DNA from: Mesostigma viride
Taxonomy: Eukaryota > Streptophyta > Mesostigmatophyceae > Mesostigmatales > Mesostigmataceae
Direction: 5' to 3'
Length of the DNA: 64,000 bases
Assembly (NCBI GenBank): GCA_009746045.1
Contig: RPFO01000213.1
Coordinates: forward strand, 790,564-854,563
Shown here: piece after piece, positions 1 to 64,000 of the stretch
How the letters are laid out: every line of letters starts with the position of its first letter
How positions within the stretch are numbered: the stretch's first letter is position 1
Made by a program: the position numbers and the translations under genes
Notes under the pieces: model-generated
Databases searched by the model: none
The model's input: the letters and a program-made list of their open reading frames with translations, nothing else
What the model was told of the DNA's origin: nothing

Positions 1-301
1 TACGCGGGCTGATTTTGCGGTGCAGCAGGGCTATTAGGTTCCTCCCGTTAGGCGTTTCCATTGGTCTTATCGTAGTATAGAGCTTTGACATGGCTCTGTA
101 TATAGGTTTATAGCTGGGCGTTTGCTTTGGTTTGAGTGATTTCACTCTGCTGTAAGTAATTATATTTTTAATATATGGGGGTAGTACCCCCAAGAAGTGC
201 ATGGACAACTCACTAGAGATGTTATTTAGTGCCCCCAATCATAACTTAGCATTGTGCAAATGAATTTCAAGTGATATTAGCATACGTCAATTTTAAGGGT
301 T
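1..301. other. Left edge, upstream of element A gag
   Basis: No coding region or recognisable domain is visible here. The stretch is AT-rich and probably belongs to the 5' LTR or leader of element A, because the gag-like ORF begins just downstream. I found no second copy near the 3' end of A that would prove an LTR. A ...ACAACT at about 203-208 would fit the AACT LTR end seen in B and D, but this is only a guess. Confidence 0.3.
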
Positions 302-373
302 TTGAGGTGCCACATCCCCTTAACTTGCATTAATAAAAACTCTCACGTTTTTATACTCCACTATCTTCCTACA

Positions 374-2790
374 ATGTCGAACGTTTCCGATCACGATGGC
401 TCTTCTGAGTCGAGCCTTTCGCCGTCGTCCGAGGATTTGGATTACCGGGCTGCGGTGAGGGGCCGACAGGTGAGGGGCGACCACGCTGGCAGCGATGCCG
501 GCAGTGGTCGCTCGTCCTCGGACGAGGATCCGAGGTACATTGATCAACTGGCGCCGAGACCGCCGGTATACAATGTCTGGCGACCCAGTGCGCCACCGGC
601 AGCAGGGCAGCCCACGGCTCCAGAGTTGATAACTGGGCCGGGAAGGGTGGTGCCGCTCTTGGGGGACATCCCGTCGGATGGGTATGACGAGGATGAAGAC
701 CTTGTTGATCTAGAGCTTCCCGAGGACAAGGCGAAGCGAGAGGAGATGCTTCGCCGGGAGGCAGAACGCCTTCGGCAGGAGGCTCAGCTGCGCCGGGAGC
801 TGGAGCAGCAGCGCGAGCTGGAAGCACAGCGCGAGGCGCAGCTGCGTGCTGAGAATGAGCAGGACAGGATCGCCCGGGAGCTCGCGGAGAGGCAACGGGA
901 GCGGGATCGGGTGGCTCGGGCAGGCTTGCGCGCGGGACCGGCAGGTGCGCGCGAGTCGCCCCCTTACGTGCTGCGCAAGAAAAGTGAGCTCTTTACCTTT
1001 GCTCACCGGCGCACCGCTCGCAGCTTTCGGCACATGGCAGGGGATGTCTTGCATGAAACAGACTCCTCGGTCGAGATGCAGCCAGGGGAGCGGGGTGAGG
1101 ACCTGGTCCTGATGGACCCGGCCATGGTCGAGGCGGAGAGACTGGCCAAGATTGAATACGCCCGGCATTGCCAGCGCAAGGCAAAGAGGGCGATGGCCAG
1201 GTCCATGGCAGAGAATAGCTTGGCACGGGAGCGGGCGGCCAGGGAGGCACAGCATCGGGAAATGCGCCGACTTCGGGCGAAGGCGCACGAAGCCATGGAG
1301 AAGACCCGGCGTCATCAGGCGCGCTTGGACGCAGCCATGAAGCGGTCGGAGGCGGCGATGGCAGCAATGGTGGGCCCGGCCCGGAGGGAGCAGGAGGCCC
1401 GGCTGGCGCGGAAGAGCCGGCGGAACGCACGCGCCCTGGACAGGCGCATGCGCAAGGAGGAGAGGGCACTCCGCCGGTATCAGGAGGCGGCCAGGACCTG
1501 GGCGTTGCAGGGCGAGTTTGGCGACGCCATCCGCTTTGAGCGCGGTCTGGCGCCCCATGAGCCGGTGCCCGAAGACGCGGTACTGGACTTTATGCGCACA
1601 CCGCAGCCAGCCCGAGCACGGCGAGGAGCGGCTTTGTTACACGCGCGTGAGCGCGTACGCGCTGGCGCAGACACACCCCACCCCCCACCCCCCACCCCCC
1701 ACACCCACAACCACTTTGCAGACCGACACGGACCTAGAGCTGGACCGCATCGCTGCACTACTACACCAGGAGCTGGATGCAGCGGGAGCCAACCCGACCA
1801 AGCGGGTGCGGGCAGCAGAAGCAGTAGAGCAACTGCTGAGGGCCGCCAAGAGGGTTCGCCAAGGAAAGTGGCAGGCGGGGTGTGGACCATCGTCTTCACA
1901 CCAGCGGTCGCCCCCAGAGGAGGATGGCGACGAGGGAAAGGACGGGGGAGCACCAGGGGGAGGGGCACCACCAAGCACCGGGGGTATGGCAGGCGGCACC
2001 AACGCTGGAGCGACAACCCAGCAGCAGCAGCAGCCACAACAACAGCAGCAGCAGCAGCAGCGGCGGCGGCAGCACCAGCAACAGCAACCGCAGCCGCAGC
2101 AGCAGCAGCAGCAACCCCAACCACAAGCGAGTGTCGCTGTACCACAGCGACCCAGGTTTGATGCATCACGCAGGGAGGATAGGATTACCTTCCCAGGTCT
2201 AGCTGAGGGGTTTGTGCAGGAGGATGCAGTTGAGTTCCTTTTCAAGATAGAACATTCCTGGTCCCATGACAACATCCGTGATTGGTTTCCTGCTTTTAGG
2301 GTGTCCAACACGGTACACCAATCTGCACCTAGCATAAAGCAAATGGTACAGATGTATGAGAGGAAAGCCAGCACACCTGGGGCAGAGGAGGAGCAAGTCT
2401 TCACAGAATTCATAGCAGACCTGAAAGGGTTGTTGACTAAGGGGGAACACCTGCAGGCTATCAAGGGGTTCAACTGGTTGGCATCGTACAAAGTCAACAA
2501 GTCTGATTACGTACGTGACAACATGCAAGCAGTATGTCCTTTATATAGACAGGGACGAGGAGTTGAAGAAGTTAAACTCCAAGTACCTAGTCCATACCTG
2601 GCTCACCAAAGCTGAACTGGACAAGAACACCAATGCAGTCCTGCTGGCTGGCCTTAAAGATAAGTGGGATGACTTTAGGGGGGCAATGTTGTTTATTCAG
2701 CAGAGCTTAGAACCCTTCTCCACTGTAAAGGTCAACAAGGTGCAAGGGGGGGGAATCAGGAAGGCGCAGGTCCTAGCAGGAAGAAGCTAA
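374..2790 (+). pseudogene. gag: Element A gag-like gene, N-terminal and central part (frameshifted)
   Basis: The first ATG of the frame is at 374; earlier in-frame codons lack ATG. An acidic Ser-rich N-terminus is followed by a very long charged Arg/Glu/Ala-rich helix, probably coiled coil (about 720-1510), then a Pro/His tract and a Gln-rich tract from CAG/CAA repeats (about 2019-2130). The frame changes near 1650-1720 and again near 2520, and a stop closes the reading at 2790. The 2200-2790 part is helical and resembles Copia capsid in style only. At the first frame change, a GTACGC donor-like site at 1655 and TTTGCAG at 1721 would define a 67-nt intron that restores the frame, so splicing is an alternative to an indel. 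The coiled-coil part could also be a captured host segment. Confidence 0.55.
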
Positions 2791-2801
2791 TCAAGGAGGT
2801 A

Positions 2802-3140
2802 GTGGCTCAGGTCAAGGCAGTGTTCAAGGGTCCCCAGCATGGTAAAAAGGCAGGGGGGTCATCCAAGCAGCAGGGTAAGTCAGACAAGGGGGGGAAGGGG
2901 AACTCAGGCAGTAAGCCAGGGGCCTCCCAGGGGCCTAGCCAGAAAGGTAAGCCTCATGACTCCACTTTGTACTGCACCAGATGTTCATGCGAGGGGCATG
3001 AAAGGGATGATTGCTGGAAGGGCAAACCCGAGCATGGATCTGATGTTGATGTGTGCCCAGGTTGCTGGGAGCCCCGCCACCCGTTACCTGCAGGGGGACG
3101 CTGCAACAAGCCCAGGAAGGGAGCCACAACGGGGCGCCCC
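2802..3140 (+). pseudogene. gag: Element A gag C-terminus with zinc knuckle
   Basis: A Lys/Gly/Ser-rich basic linker is followed by a CX2CX4HX4C zinc knuckle at 2973-3014 (CTRCSCEGHERDDC), the nucleic-acid-binding motif of retroelement nucleocapsids. A second Cys pair (CPGC) follows shortly after. This frame continues without a stop into the integrase N-terminal region, so gag and pol may have been one polyprotein here, although upstream frameshifts prevent its expression. Confidence 0.7.
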
Positions 3141-3329
3141 TCTAAGCAAGCCAGCACTCAGGACGACTGTAAGTCTCCTGTACCCTGGTTTCTCAATGGC
3201 CGTGTTCCTTCAATTTGCTCTGTGTTGCCTGACAGTGAGGAAGTGCACTGGGACCTGGCTTATGACATGACGTTAGCTCAGATGGCCCAAGATCCCACTA
3301 TAGCCTCCTTAGACGCTGCAGCAGATAAG

Positions 3330-4260
3330 GTTATATCCTATGCCAGCTTAGCACAACAGCTACACAAGGCAATGGGGCATGAGGCAGTGGCAGAAAGGCT
3401 GGCCAACAAAATTGAGGGCCGTGACCTGGAACAGATGTGCAGGCATGTCAGGAAGCACTGTGAAGCGTGCCAACTGCATGCACCTAAACCCAAGAGATGG
3501 CATGTGGCCACCCCACCACTGGCTAGAGGAAAGCTAGTAGGGGATGTGATACACGTGGTGAAGGACACGGTGTATTACTTGGTCCTAAAAGATGCCTGGT
3601 CTAGGTTTGTGGTGATAGAACCCTTGCCAGGCATATGGCCAATGAACAACTGCACAGAGCCCTGCTGATTGCACTAGCACGGTATCATCCTCAGGAAAAA
3701 TTAATGCTGGATCAGCAGTTCACGTGGATACAAGATTATCCTGATCTGCCCAAGATAGACATTGCTGGGGCTCAAGATCATGAACGCCAGGGGATGATTG
3801 AACGTACCATGCGTGCTATCAGGGACCTAATAAAGAAAAATGAGTCCAGGACAGCAGAGTCTGGGAGCTATGCTGATAGGACAGCGTGGGCAGCTGAGGT
3901 GTGCAGAACTCTGAACACCAAGCCCCTCATGTCTTCTCCTTTTGGTGAAATCACATCAATTGGCCTGCAATCAGGTAGCTACTCTCAGGAGGTACTAGAC
4001 CACTACAACACGCAAAGGCAACACTTGGCCAAGTTGCTGGCAAAAAAGGACAAAAGTAATGCCAGGCCTGTGTTTGAAGTGGGGGATCAGGTACTCTACT
4101 ATAGGGAGGGGGAAGGGAATAAAGCCCACTCTGGTAGATGGCATGGTCCAGCTGAAATCATCAGGTTGTCAGAAACAGGTGACACGGTGACTATTCAGCA
4201 TCACAGAGAGCGAATGGTTGGCAAGCATAGACTGAAGCTTTATTACCCTCCTTTGGCAGA
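3330..4260 (+). pseudogene. int: Element A integrase (frameshifted near 3640)
   Basis: The N-terminal zinc-binding region reads LHKAMGHE followed by a Cys pair (HCEAC). The DDE core is inferred from GDVIHV (first Asp), MLDQQF (second Asp) and the GMIERTMR glutamate, in the usual Copia order. A frame change near 3640 falls between the first and second catalytic residues. The C-terminal part (about 4070-4250) contains VGDQVLYY and GRWHGPAEI, a GPY/F-like module more typical of Gypsy and retroviral integrases. The enzyme would insert element cDNA into chromosomes; this copy is dead. Confidence 0.8.
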
Positions 4261-4629
4261 CGTGTCAGGGGTAGAATTCTTGGACATGGATTCAGAGCCT
4301 CAGTCTGGTGGGTTGGTCTCACCCAGTGAACTGGCCAGGGACATAGCTGATGCAAGCAACACAACCATAGACGCTCCTGTGTTCCTCAGTGGTGCAGCCC
4401 CACCACAGCCCAACGGTCCACCTGGGCAGGAGGAACGTGCCCTGGATGAGCAGCAGGTCGCTCCTCCCTCATCTCAGGAACAGCCACACGAAGCAGCAGA
4501 TCCTGTTGTCCCCAGGAATAAATTTGCTGAGGCTCTAAAAGCTCTACATAGAGCACACACTGCCAAGGCACAAATGGCAGCAGGTGCAGCACAAGTCAAT
4601 GCTGTGGGTGAATCTAACCAGGATCCCAG

Positions 4630-4938
4630 TATTCTGGCAGTAGACACACAGGCACAGGTGAGCATCATCAGTGCACAAGCTGTATCTGGCCTAAGTCTGC
4701 AACGCTCGCCCTGGGCTAGAGTGTCAGATTTTTCAGGCAAACAAAAATGGCAGTCAAAGGCCAAGTGCTAATTCCCATTCTGGGTGTGCCCACTCCCTTC
4801 CAGGTAGTAGAGGGCTACAAGGGGAATGCACTGCTGGGGGAACCATTTGTCTCATACCCTGGAGTAGTCATCTCAGCTGGGAGGTTGAGTGTGACTGGGG
4901 TGGGGCAGGTCACCCTGGACCATTTCAAAATTCCTTGA
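4630..4938 (+). pseudogene. pr: Element A aspartic protease, located after integrase
   Basis: The motif AVDTQAQVSII matches the retropepsin pattern hhDTGAxxShI with Gly replaced by Gln. About 70 residues later NALLGEPF matches the second conserved hhLGxxF motif. The frame shifts near 4745 between the two halves. Its position downstream of integrase and upstream of RT is the same in B, C and D, so it is a property of the lineage, not a rearrangement of this copy. Confidence 0.75.
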
Positions 4939-4956
4939 ACACAGATCAGTGATGGC

Positions 4957-5699
4957 ATGGAAGCAGCCATCAATGCTGTTAACATAAAATACCTCCCAGG
5001 TCAGGAACCCTGTGTTGATTCCCTCATTCATTCTCAGAAGCTACACCCCTCTGCGTTTGGGCTTGGTAGATGGGACATTGCGTCCATGTCTCCCTTGTCC
5101 TATGATGATGTGGTCAAAGACTGTCAAACGCAGATTGGTTTTCTGAAATGGATGGAAGCCTTTAACAGGGCTAGAGAGGAATGGGTTTGTCCTGATCCAC
5201 GTAGTAAGTCCCAGGTACCGCCTGTAACACCGATTGAGGCACTGCCACAAGGGGCCAGAAAGCTCAGACTGAAGTTTGTCTGCAAGCATAAACCCCAGGC
5301 AGATAGGACACCTCCCATTTTTCATGCCAGACCTTGTGTCACGGAGTTCAGGGGCTCCACTGAGCTAACAGAGGCTGAACTGTATACCCCTGGTATTCAG
5401 CAGACGTCTCTTATTAAGGTCCTGTTGGCCACTTTCCTTCACCATCTGAATGCTGGTAAGGACTACGTGTGTAAAGCCACTGACATTAAACGAGCCTTCC
5501 TTAAAGGCAACCCTGACATAGCCCAAAAGGTGTGGAGGGGTCAAGTCTATGTGGTCAACACTCCCAAAGTCTGGTCTGGGGAGATCAAGAAACCTCACCT
5601 AAGGCCCAACTTGGGGGTGGAAGGGCTTCAGTCAGCACCTAAAATTTTTAGGCTGTCTGCCCAAGAGGTCTTCCTGAAGCTGGGGGCCCAGTACAGTAC
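4957..5699 (+). pseudogene. rt: Element A reverse transcriptase, N-terminal half
   Basis: Reads in one frame up to the T insertion. It has the Copia-type RT opening (KWMEAFNRAREEW), the conserved ELYTPG segment, and ATDIKRAFLKGN, equivalent to Copia DVKTAFLNG, which carries the first catalytic Asp. It then reads EGLQSAPKIFR, equivalent to YGLKQSPRAW. Insertion T interrupts it after residues GAQYS. RT would copy element RNA to cDNA in virus-like particles. Confidence 0.85.
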
Positions 5700-5730
5700 C
5701 AACCCGCGGTAACGCAACTAGTTACGCAAC
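5700..5730 (+). repeat. Left terminal inverted repeat of T
   Basis: Begins CAACCCGCGGTAACGC and ends AGTTACGCAAC; an exact reverse complement lies at 25230-25260. It contains the palindromic core ACTAGT. Confidence 0.9.
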
Positions 5731-5848
5731 AATGGTACTTTCCACGGCGACCGATCGAATGTTTGTTGCGTAACTACCGAGGACCGATACGGCCCAAAGT
5801 GGTGGCGAATTTCGTACTTGAAGTTCCGCACGAGACAGACTGACTGAC

Positions 5849-6229
5849 TTGTTACGAGCTTTCGGCATCACGGGATTACGGGACGCGAGCCTCACAGCCA
5901 ACCAGATGGCATGGATATGGCTACGCACGACGATGCTTCACACCATATGGCAAGTTCGCAACGAGACCGTATTCACGTTACGTGCCGCGTACACGAGAGG
6001 TGCCGTGGTCCGCCGGTTTATCTCCTCTTGGAACCTGGCTATGCGTCGTTACTGGCTCCTGGCGACGGAACAACACAAAGTATGGGACCCGGGCCCTAAC
6101 AATGACACCCCCAGCCCACTGGAAGTCTTCCATGCACTCATGGGCATGAACCAGGTCTTTACACTTATGCCGGATGACGATATATCTACAGTACACTGGC
6201 TACCTTGGTCGCAGGGCGCGCCTTATTAA
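5849..6229 (+). CDS. Hypothetical protein of T, possible RT-associated C-terminal fragment
   Basis: A 126-residue ORF just inside the left end of T. Residues about 23-45 (WIWLRTTMLHTIWQVRNETVF) resemble the Trp-rich 'hxIWxxRNxxVF' segment found C-terminal to the RT of many LINE-like elements (zf-RVT region). A basic aromatic stretch (SSWNLAMRRYWLLAT) follows. The match is by eye and short. It may be the end of a decayed larger gene; the upstream region within T is too short to hold the rest. No start context or intron supports it. Confidence 0.3.
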   Translation: MLRAFGITGLRDASLTANQMAWIWLRTTMLHTIWQVRNETVFTLRAAYTRGAVVRRFISSWNLAMRRYWLLATEQHKVWDPGPNNDTPSPLEVFHALMGMNQVFTLMPDDDISTVHWLPWSQGAPY

Positions 6230-7339
6230 TGCGGGCACCCCAATTTAGGCATAACTAGGCATTTCAGGCTATTTTTGGCATACCTGGGTCACCTTAACTG
6301 TTATATGGAAATAAACTAACACCCATTTCACCGGGACTTGTTACGAGCTGACCACCGGCCCAACACGTAATGTACCTACAGAAGTACAGAACGTAAAAGG
6401 GGCCTGGCTGTGTAGTGTATACGTGCGAAGGTGGCCATGGCGGTGCGCGTTCCATGAAAACTTGCCTAATTTGTCGGCCGAAATGCAAAAAAGTTATGGA
6501 GATCGATGCTGTATGAAAGATACTCCAAAAGATGTTTTGTTGACGAAATATGCATTAGGTATGAAAGACCGCTGCCCTTCTTTAACCCACGGTTGCGAGG
6601 GGGTCTGATTCGCAAATCTGGCCGCGATGAATATATTAGATTGGCTTCTTGCCAGAGTGATAGCCAAGATTCCTGGTATTGAACGACGCAGAAGGGAGGG
6701 GTTTAAAGTGAGGAAATAGGAATCAAGCGAATTAGCTTTGATTTGTGGCCATTTCCGGTTTCCTTCGGAGGTAAAGTAAGCAGGCCTGCGCGAAGCGCAT
6801 TCCAGCCTGCCATGGTTAACTCGCTTTCCTCGCGTGCCAGGCAGGTAATCAGGCCTGCTGCGGAAGGCTCTTTTTCTGCACCTCATCTACCAATCTGTTT
6901 GCGCTTGAACAGTCCGTTATGGCTTGGTTTTAGCGTCATCTCCGGGATGTTCTTACCGTTTTGTTCGCCGTTTTGTTTCCTCGCCAAATTTCCCGCAGCT
7001 TTTGCTATTTTGACTAACGTTTCCGGTGGCGTGCTTGTAAGATTGTCGAGAACTGGCCAGGAAGACATTGATTTTGCTGCACGTGCTTCATTTATTTTTT
7101 AAAGTTTGTATTAGAGAGTCTATATTGCGTAGTCAGGAAACCGACCTGACCTGCCTGGTGGCGGCGTCCTTGTTCCAAGAAGCGTGCAAAAGACTGGTCA
7201 GTTTCTAGGCGTTATTGCTGTTATTAACGGCATTGCTACATTTTAATCAGATTTTACTTTTCTCAGCATGCCATCTGCAAATTTTGTGGTCCATGCCTTA
7301 CATGCATTCAGGCGTGCTGAATGCCTTGTAATCCATAAG
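6230..7339. other. Intergenic stretch of T, no recognised gene
   Basis: About 1.1 kb without a recognisable protein or RNA. Several 60-130 codon open frames exist on both strands, but none shows a family motif and they overlap one another, so I treat them as chance. Confidence 0.5.
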
Positions 7340-7699
7340 CCCCGTGCTTTGTGGATGGTGGTTGGACATTACTGTAGGAGGTGATGGCGTATGTGCGTGG
7401 ATGGTGCTTGAATGGTGGGGGGCTGCAGCAATGCGTGTGTGGATGGTGCCAGGTTGGATGGCGAGGGATTGCTGCCATGCATGCACTAATGGTTGTTTGA
7501 TGGTGGTGGGCTGCAGCCATGTGTGCGTGGATGATGGTTGGATGGTGGGGGGTTGCAGCCATGTGTTGTGCGTGGATGGTGGTTGGATTGTGGGGGGTTC
7601 AGCCATGCATGCGTGGATGGTGGTTGGATGGTGAGGTTTTGCTGCCATGCATGCGTGCCGATGGTGGTTTGATGGTGGGGGGTTGCAGCCATGTGTGCG
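7340..7699. repeat. GTGGATGG minisatellite, left part (split by element B)
   Basis: Imperfect tandem copies of a roughly 40-bp unit containing GTGCGTGGATGGTGGTTGG, a G-run and GCAGCCATG. The array stops at the left LTR of B and resumes at 19157 after its right LTR, so B jumped into the array. The last five bases (7695-7699, GTGCG) are the target duplication of B. The open frames through it reflect repeat periodicity. Confidence 0.85.
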
Positions 7700-7837
7700 A
7701 GTTGAGATTGAGAATGATGCTTGCAAGAATGCGGCACTAGGTGCCTGGGTTTATTATCAATTTATATGGTTACAAGTCATGTGTGCAACCCCAAGATTGC
7801 GATAGGCCTTATCGTCATTGCACCAATCACATTTCAT

Positions 7838-9972
7838 ATAGGTGCTGAAGCTAAGGTCCATTGGAGTGCCTTCCTACCAGAGAAACAAGTTTATTACATT
7901 AAGTGTGTGCAGGCTTTAACAGTTGAGCCTAGCCACACCCTCAAAATCATTGTACAAGTCATTGTCAAGTTAGGCCAGTTCACCATGCTGGGGCCCAGCA
8001 CATGCCCCCTTGGTCCAATCTTGTCCCAGCAGCGAGGGTGGGTGGGTGGGAGCTGCAAAAAGGCCTCCCTACGTTCACCACACCACTCTAAGTACGGTGT
8101 GAAAATGGAAAACAAAGCACATGTCTCAAGGCGCCGCGCCCCCCTCAATCAAGGGCGGGCACGGTTGCCAGTAGGCACTAGTACCGGCGCACCGCCGGTC
8201 CCTTTTCTCTCTCTAGTCCTAAGTAACAACAAGCACCTAACATGGTGTAGGTGACGTACGGTAGAGCTACGCTACAGGCGGCAGATCGGCCCCCTTTGAG
8301 CCCGCCGCAACATAACTATAAAATGAGCAAATAGCTCAGAAAATAGGTGCTGAAGCTAAGGTCCATTGGAGTGCCTTCCTACCAGAGAAACAAGTTTATT
8401 ACATTAAGTGTGTGCAGGCTTTAACAGTTGAGCCTAGCCACACCCTCAAAATCATTGTACAAGTCATTGTCAAGTTAGGCCAGTTCACCATGCTGGGGCC
8501 CAGCACATGCCCCCTTGGTCCAATCTTGTCCCACATCACCATCTCTGGCCACCCAGGCCGTTTCCAGCCCTGGTGGTAGGAACGCAACCACTTGGAATGC
8601 TGGGCTCTTGTTGGCATGATGATGCCCCCCTTCCCGCCCCCGTGTGGCCGCTACGGTCTCCCGGCGGACGCAGGGCGGAGCCACATGCGTTCCCCTTCCT
8701 AGAGGGGCGCATCCCAGTGCTGCCGCTTTAGGACTTATGCCACCTGGGAACGTCTCGAGCTCACCCAACCACCATCACCAGCCCACCGGCAAAGCCGCTG
8801 GGATTTCCCGAGGGTAGAGCCACTGCCACTGGCTCCATTACCCCCCATCGTGTTGATAATGATGGCTGCGGACCTCCTAGCGCCAAGGCTCACCATCGCC
8901 ATGGTGTCACGAGCCTTGGCGCAGCCGCAGCCGAGTGGAGCTTTATTATGGTATATAATGCATTTTCTTAAAACAAAGCCGGACCGCACTGCCGGGTTCC
9001 ACACGCACCCCCCCTCGTGGGGGGCGCGTGAAAACGGCAAAGGCAAAGCGGAGCCCGCCGCCTTTGGGCGGGCGTAGCGGAGCCTTAGACGTTTAATTTT
9101 CACGCGCCCCCCGCGAGGGGAAAATTTTTTTCCAGGCTTGCCAAGCGCTGTAGAGTTTCTTAACCAGATTTTTTGTAAGTGCGCATGAATACCCACGGTT
9201 TTCCGCAGCTTCCCACCTCTCCCTTATCGCCAAGGGCAGAAGGGGCCTGCTCGCCGGAGCGCCGAGAGGGTACAGAGTGCCTGCCGACCAACCCATGCCG
9301 ACAGGACCCCCCCCCGACCCACGGCAGCCGCTGCCTTTGCTGAAAAACTGGGCAATTATGAATAGCGCGCTCCTCCCACCAAGATTCGCTCCAGCCCCGC
9401 ATCCTCCCCGAAACTCCCGTCTGGCCACAGGCCGAAAGATCGGGTCCGCTGTCAGGCTCCTGGTAGTTATGGGCTACCCTGGCACCCCACGCTAGCCATC
9501 TCCACGTTTAAGGCAGATTCGCCTCCACCTGTGATTCTTTCCACCGTAGCCGCTGGCCCTGGCCTGTATGGCTCCTTCCCTGACGTTGTCCGACTAAAAA
9601 CGCAGCTTCCCCAGTGTCAGGAAGCTGCTTGCCGCACCCAGGGGTAGAGGGGAATCGTCAGTGGGCCCAGCGCCGGAAATCACACCCTTTTACTCAAATC
9701 GTAGAGCCCCCCACCCAACAACCATTACCGTGGCCTGTAACGGTAGGTGGCGATCATAAAGACTTTTATTCCAGGCCTCTCCACGCCCGGAGAGGCCGAT
9801 AGCATCGTCTTACATTCAGCGCAGCCGCCATAGCGGCCAGCCGACCTTGCCAGCAAATGCTGGGATCAAGTTGCGAAGCTGCAAAAAGGCCTCCCTACGT
9901 TCACCACACCACTCTAAGTACGGTGTGAAAATGGAAAACAAAGCACATGTCTCAAGGCAAATAGCTCAGAAA
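7838..9972. mobile_element. F2: tandem two-unit insertion in B 3' LTR, no target duplication
   Basis: Unit 1 is 7838-8342 (505 bp) and unit 2 is 8343-9972. Both start ATAGGTGCTGAAGC and end AAATAGCTCAGAAA. They share a left segment of about 190 bp and an internal segment (8050-8130; 9878-9957). Unit 2 has about 1.34 kb between these segments where unit 1 has about 20 bp; unit 1 has about 200 bp after the internal segment that unit 2 lacks. The LTR flanks join cleanly with no duplication and no terminal inverted repeats. A Helitron-like or end-joining insertion is possible, but no CTRR end is visible. Confidence 0.6.
8534..9877. other. GC-rich spacer of F2 with long inverted repeats
   Basis: Non-coding by inspection. 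At about 9005-9120 a C-run/GCGCGTGAAAA block is mirrored by TTTTCACGCGC/G-run about 85 bp later, enclosing a second GC-rich dyad. Such clustered palindromes are known from organelle genomes of some green algae, so an organelle-derived fragment is possible; no organelle gene was recognised. Confidence 0.3.
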
Positions 9973-10339
9973 GTGCATTAGCGATTTCCAAGAGGCACAC
10001 TGAACTAGCGTTACGCCAGCGTTGCACAATGCTTCTAGACGCTTCTAGAACCATTTACAAATATCCATTAGCAGGGAATATTGCCGTATTCGTCTGCCCG
10101 CTGAAGGGGTGTTTTATCTCATCAATCCTTGGCACGACTTCAACAGCCTGACCGACAGTCAGTGCTCAACAGTCATGCAGCGCGACCACTAGTTATAATG
10201 CATCAGCTTGGCTATACTGCCACCATGGTCATGTACACAAGCTGTGTGCAGCAATTGTGAGTATTGTTTCACAGATTTACATTCCATTATGCATGCACCA
10301 GTTTATACACGCATTTCGGTCAAGCAACAGATTGCAACT

Positions 10340-10356
10340 CCAGCCCTTTCTTTTTT
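10340..10356 (-). promoter_or_regulatory. Polypurine tract of element B
   Basis: On the minus strand AAAAAAGAAAGGGCTGG directly precedes the AGTTGCAATC start of the 3' LTR, the position of the plus-strand DNA synthesis primer. C and D have similar tracts ending CTGG or TTGG before AGTT. Confidence 0.75.
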
Positions 10357-10556
10357 CATGTGGCAATAGGACTGCGTACTCAAATCTGTAAGAACTACGG
10401 CCGCGCAGGCCTTGCCATCATGAACGCACCTTAGGCCCCACATGGTTTTGGAGGGTAATCCCCAGCCAAACAAATTACACCATAGCATCGCTACCGGGAA
10501 AACCTACCAAGGTAAAACCCGAGTCAAGGGGCCATTCACACTCCACGACATCTCAA

Positions 10557-12230
10557 CTAGTGCCGTGGCTGACCCAGCGACATATTGTTCATTTGGTGCC
10601 TAAGAAGAGTATACTGTGCCTTGGCGGAGCTATAGAGCTTGGTAAGAGCATCCGAGCAATTCTGGTCGCCTGCCACGTGCTCGGTATGGAGCGCATCAGA
10701 AAATTCCTTCACCCGGAGGAAGTCAAGGTCTCTCGTGCGAGCGTAGGGGTTCTCAATGAAGTCCACCAGCGCTTGGCTGTCGGTGCGCATGACGCGATCG
10801 ATGCGTGTGGTGAGACCGCCCAGCTTGAGGATCCAGCAGAGTAGCGTGTGGAAATACGCGAGCTCACTTGCAGCCTCGCAATACGCACGCGCCTCGGCGG
10901 TGTCCGACCCCACATACACACGGCGGTGTAGACGTGAGAACCACGCAAAGATGGAGGATGGCGCAGATTGGTCAGCGTTTGAGATATAGCTAACAGCCGC
11001 ACACCTACCACGCATCTTGGTGAGCACCCGCGCATCCAAAGAACTGTCACAATAAGCTCCTAGCTCGATGGGCTTGTCCCAGTCAACACCCTGCAGGACC
11101 AACCCCGGTGAGGCCTGCACATACTCAGCTACAACCGGGCGGGCCAACAAGCAGAGAACATCGTCTGTCAACCGACTAAGGACAGCCAAGTCAGGGCTCG
11201 TGGTACACGCAAGCCAATTGAGTTTGCCACGCAGCGCACCACACTCAGAGGGAAGGATAGGCCCAGTGCGGGCCATGACCTCCTTGACCAGGTCGGGGAC
11301 ATAGCTACCCTTAGGATGCAGCAACATGACCCACTGCCCTTGCTCATCGTCATCGAGAATAGTGTCCATGCCCATGAAGGGCACGATCTTGCCCGGCTCC
11401 CTAAAGACGAGCTTGCCCACAGGGTACACTGAGTGCACGAGCGAATGGAACCACACAATCCACTCCCGTGGCCCCAGGCAGTCACAGTCATCGGCATGCA
11501 CCAAAACAAACACGAGCTCCCCCTTCCAGACACCAACAAACAAGGAGGGGTCCAGGTCGCTGTACATCATGCGTGCGCGGTTAAGTAGAAGGCGCTCTAA
11601 ACTCTTGCGCCACGCCCGCGGCCCGGCCACGGTCCCATCCACAGCCTTCACCAACCTCATGAACTTCTTGCCCACAATAGGTTCCCACATCTTGGGTGTC
11701 CTAACATACAGCGGTGTGGTGCCCTCCCACAATTTAGCCGTCTCATCTGAATCCCCGTTAAGGAAGGCCTTAGAAAAATCTAGCACCGCGGAGCCATGCG
11801 GCAAGCCTTTGTTGAGGCGCCCGAGATGAAAGCACACTAACAATCGCCAAGTGTCTTTATTTAAGCCCGGGGCAGTCAGGGCTGAGGAGGGCAGGTCAGA
11901 AGATCCAGAAAATTCTAGCACCACAGGTCTAGCAAACTCTACTTTCCTGTCAGTGCCGGGAACCGGCTTCATCTGGAAGGTCCATTTGAAACGAAGCAAC
12001 CGGCCATCCCTTGGGACTAGGTCCACTGGCTCCACACAACCCAGTCCTAACCATCGTTCCCCTGCAGCCAGCATAGCCCCTTGGGTATTGTCTAGCCCTT
12101 CCTCGGTTGAGACGTGCCTGGCAACATCATGGAAGGACATGGGGCTTTCGGTGGCAACATCGTGGAAGCTAATCCCCAAACTGTCAGGGGTGAGGGCTTT
12201 AGGGGTGAGAAGATCGCGGGCAGGAGGCAA
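10557..12230 (-). CDS. rt-rh: Element B reverse transcriptase and RNase H
   Basis: A 557-residue uninterrupted frame. RT: VLDFSKAFLNGD (Asp about 151) is the first catalytic motif, AVDGTVAGPRAWRKS matches Copia YGLKQSPRAW, and VLVHADDCDCLG (residues 245-248; 11487-11498) is the catalytic box with His in place of Tyr. RNase H: AYCDSSLDAR, ARAYCEAASEL, MRTDSQALVDF and the terminal SDALTKL match Copia RNase H motifs. The ORF is the continuation of INT-PR, separated by insertion F1. Taking F1 out rejoins both frames in phase. The listed ATG-like start is therefore not the original start. Confidence 0.9.
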   Translation of the reverse strand: MPPARDLLTPKALTPDSLGISFHDVATESPMSFHDVARHVSTEEGLDNTQGAMLAAGERWLGLGCVEPVDLVPRDGRLLRFKWTFQMKPVPGTDRKVEFARPVVLEFSGSSDLPSSALTAPGLNKDTWRLLVCFHLGRLNKGLPHGSAVLDFSKAFLNGDSDETAKLWEGTTPLYVRTPKMWEPIVGKKFMRLVKAVDGTVAGPRAWRKSLERLLLNRARMMYSDLDPSLFVGVWKGELVFVLVHADDCDCLGPREWIVWFHSLVHSVYPVGKLVFREPGKIVPFMGMDTILDDDEQGQWVMLLHPKGSYVPDLVKEVMARTGPILPSECGALRGKLNWLACTTSPDLAVLSRLTDDVLCLLARPVVAEYVQASPGLVLQGVDWDKPIELGAYCDSSLDARVLTKMRGRCAAVSYISNADQSAPSSIFAWFSRLHRRVYVGSDTAEARAYCEAASELAYFHTLLCWILKLGGLTTRIDRVMRTDSQALVDFIENPYARTRDLDFLRVKEFSDALHTEHVAGDQNCSDALTKLYSSAKAQYTLLRHQMNNMSLGQPRH

Positions 12231-12243
12231 TTCAGAATCCTTG

Positions 12244-14041
12244 TTCTATTCCCACTATTACCAATCCACCAACATTTGATTAAAACAATAAGTGGGCAAT
12301 TACAGAACCCATGAGTGAGCCTGCCACGCTGCACCCATTTCATGATTGATTGTAGTTCTCGTTACCCTAGAAACAAACACAAGAAGAGGGAGGGGGGGCG
12401 GGACAAGAAAAAGAGACCTAGAACATCGTGCAAATGGCACTTTAGGGCGGCGTAGCCCGGGCTCGCCTCATGAGCCGTCAGCAGCAGTAACTTAATTGCT
12501 ACTTAACTTAACGAACTAGAAATGGCCATACAAAACTGGCCAACTAATTCTAACTCATGGAACCGGTCCAGCCCAAGGCCCACCGTCCCGTAGTACCACT
12601 CACATAGCGGCGTTCATTCTCATCTGTTATAAAGAAACTACGTTCAGAGAACACCGATTCTATTCCCACTATTACCAATCCACCAACATTTGATTAAAAC
12701 AATAAGTGGGCAATTACAGAACCCATGAGTGAGCCTGCCACGCTGCACCCATTTCATGATTGATTGTAGTTCTCGTTACCCAACCCCCCTTTCCTGGTGC
12801 TTTATCTCCAAAGCTCCGCCAACCACTTTCGCTCAGTGGCTCTCGAGGCTGCCCTGCCGCAACGGTCACGACCATTACAATCGACGGCGGCTGTAGCGAG
12901 CCTCATGCACGATAACCCTTCGCAGGGCCCCCCCCAACCTTCCACCCTCGGCCAGTAAAAGAGGGTGTTGAATGTGCACGCAAAGACAAGGAAGAAGACG
13001 CCTCGTTTAACGATCACGGACCTCCCTCAAAGGCCAGTGCCGCCCTAACGTGACGACAACTTGTAGGACGTCACCCGATGCCACCATATCTCGATTACTG
13101 TCAACGTTGTCACCTGGGGGAGTAACTTTCCATATTTCAGGTTTTAGTTGATGAGCAGGCTCTCATCACACACCCCAGCGGCCGATAAAGCGCAAGCGCA
13201 ACTGGGCCGGCCAAAATATTTGGTCCTGCCCGGCCCAGGTCCGTCTGTTAAACTGGCCCCTTAAGTCTCGGTCTGAATCGAAATATTGCATAATTCCGGA
13301 ATTCGTCCCCACCACATTCCCGAGACCTCACGCACCCATAAGAGCGGATGCTGGTAAATATTTTTCTACTTACGCGAGGGCCGACAGACTTGTCGTCCAT
13401 CACAATGCCCACTAAAAGTAACCCGACCACCCTTCCTTCGGCAGTCAGCAGTCAGGAACTGCAACCCTGCTGCGACATTCCGCAGCAAAGCGGTAGGCAC
13501 TGCAGCGTGGCACGGAAATCTTACTCATGGTTTCAGAGTTCCGTACAGGTGCCACGCGCAGGCAAACGCGAAGTATTTTATAGTCTCTCGTCGGCCAAGA
13601 ACCCAGCTGCGGGGAGAAAACCGACGAGGGTAATTTTAATTTCTTTTTCACAGTCACGTGACTGTTCAAGCTATGTCAGTCACGCGCCATCTCTAATCGG
13701 CCACCGCCAGCCACAAAGGCTGACGCGATTAGGGCAGCATTAAATTTCTTGTAATCCGCCCTACCCATACCCCATACATCCGATGACAAGAAAAAGAGAC
13801 CTAGAACATCGTGCAAATGGCACTTTAGGGCGGCGTAGCCCGGGCTCGCCTCATGAGCCGTCAGCAGCAGTAACTTAATTGCTACTTAACTTAACGAACT
13901 AGAAATGGCCATACAAAACTGGCCAACTAATTCTAACTCATGGAACCGGTCCAGCCCAAGGCCCACCGTCCCGTAGTACCACTCACATAGCGGCGTTCAT
14001 TCTCATCTGTTATAAAGAAACTACGTTCAGAGAACACCGAT
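12244..14041. mobile_element. F1: tandem two-unit insertion inside B pol, no target duplication
   Basis: Unit 1 is about 12245-12658 and unit 2 about 12659-14041. Both begin TCTATTCCCACTATTACC and end GAGAACACCGAT. They share a left segment of about 122 bp and a right segment of about 255 bp, separated by 38 bp in unit 1 and about 1.0 kb in unit 2. It lies between the PR and RT coding of B; excising it restores one reading frame. On the minus strand GT and AG dinucleotides near the ends could also define an in-phase intron. The architecture mirrors F2 in the LTR. Confidence 0.6.
12782..13786. other. Spacer of the long F1 unit, no gene recognised
   Basis: About 1 kb unique to the second unit. 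No protein motif, inverted termini or target duplication could be seen. Open frames of 60-130 codons lack features. Confidence 0.4.
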
Positions 14042-15923
14042 ACTCTACCCCTTTCATGGCAGCCACCATAGGCAATGAGAGACCCCGAGCAGCGACATCG
14101 AGGGAAAAATTATTCAATCGCATGCAGCCAAACCCCGCTCGGGACAGCTGTGTGCTGCTCACTGTAACCCCGGGTAGCGTCAAGAACGGCTGTCCTAATA
14201 AGGCGGGCCCATCATACCCCTCTACCACACACATGGGCGTGTCTGCGCCGAGTATGGTTAAGGGAAATTCCCCCAGGACCTTGTAGGACCCTGACCTAGC
14301 AAAATCAGTGACCTGAGTCCAATGAGAGGGCAGCAAAGGAAAGTCTACACAGTTGGCCCCGATAATAGAGACCTGGGCCTGGGTATCAATGAGGAGCCCA
14401 CAATTCAGCGCCCTAGAGGTTAACAAGGAAGAGATGACTGCAGTGCTCGGGCCCAGCTGAGGGGGTACGCCTGCAGTCTGTGGTGGGCGGCGAAGGGAGC
14501 CTAACCCCATGTTATTGTCCCGGCGCAGCCCTAGAACAATCTTGCTGAGCAACCCACCACCCCGGCGAGGCTGACTAACGGCAGCCGGACCCTGGCTAAC
14601 GGCAGGGGTAATGCCCTCCCTACTACCCTCGCGCAGGTCAGCAGGGGGCTCGCGAGCTAAGCTCTGCACATCTGCAGCAAGTGCCACCAGATCACCGTCC
14701 TCCTCAACATGCTCATCGTCCTCTACCTCCCGAGCTTCGGCAGACATTTGCATAGGGTCAGAGGCAGGCATGGGTAAAAGAGGGGCAATCACGTCACCTG
14801 GTGGAGGCCGCAAGAAGTTGTCCGCGTCCTCGTAGTAGTGCAGAAGGCGCTCCCACGCACTTGTGTTCGGTTGATAGTGCTTGAGCTTGCTCCACGGGAT
14901 GTGGTGTTGCTTGTCCTGCAAGGAAACAACGGCCTTGCGCACACTCCCATCCACGGACACTACCGTGGCTGGACCATTCCACTGTCCCCTCTTTCCAAAG
15001 GGGCCCTCTTTATGCACCCAAACCAGGTCTCCTACACTATAGGCGGTAACCGGCCTACGTGTATCCCTTCGTACCAGGTTGGCAAATCTACCCTGCAAAT
15101 GGCGTGCCCACTCCTCTTCTATCTCTGGTGGGTAGTGGCCGTGCTGCAATCCCTCAGCTGTTATCACCACATTGCGAGAAGGAATGGACAACAACACACG
15201 CCGATTAAGGCATGCACAAATCCGCAACGCCCACATGAGGCGGGCTGCGTATGCTGAAAGGGATGCATCACCTTGTCTCCGTGCAGCTTGCTTGAATTCT
15301 TGCACGGCACGCTCCACTATACCCTGACCAGTGTGGTCCTCACGCCCAACTGTCTTGAGGCATTCAAATCCAGGCTGGCCCTCTAGACACGCGAACTGCC
15401 TGTCCATCTGTATTGACTCCAGTGGTGAGAAAAAGGACGAAGAGACATCAATGGCTTCTGCCAGGTCGGCGGCTTCCATATGACGCAAAGGAACTACAGC
15501 TACGTTGTGAGCATATCTATCTATTGCAATAAAGTATGGCATGTGTGCCCAGAACAGCACATCACCTACGATTTCCCCCTTTCTCGCAGGTGGATGCTTT
15601 ACATGGTGGCGAGGAGGCTTGGGGCCCGACGATTGACATTGTGGACAATTTTCGTAACACTCACGACATGCTTCCAGCATTGGCGCCCCACCAAAAGCCC
15701 TAGCAAACTTGTAAGCGTTTGTTCCATGGCCAAAGAAGATGTGAAACCGAGACGCACAGGCATACTTGAAAATTGGATCTGTATTGATCAAGTTTGATAT
15801 TGCCTTAACATCCGCAGCATCGGCCATAAAACTGCCTACATCGTCTACTGCCAGGAGCCTCCTATGCTCCATAGCGCTGTCCTGCCCTGGGGCCTTCAGT
15901 TTTCCTGAGCATTGCGCACCCAC
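14042..15923 (-). CDS. int-pr: Element B integrase and aspartic protease
   Basis: Reads without a stop from the gag overlap to insertion F1. Integrase: HIFFGH and CPQC form the HHCC zinc region (residues about 61-96). Catalytic residues are inferred as D121 (VGDVLF), D174 (QMDRQF) and E204 (GIVERA). The C-terminal module VGDLVWVHKEG...GQWNGPATV (about 297-321) is GPY/F-like. A Pro/Glu-rich linker leads to the protease: LIDTQAQVSII (D513) and PALLGQPFL (574-581). No protease motif lies between gag and integrase. The nominal start codon at 15923 is GTG; there is no ATG near the overlap, so translation by -1 frameshift from gag is likely. The codons after 14042 belong to F1. Confidence 0.9.
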
Positions 15924-16852
15924 GTGAACCGCTGGCGCCTAATAGGCCCAGCCTTGCCAACATTGTCCGCCTGGTTGGCAGCAGTCCGCGACTTGCAAAA
16001 CCGGGCCTTGTGCCCTGGCTTATGGCACTTGCCACACAGGTTCGTCCCCAACGGGAAAGCCTTGTTGGCCTTGCAGGTCTCGCGGGTGTGACCAGTCCCC
16101 TGGCAGCGAGGACACTTCAGGCGCCCGTCACCGGCGCCAAAAACGGCCCTGATGGCAGGGCCATCGGCATTGACTGCTGGCGTCGGCTTCACGGCACCCT
16201 TGCCGGCCAGCTCCTGAGCAGCGCCACCGAGCGCCATGATCTCGCGGATGCAGGCGAAAGCAGCAGCCTTGCTCGCCAGCTTCTCCTTGGTCAGGACGGA
16301 CGCCAGACTCTGCACGGTGCTTTCTGACATAGCACCGCTGCCAAGGGCCTTGCCCAAGAACAGGACCACCGAAAAATCATCAGCAAATTTTAGATTGGTT
16401 TCTTCGAGCATCCGCTCGAAGGCCAGCGTGGCCTTGGCAGTGTCACCGGACACTTCGAACGTCAGAATCTGCATGACGTCCTTGATGGACTTCACCAGCC
16501 CTGTCGGCGCGAGAAGCTCAGTGAGCCGCTCAAGGAACTGATTCCAGTCCCATGCCTTCTCCTGGGCGATCCGAATCAGGTCCCGCACCGCCTGCGGCCC
16601 TTTGCTGGCCAGTGGAGCCCCCCGCAAGATCCGAAAAATCTGCGCGGGAGTCTTCACTACCGTGCGGACTTTCTCCTCCCAGGCCTTGATTGCCCAGACA
16701 AAGTCACGGTTTTCCTTGTCCGTAGCCTTGTCGGCCAACGGCTCTGGCAGCATGCGAACCACCAGTTCGTGCTGTCGCAGCTCCTTGTAAGCATCGGCAC
16801 CATCGCCAGTCAACTGAATGGCGTCCGTGTCGGAACGGGAACCGCGAGCCAT
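15896..16852 (-). CDS. gag: Element B Gag with two zinc knuckles
   Basis: Starts at the ATG at 16852, only 24 nt inside the 5' LTR. About 318 residues, within the usual Copia Gag range. The N-terminal two-thirds is helical (capsid-like; WAIKAWEEK and MLEETNLKFADDF resemble the UBN2/retrotran_gag style). The C-terminus has two CX2CX4HX4C knuckles, CPRCQGTGHTRETC and CGKCHKPGHKARFC, for RNA packaging. It overlaps INT-PR by 28 nt in another frame. No frameshift or stop is seen, so gag is intact although pol is interrupted. Confidence 0.9.
   Translation of the reverse strand: MARGSRSDTDAIQLTGDGADAYKELRQHELVVRMLPEPLADKATDKENRDFVWAIKAWEEKVRTVVKTPAQIFRILRGAPLASKGPQAVRDLIRIAQEKAWDWNQFLERLTELLAPTGLVKSIKDVMQILTFEVSGDTAKATLAFERMLEETNLKFADDFSVVLFLGKALGSGAMSESTVQSLASVLTKEKLASKAAAFACIREIMALGGAAQELAGKGAVKPTPAVNADGPAIRAVFGAGDGRLKCPRCQGTGHTRETCKANKAFPLGTNLCGKCHKPGHKARFCKSRTAANQADNVGKAGPIRRQRFTWVRNAQEN
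15899..15905 (-). promoter_or_regulatory. Candidate -1 ribosomal frameshift site, B gag-pol
   Basis: GGAAAAC immediately precedes the gag UGA stop on the minus strand, inside the gag/INT overlap. Pol is in the -1 frame relative to gag. The heptamer only approximates X XXY YYZ, and no downstream pseudoknot was established. Confidence 0.4.
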
Positions 16853-17073
16853 TGTAAATAGCAGCTTTTGAGTACGAGTTGAGATTGAGAATGATGCTTG
16901 CAAGAATGCGGCACTAGGTGCCTGGGTTTATTATCAATTTATATGGTTACAAGTCATGTGTGCAACCCCAAGATTGCGATAGGCCTTATCGTCATTGCAC
17001 CAATCACATTTCATGTGCATTAGCGATTTCCAAGAGGCACACTGAACTAGCGTTACGCCAGCGTTGCACAATG

Positions 17074-18842
17074 TCCATCTTCCCAGTAAAAGTCCTAACT
17101 TTAGGACCAAGTGGAATTAAAAAATATATATGCAAACATTAAAATTTGACCCTGGCATTCGTGCCCATGACAGATAACACACTTTTTTAGTTTCTATCAA
17201 AAACCTGGGGTCAAATAATTACATTTAGTGCATGAATGGGCCCTGCCACCTGCCAGACCTCAAAGCGCGAATTTGGCCAAAATGTGGGTTTTAGGACCAT
17301 TAGGACCAATTATTGTCAACGCATGACCATGCTATCCACACGGTCCCTTTAGCATCTTACAAGCGCTAGGGGACCCTACGAGGCCTTGGGATGGCGGGGC
17401 AGCGTATAACAAGGCCATACCCTGCTGTGGCTGCCTCTATATATACGCGTGATTAACGGTGTCACAGATGGTGCAGGTAATGCAATATAGGGTTGCATGG
17501 TTGCTGAGGTTGCCCGGCTTGAACATGGCCCACCCCTTGCGGTAAACTTTCTCTAAGCATATGCCAAACCTTCTTTGACATCACGGACATGCTGGCCACC
17601 ACCCAGCGATGAAAAAACATTGCATTTGCATTGCAACTAACACATGAATGCAGCCAAATCAAGTTACAAAACAACGTTGTGCTAACATGCAACGCTTTGT
17701 GAGCGAATTCAGGGTGCATGTAACACGTAAACCATACTGTATATACTGTCTGAGAACACCCTGAACGACTGCAGGCCATAGGACCATGGTTTATAACTAA
17801 CACATGAGTAAAACTGCTCTTACGCATGTGTGTTTTAGCTGCAGCGGACGACGAAGATAGAGACGTAAAAAATTGTATGACGTAAACCAACTATGTGTGA
17901 CAGTTATGTGCACAGGGAGCGTCCCCTCTTTTTAGGCATAGCTGGCTGACTCAAAACACCACGACAGCGTTGCCAGTTACACTCATGATCTAGGACAACC
18001 CAGCACTTACCTGCTACTTACGTCGCCTCATTCCAGATGGTTGCAAAAAAGTCGCTGAAATCCGCAGCGAGGTCAGCTTTCCGAGAGCTGAGCGCACCAA
18101 AGCTGGCCAACCGGTTCGAAAATGATATAAACCACGCTTGTGCTGCGTTCTAGGTCCAAGAAATACCGAAAGTGAAGACCTATAAGGTGCGCTCGCTGCC
18201 CAGCCTGAACGTCCCTAAAACATGGTCGACAGTGGAAATCGGGCAAGAATATCACGGCCCAGGCGCTCCCATGTCAAATACTCCGTTTCTAAACTCCAGA
18301 CTATAATAAAAATCGTCCACAAAATTTTCCTGGCTTGATTCGCACCACCATTGCTAATACACTAACATGTTTGTGCCAAAATCGACCCTCCGCGAGCAGG
18401 CGATCTGCGACCCATTTGTGTTGTGCCGCTGTGATACAGCGCTACACATAAAAACTTGCGCAGAAAATATTCACAGCCTTCAAGCATAACTAACAACCTT
18501 TCGTTTTTGCTACTGGGCGCCCGAAATGATAAACGCACGTGAAAACGCCGGCCACGATTGTCAGGTCGCCATATCCACCTCACTTCATTCCCGCACCCAC
18601 TTTTTCGCTCCAAAATCGGTTATATTTTTGGTCGAGGTACCTACTTTCCCGCCATTATACCCGGTACCCGGGTACGGAATCCGGGTACCATGTGCCGGTA
18701 CCACGGGTCGGGTACATCATGCCGGGTACGGTCCACATGGGGTACGGTCCATATAGTGACCCCCCCCCGGTACCTCGGTTATAGTGACCACTAGGACGAT
18801 TTAGGACAAAGTCCTAAATTTAGGACCGTGGGATGATTAACA
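17074..18842. mobile_element. 1.77-kb non-autonomous element with GTCCTAA hairpin ends
   Basis: Flanked by ACAATG (17068-17073 and 18843-18848), a 6-bp target duplication inside the 5' LTR of B. Near each end is a short palindrome: GTCCTAACTTTAGGAC at 17092-17107 and GTCCTAAATTTAGGAC at 18811-18826. The outermost 15-18 bases are only weakly inverted. No transposase or conserved ORF is visible. Comparable hairpin pairs are found in U and at 21578/23302. Confidence 0.65.
18657..18780. repeat. Cluster of GGTACC / CGGGTAC motifs
   Basis: Within about 125 bp, GGTAC or CGGGTAC recurs about nine times in both orientations, near the right end of the 1.77-kb element. It could be a subterminal protein-binding array; function unknown. 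Confidence 0.5.
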
Positions 18843-19156
18843 ACAATGCTTCTAGACGCTTCTAGAACCATTTACAAATATCCATTAGCAGGGAATATTG
18901 CCGTATTCGTCTGCCCGCTGAAGGGGTGTTTTATCTCATCAATCCTTGGCACGACTTCAACAGCCTGACCGACAGTCAGTGCTCAACAGTCATGCAGCGC
19001 GACCACTAGTTATAATGCATCAGCTTGGCTATACTGCCACCATGGTCATGTACACAAGCTGTGTGCAGCAATTGTGAGTATTGTTTCACAGATTTACATT
19101 CCATTATGCATGCACCAGTTTATACACGCATTTCGGTCAAGCAACAGATTGCAACT

Positions 19157-19395
19157 GTGCGTGGATGGTGGTTGGAAGATGGGGGGTTGCAGCCATGTGT
19201 GCGTGGATGGTGGTTGGATGGTGGGGGGTGCAGCCATGCATGCGTGGATGGTGGTTGGATGGTGGGGGGATGCTGCCATGCATGCATTAATGGTTGTTTG
19301 ATGGTGGTGGGCTGCAGCCATGTGTGCGTGGATGATGGTTTGATAGTGGGGGGTTGCAGCCATGCGTGCGTGGATGGTAGTTGGATGATGGGGGT
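19157..19395. repeat. GTGGATGG minisatellite, right part
   Basis: Continuation of the array interrupted at 7699 by element B. It starts with GTGCG (19157-19161), the target duplication of B. The same unit as at 7340-7694 repeats about six times. Confidence 0.85.
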
Positions 19396-19504
19396 GTAGG
19401 GAGTCCTTGATGGTGGGGATGTAGGGACTTCTTGATACTTCTAAGTCATGGATTATAATTAATGGATTAAAGTAAGCTTACTGATTAAATGAGACGAAAT
19501 TTAG

Positions 19505-19935
19505 TTCAATTGACAATTGACGATTGACAATTCAATTGACAATTCAATTGACAATTCAATTGACAATTCAATTGACAATTCAATTGACAACTCAATTGAC
19601 AATTCAATTGACAACTCAATTGACAATTCAATTGACAATTCAATTCAATCAATTCAATTCAATTCAATCAATTCAATTCAATTCAATTCAATTCAATTCA
19701 ATTCAATTCAATTCAATTCAATTCGATTCAATTCAATTCAATTCAATTCAATTCAATTCAATTCAATTCAATTCAATTCAATTCAATTCAATTCAATTCA
19801 ATTCAATTCAATTCAATTCAATTCAATTCAATTCAATTCAATTCAATTCAATTCAATTCAATTCAATTCAATTCAATTCAAGTCAGTTCAGTTCAATTCA
19901 ATTCTATTCAATTTAAATAATTCAATTCAACTTCG
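19505..19935. repeat. AT-rich tandem repeat, CAATTGA then ATTCA arrays
   Basis: About 120 bp of CAATTGACAATT-type units grade into about 270 bp of nearly perfect ATTCA pentanucleotide repeats. The apparent ORFs (NSIQF repeats) are artefacts of the pentamer. Confidence 0.9.
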
Positions 19936-19969
19936 CATAGTCTAGCCGTAAATTTCCTGGATCATGAAC

Positions 19970-20177
19970 AATGGGCAGTTGCAACCACCATCCATGCACG
20001 CATGGCTGCACCCCCCACCATCCCACCACCATCCACGCATGCATGGCTGCAACCCCCCACCATCCCACCACCATCCATGCACACATGGCAGCAAATCCTC
20101 ACCATCCAACCACTATTTATCCACGCACGCTAGCTGCAGCCCCCAACCATCCAACCATCACAACCCTAAACCCTAAA
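19970..20177. repeat. Inverted copy of the GTGGATGG minisatellite, ending in CCCTAAA motif
   Basis: Units such as CCACCATCCACGCATGCATG are the reverse complement of the array at 19157-19395, so the AT-rich array is flanked by inverted minisatellite arms. The end (20161-20177) contains two CCCTAAA units, the plant-type telomere motif, too few to call telomeric. Confidence 0.7.
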
Positions 20178-20229
20178 CAGTTGTAAGCCAAGCTCAGCAT
20201 CTTATAATCCTCCTCCTCCTGGCTAAACT

Positions 20230-21000
20230 GTTTATTTTGACATGACATGGCCAGCATACTGACTGGCACATTATGCCCATGGTTTGTCACCAAGATTTTC
20301 TATCACCCGTATAAGCTTGAAAGCACCCTTGAAGCAGCCCATGGCCAAACAATCACGCAATATGAACGTAGCAAAAGAATAAATAACATCTATGAATGTT
20401 ATTCAACGCATTTAGCGTTAGAAACATGCACTACCACACCATGGTGTGGCATTTGCATGGTAAAAAAGGAGGGCTTTAGAGAGGGCCAGGCAACGGTCGA
20501 GAAAGATCATCAAGGCTGAAAAGTGACAACGCCTCACAAGATTAAATTCATTTACAAACGTCAGGAAACCATGGGGGAACGATAAACCAGCCATACCTTG
20601 CATGGAGTAACGTTACCTTGGCCCAGGCAGTGCCCGCAAAAGCGGCACTTTGCGGCACACAAGCTGTGATGTGACAGAGTGGTCAAAATCGTCAAATCTT
20701 TACTGCCGCTGCCTATATTCAACGACGATGCATGATAACAAGTAATTAAATAAACCTAGACACCCGCCGGGTTGCGCCGTAAAGCACTTGTAGTAATCAA
20801 TTCCGTCGAACCTGCCTGATCGCAGTTTTTCCCAGCAAGAACACTGACGGCACGTGGTAAATCGCATCCCCGCGAGCTAAAAATTGATCCGAATCATATT
20901 TGGGACGTATAAGCTCTACTATTTCCTGAGTTTGGCCGGGAAATTCGTCCGCAAACGTGTCAGGAAAATGGCCAAAAACTTCTCCTAGCTTGCACAATAA
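20230..21000. repeat. Diverged copy of the U-element interior
   Basis: Clearly similar at nucleotide level to 31400-32110 in element U, including GTATAAGCTTGAAAGCAC, AGCAGCCCATGGCC, GAACGTAGCAAAAGAATAA and the stretch ending GTCCGCAAACGT. On the minus strand it encodes peptide segments matching those of U: TFADEFPGQTQEI followed by DQFLARGDAIYHV, and a Cys-rich CRKC...FCGHCLG segment that needs a one-base correction. It is probably a decayed relative of U within T. Confidence 0.6.
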
Positions 21001-21577
21001 ATGCTGGCTATCGGAGGAAAGTTCCGGTACTTGAAGACCTTTGACTTATGGAGAAAAATGAGGCGAATTCATTGGTAATATTCGTTTAATCATTCATCCA
21101 ACATAGTCTAGGCTGCGGCCATGGGGCGGCCAGCTGCCATAGCTTAGCATGTCAAGGCTTACAGGACAAATTGCCAGAGCAACATTAAGTGGAAAAGCAC
21201 ACCGTCCCTATAGCCGTCGATTTAGTAAAAATCTACGGCACAGTTAGGGTGCAGGCCAGCCGCCACACAAAACGTGGGTGGCTTGCATCAACACACATGA
21301 TGCGTTGGGTCACTAGTATGCAAGTACAAGGACATTGCGCCTCCAGGGCAGCACTGAGTGAAAAGAGGGGTCGGCGCGAAGCGCGGATCCAGGCAAATTT
21401 GTACGACGGCTACAGTACCGGCAGGACAGTGCTCGGTACGTTACGGATGACAGCAAACAGTGCTGGAAAATATATTGAGTGCCGATTTATACTACATCGG
21501 ACTTTGACCAAGTGGACTGAAGATATAGGTACGTCTGAAAAAGATTCCGTCACACTAGTACAGTGTCCAAAAACCAA

Positions 21578-23302
21578 ATGTCCTCATTTGAGGACATAGT
21601 CCTCGTTTGAGACGGGGGGGGTTAGGGGCGCGGTTTTGGCGCCAAATTTGGTCCTAGGGTCACTTGGTGGGTTTTGGCGCGAAACTGGGATAGGTACTGA
21701 GCGCGCCAAGCCCCTGGGGTCGACAGGGGTCGACCGTACCTGGAAAATATGAGGCGACGAAAAGTACCTACAATAGCAAGAACATCGCAATGCAATCGAG
21801 TGTTTTGTCGAGTGGCGGCTATGGGGTCGTGCCAGTTCCGAGGCTTGCCTGAATGTTATAGGGCATTATTTTGCCCCGGACGAAGACAGCATTTTAGATC
21901 GTCATCTAGTGATTTCGATGATGCTATTCTTCACGTGCAGGTGCTTTGTATATGTCGAAAATTTTGTTCATGAACGGATTTTGGCATTGTTGAAGAAAAT
22001 CTGAGAGCTACGTAGATCGCATGATAGGTCAGTTCGCAGTTCGGTTTTACAATTTCTTTTTCCGCCCAGGCGCTGCGGATATCGCGAGTATGGGTTATGG
22101 TACGCTTCTGGGCTTATGGGCGACATGGGGAGAAGAGGGACCTGGGCAGTTGCATGCGTCAAAGAGTCTCTATTTTTTCGTCGTGATGTCGCAGTCGCGC
22201 CTGGCGACAACCAGGGCGAGCGCGAGCCATATTTTTCTTTTGCCGCAAGGCTGGGTGCTTCCCACGCGTCACCGTCCTTTAATATATATTTCTTGAGCTG
22301 GCCCGCGCAGCTGGCGGCCTGGGCGCACGTAAAGACCAAGGATCCGACTGTCATTCTCAACCGCATCGTTCTAAGTAAGCGTGTTAAGCGGATTGTAACC
22401 TATAACTCTCGCAGACGTGATAATTCCGGTTGCTTTCAATGCCCAACTTCGTGGTTTTGATTACGTTTATGTCCGGGGGATAACGGAAGTTTGCTGGGCG
22501 GTACTTTCTTTTCCCGTTGCGTCACTGAAAAGGTAAACGGCCTTGCGTTATCAAAACAGCAGCAAGTAGAAGTCGCTGTGCTTAATTGCGATGTGCTAGT
22601 TTGATTCAACACATATACTGCCTTGTTGCTGAGAAGTTTTTCAAGGCTTGCTGGTATGTTGCCCATATGTTTCTAATGCTTCAACTCATGTCCAAGTGAT
22701 CAAGACTGGCTTAGAAACTTGAGCTTGTCATGTTTACATTGTGCTTGTGTTGCAACTTGTTCCTCTTTGCAGTATATGTTTCCTTTATAACGTAAGGGTT
22801 CAACATCATGGTTTAGCACCGTGGTGGCAGCCGAGCCTCTACTAACGATCATGGACCTAACCTTGGCAAGAATTTGCATCATATTTCACTCTTTGGACTG
22901 AGCTAGCTTTACACCTGCTGTTTGGCCTGCACCATGGTCCCTGGCTGCCAGTTACATTTTGTGCCCCCCCTGGCAGGCTGCAGGGTCTAGGACTGCGAGG
23001 GTGTAACATAGACATGTTGTGGGCACCCTGGGTGCATTTTCAGGACCAGCCATGACCTGGCCATGCCTTCTTTCTCGGCATATTGTTGACTTGAGTGCTA
23101 TTTGGTCACTCGCGTAGCGACCCCCCTGCATTCATAAATCGTAAACAATTATACAATGAGCATATTTCATGGATGTTAAGCATTGCAACTCTTGAACATA
23201 TCATAAATGAACATGGTTTCATGCCGTACCCATGGATGTGTTGACATGTGTTAGTTATTACAAATGGTATCCACGCTAGAAAATGTCCTCATTTGAGGAC
23301 AT
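21578..23302. mobile_element. Possible 1.7-kb element bounded by ATGTCCTCA hairpins
   Basis: The same 20-base near-palindrome (ATGTCCTCATTTGAGGACAT) lies at 21578-21597 and 23283-23302. Spacing and architecture match the hairpin pairs at 17092/18826 and 30736/32398. No target duplication could be fixed and no coding motif was found inside. Confidence 0.45.
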
Positions 23303-23504
23303 TTTCTTGGTGATTAGACAACAGATTCATTCACGCGTAAACGTCTCGGCCATATATTGTAAATCGGCCGTAACTGTTCAGCGTAAGAAAGCCATCGGAC
23401 AGAATATAATTCTAACAAAACGTACAGTAAATTGCAAGCACGGGTGCAAAGCCGCCATGGCTAAGTCGTGCATTTCCGAAACGCGCACGGTGCCAATTCA
23501 CGCA

Positions 23505-23905
23505 CTTCAGGTTGCACGGTGTGGTCGTGCGATTCTGAGAAGTGCGCACCCGGGGGGAAACCGGCCCCTTGCGCACTCCCTAGTTACGCACTCCCTAGTA
23601 AAGTCGATAGATTGCGTACCTACACCTTTGGAAATGGCATTGTTTTCTTTCAAAAGCACACTCCAGGTTGCGCGCGGTGTGGTTGTGCGATTCTGAGAAG
23701 TGCGCACCCGGGGGGAAACCGGCCCCTTGCGCACTCCCTAGTTACGCACTCCCTAGTAAAGTCGATAGATTGCGTACCTACACCTTTGGAAATGGCATTG
23801 TTTTCTTTCAAACGCACACTCCAGGTTGCGCGCGGTGTGGTCGTGCGATTCTGAGAAGTGCGCACCCGGGGGAAAACCGGCCCCTTGAGCACGCAAGTCG
23901 GTAGA
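23505..23905. repeat. Tandem repeat, about 155-160 bp period, 2.6 copies
   Basis: Copies start near 23507, 23667 and 23822 with CAGGTTGC..GGTGTGG. Each has AGTGCGCACCCGGGGG, CCCTAGTTACGCACTCCC (twice per full unit) and GGAAATGGCATTG. Repetitive ORFs across it follow the period and are not genes. Confidence 0.8.
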
Positions 23906-23999
23906 TTGCGTACCTTGGGAGACGGCATTATTAGTACTCAGTACATATGTGTCAGAGACGGTATTAGTACATAAGTGTCAGATGAGGGTACACATGTAT

Positions 24000-24260
24000 C
24001 GGCTTCGTTGTGGATCACGCCACTAAAATGACTAAATACAGTAAGCTTACATACCAAGCGCCGACACTTAGCGTGTGGCATGGCAGTACATAGACCGAAG
24101 TGGAGCGTGACCCACAACGACGTTGTGGGTCACGCCACCACATAGATGTAGATACCAAGCGCCGACACGGCGTGTGGCAGTAGACCGAAGTGGAGCGTGA
24201 CCCACAACGACGTTGTGGGTCACGCCACTAGCTACATACCAACGACACTTAGCGTGTGGC
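24000..24260. repeat. Repeated perfect palindromes (GTGACCCACAAC dyads)
   Basis: A 31-nt inverted repeat with 14-bp arms, GCGTGACCCACAAC then GTTGTGGGTCACGC, lies at 24105-24135 and 24195-24225. A half copy is near 24009. They sit in a roughly 90-bp tandem unit that also contains GCCGACAC...GTGTGGCA. Confidence 0.75.
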
Positions 24261-24477
24261 AGACTGGTAGTAGAGCATGTACCGGGCTGTTTCTACTACA
24301 TAATACACCCGGCGTGTACACCTGTGTACACCCGTAGTGTACACCCGTGTGCACCCACTTACAGGCGGACTTGTGGATGATCAATTATATTTGTTCCTTT
24401 TAAAAATGATGATTTAATGTTTATAAATTGCAAGCTAAGATCAAGTGATAATGTATTGTAATTGTTGTACTATCTCC

Positions 24478-24558
24478 GACAGGACAACAGCTATCTATCA
24501 ATGACCGACAGGACAAACAGCTATCTATCATCATTGATAGATAGCTGTTGTCCTGTCG
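24478..24558. repeat. Long hairpin, 27-28 bp arms
   Basis: CGACAGGACAACAGCTATCT... at 24478-24504 is mirrored at 24531-24558. A third direct copy of the ACAGGACAAACAGCTATC core sits in the loop. Confidence 0.75.
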
Positions 24559-25229
24559 TACGTACACGTGTATGTAGTATGTAATGCGTGCGCCGGACGA
24601 GGGTACACGCCGGTTCACGATGATCAAGTGTGAAAAATACGTACACCGCGCCCACAAATTTTTTGGTACATGCACGTTATGCACGTCCGAGTCCACGATT
24701 AGTACTTTACATATTAATGTGAGGATTTCGCACAAGCCATCGTCAATGATGCTATGCTTTCAGTACATATAAACAGTCCAAGCGAACACATTATATTTCA
24801 TGAGCCTGTCGGGCAAAATTAATTTTGGCGTGTATGCCAAATTTTAACACGTCGATATGCCATGGCGGACCTGGTACTACGTACTGTACGTACCGGTGGC
24901 AGCCCTTACGCACCTTTCGTAAATACGAGGAAGCCAGACGTAATAACTGAGGATCGATCAATTTCAGACTTCTGACTTCCGCCGCATCCTTTTTAACCGC
25001 AACGCGTCAGTTCATTATTGGCCCCTACATCGAGGGTACCCCATGTTTGTTGCGTTTCTCCCTCGTTGCGGAACCGCAAAATCGGTGAGTGCCTTTTGCG
25101 GAACTGGCTATGGCGATTCTTCCTGACCCCGTATCTTTCTGTAGACATAAGCTTTTACGCAACGGAAGGTGGCGTTGGGTAGCCCTACACTTCCTTCATA
25201 TAAATACGTCATTTAATTTTTTTTGATTA

Positions 25230-25260
25230 GTTGCGTAACTAGTTGCGTTACCGCGGGTTG
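25230..25260 (-). repeat. Right terminal inverted repeat of T
   Basis: Exact reverse complement of 5700-5730, followed by GTAC (25261-25264). Confidence 0.9.
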
Positions 25261-25264
25261 GTAC

Positions 25265-26382
25265 TGTATGATGATATTGACCCTTGTTTCTTCACCATCC
25301 CTCATCCTGCTGGTATGATGATGTTTGTGTGGCATGGGGATGATCAGCTCATTACTGGTCCCAGGGCAGCTGTGGAGGATTTCATTGCTCAAGTGTCTGC
25401 TAGCTTTGAATTAGGCAAGCAGCTGGAGCTGGGGAAAGATCCTGTCAAGTTCTGTGGCATCATTCTGAACCTGTTTAAGGAGCAGAAGGAGTGGGTGTGT
25501 TCTCTCAAAGCATCCCCTGAATATGTCATGTCTTGCAAAGATGTTCTCCCCTCTGACATCACTCCTGATCTCTGTCCCACTATTAGGGGTTAGCTAGGTT
25601 GGCTGTGTGCCACGTGTGCTCCTCATCTGGCAGTGGTCAGCAGAGTGGATGATGATGTCCTCATGGAGGTGGGGTCTCGGGCTATTAAACAGGTGTTGCA
25701 TGATGGCCCTCCCCTTATTCTTCATGCCTTGGATCTGTTCCAACCCATCCACATCACCTGCATGATGGACAGTTCCATGGAGTCACGGGTAGTCACTAAG
25801 GTTCAAGCCAGAGAGGCAGGCCTATTTATGTTGTCTAACCCCACTGGCAAGCGATCTTAATTGGTTTCCTGGTTCAGCAGACTCCACAAGCGCAAGGCAG
25901 TCAGCAGCAATGTAGCAGAATGTCGTGCTGTGGTCTCATCTGTGTTGCATGCCAGGTACTTGAACCATCTGTTGGTGTGGTTGCAGCATCAGGCTGGTAG
26001 TTATGCTGGGGTCAAATCCCATCTGCTGACTGACAGTCAATCTCTTCTCTCTTTCCTGGACAACCCCTTGGCTGTACACACTGATTTGGATTGGATTGTC
26101 CTCAAGCAGGAGTGCACCTATCTGGAGTCAAAGACTCACATCAGAGACCCTGACAATGCAGCTGATGCACTCACAAAAGTGCCACAAGCTGCAGGGCCTC
26201 AGCATAGAGTCCTATACACGCTGATGAATCCGTATAACGGCAGATGGGTGAAGTGCCTCAGCCTAGGGTTGTTAGCACCAGATAGGAGGGTGGTCATGGG
26301 GTGGCAGGGACTGATGTGTCCAACCCGTAAGACTCTCTTTGCGTCATTAAAGATTGAGGTCAGAAGGGTCCTCCTTTATTGA
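25265..26382 (+). pseudogene. rt-rh: Element A RT C-terminal half and RNase H
   Basis: Continuation after T: DDIDPCFF, then VWHGDDQLITGP (25333-25344), the RT catalytic box with His-Gly-Asp-Asp in place of Tyr-x-Asp-Asp. In-frame stops occur near 25593 (within the RGKLNWLA-equivalent) and at 25858-25860. RNase H motifs CMMDSSMESR, VAECRAVVSS, LTDSQSLLSF and ADALTKVP follow. RNase H would degrade the RNA of RNA-DNA hybrids during cDNA synthesis. Confidence 0.85.
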
Positions 26383-27354
26383 TGGCTTGTTCTTTGTCAA
26401 TAAAACGTGTGGTCATATTTTTCTGACAATGGTTTTCCCAAACACAGGCATCCAACCAGTGTGGATGTTATATCCAACACGGAGGAGCTATGGGCGCTTT
26501 TATTAATGCATCTCTTTCAGTGTCCTGGTTGTCCCTGTGGGGAACCTTGCTTATCAGTAGTGGTTGGCATATGAGTGGGTTGTGGGAAGAGTCTTCCCCT
26601 CACTCCCCAAAGAAAAGTAATAATGGGAGCTATTCTAGGGCTTCAGGCCTAGACTATCAGTACACGTGGCGTTGTCCCCGTCTCCCAAGTGGGATACGGA
26701 CGTGGACGGTGGTGTAGTACACTGGACATATCTCTACTAGGGTTTAGATCCGCACGTGCCATATTGGGCACGTGGGTGCTAGATATTAGCACTGAGATAT
26801 GTAGGGCACACGCACGTGGGTATTCACGTGGTAGGGTTTATGAGCTGTGATGCAGACCACAAGGTGGCTGCAGTGCTAGTCCTGTACGGAGGTCCTAGGG
26901 GAGGTCCAGGACCGTCCACGTAGTGCTGCTAGGCAGTCGTTCAATGCCTGTGGGCATCGTATCAGTCCTAGCTGGAGTAGATCTAGCTGGACGGAGTCAG
27001 CACCTCATTGGTTAGCACTAGTGCAGGATAGCTAGGTTACCCTAACCTACGTGCCCATGCAATCCAGCTTGGCAAGCTTGCATGGATTGATATTATGCCA
27101 GCCATTGCATAATCCAACACACGTTCGCTTTCATCGCACAAGTGCATTAACTGTCGTATGCCACGCGTCACTTGAAGAACCACCGTAGAATCACCGAATC
27201 CAAGTATGTAGAATGTAGTAGAACAGTATCTTGCTCATATCTCGAGCAATACTCATCAGAATGAACCCAATTCTGGATTGTAGTAACCGGAAGTAGAATC
27301 TCTACAAGCCAAGTAGCTTAGTAGAATAATATTTCTTGCCAGGCAATATTAACT
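26383..27354. other. Region holding the 3' end of A and probable 3' LTR of C
   Basis: About 970 bp without genes. The last bases (ATATTAACT at 27346-27354) are on the minus strand an AGTTAATAT directly after a polypurine tract, so the 3' LTR of C should start here and run toward lower coordinates. Its other end and the 3' LTR of A could not be located. CACGTG-containing dyads lie near 26750-26830. Confidence 0.4.
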
Positions 27355-27424
27355 CCAGCCCTTTCTTCTCTTTTAGAGCTTGGACGTAACAGCCATATTA
27401 ACTCCAGCCCTTTCTTTCTTTTAG
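27355..27424 (-). promoter_or_regulatory. Polypurine tract of element C, tandemly duplicated
   Basis: On the minus strand AGAAGAAAGGGCTGG precedes AGTTAATATTG. The block from ATATTAACT through the tract occurs twice (27346-27375; about 27395-27424), 49 bp apart. It matches the polypurine tract of B in its GAAAGGGCTGG end. Confidence 0.6.
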
Positions 27425-28137
27425 AGCTGTTAGGCTTGGCAACACATATATAGAAACAACATGCATAGCACTTGACATCCCTCCCAGCTCTCTGTAGTCT
27501 CTGCTCGGGATTAATCAAGCACCAGATCACAACACATCTCAGCCATGACGAATTACAATGAATTCCCTATCCACTGGAAGTAGAAAGCCAGGTGTTTGGA
27601 GTAGCAGCTTGTGGCTAACCAGAATAATGACCAAAATGGAATCATCACCATAATGGCTCCTGATTGGAACCCCACAAGTTACCCACAAGACCTTATCAGG
27701 TAGACATTGATAGTTTAATCAGAACTGGCGCCCACCATGGTCTGAGAAATAGCACATCCGACAAAATATATTAAGAACATGACGAACTATCTTCCTCTGT
27801 CTGGGACAAAACTAGGGGGACCTGTCGCCACCTCACCAGCAAGCTAGGTTGATGGGCCAGCCAATCCGGGAAAATCCGCCTAAGCAGCCCCAGGGAATCG
27901 AACCCTGCCCATTAAAATCCATTTGGTTGAGACAAACCTCAAACTGAGGGCAAACCCCCAACCAACACCATGCTCCATGACTGAGCATTACATATAATAC
28001 AGTATTATACACATATGTACACAGAGCATTACTGCCCTCAGAGCATCACAGCTCTCAGCATAACAGAGCCCAGCTCAATGTTAGCTCTTCTCACCCATCA
28101 GTCACCAAACTCAAAGCTCAAACTGGAATTGCTCAAC
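27355..28137 (-). other. Element C 3' untranslated region
   Basis: No ORF of note. It contains a segment (about 27815-27925) also conserved in the 3' UTR of D, including a hairpin like a tRNA T-arm (CAGGG, TTCGATT, CCCTG on the minus strand) and GGTGGCGACAGGTCCCC. Confidence 0.55.
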
Positions 28138-29850
28138 TCACATAGAGGAGCTCATCAGTTTATAAAGAAGCTTGTATTGTTCAGCAGACTTGTGAGGCAA
28201 CTTGGTCAAGGCATCAGCAGGATTCTCAGAACCTGGAAGATGTTGAATATCCACCAGACCTGCCAACTCCTTCAACAGGAGATAATCCAGATCTCTGCTT
28301 CTGGCCAACTGCTTGTGCACAAACTGGACCATGCCCATGTTATCTGAAAGGATCAAGGTGTCCAGCTGAAGAGTATGAGGAGTAACTGAAGCCATAGCTA
28401 GCAACAGCTCCTTGATGTACAAACTGCATGGACTGAATCCCTTCACAAAGGGCTCTGCACTCAGAGACATCTGAACTCACAGCAACCCTTCTTTGAAGAC
28501 GACTGTACCAGGCCACAAGACTAGGCCTATGTTGCTGAAGCACAAACAAGCCAGCTGACCTGCCTCTGACCTTAGAAACTTGCCTGCTATCCATGGAGCT
28601 ATCAACATAGATATCCAAGGAAAATGGCAAAGACAAATCAATCCCAGCTAAAGTAATACCAGGAGACTTGTTAACATGTGCAATAATCTGGGAAGGCTCC
28701 TCCAGAATCAGCACATCATCAGGGGATCTGCTATGGACCATCATCATTGTCAGGCCCACAAATGCTGCCATACCAGGCCAACTTGCCTTTTTTCAGCTCA
28801 GGTGCAATGGATGATGTCATGACCTCTGGAACAGATTGAAGAATGGTACTCTTGTAGTCATTGCCTGCCTGCAGCTTAATCAGCCACTGACTCCCCTCCT
28901 GAACCAATGTAGCCTGCATTCCACAGAACGTGACAGCCTCTCCAGGCTTCTGCCACAATTCTTTTCCCAAAGGAAATGCTTCATTAATGATGGGCACAAA
29001 CTGACTCAACCACTTAGTGGGAGCAATCAAGTGCAAGTCATCACCATGCAGGCTAGCATACACAGGTAAATCATGCCACCTATACCCAGCAATAAACATG
29101 GGTCCGCAGATGACACCTTCAATCCACAGTGCTTAGTCAAGAAGTCTTCCAAGGTGAGCCTCCAAATGATGGGACTGGACCTGAGACCTTCTAGACCCTT
29201 CAGAATCAGCAGGTAGCTAGACTGGAGCTCTGCCTGCCAGGCTACAGGAACTGGCACATGAAATGGAGTTTCACAATGCCACACATGCTGAGCCACACTG
29301 GGATCACCCTTCAGAAATGCTCTCTTGAAATCTAGCAGAACTGAAGACATATCAGCACCCTGGTTCAGCATACCGACATACATGCAGGCACAATACAATA
29401 CGCCATGTATCATGTAGCATCCCAGGCGTATACAACTCCTCGCCCAGAAGATCCAGGCCAGTACCACGGTATTCATTAAGAACTGGACGCACATGGGGAA
29501 CAGACACCCCCTCCACCTCCTTCCGCTTGATGACGAATCTGAGCTTCAACCGTGTACTGTATGGGGGAACTTCATTCACAGGCTGACAGCAGTCAAACTG
29601 CAACCACTCCTCTAGGGCCTTGGCAAATGCTAGCCTCCAGGCCTAAAACATCAGAGGAGAACTCATTTCCTGGACACGCTGATCATAGCTAAGAGGAGAA
29701 TGAGCAGCCAGTGATCGCTGAGTAATACCAATACTGCTAGGATGGAGAGCAGCTGGCATCACAAGACTGGAAGCCACAGGAATCTGATCCTCAGGCCACT
29801 GCACATTCTTGATCGCTTTCACAGAGAAAAAATTAAAATTCAGGGCCCTG
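28138..29850 (-). pseudogene. rt-rh: Element C reverse transcriptase and RNase H
   Basis: Broken into several frames. RT motifs: RLKLRFVIKRK, VLLDFKRAFLKGD, LKGLEGLRSSPIIWRL and YASLHGDDLHLIAP (box HGDD at 29037-29048). RNase H: YVDSSMDSRQV, VSECRALCEG, LSDNMGMVQF and NPADALTKLP. Frame changes occur near 29050, 29360, 28770 and 28440, and an in-frame TAG lies near 29642-29644. These are the closest relatives of D pol in the window. Confidence 0.85.
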
Positions 29851-30098
29851 AAGTTACACTGTAGTCAGTGGAATGCTACCCCAACCCTTACGAATAAGGC
29901 TATGAGATAAAACCACAACTCCAGGGGTGCAAAGAAAATTCTGACCCAAAATGATGGGGCCATCATAGTCTTCCAGCACTAGGAAGGAAACATCTACACC
30001 CATAACTGGCAAGATGATTTCTCCTACCACTTTCAAATGAACCCTGCCACTAAAGTCAGACACCCAGGAACAGCTAGACTGGCCAATCTGCCGCTGCC
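29851..30098 (-). pseudogene. pr: Element C protease, C-terminal half
   Basis: Encodes VSDFSGRVHLKVVGEI, VDVSFLVLEDYDGP and IILGQNFL, matching residues about 548-592 of D pol. Its N-terminal half lies on the far side of D at 39842 onward. D inserted 17 residues before this segment. Confidence 0.8.
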
Positions 30099-30103
30099 CT
30101 GTA
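30099..30103. repeat. Target duplication of D, left (CTGTA)
   Basis: CTGTA is repeated at 39842-39846. Removing D with one copy joins the protease of C in frame. Confidence 0.9.
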
Positions 30104-30590
30104 AGTTAACGCCAAGCGCATTGGCGTGATCCTGATTCGGCATATCTCTGCGATTCCAGCGGCACCGGAACGAGTTCATTCCGACAAGTATCAAGAAAGT
30201 TATGGCGTTCCGACTTCCCGGTCGCGCGCGAGCGCGAGCCGGCTGTTCTTCTAAGTCGGACGTGAATATTTGCCGACGACATATGGGGTCGACAGTAATT
30301 CCTGGGCTGACAGGAATTAGGTGCTGTACCTACGACGGTATTGGATTAATACGTCGTACGCAGGAAATAGGAACCTTAACCTGTGGTCTGTTGGTACCGC
30401 AGGCTTAGTCCTGGACTTCTAGGTGCAGATGCAATAGTCACTGTGGACTGCGCTCTGTGGTCACTGTGCCTGTATGGCAGACCTACTGTATAGGAACTGG
30501 GCGCTGTACAGGTAGTGAATACTGTACCGGGAGTGTTATTACTGAGCCTACCTCTTAGGTTGCTCAGGACTAGCAAGCACAGTGCACAAG

Positions 30591-30598
30591 TATATAAA
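30591..30598 (+). promoter_or_regulatory. TATA box in D 5' LTR
   Basis: TATATAAA about 490 bp into the LTR and about 200 bp before the LTR end (U excluded), the expected layout for a U3/R promoter. Conserved in all four D-family LTRs (39633-39640 in the 3' LTR). Confidence 0.55.
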
Positions 30599-30719
30599 CA
30601 ATAGGCCAATGCCATTTGGGCAGATCTCTTGCGAGCCCGCCTCACGTGTTGTGCCTTGACTTGGCAAGCGCGTGTACAAGCCTCAAGTGTGTGAGCGCTG
30701 TAACATTATCCAATTTTAA

Positions 30720-32439
30720 CACGTCGTACGTCAAAACTCAGTCCTAAAAATAGGACTGAGTATGCCAACTTTGAGATCATGTAGCGGTAAGGGTAGGGGG
30801 GTACCCCATATGTTTGATATGCATCAGAGCACTCAATATCATGCTAATGCTTGGGCATATGCCTAAAAAATCATATGTTGACCAAATCATGTAAAATTTT
30901 ACAAGGGTGTCAACCCATGCTCGCGATTTGGCAATTTTCTGTGGAAGGACGAGTTGGGAAAATTCAATAAAATCCATATGCATGTTGAAAAAATATAGGC
31001 GTGTAAACAATATAGTTCTTGAAACATGGCAAAAAACTGGGCTCAATTTGGCCACAGCCTCTACCTGAAACTCACCAAAAACCACCAGCCCTAAGAATGG
31101 GTTTCGAGGTTGCTAGCAATGTGCAAGCATGTAAGTGCGGTCATACTACACACCACCGTGGCAACCAACCATGCCAATCAACTCATTTCCCTTCTAGCAT
31201 AACAGGAAAACATACTTGCATCATCATATTGCAGTTATATTATACCTTAGTATATGTGTGAGAGCCTATGCACGCACGTAGGGAATGGGCATTGATACCT
31301 ACCTACAAAGGGTTTTATTATGAGCCTTAACCACCAACATAATGGGTAGGTTAAGCATATTTCAATTGTTTTTAACAAGAATAGAGATGGCTAACACTGT
31401 TTTGCCTTGCCATGGCATGGCCAACATACTTGCTGGCACATGATGACAGTGGTTTATCACCAAGATTCTTCACTCACCCGTATAAGCTTGAAAGCACGCT
31501 GGATGCAGCCCATGGCCATACAATCACGCAGTATGAACGTAGCAAAAGAATAACTAACATCTATGAAGGTATTTAAACCCATACAGCGCCTAAAAAACTG
31601 CAAAAGTACACTAGGGTAAGGCAAATGCCTGGTAACATCATAAAAAATGGGGGGTTTAGAGAGGGGCAGGCAACGGTCAAGAAAGCGCATCAAGATTCGA
31701 AACTGACAGCGCCTTGCAAGCTCAAACTCATGTAAGAACATAACAAAACGATGAGGTGACGATATTTCAGCTTTACCGTGCACGGATGGCGTTATCTTGG
31801 CCCAGGCGGTGCCCGCAAAAGTGACACTTGCGGCACACAAACCATGACATGACAGAGTGGTCGAAATCATCAAATCTTTACTGCCACTGACTTAATTCTA
31901 CACACATGCATGATAATAAGTAGAAAGAAGCATATAAACCCTTGGAACTGCACCGTAAAGTAAATTTAGTCATCAATTCCGTCAACCTGCCTGGTCGCAG
32001 TTTTTTCCAGCAAGAGCAGTGCCGACACCTGGTAAATCGCATCCCCGGGAGCTAAAAATTGGTTTGTGTCATCTTTAGGACATATAAAATCTATTTCCTG
32101 GGTTTTACCAGCTAAATCGTCCGCAAACGTAAACTGCATGCATGGGCGCAAGCCGCCATGGCTAGGTCGTGCATTTCCGGAACTCACGTTTCACGTGAAA
32201 AAGTACCCTTACCACCTGTACTTTGACCGTACATTTAGCCGCCCAAACAAAATCCAAAAAAATCGCAAAAATATGTCTAAGAAAGGTCATTTCACGTAGT
32301 ATTTGAATAAATTTTGAGGGAATTTTTTTGACAAACATTCCGACTTGGGCGAATTTTCTACGAAACCCAAAAACTCAGTCCTAAGAATAGGACTGAGTTG
32401 AACTCAGTCCTAAGAATAGGTGCAGTGACGAACGACGTG
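30720..32439. mobile_element. U: 1.7-kb element with TTAA flanks and AGTCCTAA hairpins
   Basis: Flanked by TTAA (30716-30719 and 32440-32443) within the 5' LTR of D. Terminal inverted repeats of about 15 bp: CACGTCGTACGTCA and its reverse complement with one mismatch. Just inside each end is a 26-nt hairpin (ACTCAGTCCTA...TAGGACTGAGT; 30736-30761 and 32373-32398) plus a partial third copy. The interior shares about 700 bp with 20230-21000. TTAA duplication recalls piggyBac or Kolobok families, but no DDD transposase is visible. Confidence 0.75.
31780..32140 (-). pseudogene. Exon-like coding segments within U, including a Cys-rich motif
   Basis: On the minus strand, TFADDLAGKTQEIDF...QFLAPGDAIYQV ends at ...TATRQ before a GT (about 32138-31985). 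About 110 nt further on FDDFDHSVMSWFVCRKCHFCGH ends RAR before GTAAAG (about 31875-31780). The copy at 20230-21000 has both segments with similar wording and GT at the same places. This looks like exons of a spliced gene with a Cx2Cx2CGH zinc-binding-like motif. I cannot name the family; it may be transposase-related or captured host sequence. Confidence 0.35.
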
Positions 32440-32618
32440 TTAACAAAGCTCCGTTTCCAACCATATTCACACATTGCTGCATTGCAACCATATCCTTCAC
32501 ATTGCGTGTGCCAGGAACGTTAACTCAAATTACAACCAGTCTCAGCGGAACGGCCAGGAGGGTCGTTGCCGGTTGCGGTGTGCAGCGTTGACGACGCGAG
32601 GAGTTCGTCCGGTGGTGA

Positions 32619-33521
32619 ATGGTGCAGGAAGAACAACGGCAGCAGGATTTCCGGTTTCGGCAGTCTGCTGGGGGTTCGATTTCGCCTGAATTGCGTCGTG
32701 TCGTTCGGGATCTATCTTTATTGCTTGCAGATCGTCCGCCTGTTAATCGCAGCTTCGTGCAATTCGTCGACGACCAGGTCGAAGATTGGGAGCGAATTCT
32801 GCGGCACGTACAAACCATCGTCATTCCGGAGCACCGGAGCATCGACGACCTCGAGCAGGAGCTTCACGGTTGGTCGGCATCCAGACGGTGATTACAGCAG
32901 TAGCTGAGCGAGTGCGGACGGAGTTGGCGGCAAGGCGAGGCGAGGTTGCGGAGGCAGCTGGCGCAGGGCGACACGAGTTTGTACCGACAGTAGCGGGCGC
33001 GGGAGTACCACGTACTTTCGCAGGGTCATCGGCGACGAGGGTGTTGCAGCGGGGCCAGTTAGGCGTGAACGACGCGGAGCGGAGCACTACAGGCGGCTTG
33101 CAGAGGTCGGGGCGACAGCGGAAGCCATCACCGGAGGACAGCGCGCGACAAGAGTCGGCAGGTTTCCGGAGCGAGTAAGGTTCCTTTTCAGGAACTGCCC
33201 CCCCCTTCGCGTTCGTGTGACGCGTTGGGAGGAGTTTGCACCTCTTGGGTACGATAGTGACCTTGAGGTGGGAGCAGGGGGTGTCGCTGGGCTAGGCGAC
33301 GAGACACTTGGCGACCACGAGGTGCCAAGATACAATCCGCGGGGTGCCAACGACGGGTTGTCACCTGTCTACTATACCAACGGTGACGATTCAGTCATCG
33401 CGGGCCGACAGCGGGTCGACGACGGCGCAGCGGTAGCAGGGTACCAGAGCTGATTGTGGTGAGCGACAGCGACAAGGAGAACCAGGACGCGCCTGGGGCC
33501 AGCCGTGGTGGTCTTGCCTGA
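32619..33521 (+). pseudogene. Element D ORF1 (frameshifted)
   Basis: Homolog of the intact 306-residue ORF1 of D' (61248-62168). The reading frame begins MVQEEQRQQDFRF and breaks near 32870 and again further on; the acidic C-terminus (SDKENQDAP) is recognisable before TGA at 33519-33521. Function unknown. Confidence 0.75.
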
Positions 33522-33623
33522 GTGGTAACACTTGGCACTTTCCTTTCTTGTTCAGTAGCTTATATTGCTTTAATTGCTGCTTGGCCACTTGGCTGGCTGT
33601 AGCAGATCTGAACAGAGGCCATC

Positions 33624-34808
33624 ATGGATGATGGAGCTATCAACCAACAAGCGGGCTTTATGGGCTTTGCGCGGCGCGGCGCTGGGATGGATGGACGAGA
33701 TGGACGCGATGGACGCGGTGGACGCGATGGACGCGGGGACGGCCAGGCGCTGGGAGACCAGGCTGAGGTGCCAGATAATCAGAGCCAAGGATCGCAGGGC
33801 GGTCAGACGCGCCAGCCGCAGATCAAGCGGCGCCTAAGCGACCACCGTGGCTGAGGGGTACGCGGTGCTAGGCCAGTTTCAGTCCATCAAGGACAATTGG
33901 CAGCCCCGGGATGCTGAGAGGATGTTAGAGGACATGAACTTGTACACGGAGATATACAACGGTGACAAGCTTCGCATCCTGGCGTCTAGTGCCTACATAC
34001 GGCAGTCGGCGAGGCGGCTGTTCAAGTTTGTTCGGGAGCGACACGCGGCGGGGGACACCTGGGCGGCGTTTATGACGCGACTCAGGTGTTCCTGAGTGAC
34101 AAGAGGACCATAGATGGGTCCCACCTGAAGCAAGAATACCTGGACTACAAGCCCATCAAGGGGCAGCTAGTGGTCCACGCCTTTGAAGACTTCGTCAAGC
34201 TGAGGGAGGACGCCATGGCCAAGGGCTTCTTCGTCGCAGATCGGATGGCCATGGGCGACTTTCTCAAGTCGCTGCAGCTGGATCCGGTCACCATGGATAA
34301 TGTGACCATCCACATGCGACAGGTCCATGGCTGGGCAGCCATGACGGACCAGTTGTATGAGTGTTTCAGCGGCAAGTACGTGGGTGGTAAGCGCCCTCGT
34401 CAGGGTGATGAGGAGGCCACTGAACCCACGGTTAAGTCCATGAGGGGATCGGGCCACGGGGGCCCAGCGCCCTCGAGAGGGCCTGAGACCTCTTCAAGGG
34501 GTCGAGGAAGGTCCAGGAGGGGGCGTGACAGAAGGGCTGGACGGGGGACCCCGCCGAAGTCGGGACATCCACAGTCCCAGTTTGACTTCAAGAGGGTGGG
34601 TGGTCCTCCCAAGGCTGGGCCCAGCAGTGGGACCTCACGGGACATCAGTCAGGTGGAATGTTATTTCTGCCAGGGGAAGGGTCACTTCAGGAATGAGTGT
34701 CCCTCGTACCTGAGGCAGGAAGGTCAGAGCAAGCCAGCTCAGGGTGGCAGCAAGGACAAGGCTGGTCCATCCCAGGACAAGGGCAAGGGCAAGGCTGCTG
34801 ATCATTGA
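33624..34808 (+). pseudogene. gag: Element D gag (two frameshifts)
   Basis: Starts MDDGAINQQAGF with a GRDGRDGRG repeat. The frame is lost near 33810 (short deletion against D') and near 34088 (one G missing in CTCAGGTGTTCC). The capsid-like helical part is followed by an Arg/Gly-rich segment (SSRGRGRSRRGRDRRAGRG) and one zinc knuckle, CYFCQGKGHFRNEC. It ends at TGA (34806-34808), in the same frame as pol. Confidence 0.85.
34806..34808 (+). promoter_or_regulatory. Candidate UGA readthrough site between D gag and pol
   Basis: The gag stop is UGA followed by CUU; the same frame is then open through pol with no ATG at its start (first listed codon is GTG at 34842). D' has the identical arrangement. 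This suggests stop-codon readthrough to make Gag-Pol, like UAG readthrough in gammaretroviruses. Confidence 0.55.
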
Positions 34809-37800
34809 CTTGAGCCTGCACACATCCCTGAACCCTGGAGGGTGCCCCCAGGGGTGTGTAATGAAGCTGCTAGTGACAGCAGTGAGGGGCAGCCCCATGC
34901 TCTAGTGAAAGAGCCTATTGGACACGATGGGGCAAGCTTGGTTACCACAGAGAGTATGCCAGCTGTAGCTGCAGTGGTTACTCGCCAACGTGCCCGCCAT
35001 GGCGGTGCTGAGCCTGAGGTAGGACCTGGTGATGTGGACCCAGGTGGATCTCAGAAGCATTCTGACCGTGCAGGACTGGCACAGGATGGTCAGGATGAGG
35101 ATAGGGCTGGAGACAGTCTGACAGGCACGACCCTGGTGCCTCCTGTACATAAGGGATCTGTACATACCTTGAGTGCTAATAATGACAATAAAAGGTTTTC
35201 TCTCTTGTATGACATTGCCTCAAGGTTGCATACCATGTTTGGCCATGCAGCTCAGTCTTTGCAAGTTGCTAGACGGCTGGGAGGAAGTGAGTTGTACTCC
35301 ATCTGCCAACAGGTTGCTCAAGCTTGCAAGTGCAGGCTAGTTGCTAGAAAGCCCAAGCAGTCTCATGCCAGGACTCCTATTTTGCAGCCAGGCCATGTGC
35401 AGGTAGATATTCAGAGAATCAGGGGTTTGAAGCTGCTGGTGGCAGTGGACAGATATACCAAGTACAAGACCCTAGAGATCCTGCCTGACATGGAGAAGCC
35501 TACATTGATTGCTGCTCTGAAGTTGACAAGGAGCAGGTACCCTGGGTTGGAGTTGTTGCAGTGTGACATTCAGTTTGAGTGCTGTGAGAACCTGCCAGAG
35601 TTTCCAGAGTTGCTGATTACACCCAGGGAGAGCCACGGCCAGCAAGGGGTGGTGGAGAGAGCCATCCAAGAGATCAAGACTGTGCTGCTGGTGGAGAGGA
35701 TTCCAAGGACGTCATCTGCCATTGTGACATCTGCATGGCTACGTTCTGTGGAGGACAGGCTGAACCTGAGGACTCCCATGTTCTTTGGTGACATTGCCAT
35801 CAATCCTCTTATGCTGCATACCAGGATGCTGCCAGCTGATGCTGAGCAGGCATGGAAGGAGAAGCTAGAGGCCAAGTTCCTCAAGCTGAGGCAGAAAGAC
35901 AAGGGCTGGAGTGTCCTAGAACCTAACGTTGGACAACAGGTTGTTGTGTGGAAGGAACCAAGCTTTCCAGGGAAACGTGGCAGCTGGCATGATGGGGTGG
36001 TGACCCGAGTAGAAGCCGCTGGCCATAAGTGCTGGGTGGCCATTGATGGCTCCCAAGCAGTGCACCGTCTGTCCTGGTCAAAGATCCGTCCCCGGGGAGG
36101 TAATCAAGGAGACCTCTTCCAGGTGCCCGCTGGTGTACAAGGCGGGGGTGACGTGGAGCTTCCTGATCAGGGTGCTACAGCTGTATCGAGCCCTCAGGGT
36201 GACCCTGGCCCGGCCCCTGGGGTACCTTCACATACGGTGGTTGGGCAAGCAGGCGGACAGGCTGCACCTCCGGAACGGCCCGACACCAGGCCTAGGGGTG
36301 TGCGTCTATCAGATATTGTACAGGCTTTGCAAAGAGCCAAGAAGGAGCCTAAGGTGTCCAAGCTTGTCCAGTTGGATGAACCTGAGGTAGCTGCCATGGA
36401 GATAGATACCAATGCACAGGTTTCTGTCATGGGACCTCAGCATACAGGAGAACTGCTGGTCGGAGAACCAAGTTGCCCCTGGGTGTCTGATTTCAGTGGT
36501 AGGACGCATCTAAGGGTGTTGGGAGAGGTTACTGCCCCTGTCATGGGTGTGGATGTGACCTTCCTTGTCCTAGAGGACTATGATGGCCCTGTGATTTTGG
36601 GTCAGAATTTTCTGGGCAATCCTGGGATTTCTATCAGAGCTACAGCTCTGAGAAGAGATGGCTGGGGGATGATTCCCCTAGAAAATTTCAGGACAACATT
36701 TCCAGTCAGGTGCAGGGCCAAGCCGGTCAAGGGTGTAAAATGGGATGAAGGGGAGGTGCCCCCAGCGGCCAGTTTGGTGATTCCAGCTGTGTTGCACCCC
36801 AGCAGTATTGGCATAACTCACAGGAGCCTTGCTGCACACTCTCCTTTGACATATGACCAGCTGGTCCAAGAGATGAGCTCGCCTACTTTGTTTGAGGCTT
36901 GGAAGCTCGCCTTCTCCAAGGCATTGGAGGAGTGGTTGCAGTTTGAGTGTGCTGCACCAACAGACAGACGTCCCCCAGCATCAAGGAAGCTTGCTTTGAG
37001 ATTTGTGCTGAAGAGGAAGGTTGTGGATGAGGTATCAGTGCCCCATGTCAGGCCTGTCCTGAATGAGTATCACGGCACGGGGAGTCTGCCAGGAGAGGAG
37101 CTATACACGCCAGGGATGCTACACGACACATGGAGAATTTTGCTATGTCTCTACGTGGGGTTGCTGAACAGGGGAGCAGCTATGTCATCAGTGCTGCTGG
37201 ACTTCAAGAGGGCATTTTTAAAATCTGATCCAGAAGTGGCCAGGAGGGTGTGGAAGCAGGATGAGCCTTACTGTGTTGAGGTGCCTGCCATCTGGAAGCT
37301 GGAGCTGCATCAACAATTCCTGGTTATTCTGAAGGGCCTGGAAGGACTCAGGTCGAGCCCAATCATCTGGAGACTCACGCTGCAGGAAGCTCTGATCAGT
37401 GAGTGTGGCTTGAGAGTGTCTTCAGTTGATCCCTGTTTGCTGCTGGCCCAATGGGAGGGTCTGCCAGTGTATGCTAGTTTGCATGGAGATGATCTGCATT
37501 TGCTAGCCCCCACGACCTGGCTGAAGAAGTTTATTCCTGTCATCAGTGGCAAGTTTTCACTGGGCAAGGAGCTGTGGCAGGAGCCCAACAAGCCTGTAGT
37601 GTTCTGTGGAATGCAGGCTACCCTGTTCAGGAGGGACGGGGAGTGGAGTATCAGGCTTCAGGCTGGAGGAGATTATAAACAGACCATTGTGAAGGCCTTG
37701 CCAGAGAAGATCACCCAGGCTGCAGGACCTGAGTTGAGAGGCATGTGGGCCTGGTTTGCCAGCATCTGTGGTCCGTCTTTGATGGTCCATAGCAGAATGC

Positions 37801-38399
37801 CTGATGAGGTGCTTGAGGATGAGAAGCCTCGAGTCATAGCCCGGTTGGTGGAGAGTACCCCTGATCTGATTTTGTCTGGGATTGACTTTGCCCAGCCTAT
37901 CACCTTGGAGATCTTTGTTGACAGTTCCATGGATGCTCGCCAGGTTACCAAGGTCAGGGGGAGATCTGCTGCTCTGTTTGCTTTTTATCAGAGCAGGGCA
38001 AGTTTGTTCAGCTGGTACAGCAGACTGCAGAAGAGGGTCTGTATCAGTTCAGATGTGGCAGAATGCAGGGCCATATGCGAGGGGATCCAGTCCAGCCTGT
38101 ACATAAAGGAGTTAATGCTGGAGCTGGCTTCAGTTACCCCTTGGACCTTGCAGATGGAGACGTTGTTGCTAACAGACAGCATGGGTATGGTCCAGTTTGT
38201 TCACAAGCAGCTGGCCAGAAGCCGGGACCTGGATTATTTGTTGCTGAAGGAGTTGGCCAGTTTGGTTGACTTGAAGCATATCCCTGGCGAGGAGAACCCT
38301 GCTGATGCATTGACAAAGCTGCCACACAAGGCCCCAGCCCAGTACAATGTACTGAGGAAGCTCATGAATGCTGACTGTCAAGTCGGTCTATCTGTCTAA
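34809..38399 (+). CDS. pol: Element D pol: integrase, protease, RT, RNase H
   Basis: Intact polyprotein; residue numbers count from 34842. INT: HTMFGH (about 130-135) and CKC zinc region, then D189 (VQVDIQ), D242 (QCDIQF) and E272 (GVVERA), with the same 53/30 spacing as B. A basic/Trp C-terminal module (GKRGSWHDGV) follows at 377-386. PR after INT: MEIDTNAQVSVM (D522) and VILGQNFL (584-591). RT: LDFKRAFLK (D787), KGLEGLRSSPIIW and SLHGDDLHL (881-884; 37482-37493). RNase H: FVDSSMDAR (D1027), AECRAICE (E1074), LTDSMGMV (D1112), ending NPADALTKLP. No protease motif lies between gag and INT. RT and RNase H are Copia type; the order is not. Confidence 0.95.
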   Translation, partial: LEPAHIPEPWRVPPGVCNEAASDSSEGQPHALVKEPIGHDGASLVTTESMPAVAAVVTRQRARHGGAEPEVGPGDVDPGGSQKHSDRAGLAQDGQDEDRAGDSLTGTTLVPPVHKGSVHTLSANNDNKRFSLLYDIASRLHTMFGHAAQSLQVARRLGGSELYSICQQVAQACKCRLVARKPKQSHARTPILQPGHVQVDIQRIRGLKLLVAVDRYTKYKTLEILPDMEKPTLIAALKLTRSRYPGLELLQCDIQFECCENLPEFPELLITPRESHGQQGVVERAIQEIKTVLLVERIPRTSSAIVTSAWLRSVEDRLNLRTPMFFGDIAINPLMLHTRMLPADAEQAWKEKLEAKFLKLRQKDKGWSVLEPNVGQQVVVWKEPSFPGKRGSWHDGVVTRVEAAGHKCWVAIDGSQAVHRLSWSKIRPRGGNQGDLFQVPAGVQGGGDVELPDQGATAVSSPQGDPGPAPGVPSHTVVGQAGGQAAPPERPDTRPRGVRLSDIVQALQRAKKEPKVSKLVQLDEPEVAAMEIDTNAQVSVMGPQHTGELLVGEPSCPWVSDFSGRTHLRVLGEVTAPVMGVDVTFLVLEDYDGPVILGQNFLGNPGISIRATALRRDGWGMIPLENFRTTFPVRCRAKPVKGVKWDEGEVPPAASLVIPAVLHPSSIGITHRSLAAHSPLTYDQLVQEMSSPTLFEAWKLAFSKALEEWLQFECAAPTDRRPPASRKLALRFVLKRKVVDEVSVPHVRPVLNEYHGTGSLPGEELYTPGMLHDTWRILLCLYVGLLNRGAAMSSVLLDFKRAFLKSDPEVARRVWKQDEPYCVEVPAIWKLELHQQFLVILKGLEGLRSSPIIWRLTLQEALISECGLRVSSVDPCLLLAQWEGLPVYASLHGDDLHLLAPTTWLKKFIPVISGKFSLGKELWQEPNKPVVFCGMQATLFRRDGEWSIRLQAGGDYKQTIVKALPEKITQAAGPELRGMWAWFASICGPSLMVHSRMPDEVLEDEKPRVIARLVESTPDLILSGIDFAQPITLEIFVDSSMDARQVTKVRGRSAALFAFYQSRASLFSWYSRLQKRVCISSDVAECRAICEGIQSSLYIKELMLELASVTPWTLQMETLLLTDSMGMVQFVHKQLARSRDLDYLLLKELASLVDLKHIPGEENPADALTKLPHKAPAQYNVLRKLMNADCQVGLSV

Positions 38400-39128
38400 A
38401 AGCTGAGAGCTGGGTGCTTAAGTCTCTGGATATCAGGCTGGGAGCTTGATTGTACATAATCCTGAGCACACCTTGAGGGGTGAGACATGTCTCTGGTGTG
38501 GGAATGTCTGACATTGTCTCTGATGGAGAGATGTCTATCTGGGGTTTTCATCTCAGTCTGAGGTTTCCCCAGATCTGTGGTTTGTGGGCGGGGTTCGATT
38601 CCCTGGTGCCGTCTTAAGGCGGAGTTTCACGGACTGGCTGACCCATCCACCATGCTGGTGAGGTGGCGACAGGTCCCCTGATTTTCCACGGTTGGAACGA
38701 GTATGGGAGCTTGTGTTTTGCATGTGCTTCGCGTAGATGTTGTGTCTGGTTCGATAAGGGGCAGCAGACCGGCGCCGACTCCCGTCTGGGGGTCAGCAAT
38801 GTTTTCTGATGAGCTGTTGTGGGTGATCTGTGGGGTTTCGCCTAAGGTCCTGAAGGTTGTACATACTTCTCAAGTTCTTAACTGAACACCTATGGGCTGC
38901 CACAGTTGGCCAACCTCTTGTACATGGGTAACACAACGAGCCTCCCGTGAAGGGATAGGGACTCATTGTAATTTGTTTGTGCTCCTGAGCCAGTATGGGT
39001 GCTATGTACATATAATAAGGAATCCAAGCTGACTGTCATGCCCAGCGGGTTGTGACTTGTAGTCGGGGAGGATATCCAGTACCCATTGTGTGTGTTTGTA
39101 TGTAGACTTGTGTGAGCTGCTACAGCTC
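38400..39128 (+). other. Element D 3' untranslated region
   Basis: About 730 bp without a supported ORF. At about 38586-38606 a hairpin CGGGG-TTCGATT-CCCTG resembles a tRNA T-arm or B-box; it and the following 90 bp are conserved in C and D'. Confidence 0.6.
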
Positions 39129-39146
39129 AAGAAAAGAAAGGATTGG
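39129..39146 (+). promoter_or_regulatory. Polypurine tract of D
   Basis: AAGAAAAGAAAGGATTGG abuts the AGTTAACGCC start of the 3' LTR. Confidence 0.8.
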
Positions 39147-39841
39147 AGTTAACGCCAAGCGCATTGGCGTGATCCTGATTCGGCATATCTCTGCGATTCC
39201 AGCGGCACCGGAACGAGTTCATTCCGACAAGTATCAAGAAAGTTATGGCGTTCCGACTTCCCGGTCGCGCGCGAGCGCGAGCCGGCTGTTCTTCTAAGTC
39301 GGACGTGAATATTTGCCGACGACATATGGGGTCGACAGTAATTCCTGGGCTGACAGGAATTAGGTGCTGTACCTACGACGGTATTGGATTAATACGTCGT
39401 ACGCAGGAAATAGGAACCTTAACCTGTGGTCTGTTGGTACCGCAGGCTTAGTCCTGGACTTCTAGGTGCAGATGCAATAGTCACTGTGGACTGTGCTCTG
39501 TGGTCACTGTGCCTGTATGGCAGACCTACTGTATAGGAGCTGGGCGCTGTACAGGTAGTGAATACTGTACCGGGGTGTTATTACTGAGCAGGCCTCCTAG
39601 GCTGCTCAGGACTAGCAAGCACAGTGCACAAGTATATAAACAATAGGCCAGTGCCAAATGGGCATCTCTTGCGAGCCCGCCTCACGTGTTGTGCCTTGAC
39701 TTGGCAAGCGCGTGTACAAGCCTCAAGTGTGTGAGCGCTGTAACATTATCCAATTTTAACAAAGCTCCGTTTCCAACCATATTCACACATTGCTGCATTG
39801 CAACCATATCCTTCACATTGCGTGTGCCAGGAACGTTAACT
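39147..39841 (+). repeat. Element D 3' LTR
   Basis: 695 bp, AGTTAAC...GTTAACT, followed by CTGTA (39842-39846). Closest by eye to the LTRs of D'. Confidence 0.95.
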
Positions 39842-40189
39842 CTGTATGCTGAGACCCCATCATGGAGACCTCTGCATTGGTATCTACTTCTAGTGCAGTG
39901 CACTTGGACTCCCCCAACTGGCTGAGCTTGGACACCCGAGGCTTTTGCTTGGCTTTTTGCATAGCCAGCACCACATCTTTCAGGCCCACACCTCTATGCT
40001 TAGTGAGGCTAGAGGGGACCACATCTGCCTGTTCTAAATCTGGAAAGTTAACCGGTCCAGGGGTCTGGCCAGGACTTACCTGGGGATTACTTCCAGCCGG
40101 AACGTGATGATCAGGGATGACGTCATGACCAACTGGCAAGGTTGTCACATCAGGAGTTACTGCCTCTGCTTCAGCACCCCTTAGACGTA
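39842..40189 (-). pseudogene. pr: Element C protease N-terminus and linker
   Basis: Encodes LKDVVLAMQKAKQKPRVSKL then ALEVDTNAEVSMMGSQHT, the DTG-equivalent written DTNA. Upstream in C is an acidic/Pro linker as in D. Interrupted by D five residues after MGSQH. Confidence 0.85.
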
Positions 40190-40798
40190 CATATTGTCAA
40201 AAATCCTAATAATGCGTCAACGAATGAGCTCAAATGTTGCGGCACAACTCATTTCATTAATACAATAAAAGACGCATATATAGAATTTAAGGACCGTGAC
40301 CGGTGTCCATTGCCAAGCCACAAGGCAACTGGCCCACCATCAGGTAACGTGTAAAGGTGCACACCGACCTCTTAAACAATGTCCAATGTCGGCTGCACAC
40401 ATTATCCCTACGTTAACTTAACACATAAAGTGTCTCGACTTGAACAACTGGCACACAAAATCCACTAGGCAATGATGCGAATATTCGGCACCAATATTCG
40501 ACCCCACTATTGCGCGGCGCTAGGAGTTAGCCACCGCCAAATGGCACGAGATACTCACGCCCTACAAGCCGTACCATGCAACCACAAGGTAGAGCCGAAT
40601 TAATCCTAACTTCGGCACCTAATATCTTTGTGCATACTCAACTGTCCGTCATAAGAAAAGTACCGCCGGAAAGAACACGGCAAGCCCTACTCAGCCCTAA
40701 TAATATCCTTGGCCAGAAAATACAGAAGATTGGCCACAACATAACATAGGCTGGCAAACGGGCACATCCAGGGTTTATACTAAAACCCTGACACATAT
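40190..40798. mobile_element. About 0.6-kb insertion in C between integrase and protease
   Basis: Alignment of C to D breaks after the equivalent of VHRLSW (about 40799) and resumes at the RPRGG equivalent (about 40189). The ends (ACATATTGTCA; TCATATGTGTCA on the other strand) are weakly inverted. No ORF or clear duplication. Confidence 0.45.
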
Positions 40799-41647
40799 GA
40801 CCACGACAGACTGTGCACATTCTGGGGAGGATCCTCCATCTTCACCCAGCACTTGTGCCCAGCTAGTTCCACCCTGGTCACTACTCCATGCAGGGTGCCA
40901 GCTACCACGCTTGCCTGCAAGCTTGGGCTCTTTCCACACAATTACCCTTTGGCCAACAACAGGTTTCAGAACACTCCAGCCCTTGTCTTTCTGCCTCAAC
41001 TTGGCAAACTTGAACATAAGGCTATCTTTCCAGGCTTGCTCAACCTCAGTAGGGAGCTCCCGAAGATGCAATGATAATGGAGTCACAGGGACCTCTCCAA
41101 CATACATGGATGCCCTGACATTCAATCTGTCCTCAACCAGTGACCTCAACCAGGCCGTCTTGATAATAGCTGGAACCAATCTGGGAATCTTCTTCTCCGT
41201 CAGTAGAATAGTCTTGAGTTCTCTGATTGTCCTCTCCACCACGCCTTGACTGCCATGGGACTCCCTGTGGACAACAAATAACTCAGGGAGGTCTTCATGC
41301 CCCATGCAGCACTCAAATTCTAAATCACACTGCAGCTGGATCACTGGTTTCATTCTGGATCTGATAGCCTGGAGCCCAGCCACCAAACATGGCTTAGACT
41401 TGTCTTGCAACAGCTCCAGCACCTTGTCCTTGGTGTATCTGTCAACACCAACCAACAAAATCAGTTTCCTGATTTCTTGGATATCACATTGTACATATCC
41501 AGGCTGCAACACAGGTTGTCTGACATGAGACATCTTAGGCTTGGGAGCAACCAGCCTACAGAAACAAGCCTCAGCAACCTGCTTTACTGCATTAAACAAA
41601 GATGTCCCTCCCAGCCTCCTTGCAAACTGAAGTGCCTGGGCAGCATG
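40799..41647 (-). pseudogene. int: Element C integrase, central and C-terminal part
   Basis: Encodes LQFARRLGGTSLFN, Cys-rich zinc part (ACFCR), YVQCDIQEI (first Asp), LQCDLEFECC (second Asp), GVVERTIRE (Glu) and KGWSVLKPVVGQRVIVW. One frame change is near 40890, in the C-terminal module. The N-terminal portion continues at 62965 beyond D'. Confidence 0.85.
41643..41647. repeat. Target duplication of D', left (GCATG)
   Basis: GCATG recurs at 62960-62964 immediately outside the other LTR of D'. Confidence 0.9.
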
Positions 41648-42347
41648 AGTTAACGTTCCTAGCAAACGCAATGTGAAGGATATGGTTGCAATGCAGCAAT
41701 GTGTGAATATGGTTGGAAACGGAGCTTTGTTAAAATTGGATAATGTTACAGCGCTCACACACTTGAGGCTTGTACACGCGCTTGCCAAGTCAAGGCACAA
41801 CACGTGAGGCGGGCTCGCAAGAGATGCCCAATTGGCACTGGTCTATTGTTTATATACTTGCACATGCACTGTGCTTGCTAGTCCTGAGCAGCCTAGGAGG
41901 CCTGCTCAGTAATAACACCCCCGGTACAGTATTCACTACCTGTACAGCGCCCAGCTCCTATACAGTAGGTCTGCCATACAGGCACAGTGACCACAGAGCA
42001 CAGTCCACAGTGACTATTGCATCTGCACCTAGAAGTCCAGGACTAAGCCTGCGGTACCAACAGACCACAGGTTAAGGTTCCTATTTCCTGCGTACGACGT
42101 ATTAATCCAATACCGTCGTAGGTACAGCACCTAATTCCTGTCAGCCCAGGAATTACTGTCGACCCCATATGTCGTCGGCAAATATTCACGTCCGACTTAG
42201 AAGAACAGCCGGCTCGCGCTCGCGCGCGACCGGGAAGTCGGAACGCCATAACTTTCTTGATACTTGTCGGAATGAACTCGTTCCGGTGCCGCTGGAATCG
42301 CAGAGATATGCCGAATCAGGATCACGCCAATGCGCTTGGCGTTAACT
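41648..42347 (-). repeat. Element D' 3' LTR
   Basis: Ends AGTTAAC/GTTAACT; the reverse complement matches 39147-39841 with few differences. Confidence 0.95.
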
Positions 42348-43094
42348 CCAATCCTTTCTTTTCTTGAGCTGTAGCAGCTCACACAAGTCTACATACAAAC
42401 ACACACAATGGGTACTGGATATCCTCCCCGACTACAAGTCACAACCCGCTGGGCATGACAGTCAGCTTGGATTCCTTATTATATGTACATAGCACCCATA
42501 CTGGCTCAGGAGCACAAACAAATTACAATGAGTCCCTATCCCTTCACGGGAGGCTCGTTGTGTTACCCATGTACAAGAGGTTGGCCAACTGTGGCAGCCC
42601 ATAGGTGTTCAGCTAAGAACTTGAGAAGTATGTACAACCTTCAGGACCTTAGGCGAAACCCCACAGATCACCCACAACAGCTCATCAGAAAACATTGCTG
42701 ACCCCCAGACGGGAGTCGGCGCCGGTCTGCTGCCCCTTATCGAACCAGACACAACATCTACGCGAAGCACATGCAAAACACAAGCTCCCATACTCGTTCC
42801 AACCGTGGAAAATCAGGGGACCTGTCGCCACCTCACCAGCATGGTGGATGGGTCAGCCAGTCCGTGAAACTCCGCCTTAAGACGGCACCAGGGAATCGAA
42901 CCCCGCCCACAAACCACAGATCTGGGGAAACCTCAGACTGAGATGAAAACCCCAGATAGACATCTCTCCATCAGAGACAATGTCAGACATTCCCACACCA
43001 GAGACATGTCTCACCCCTCAAGGTGTGCTCAGGATTATGTACAATCAAGCTCCCAGCCTGATATCCAGAGACTTAAGCACCCAGCTCTCAGCTT
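42348..43094 (-). other. Element D' 3' UTR and polypurine tract
   Basis: Mirror of 38400-39146 of D, including the T-arm-like hairpin at about 42889-42909 and the AAGAAAAGAAAGGATTGG tract (42348-42365 on the minus strand). Confidence 0.8.
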
Positions 43095-46000
43095 TTAGAC
43101 AGATAGACCGACTTGACAGTCAGCATTCATGAGCTTCCTCAGTACATTGTACTGGGCTGGGGCCTTGTGTGGCAGCTTTGTCAATGCATCAGCAGGGTTC
43201 TCCTCGCCAGGGATATGCTTCAAGTCAACCAAACTGGCCAACTCCTTCAGCAACAAATAATCCAGGTCCCGGCTTCTGGCCAGCTGCTTGTGAACAAACT
43301 GGACCATACCCATGCTGTCTGTTAGCAACAACGTCTCCATCTGCAAGGTCCAAGGGGTAACTGAAGCCAGCTCCAGCATTAACTCCTTTATGTACAGGCT
43401 GGACTGGATCCCCTCGCATATGGCCCTGCATTCTGCCACATCTGAACTGATACAGACCCTCTTCTGCAGTCTGCTGTACCAGCTGAACAAACTTGCCCTG
43501 CTCTGATAAAAAGCAAACAGAGCAGCAGATCTCCCCCTGACCTTGGTAACCTGGCGAGCATCCATGGAACTGTCAACAAAGATCTCCAAGGTGATAGGCT
43601 GGGCAAAGTCAATCCCAGACAAAATCAGATCAGGGGTACTCTCCACCAACCGGGCTATGACTCGAGGCTTCTCATCCTCAAGCACCTCATCAGGCATTCT
43701 GCTATGGACCATCAAAGACGGACCACAGATGCTGGCAAACCAGGCCCACATGCCTCTCAACTCAGGTCCTGCAGCCTGGGTGATCTTCTCTGGCAAGGCC
43801 TTCACAATGGTCTGTTTATAATCTCCTCCAGCCTGAAGCCTGATACTCCACTCCCCGTCCCTCCTGAACAGGGTAGCCTGCATTCCACAGAACACTACAG
43901 GCTTGTTGGGCTCCTGCCACAGCTCCTTGCCCAGTGAAAACTTGCCACTGATGACAGGAATAAACTTCTTCAGCCAGGTCGTGGGGGCTAGCAAATGCAG
44001 ATCATCTCCATGCAAACTAGCATACACTGGCAGACCCTCCCATTGGGCCAGCAGCAAACAGGGATCAACTGAAGACACTCTCAAGCCACACTCACTGATC
44101 AGAGCTTCCTGCAGCGTGAGTCTCCAGATGATTGGGCTCGACCTGAGTCCTTCCAGGCCCTTCAGAATAACCAGGAATTGTTGATGCAGCTCCAGCTTCC
44201 AGATGGCAGGCACCTCAACACAGTAAGGCTCATCCTGCTTCCACACCCTCCTGGCCACTTCTGGATCAGATTTTAAAAATGCCCTCTTGAAGTCCAGCAG
44301 CACTGATGACATAGCTGCTCCCCTGTTCAGCAACCCCACGTAGAGACATAGCAAAATTCTCCATGTGTCGTGTAGCATCCCTGGCGTGTATAGCTCCTCT
44401 CCTGGCAGACTCCCCGTGCCGTGATACTCATTCAGGACAGGCCTGACATGGGGCACTGATACCTCATCCACAACCTTCCTCTTCAGCACAAATCTCAAAG
44501 CAAGCTTCCTTGATGCTGGGGGACGTCTGTCTGTTGGTGCAGCACACTCAAACTGCAACCACTCCTCCAATGCCTTGGAGAAGGCGAGCTTCCAAGCCTC
44601 AAACAAAGTAGGCGAGCTCATCTCTTGGACCAGCTGGTCATATGTCAAAGGAGAGTGTGCAGCAAGGCTCCTGTGAGTTATGCCAATACTGCTGGGGTGC
44701 AACACAGCTGGAATCACCAAACTGGCCGCTGGGGGCACCTCCCCTTCATCCCATTTTACACCCTTGACCGGCTTGGCCCTGCACCTGACTGGAAATGTTG
44801 TCCTGAAATTTTCTAGGGGAATCATCCCCCAGCCATCTCTTCTCAGAGCTGTAGCTCTGATAGAAATCCCAGGATTGCCCAGAAAATTCTGACCCAAAAT
44901 CACAGGGCCATCATAGTCCTCTAGGACAAGGAAGGTCACATCCACACCCATGACAGGGGCAGTAACCTCTCCCAACACCCTTAGATGCGTCCTACCACTG
45001 AAATCAGACACCCAGGGGCAACTTGGTTCTCCGACCAGCAGTTCTCCTGTATGCTGAGGTCCCATGACAGAAACCTGTGCATTGGTATCTATCTCCATGG
45101 CAGCTACCTCAGGTTCATCCAACTGGACAAGCTTGGACACCTTAGGCTCCTTCTTGGCTCTTTGCAAAGCCTGTACAATATCTGATAGACGCACACCCCT
45201 AGGCCTGGTGTCGGGCCGTTCCGGAGGTGCAGCCTGTCCGCCTGCTTGCCCAACCACCGTATGTGAAGGTACCCCAGGGGCCGGGCCAGGGTCACCCTGA
45301 GGGCTCGATACAGCTGTAGCACCCTGATCAGGAAGCTCCACGTCACCCCCGCCTTGTACACCAGCGGGCACCTGGAAGAGGTCTCCTTGATTACCTCCCC
45401 GGGGACGGATCTTTGACCAGGACAGACGGTGCACTGCTTGGGAGCCATCAATGGCCACCCAGCACTTATGGCCAGCGGCTTCTACTCGGGTCACCACCCC
45501 ATCATGCCAGCTGCCACGTTTCCCTGGAAAGCTTGGTTCCTTCCACACAACAACCTGTTGTCCAACGTTAGGTTCTAGGACACTCCAGCCCTTGTCTTTC
45601 TGCCTCAGCTTGAGGAACTTGGCCTCTAGCTTCTCCTTCCATGCCTGCTCAGCATCAGCTGGCAGCATCCTGGTATGCAGCATAAGAGGATTGATGGCAA
45701 TGTCACCAAAGAACATGGGAGTCCTCAGGTTCAGCCTGTCCTCCACAGAACGTAGCCATGCAGATGTCACAATGGCAGATGACGTCCTTGGAATCCTCTC
45801 CACCAGCAGCACAGTCTTGATCTCTTGGATGGCTCTCTCCACCACCCCTTGCTGGCCGTGGCTCTCCCTGGGTGTAATCAGCAACTCTGGAAACTCTGGC
45901 AGGTTCTCACAGCACTCAAACTGAATGTCACACTGCAACAACTCCAACCCAGGGTACCTGCTCCTTGTCAACTTCAGAGCAGCAATCAATGTAGGCTTCT

Positions 46001-46685
46001 CCATGTCAGGCAGGATCTCTAGGGTCTTGTACTTGGTATATCTGTCCACTGCCACCAGCAGCTTCAAACCCCTGATTCTCTGAATATCTACCTGCACATG
46101 GCCTGGCTGCAAAATAGGAGTCCTGGCATGAGACTGCTTGGGCTTTCTAGCAACTAGCCTGCACTTGCAAGCTTGAGCAACCTGTTGGCAGATGGAGTAC
46201 AACTCACTTCCTCCCAGCCGTCTAGCAACTTGCAAAGACTGAGCTGCATGGCCAAACATGGTATGCAACCTTGAGGCAATGTCATACAAGAGAGAAAACC
46301 TTTTATTGTCATTATTAGCACTCAAGGTATGTACAGATCCCTTATGTACAGGAGGCACCAGGGTCGTGCCTGTCAGACTGTCTCCAGCCCTATCCTCATC
46401 CTGACCATCCTGTGCCAGTCCTGCACGGTCAGAATGCTTCTGAGATCCACCTGGGTCCACATCACCAGGTCCTACCTCAGGCTCAGCACCGCCATGGCGG
46501 GCACGTTGGCGAGTAACCACTGCAGCTACAGCTGGCATACTCTCTGTGGTAACCAAGCTTGCCCCATCGTGTCCAATAGGCTCTTTCACTAGAGCATGGG
46601 GCTGCCCCTCACTGCCGTCACTAGCAGCTACATTACACACCCCTGGGGGCACCCTCCAGGGTTCAGGGATGTGTGCAGGCTCAAG
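43095..46685 (-). CDS. pol: Element D' pol: integrase, protease, RT, RNase H
   Basis: 1185 residues from the first listed codon (GTG at 46652), the same length as D pol with a few substitutions near the N-terminus (for example NVAASDGS for NEAASDSS). All catalytic motifs described for D are present: DTNAQVSVM, ILGQNFL, LDFKRAFLK, LHGDDLHL, VDSSMDAR and NPADALTK. In the same frame as the gag tail, separated by the single TGA at 46686-46688. Confidence 0.95.
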   Translation of the reverse strand, partial: LEPAHIPEPWRVPPGVCNVAASDGSEGQPHALVKEPIGHDGASLVTTESMPAVAAVVTRQRARHGGAEPEVGPGDVDPGGSQKHSDRAGLAQDGQDEDRAGDSLTGTTLVPPVHKGSVHTLSANNDNKRFSLLYDIASRLHTMFGHAAQSLQVARRLGGSELYSICQQVAQACKCRLVARKPKQSHARTPILQPGHVQVDIQRIRGLKLLVAVDRYTKYKTLEILPDMEKPTLIAALKLTRSRYPGLELLQCDIQFECCENLPEFPELLITPRESHGQQGVVERAIQEIKTVLLVERIPRTSSAIVTSAWLRSVEDRLNLRTPMFFGDIAINPLMLHTRMLPADAEQAWKEKLEAKFLKLRQKDKGWSVLEPNVGQQVVVWKEPSFPGKRGSWHDGVVTRVEAAGHKCWVAIDGSQAVHRLSWSKIRPRGGNQGDLFQVPAGVQGGGDVELPDQGATAVSSPQGDPGPAPGVPSHTVVGQAGGQAAPPERPDTRPRGVRLSDIVQALQRAKKEPKVSKLVQLDEPEVAAMEIDTNAQVSVMGPQHTGELLVGEPSCPWVSDFSGRTHLRVLGEVTAPVMGVDVTFLVLEDYDGPVILGQNFLGNPGISIRATALRRDGWGMIPLENFRTTFPVRCRAKPVKGVKWDEGEVPPAASLVIPAVLHPSSIGITHRSLAAHSPLTYDQLVQEMSSPTLFEAWKLAFSKALEEWLQFECAAPTDRRPPASRKLALRFVLKRKVVDEVSVPHVRPVLNEYHGTGSLPGEELYTPGMLHDTWRILLCLYVGLLNRGAAMSSVLLDFKRAFLKSDPEVARRVWKQDEPYCVEVPAIWKLELHQQFLVILKGLEGLRSSPIIWRLTLQEALISECGLRVSSVDPCLLLAQWEGLPVYASLHGDDLHLLAPTTWLKKFIPVISGKFSLGKELWQEPNKPVVFCGMQATLFRRDGEWSIRLQAGGDYKQTIVKALPEKITQAAGPELRGMWAWFASICGPSLMVHSRMPDEVLEDEKPRVIARLVESTPDLILSGIDFAQPITLEIFVDSSMDARQVTKVRGRSAALFAFYQSRASLFSWYSRLQKRVCISSDVAECRAICEGIQSSLYIKELMLELASVTPWTLQMETLLLTDSMGMVQFVHKQLARSRDLDYLLLKELASLVDLKHIPGEENPADALTKLPHKAPAQYNVLRKLMNADCQVGLSV

Positions 46686-46823
46686 TCAATGATCAGCAGC
46701 CTTGCCCTTGCCCTTATCCTGGGATGGACCAGCCTTGTCCTTGCTGCCACCCTGAGCTGGCTTGCTCTGACCTTCCTGCCTCAGGTACGAGGGACACTCA
46801 TTCCTGAAGTGACCCTTCCCCTG
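46686..46823 (-). pseudogene. gag: Element D' gag, C-terminal piece
   Basis: Encodes KGHFRNECPSYLRQEG through GKAADH, TGA. This is the second half of the zinc knuckle; the first half is at 60096 onward. V1 separates them. Confidence 0.9.
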
Positions 46824-47160
46824 CACTAGGAACTCAGATCTGAGATTTTTCTCAGTTTTCTCAGTTTTCTCAGGAAGGCTGCCTGAGATTTCCTGAGATT
46901 TCCTGAGATGTCCTGAGATTTCCTGAGATTTCCTGAGATCAACTGAGAAAAATCTCAGTTTTCTCAGGAAAACTGAGAAAATCACCTGAGAAAACTGAGA
47001 AAACTGAGAAAAAACTGAGATCAGCCTGAGAAAGTCGCCTGGCCTGAGATTTTTTTTTCTCAGGAACGAAATTTCTCAGGCGCCCGGTTTTTTCTCAGGT
47101 TGCTGCCTGAGAAAATCTGGGAAACTTAAGGCCTGAGAAAAACTGAGAAACCTCATGCAC
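46824..47160. repeat. Subterminal CTGAGATTTCC repeat array of V1 (left end)
   Basis: Dense direct and inverted copies of CTGAGATTTC / CTCAGTTTTC. Equivalent arrays: 52090-52390, 57360-57622, 59620-59716, 59730-60093. Short ORFs here are periodic artefacts. Confidence 0.85.
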
Positions 47161-47271
47161 ACAGAGAAATCGCATTCATACCACGCAACCAGAAATCACT
47201 TTGATTACAAATTATAATAATTTCTTGTGCAGTTGGAGTACAGCTCTTCAAGTTTAATAAGAACATCAATT

Positions 47272-47687
47272 TCAGTCACTAGACGAGTTGCTACAATCTG
47301 CTTCAGCGTAGCTCACTTTTCCATACGCCCTTGCACTTCTCCTCGTTGGTGCAAGGTCGCCCCGGCTAGGTTCAGCCACATTCTTGTGCTGCCTACCCCC
47401 TCTCCCCCTCTGCCCACGATTCCCCCGCGTAGGTTCAGCCGCATACTCGCGGCCATCGCCACCACGGGCAGAATCAGCAGCATTTTCTGCTGCAGGCTGC
47501 CTCCTTCCTCTCCCCCTCCGTCCACGCTTCCCCGTGCAGGTTCAGACGCATTGTAGCTGCATGGGTCATCACTGTCGCTGCTAGGTGGAGCCACATCCTC
47601 TTGGCTACCATTATCACTGCCGCTGCAGATGGAGGAATCAGTTTCTGCTGCAGGCTGCTTACCCCTCCTCTTCCTTGGTGCAGGCAT
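47272..47687 (-). CDS. V1 hypothetical basic, AT-hook-like protein (possible frameshift)
   Basis: Starts MPAPRKRRGKQPAAETDSS. With one frame change after NASEPARG the reading continues RGRRQPAAENAADS, EYAAEPTRGNRGQRGRGG and ends YAEADCSNSSSD before TGA at 47272-47274. Repeated QPAAE and EP(A/T)RG modules and RGR clusters suggest DNA binding. V2 carries the same sequence with the same frame change (56835-57250), so it is ancestral or reflects splicing. No transposase catalytic motif. Confidence 0.4.
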
Positions 47688-47703
47688 GCCATCCTCGCTG
47701 CCA

Positions 47704-47769
47704 CACTAGGAACGGAGTGTTGACAAACTTTGACAATTGTTTGTCAAGAATTGTCAAATAGTTCTAGTG
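47704..47769. mobile_element. 66-bp CACTAG...CTAGTG mini-element with TTGACAA repeats
   Basis: Starts CACTAGGAAC like V but continues GGAGTGTTGACAAAC; the other end reads GTTCTAGTG. The interior consists of TTGACAA motifs, which recur at 48120-48450. The same block is in V2 (56751-56816). Could be a CACTA-type MITE older than the V copies. Confidence 0.4.
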
Positions 47770-49220
<1,451 letters not shown>

Positions 49221-49432
49221 CCTGGTATTCTCACCTAAACTGTCCCTATGTACCTCACAAGATGTAGGGAACTGCGAAACCACAGGAATACCTAGAGAAG
49301 AGCGCTTCCTGGCTCACGAAAAACTCGCCGATTGAGTGCTTGACGTTCACGTTTGATAATGCTGAACTGCGTTATCAAATCATCTGCGTTATCAAATCAT
49401 CATCTGGCAGAGTCACGTCACTTGGTTGGTGC

Positions 49433-49464
49433 CGGGCCCGCTACAAAAAACGTAGCGGGCCCGG
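49433..49464. other. Perfect 13-bp hairpin CCGGGCCCGCTAC
   Basis: CCGGGCCCGCTAC, a loop of A-rich bases, then GTAGCGGGCCCGG. Conserved in V2 (about 55042-55073). Confidence 0.6.
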
Positions 49465-51280
49465 TGATGTCGCTATTACACCACCCGACTTTACATCGAG
49501 TCACTGTGAATGATATGTATATGGCTGCCTACAGCACCGCGCATGGTGTCCAAGTAAAATTATGGCGCTGCCAAGGCTGCGTACCTGCCGTTATCGCCTT
49601 GGTCTTTGTCACGGTGGCGTTCTCCAATTCACGTGCAACGTCCACTTCCTGTGCCAGCTCTGGCGCGGCGCGTGCCCTTCGGGCTGAATTTCAAATTTCC
49701 GCGTGCAGTCCGTTGGAGAGGGGCGCTGCGTCCGGAGTCCGGACTTAGGGAATTCGGAGGCTGCTGGTCGCACAAAAGATCGTTGTTGGCTGTTGAGTGA
49801 TGTCCGACTGGCACGATGGAGAGGGCTCCATCACATTGGCGACCTCACCAGTGGCCCACATGTACCGACGAGACCTGCATCTCGAGCTTGTCGGCCCTCA
49901 CGCTGCAGCTGTCGCCATGCGAGACGCCCTGAGACTCTCGGCATGATTTTTCCCGTGCAATATCACGCCCTCGATTCGCAGCAAGGCCCGTCTGCTCCAA
50001 TATGGCCGACTGCGGGCTGTGCCGTAACAGGAAATGTCCGGGTGATGGCAGGCAGTGCCTACCCATCCCACCGCACGCACCGCGTCAAGCAATATTTCCA
50101 CTTCCGCTGCTGCTGGGCACCGGGCTACTGCCTACATTTCTTCAATCGCTCCATCGCCTCCTCCATGGTGCCTCGCTCCCTGCGGCCCCTCCGCCACGCC
50201 GGATATCCATGGCAATCAAGCCTACCGGCTACCACCATACCGGCCACGAGCCCTTGCTGCACCAAACGAAGTGTGCGGCCCCGAATTAAGTGAAGTACAC
50301 GGCAGGACTGGGAACCACCTGAAATTACATCGGGGTCTCCAGTGGACTTGGCGTCACATCTTGCTAACGTTGTCACTGTCGGCAGTTGTCAGTTGCTGTT
50401 GGTTGTTGCATGCTGAGGGTTGCAGATGTTCTAGGAACAGCTGGTCCAATGTTGCTATGCATGCAGTTACTCTTGCCATTACGTGTGTCCGTGTGCCTCC
50501 AACCATCCCGCCACAATGCCAGCACCCTCCACCCCGCTAACTCCCACTCGCCCCACTCCCCTGCCTGTTCCATACCCGCCCCACCCACAAATATACGTCA
50601 CAGACATCCACATGCCGTTATCCATCCCCACCTGACTACGGACTACTCTCGCCCCCACGCTGAGGTCCCCCACAACACCGTAACACCGCCCTCCTCCCCC
50701 AAACCATCCGATGACCCACCCGACCATCCACCTTGAGTCCCCCCAAACCAACCTATCTGACTACCACCCTTCCGTATTACATACACCACCTTCCACACCA
50801 ACATAACAAACCACCTACTAAACAAACCTACCGCCCCACAACGAGGTTCCCCTACACCACTGCACCCCGCCCACCCCGCCCCCCGCTGCCCCAACATACG
50901 ATGACTCCACCCCACCATCCACGTGAAGCATAACCATCCACCCCGGCCTCCGGGGCAACCAATCAGCTGTCCACTCAACCATAACTGACACTGCTGCACC
51001 GACCACCGGCAAGCCCGCCTACGTACCATACCCAAGCCACCCACGCAACCCAAGCATCCCCAACCCTCACACGAACCTGTGACCTACGCACGAGCTACCT
51101 ACAACTGCGACTCACAACTACTACATAATCAACCCATAACAATGTCCCCCATGACCCCCGCCAAAGGGGGGGGTCCCCCCAATAGTCCAACACACACACA
51201 CACACACACACACACTCTACAATACCCAGGACCACGAGTACCCACCCAATTCACCTCCCACAACGGTATCACCCACGAGT
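49465..51280. other. V1 interior with C/A-rich stretch, no supported gene
   Basis: About 1.8 kb. Overlapping open frames on both strands are low complexity from about 50480 on (CCCACC, CCACC). On the minus strand frames at 50125-50376 and 49898-50101 are mirrored in V2 but show no known motif. A (CA)n tract lies at about 51190-51215. Confidence 0.4.
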
Positions 51281-51329
51281 CCAGTGCCCCACCCATGTCC
51301 ACAGCGACACCCCGGAGACTTCACCACGC

Positions 51330-51640
51330 CCACCGACTGCACGCACGCACACCTACCTGCACACTCCCACGCACCTACCCTCGCACGCACGCATGCACGC
51401 AGCCATCAACCCACCCACCAAGGCACGCCTGCACAAACGCGCACATGCACAAGTGCACGCACACGCACACATAGCTGCACACTCTCACGCACCCACTCAC
51501 GCACGCACGCCTGCACACAGCCATCAACCCACCCGCCAAGGCACGCCTGCACAAACGCACTCATGCACAACTGCACGCACTCGCCCACGCACGCACACCT
51601 AGCTGCACGCCTGCACGCAGTCACGCAATGCATGGCAGCA
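51330..51640. repeat. CACGCACG-rich minisatellite in V1
   Basis: About 110-120-bp units with CATCAACCCACC(C/A)ACCAAGGCACGCC, repeated two to three times. Mirrored in V2 at about 52865-53175. Confidence 0.75.
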
Positions 51641-52390
51641 TGCCCGCCTTCTATATCATTCTTGGAATATCATGTTGCATATGGCATTATTATCATGTTT
51701 GTAAATTTAACTCCTTGCTTTCTGTATGCTTTCTTTCTTTGGGGGATGACTTGATGCAGATCGTGGAGCATACAAGCTCGACGAGAAGACGTACACATCA
51801 ATATTGAGTGAAACCACCGTTGCTGGGCTCTGGCATGCCAGCTGTTATATGGCCATGAGCCATCAGCTAGCAATCCAGAAATAGGATGAGAGCAGTTTTG
51901 AGTCGATGTTTTATATTTTGATGGTATTGAAATGATGAGTCACAGAATGCCACAATGAAACATAAGTTCATTACTATCAAACAGCGTGATGCCATGAATG
52001 CCACGCCTAATACCACAAGATGTGCTAATAACGTATTTAATTCATTAATGAATTGTTGGATTTATTGCATGATGGTGTTATGCTTGTTACACTAGGAACT
52101 CGCTACTGAGAAAACTGAGATTTCCTGAGATTTCCTGAGATTTCCTGAGAAAAAAACTGAGATTTCCTGAGATTTCCTGAGATTTTCCTGAGATTTCCTG
52201 AGAAAGTGACCTGAGATTTCCTGAGATTGGCCTGAGAAAATTGGCTTTTTCTCAGGAAATCTCAGGAAATCTCAGGGCTAAGTGGAAACTGAGATTTTGC
52301 GTGGACACTGAGATTTTTTTTTCTCAGGCTGAAAATCTCAGGGCATTTTCTCAGGCGCTTAAAATCTCAGGGCATTTTCTCAGGCATGCC

Positions 52391-56834
<4,444 letters not shown>

Positions 56835-57250
56835 ATGCCTGCACCAAGGAAGAGGAGGGGTAAGCAGCCTGCAGCAGAAACTGATTCCTCCATCTGCAGC
56901 GGCAGTGATAATGGTAGCCAAGAGGATGTGGCTCCACCTAGCAGCGACAGTGATGACCCATGCAGCTACAATGCGTCTGAACCTGCACGGGGAAGCGTGG
57001 ACGGAGGGGGAGAGGAAGGAGGCAGCCTGCAGCAGAAAATGCTGCTGATTCTGCCCGTGGTGGCGATGGCCGCGAGTATGCGGCTGAACCTACGCGGGGG
57101 AATCGTGGGCAGAGGGGGAGAGGGGGTAGGCAGCACAAGAATGTGGCTGAACCTAGCCGGGGCGACCTTGCACCAACGAGGAGAAGTGCAAGGGCGTATG
57201 GAAAAGTGAGCTACGCTGAAGCAGATTGTAGCAACTCGTCTAGTGACTGA
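56835..57250 (+). CDS. V2 copy of the AT-hook-like hypothetical protein
   Basis: Same sequence and same internal frame change as at 47272-47687. See that entry for composition; orientation agrees with V2 being inverted. Confidence 0.4.
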
Positions 57251-57622
57251 AATTGATGTTCTTATTAAACTTGAAGAGCTGTACTCCAACTGCACAAGAA
57301 ATTATTATAATTTGTAATCAAAGTGATTTCTGGTTGCGTGGTATGAATGCGATTTCTCTGTGTGCATGAGGTTTCTCAGTTTTTCTCAGGCCTTAAGTTT
57401 CCCAGATTTTCTCAGGCAGCAACCTGAGAAAAAACCGGGCGCCTGAGAAATTTCGTTCCTGAGAAAAAAAAATCTCAGGCCAGGCGACTTTCTCAGGCTG
57501 ATCTCAGTTTTTTCTCAGTTTTCTCAGTTTTCTCAGGTGATTTTCTCAGTTTTCCTGAGAAAACTGAGATTTTTCTCAGTTGATCTCAGGAAATCTCAGG
57601 AAATCTCAGGACATCTCAGGAA

Positions 57623-58062
57623 TTAATTAATTAATTAATTATCAACATCACTCCGTTGGGAGTAGATGTAGCACATAGCCCTGAGAAGGGGCATATGGCT
57701 TTTAATACATTCTAGGCTACTTCATGCAAGGGTGGGAATGTAAGCTACCCCTGCTCTAGGTGCACCAGGGCACCCGCACCCTCATGGTCTATCACGCTAT
57801 GCCCGGGTAAGGGGGGAGCATGCCTGTGAGGGGGAAGATCATCATGGCTATACAAAAACTAGAGCGTGGCATCTCAGCAGAGAGCAGCTCTCTGCATGGG
57901 CACAGCATTACTAAATAAAACTAGGCATCGTCTGGAGTGTGGCTCATCATAGGCACACATGTACATGACTAAAAAGGCTAGGCCTAAGCTGGTATAGTGC
58001 CTGTAGTAGGCGGGCATGTACAAGGCCACTGTCTAACTATTCTACACTACTGCTATATTCCC
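57623..58062 (-). other. 3' UTR of the LINE-derived element
   Basis: No ORF. Ends (element sense) with GATGTTGATAATTAATTAATT, a short repeat tail in place of poly(A). Confidence 0.55.
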
Positions 58063-59445
58063 CTAGGCTGGGGCTGGAGTTGCTGGGGCCGCGGTGGTCG
58101 AGGGGGTCGCGTGCCAGGGCTTGTGGCCGACGTAGATGGCCGCCCCCTTCCAGTACACCGGCTGGCCCGCCTTGGTCTGCCGGAGCTGGGTGTAGGTCGG
58201 CCATAGCTCCCGTCGCCGTTGTTGCTGGGCCAGGGTCAAGTCGTCGTCCACGGTGAAGGGAGTATTCGCGAGCCGCTTGCGGCGTCTGAGAAACGAAAGC
58301 TTGTCCGCTGGGCTATCAAAGATGAGAAGAAGCGGAGGCGCCCCTGCCTTACCCGCGCGCGGGGGAGGCGGTGGGCGGTCAGCTTGATCTCACCAAGAAG
58401 GCCCATGCGTGCAAGGATTTTGCTCTCAAACGCACGTGCAAGCTTCTCGGAATTCTCACCTTCTTCCATGTCCAAGTTCTTGAGGATGGCGTTGAGGCTG
58501 CGCTTGGCGAGCTCGGCCTCCTCGCGGAGGTCAAGCGTCTGCCGCTGGAGCTGGGCTGCGACGGCGGAGGTGGTGGAGGTGGTGTGTTGCTTAAGCATGT
58601 CCGCCCAGGTCGTGATGGGAGGAGCATCGCCGGCCGGGCCAGCCGAGGCTGGCTTGGCGGCAATGTCCTTCACTGCCTGGGCGGTGAGGCCTGCCGTGTT
58701 CTGCAAGACCTCGATAGCGATTGCATTATCCTTGAGGCGCTGGTCGATGTCGCGGAGCTGGGCGGTGATGGAGTCGGTGGAGGCGGAGGGGGGGGGGGGT
58801 GGAGGCGAGGAGGGTGGCGGTGGCGGTGGGGATGGTGGGAAGCTCAGCAGCCAGCGTGCCACCAATTGCCGCCACATCTGCGGCAAGAGGGGTCACGTGC
58901 TGCTCGAAAGCTTCCTTGAGGAGGGTGCGGATGGTGGCTTCGGTGGGGAAGGTGGAGGGGGGCGGTTTGGAAGCCCAGATCTCGGCTTCGGAGCGTCCAA
59001 CAAGGGAGCAGAGGGCGAAGCGTTGGAGCTTGGGGCGACTCATGCGGGGAAGGACGGGGAGAGTCTCGGCGGGGTCGACAAGCTGGCCAGTACCAGGCCC
59101 GCGGCCGCGGTTGTGGGACGTGAGGTACACGCACAGGGCTAGAAGCGAGGCGTGATTGCCTTGAAACACGTCTTCCATGAAGCAACCGGGGCTGCGTTGC
59201 CAGAAGCCGGAGCTGTTGACGTCGAAGGAGGTCTCTTCCCAGGGCGGCTCAGCAGAGCGACTGCGCTTAGGATCAGGCGATGCAGATGGCGAGGCAGGCC
59301 CGGGAGGCTGGGCGAGCACCAGTGCACGACTAGCGTCACCGTTGCCATCTGGGCCGGTGGGCGAAGCTGCAGCCGAAGCTGCAGGCGTATTTTCATTGCC
59401 GAGCGCAGCCGCCAGGCTGCGTTGCGTCGAGAGGCGTTTGCTCAT
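58063..59445 (-). pseudogene. LINE ORF1-like protein (two frameshifts)
   Basis: Starts MSKRLSTQRSLAAALG, with a low-complexity N-terminus, then a Pro-rich tract where a 12-G run (58788-58799) shifts the frame. A coiled-coil segment follows (QLRDIDQRLKDNAIAIEVL; LREEAELAKRSLNAILKNL). A second shift near 58340 leads to LLLIFDSPADKLSFLRRR and PFTVDDDLTLAQQQRRRELW, ending KGAAIYVGHK. The last part matches the C-terminal domain pattern of L1-type ORF1p (Ixx DLTxxQxxxRR...). It would bind element RNA. The homopolymer shift could be a sequencing error. Confidence 0.65.
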
Positions 59446-59716
59446 CGTATATTGCGTAATAGCGTCGGAAAATTATATCAGCATGTGCGTCGTAGAAAGA
59501 CGCATCGATTGTGATATTCACGGCTAAATTCGGTGCTCAAACGTGAAAGTTATGAGCTCCGCCGTCAGCCATGGCTATCTCGTGGCTCGTGGCTCGATTC
59601 CATCCCATGTTCATGGTCCCATCTCAGGAAATCTCAGGAAATCTCAGGCAGCCTTCCTGAGAAAACTGAGAAAACTGAGAAAAACTGAGAAAAATCTCAG
59701 ATCTGAGTTCCTAGTG

Positions 59717-60093
59717 TAGAATACACATTTAATTCTGGCAATGGCATGCCTGAGAAAATGCCCTGAGATTTTAAGCGCCTGAGAAAATGCCCTGAGATTT
59801 TCAGCCTGAGAAAAAAAAATCTCAGTGTCCACGCAAAATCTCAGTTTCCACTTAGCCCTGAGATTTCCTGAGATTTCCTGAGAAAAAGCCAATTTTCTCA
59901 GGCCAATCTCAGGAAATCTCAGGTCACTTTCTCAGGAAATCTCAGGAAATCTCAGGAAAATCTCAGGAAATCTCAGGAAATCTCAGGAAATCTCAGGAAA
60001 TCTCAGGAAATCTCAGGAAATCTCAGTTTTTTTCTCAGGAAATCTCAGGAAATCTCAGGAAATCTCAGTTTTCTCAGTAGCGAGTTCCTAGTG
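59717..60093 (+). repeat. Right terminal segment of V1, separated from the rest by V2
   Basis: Begins TAGAATACACATTT, equivalent to the sequence following the V2 start region on the other strand, then CTGAGATTTC repeats to GAGTTCCTAGTG. Confidence 0.8.
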
Positions 60094-60095
60094 TG

Positions 60096-61145
60096 GCAGA
60101 AATAACATTCCACCTGACTGATGTCCCGTGAGGTCCCACTGCTGGGCCCAGCCTTGGGAGGACCACCCACCCTCTTGAAGTCAAACTGGGACTGTGGATG
60201 TCCCGACTTCGGCGGGGTCCCCCGTCCAGCCCTTCTGTCACGCCCCCTCCTGGACCTTCCTCGACCCCTTGAAGAGGTCTCAGGCCCTCTCGAGGGCGCT
60301 GGGCCCCCGTGGCCCGATCCCCTCATGGACTTAACCGTGGGTTCAGTGGCCTCCTCATCACCCTGACGAGGGCGCTTACCACCCACGTACTTGCCGCTGA
60401 AACACTCATACAACTGGTCCGTCATGGCTGCCCAGCCATGGACCTGTCGCATGTGGATGGTCACATTATCCATGGTGACCGGATCCAGCTGCAGCGACTT
60501 GAGAAAGTCGCCCATGGCCATCCGATCTGCGACGAAGAAGCCCTTGGCCATGGCGTCCTCCCTCAGCTTGACGAAGTCTTCAAAGGCGTGGACCACTAGC
60601 TGCCCCTTGATGGGCTTGTAGTCCAGGTATTCTTGCTTCAGGTGGGACCCATCTATGGTCCTCTTGTCACTCAGGAACACCCTGAGTCGCGTCATAAACG
60701 CCGCCCAGGTGTCCCCCGCCGCGTGTCGCTCCCGAACAAACTTGAACAGCCGCCTCGCCGACTGCCTTATGTAGGCACTAGACGCCAGGATGCGAAGCTT
60801 GTCACCGGTGTATATCTCCGTGTACAAGTTCATGTCCTCTAACATCCTCTCAGCATCCCGGGGCTGCCAATTGTCCTTGATGGACTGAAACTGGCCTAGC
60901 ACCGCGTACCCCTCAGCCACTGTCGGTCGCTTAGGCGCCGCTTGATCTGCGGCTGGCGCGTTCTGACCGCCCTGCGATCCTTGGCTCTGATCATCTGGCA
61001 CCGCAGCCTGGTCTCCCAGCGCCTGGCCGTCCCCGCGTCCATCGCGTCTACCGCGTCCATCGCGTCCATCTCGTCCATCCATCCCAGCGCCGCGCCCCGC
61101 AAAGCCCATAAGGCGCGCTTGTTGGTCAATAGCACCCTCACTCAT
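60096..61145 (-). pseudogene. gag: Element D' gag, N-terminal piece (interrupted by V1)
   Basis: ATG at 61145: MSEGAIDQQARLMGF, a GRDGRDGRG repeat, the helical capsid-like region (EGYAVLGQFQSIKDNW through LYECFSGKYVGG), an RG-rich basic region and CYFC, the first half of the zinc knuckle. The frame is otherwise open, unlike D. Excision of V1 with one TG would rejoin it to 46823-46686. Confidence 0.9.
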
Positions 61146-61247
61146 GATGGCCTCTGTTCAGATCTGCTATAGCCAGCCAAGTGGCCAAGAAGCAATTAAA
61201 GCAATATAAGCTACTGAACAAGAAAGGAAAGTGCCAAGTGTTACCAC

Positions 61248-62168
61248 TCAGGCAAGACCACCACGGTTGGCCCCAGGCGCGTCCTGGTTCTCCTTGTCGC
61301 TGTCGTCGTCGCTGTCGCTCACCACAATCAGCTCTGGCACCCTGCTCCCCGCTGCGCCGTCGTCGACCCGCTGTCGGCCCGCGATAACTGAATCGTTACC
61401 GTTGGTATAGTAGACAGGTGACAACCCGTCGTTGGCACCCCGCGGATTGTATCTTGGCACCTCGTGGTCGCCAAGTGCCTCGTCGCCTAGCCCAGCGACG
61501 CCCCTTGCTCCCACCTCAAGGTCACTATCGTACCCAAGAGGTGCAAACTCTTCCCAACGCGTCACACGAACGCGAAGGGGTTGGGGCAGTTCCTGAAAAG
61601 GAACCCTTGCTCGCTCCGGAAACCTGCCGACTCTTGCCGCGCGCTGTCCTCCGGTGATGGCTTCCGCTGTCGCCCCAACCTCTGCAAGCCGCCTGTAATG
61701 CTCCGCTCCGCGTCGTTCACGCCTAACTGGCCCCGCTGCAACACCCTCGTCGCCGATGACGCCTGCGAAAGTACGTGGTACACCCGCACCCGCTGCTGTC
61801 GGTACAAACTCGTGTCGCACTGCGCCAGCTGCCTCCGCAACCTCGCCACGCCTTGCCGCCAACTCCGCACGCACTCGCTCAGCTACTGCTGTAATCACCG
61901 TCTGGATGCCGACCAAACCGTGAAGCTCCTGCTCGAGGTCGTCGATGCTCCGGTGCTCCGGAATGACGATGGTTTGTACGTGCCGCAGAATTCGCTCCCA
62001 ATCTTCGACCTGGTCGTCGACGAATTGCACGAAGCTGCGATTAACAGGCGGACGATCTGCAAGCAATAAAGATAGATCCCGAACGACACGACGCAATTCA
62101 GGCGAAATCGAACCCCCAGCAGACTGCCGAAACCGGAAATCCTGCTGCCGTTGTTCTTCCTGCACCAT
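61248..62168 (-). CDS. Element D' ORF1, extra protein upstream of gag
   Basis: 306-residue intact ORF between the 5' LTR and gag, ending about 100 nt before the gag ATG. Helical N-terminal half (ELRRVVRDLSLLLADRPP, DDQVEDWERILRHV), Arg/Ala-rich middle, acidic tail (VVSDSDDDSDKENQ). No zinc finger, catalytic or membrane motif. The D copy is frameshifted. Not part of standard Copia elements. Translation of gag downstream would need reinitiation, splicing or a second transcript. Confidence 0.75.
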   Translation of the reverse strand: MVQEEQRQQDFRFRQSAGGSISPELRRVVRDLSLLLADRPPVNRSFVQFVDDQVEDWERILRHVQTIVIPEHRSIDDLEQELHGLVGIQTVITAVAERVRAELAARRGEVAEAAGAVRHEFVPTAAGAGVPRTFAGVIGDEGVAAGPVRRERRGAEHYRRLAEVGATAEAITGGQRAARVGRFPERARVPFQELPQPLRVRVTRWEEFAPLGYDSDLEVGARGVAGLGDEALGDHEVPRYNPRGANDGLSPVYYTNGNDSVIAGRQRVDDGAAGSRVPELIVVSDSDDDSDKENQDAPGANRGGLA

Positions 62169-62261
62169 TCACCACCGGACGAGCTCCTCGCGTCGTCAAC
62201 GCTGCACACCGCAACCGGCAACGACCCTCCTGGCCGTTCCGCTGAGACTGGTTGTAATTTG

Positions 62262-62959
62262 AGTTATAACGTTCCTAGCAAACGCAATGTGAAGGATATG
62301 GTTGCAATGCAGCAATGTGTGAATATGGTTGGAAACGGAGCTTTGTTAAAATTGGATAATGTTACAGCGCTCACACACTTGAGGCTTGTACACGCGCTTG
62401 CCAAGTCAAGGCACAACACGTGAGGCGGGCTCGCAAGAGATGCCCAATTGGCACTGGTCTATTGTTTATATACTTGTGCACTGTGCTTGCTAGTCCTGAG
62501 CAGCCTAGGAGGCCTGCTCAGTAATAACACCCCCGGTACAGTATTCACTACCTGTACAGCGCCCAGCTCCTATACAGTAGGTCTGCCATACAGGCACAGT
62601 GACCACAGAGCACAGTCCACAGTGACTATTGCATCTGCACCTAGAAGTCCAGGACTAAGCCTGCGGTACCAACAGACCACAGGTTAAGGTTCCTATTTCC
62701 TGCGTACGACGTATTAATCCAATACCGTCGTAGGTACAGCACCTAATTCCTGTCAGCCCAGGAATTACTGTCGACCCCATATGTCGTCGGCAAATATTCA
62801 CGTCCGACTTAGAAGAACAGCCGGCTCGCGCTCGCGCGCGACCGGGAAGTCGGAACGCCATAACTTTCTTGATACTTGTCGGAATGAACTCGTTCCGGTG
62901 CCGCTGGAATCGCAGAGATATGCCGAATCAGGATCACGCCAATGCGCTTGGCGTTAACT
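62262..62959 (-). repeat. Element D' 5' LTR
   Basis: 698 bp. The inner end has a 2-bp change (GTTATAACT for GTTAACT). TATATAAA on the minus strand at 62465-62472. Outer side followed by GCATG (62960-62964). Confidence 0.95.
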
Positions 62960-62964
62960 GCATG

Positions 62965-63450
62965 ACCAAACATGTGGTGCAATCCCAATGCAATGTTGGA
63001 CACAAGAGACATTTTATACAGGTGAGGTGCTTGGAATAACACTCTCACTTACATACAACCATGCTCCCCATTGCATCATTCAGGCCATCAGCCTCATCCT
63101 CCTCCTCTAAAGGAGCCTCCTGCCCTAAGGCAGGACTTTCACGCTCCAACATTGAAGGAGTACGCAAACTACCTCCAAGAGCCATGTGGGAACGTTGTTG
63201 CCTTGTGGTAACTGCTTTCACCACGGTGACGTGGGAAGACCCAGTCACTACCCCATTGTGTTCTTCCTCCATGGATGCACCCTCAACCTGTGCAGGGAGA
63301 CTCTCAACCTCAAGTGGGGGACTCTCAACCTGTGCAGGCCGGAGCAAATCAACTTCATCCAGAGTAATGGGGGGGTCACTCTTAGCCCCCTCCCTGGCGG
63401 ACCCTAGCAAGCCCAGGGAAGGCAGAATCCGTCAGGTTGGGTTAAATTAA
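62965..63450 (-). pseudogene. int: Element C pol N-terminus, start of integrase
   Basis: Encodes KMSLVSNIALGLHHMFGH, matching D residues 117-135, with frame changes upstream. Before it is a Glu/Pro-rich linker (VTTRQQRSHMALGGS) equivalent to residues 40-110 of D pol. D' is inserted at this zinc-region histidine. Confidence 0.75.
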
Positions 63451-63489
63451 TATACCCACCTCGGTTCACTTGCCAATGCCAAAGAGGGC

Positions 63490-63530
63490 AATATGACCCT
63501 GTTTGCATGGCAGAAATAACATGTTACCCT
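63490..63530 (-). pseudogene. gag: Element C gag remnant (zinc knuckle)
   Basis: TGTTATTTCTGCCATG on the minus strand encodes CYFCH, aligned with the CYFCQ of D gag; the rest of the knuckle (KQGHI) is in another frame. Highly decayed. Confidence 0.45.
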
Positions 63531-64000
63531 GCGCTGCACCGCAGATCCAGGTGCTCCCCACTGGGCACCTTAGTACCCTGTTGAAGTGATTATCAAATAA
63601 ATCACAACCTTGCTTGCAAGTGCGCCTTCACGCCAGGCTGCACTTCATGCAACAAAGGTATCAACCGTAACTCCTCTTGTTGTTGCTTATAGCATAATTT
63701 CAGTCGTTCGCGCCACTCGCGCCCGGGGCGACTGCTCACTGGTGAAGCCTTCGCTCCCAACACGCTCAGCAGCTGCCTTGAAGACCTTCATTGTCGATGG
63801 CGACAAATTCTGACAGCCGCTTGCGACATTTGTGCTCTCTCCCGCTCTTGACAGCGATACTCGTGCTCTTTCCAGATCGCTGGCGACTTTCGCAGTTGCC
63901 CGATCACTTCAGCACTCGCAGCCGCTCGCAATCAGCGCTTCATTTGCCTTCAGCGATACAGTTCGCTGGCTGCGACTTCGCTGCCGACCCGGCCACGCTT
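63531..64000. other. Right edge, no recognised feature
   Basis: About 470 bp with no gene or repeat match to the rest of the window. GC-rich short frames on the plus strand show no motif. May be more of C gag or an insertion in it. Confidence 0.3.

Follow-up and report, generated by a model that had tools for sequence, protein, structure and literature searches.

A Copia-related lineage of LTR retroelements in Mesostigma viride with the coding order gag-INT-PR-RT-RH and a predicted retropepsin in mid-Pol

The coding order of a Copia-related lineage of LTR retroelements in Mesostigma viride is gag-integrase-protease-reverse transcriptase-RNase H (gag-INT-PR-RT-RH). Structure prediction and profile comparison mark the segment between the integrase and the reverse transcriptase as a putative retropepsin under constraint, and no other protease is recognisable in the element. 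Both the order and the fold are well supported, the latter as a prediction. The explanation that best covers the whole, namely Copia-related LTR elements that use this mid-Pol retropepsin as their protease, is in our judgement highly probable. The elements were studied in a window of 64,000 nucleotides (contig RPFO01000213.1, positions 790,564 to 854,563; "the window" denotes this whole stretch), which is crowded with nested and inverted element copies. Two copies of the central element, D, lie in it:

30104-30721 and 32440-32526, plus strand: 5' LTR of D1 (blastn with the D LTR of contig C572; target-site duplication CTGTA)
33990-34808, plus strand: part of D1 gag with zinc knuckle (zf-CCHC, 23.1 bits, cut-off 20.8)
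34809-38399, plus strand: D1 pol open frame, INT-PR-RT-RH, 1196 aa
35205-36095, plus strand: D1 integrase (HHCC, D, D, E) and C-terminal domain (alignment with B, A, A2 and P0001)
36363-36713, plus strand: predicted D1 retropepsin domain, DTNA ... ILGQNF (AlphaFold2 model, Ddi1 top matches, profile)
36744-38396, plus strand: Copia-type RT and RNase H of D1 (34% identical to B RT-RH; family hhalign to Copia proteins)
39147-39842, plus strand: 3' LTR of D1 (blastn with the C572 D LTR)
41647-62959, minus strand: D2, the second D copy, split by about 13.3 kb (LTRs 62267-62959 and 41647-42347; target-site duplication CATGC)
60094-62260 and 42348-46823, minus strand: internal parts of D2
43095-46685, minus strand: D2 pol (INT 45399-46289; PR 44781-45131)

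The 5' LTR of D1 is interrupted by an insertion at about 30722-32439, and the gag frame of this copy is broken upstream. The gag and pol of D share one common frame with a single UGA between them, and in D1 this in-frame UGA terminates gag before pol. The UGA and its context are identical in all eight distinct D copies read (L003 and L042 being one copy), which is weak evidence for read-through because the eight copies are nearly identical. D is a young, recently active element with many near-identical copies. In the genome searched (440 Mb, 2243 contigs), D pol was found with 100% protein identity over the full frame in 39 of 39 places, these being the 39 scored out of 10,179 first-look candidates. 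The two LTRs of the copy on contig C572 are 99.86% identical over 697 columns, those of D2 differ by no mismatch and one gap over 697 columns, and those of D1 by 10 mismatches in 618 columns and none in a further 87. The LTRs of D and B start with AGTT and finish with AACT (AG...CT), as opposed to TG...CA, and 5-bp target duplications flank all five insertions checked (in D, CGGGC on C572 plus CTGTA and CATGC; in B, CGCAC and TGAGT). Inspection by eye of the sequence that follows the 5' LTR of D recognised no match to a primer-binding site.

The first-pass annotation had read D pol as INT-PR-RT-RH, and the frame at 34809-38399 bears this out, with DTNA at 522 and ILGQNF at 585 counted from 34842. 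It had assigned the same order to three further elements, A, B and C. The order is indeed seen there, but the window's copies of A and C have decayed or been interrupted and its B copy is split. It is therefore firmly established by D within the window and, outside it, by open copies of B and A2 in other parts of the genome. The parts of these elements in the window are as follows:

14010-15938, minus strand: B INT-PR frame (INT 14874-15767; PR 14073-14429, DTQA ... LLGQPF)
10557-12245, minus strand: B RT and RNase H (RVT_2, E 7.9e-5), with an insertion lying between them and INT-PR in this copy
15896-16927, minus strand: B gag, in another frame than pol, with a 43-nt overlap
3324-4249, plus strand: A integrase in two frames, 3324-3626 and 3629-4249 (tblastn with B integrase)
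4571-4935, plus strand: A protease (DTQA) in two overlapping frames (tblastn, protease profile)
4939-5712, plus strand: part of A RT (RVT_2, E 1.4e-4)
40792-41646, minus strand: C integrase, decayed and interrupted where D2 inserted (61% to D integrase by tblastn)
39843-39995, minus strand: C protease, piece 1 (DTNA); D1 sits inside this gene
29866-30102, minus strand: C protease, piece 2 (ILGQNF)
27816-29865, minus strand: C RT-RH remnants (blastn with D internal DNA)

C is an older relative whose protease gene was hit by the D1 insertion and whose integrase gene was hit by that of D2. One B copy elsewhere in the genome (L039) carries the entire pol as a single frame of 1194 codons. The A piece matches 106 places in the genome, two of which were read: in one (L057, termed A2) a single unbroken frame takes in everything between the zinc knuckles and the RNase H end, INT, PR and RT included, and in the other (L058, an A copy) the frame spans the zinc knuckle to RT. 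Homology between B and D extends over every part, with identities of 30% in INT, 39% in PR and 34% in RT-RH, and A and A2 are 27% identical to D in INT and 31-33% in PR. C and D are about 61% identical over the main piece of INT and 61-66% over PR, which makes C a sister of D; the four diverged families initially proposed thus reduce to three deep lineages. Among the 8000 candidates scored per protein search, the relatives were P0001 (62% over the frame), P0002 (99%, a piece of RT-RH), a pair of RT proteins from Mesostigma (41 and 56%) and, more distantly, P0005 and P0006 from plants and P0007 from a JGI source; the viral contigs yielded no relative. That the INT-PR order is a misassembly artefact or a chance recombination in one family might be suspected from the nested and inverted copies that fill the window. 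The same order, however, recurs in three lineages about 30% alike, at many places in the genome and in P0001, which comes from another data source. Misassembly was rejected on these grounds, and an artefact of either kind is extremely improbable.

To locate the protease, every six-frame segment of 30 aa or more in the window (1279 in total) was searched with a protease profile. At E<1e-3 the profile matched post-integrase segments only: A 3605-4768 and 4720-4935, B 14013-15938, C 39816-40196 and 29857-30105, D 34809-38396 and D2 43098-46685. Weaker, non-significant matches fell in an overlapping A frame at 4371-4535 (E 0.058) and within the A integrase (E 17-37), and five shuffled sets gave no match at E<1e-3. 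A profile of B rows alone picks up A, C and D, and one of D rows alone (D and P0001) picks up A, B and C. The claim that B and D hold no protease between gag and integrase agrees with the profile, Pfam and motif searches, which found none there or in the uninterrupted A2 frame, and these profile and motif searches likewise found no second protease upstream of INT. The gag-INT interval gave no match to the profile, to Pfam or to D-[T/S]-[GNQA]-[AS], apart from a single ADSGS near 33404, whose frame runs into a stop shortly afterwards. In A2, the first knuckle and the HHCC motif are about 120 residues apart, and this stretch has no DTG-like motif. A canonical Copia protease could still lie between gag and integrase, hidden by divergence, with the mid-Pol domain as an addition: no fold is assigned to the 125 residues that precede INT in D or to the A2 linker behind the zinc knuckles, and retroelement proteases diverge fast according to a passage of a fungal survey (PMC3248453). 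Against this stands the interval's lack of any profile, Pfam or DTG-like match apart from the ADSGS, on which the hidden protease was rejected; we consider it very improbable.

In line with the first-pass annotation, structure prediction gives the post-integrase segment a retropepsin fold, the AlphaFold2 model reaching a pLDDT of 81.9 with Ddi1 structures as its top matches. An earlier model from seven rows was poor (pLDDT 41.9; Foldseek non-significant, though with Ddi1 first at E 0.57), and the improvement came from adding the A and A2 rows and trimming the alignment. Foldseek with the PR model gave no match at E<=0.001, and phmmer of D pol against the PDB gave none at all. No sequence match of PR was singly significant, the best PDB profile match having E 0.033 and the best Pfam match E 0.0017, all below cut-off. 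The Pfam matches, likewise below cut-off, were to gag-asp_proteas in D, P0001, A and A2, to Peptidase_A2_2 and Asp_protease_2 in A2, and weakly to Peptidase_A2_2 in A; B, B2 and the C piece matched no retropepsin family in Pfam. The matches to DDI1, PF13975, PF12382 and PF13650 hint at an affinity to Gypsy-type rather than Copia-type enzymes, in a comparison that included no Copia protease.

The usual retropepsin triad is D-[T/S]-G. In the seven aligned rows the corresponding residues are DTNA (two rows), DTQA (four) and DTQG (one, a decayed copy), such that the glycine is replaced by N or Q. The Asp, the Thr and a following Q-V-S are invariant in seven of seven rows, the decayed C having E for that Q, and the hydrophobic-hydrophobic-G motif near the C-terminus is present as ILGQNF, LLGQPF, LLGEPF and, in the decayed copy, LVGQPF. 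PR is under strong constraint, with the reservations that dS exceeds 1 in four of the five regions compared and that, by dN alone, RT (0.085) lies slightly under PR (0.092). The N or Q across all seven rows is unusual for a working retropepsin and counts against the preferred explanation. It would fit a domain that keeps the retropepsin fold without cutting and serves as a dimerisation or folding module for RT, with maturation left to a host protease or not needed. Such a role is at odds with the strong constraint on the domain and with an Asp and a Thr that are retained even in the decayed copy, and the elements are mobile with no other recognisable protease; we judge it improbable, and a cutting mid-Pol retropepsin remains our preferred reading.

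The first-pass annotation had called the RT Copia-like, and two lines of evidence concur. RVT_2 is matched with 48 bits (cut-off 31.6) by P0003, a Mesostigma RT-RH fragment 41% like D, with 31.1 bits by A2, within 0.5 of the cut-off, and more weakly by B, A, B2, P0001 and P0004; D itself gave no RVT_2 match in the Pfam scan. Furthermore, two ordinary Copia proteins align colinearly with the family RT-RH in hhalign (E 3.2e-12 over 459 columns and 9.5e-11 over 442 columns). No row matched RVT_1 in the Pfam scans at E<=1 or E<=10, whose filters may drop weak matches. In an unrooted tree of 10 RT-RH rows, none of them Gypsy, seven family rows split from three Copia rows with support of 100/100. 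The HHCC motif and the D, D and E of the integrase are invariant in all five aligned rows (D, B, A2, A and P0001). Its matches to rve are weak (E 5.3e-6 in A2 and 5.4e-5 in A, both below cut-off, and 0.057 in D), and the integrase profile gave one unrelated match in the PDB (E 1.1). Counted by eye, 29 residues separate the second D from the E in D, B and A2 (DD29E), the usual spacing being 35.

The output of Gag-Pol is probably lower than that of Gag, in D through the UGA and in B through the 43-nt overlap in another frame or through reinitiation, whereas A2 is perhaps made as one polyprotein. A frameshift site was sought by eye in B; the overlap ends GCT CAG GAA AAC TGA and holds no canonical slippery heptamer, which makes reinitiation at a nearby ATG equally possible. 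If the mid-Pol retropepsin is the working protease, it would most likely dimerise as Gag-Pol packs into particles, cut on both its sides, freeing INT upstream and RT-RNase H downstream, and mature Gag. Ordinary reverse transcription would follow, and integration with a 5-bp stagger. Since PR directly precedes RT, the two may stay joined, a state that exists in the foamy virus protease-RT structure 7o0h, which is among the Foldseek matches listed. As for the evolutionary route, a new protease may have replaced the usual Copia one, or the protease or the integrase may have moved. The earlier description of the order as a circular permutation of the Gypsy order holds as a description; as an event, protease replacement or a moved integrase fits equally well.

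The first-pass annotation had known of no family with the order gag-INT-PR-RT-RH, and none was found among the full-text matches listed, a search whose scope leaves Repbase and most subscription papers outside. The clade may be real and already catalogued, for example in Repbase, which would concern its novelty and is compatible with a mid-Pol protease. Portions of the 2019 Mesostigma genome paper (PMC6947507) describe annotation of LTR elements by programs and Repbase, which favours a catalogued clade; the literature matches listed hold no such order, and the word "Copia" is absent (0 occurrences) from the main text of either Mesostigma genome paper. An existing entry is quite unlikely. Points added to the first-pass annotation are the D-T-[N/Q]-A centre, the DD29E integrase and the AG...CT LTRs with 5-bp duplications. 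With this centre, nature supplies a variant of an enzyme that has been studied intensively, and the lineage offers a test of how a mid-Pol protease frees its neighbours, as well as a natural test of the rearrangement of retroelement parts.

The order in Gypsy elements is PR-RT-RH-INT. Copia is told from Gypsy by the position of the integrase, and domain order thereby serves as a class mark. A young, high-copy lineage that keeps a third order at about 30% identity means that this mark is not fixed, and order-based annotation will mislabel the class. A rearranged order is not without parallel: Goodwin and Poulter reportedly described, in 2002, Gypsy-like elements with a Copia-like domain order. 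These resemble the present elements in the changed position of the integrase, but there a Gypsy-like RT goes with the Copia order, whereas here a Copia-type RT goes with an integrase before the protease. With Ty3/Gypsy (Metaviridae) and retroviruses the lineage shares a PR directly followed by RT-RH and the cyclic order of domains; it differs in that the integrase precedes PR rather than following RNase H, and in an RT that matches RVT_2 with no match to RVT_1 (by Pfam only, the tree holding no Gypsy rows). The retroviral-like proteases DDI1 and ASPRV1 are the best fold and profile matches of PR, although DDI1 and DDI2 are cellular proteins with D-S-G-A, whereas here D-T-[N/Q]-A lies within a retroelement polyprotein.

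The likeness to Ty1/Copia (Pseudoviridae) extends to the RVT_2-type RT with a colinear C-terminal RNase H, LTRs with target-site duplications, a zinc-knuckle gag and an integrase upstream of RT. The ICTV profile (PMC8515867) gives the Pol of Pseudoviridae as comprising PR, INT and RT-RH, and the Copia integrase sits between protease and RT in a passage of the fungal survey (PMC3248453). The frames of D, B and A2 instead run INT-PR-RT-RH, with D-T-[N/Q]-A, AG...CT LTRs and DD29E as further differences; lacking the Copia order gag-PR-INT-RT-RH, the group is called Copia-related and not Copia. It could also be a separate branch beside Copia in which a third integrase position, between gag and PR, became fixed, a possibility that we regard as doubtful. 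An ancestral gag-PR-RT-RH element would then have gained or moved its integrase independently, in Gypsy and BEL to a place after RNase H and in Copia to one between PR and RT, and the PR with D-T-[N/Q]-A would be the old protease left beside RT, not a late capture.

The connection between gag and pol varies by lineage among the Copia-related LTR retrotransposon families D and B and A2, a relative of family A with an uninterrupted frame:

34806-34808 (+), D gag-pol junction, in-frame UGA
15896-15938 (-), B gag-pol junction, 43-nt overlap in a different frame
A2, no break, one frame running from zinc knuckle to RNase H

An A-family match on contig C1646 of this genome (G000:C1646:2045400-2046530) sits in an open frame whose reported length, 4325 aa, greatly exceeds that of the A element's own pol.

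The LTRs of D (30104-39842) and B (at locus L044:3764-9505) terminate in AG...CT (AGTT...AACT), not TG...CA, and the target duplications of elements with these ends are 5 bp. In the window, B is adjoined at its 5' end by a tandem array (19598-19971) whose repeat unit is 10 bp long.

Both D copies are hosted by one older C element, D1 lying within its protease and D2 within its integrase. In opposite orientations, they form the arms of a 4.9-kb inverted repeat (34671-39575 and 41919-46823, 100% identical). Upstream of gag, D2 contains a 306-codon frame (61248-62168), for which a Pfam scan at E<=1 returned no match.

D2 is interrupted by approximately 13.3 kb (46824-60093) of mostly palindromic sequence, in which examples of paired arms are:

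46900-48584/55938-57622, palindrome arms, 100%
49110-51218/53288-55396, palindrome arms, 100%
51190-52094/52410-53314, palindrome arms, 100%

Such a structure may reflect the assembly, or the insert may be a composite inverted element. The D1 5' LTR carries an insertion of 1.7 kb (30716-32443), whose edges, TTAACACGTCGT ... ACGACGTGTTAA, constitute a 12-bp inverted repeat like that of a DNA transposon.
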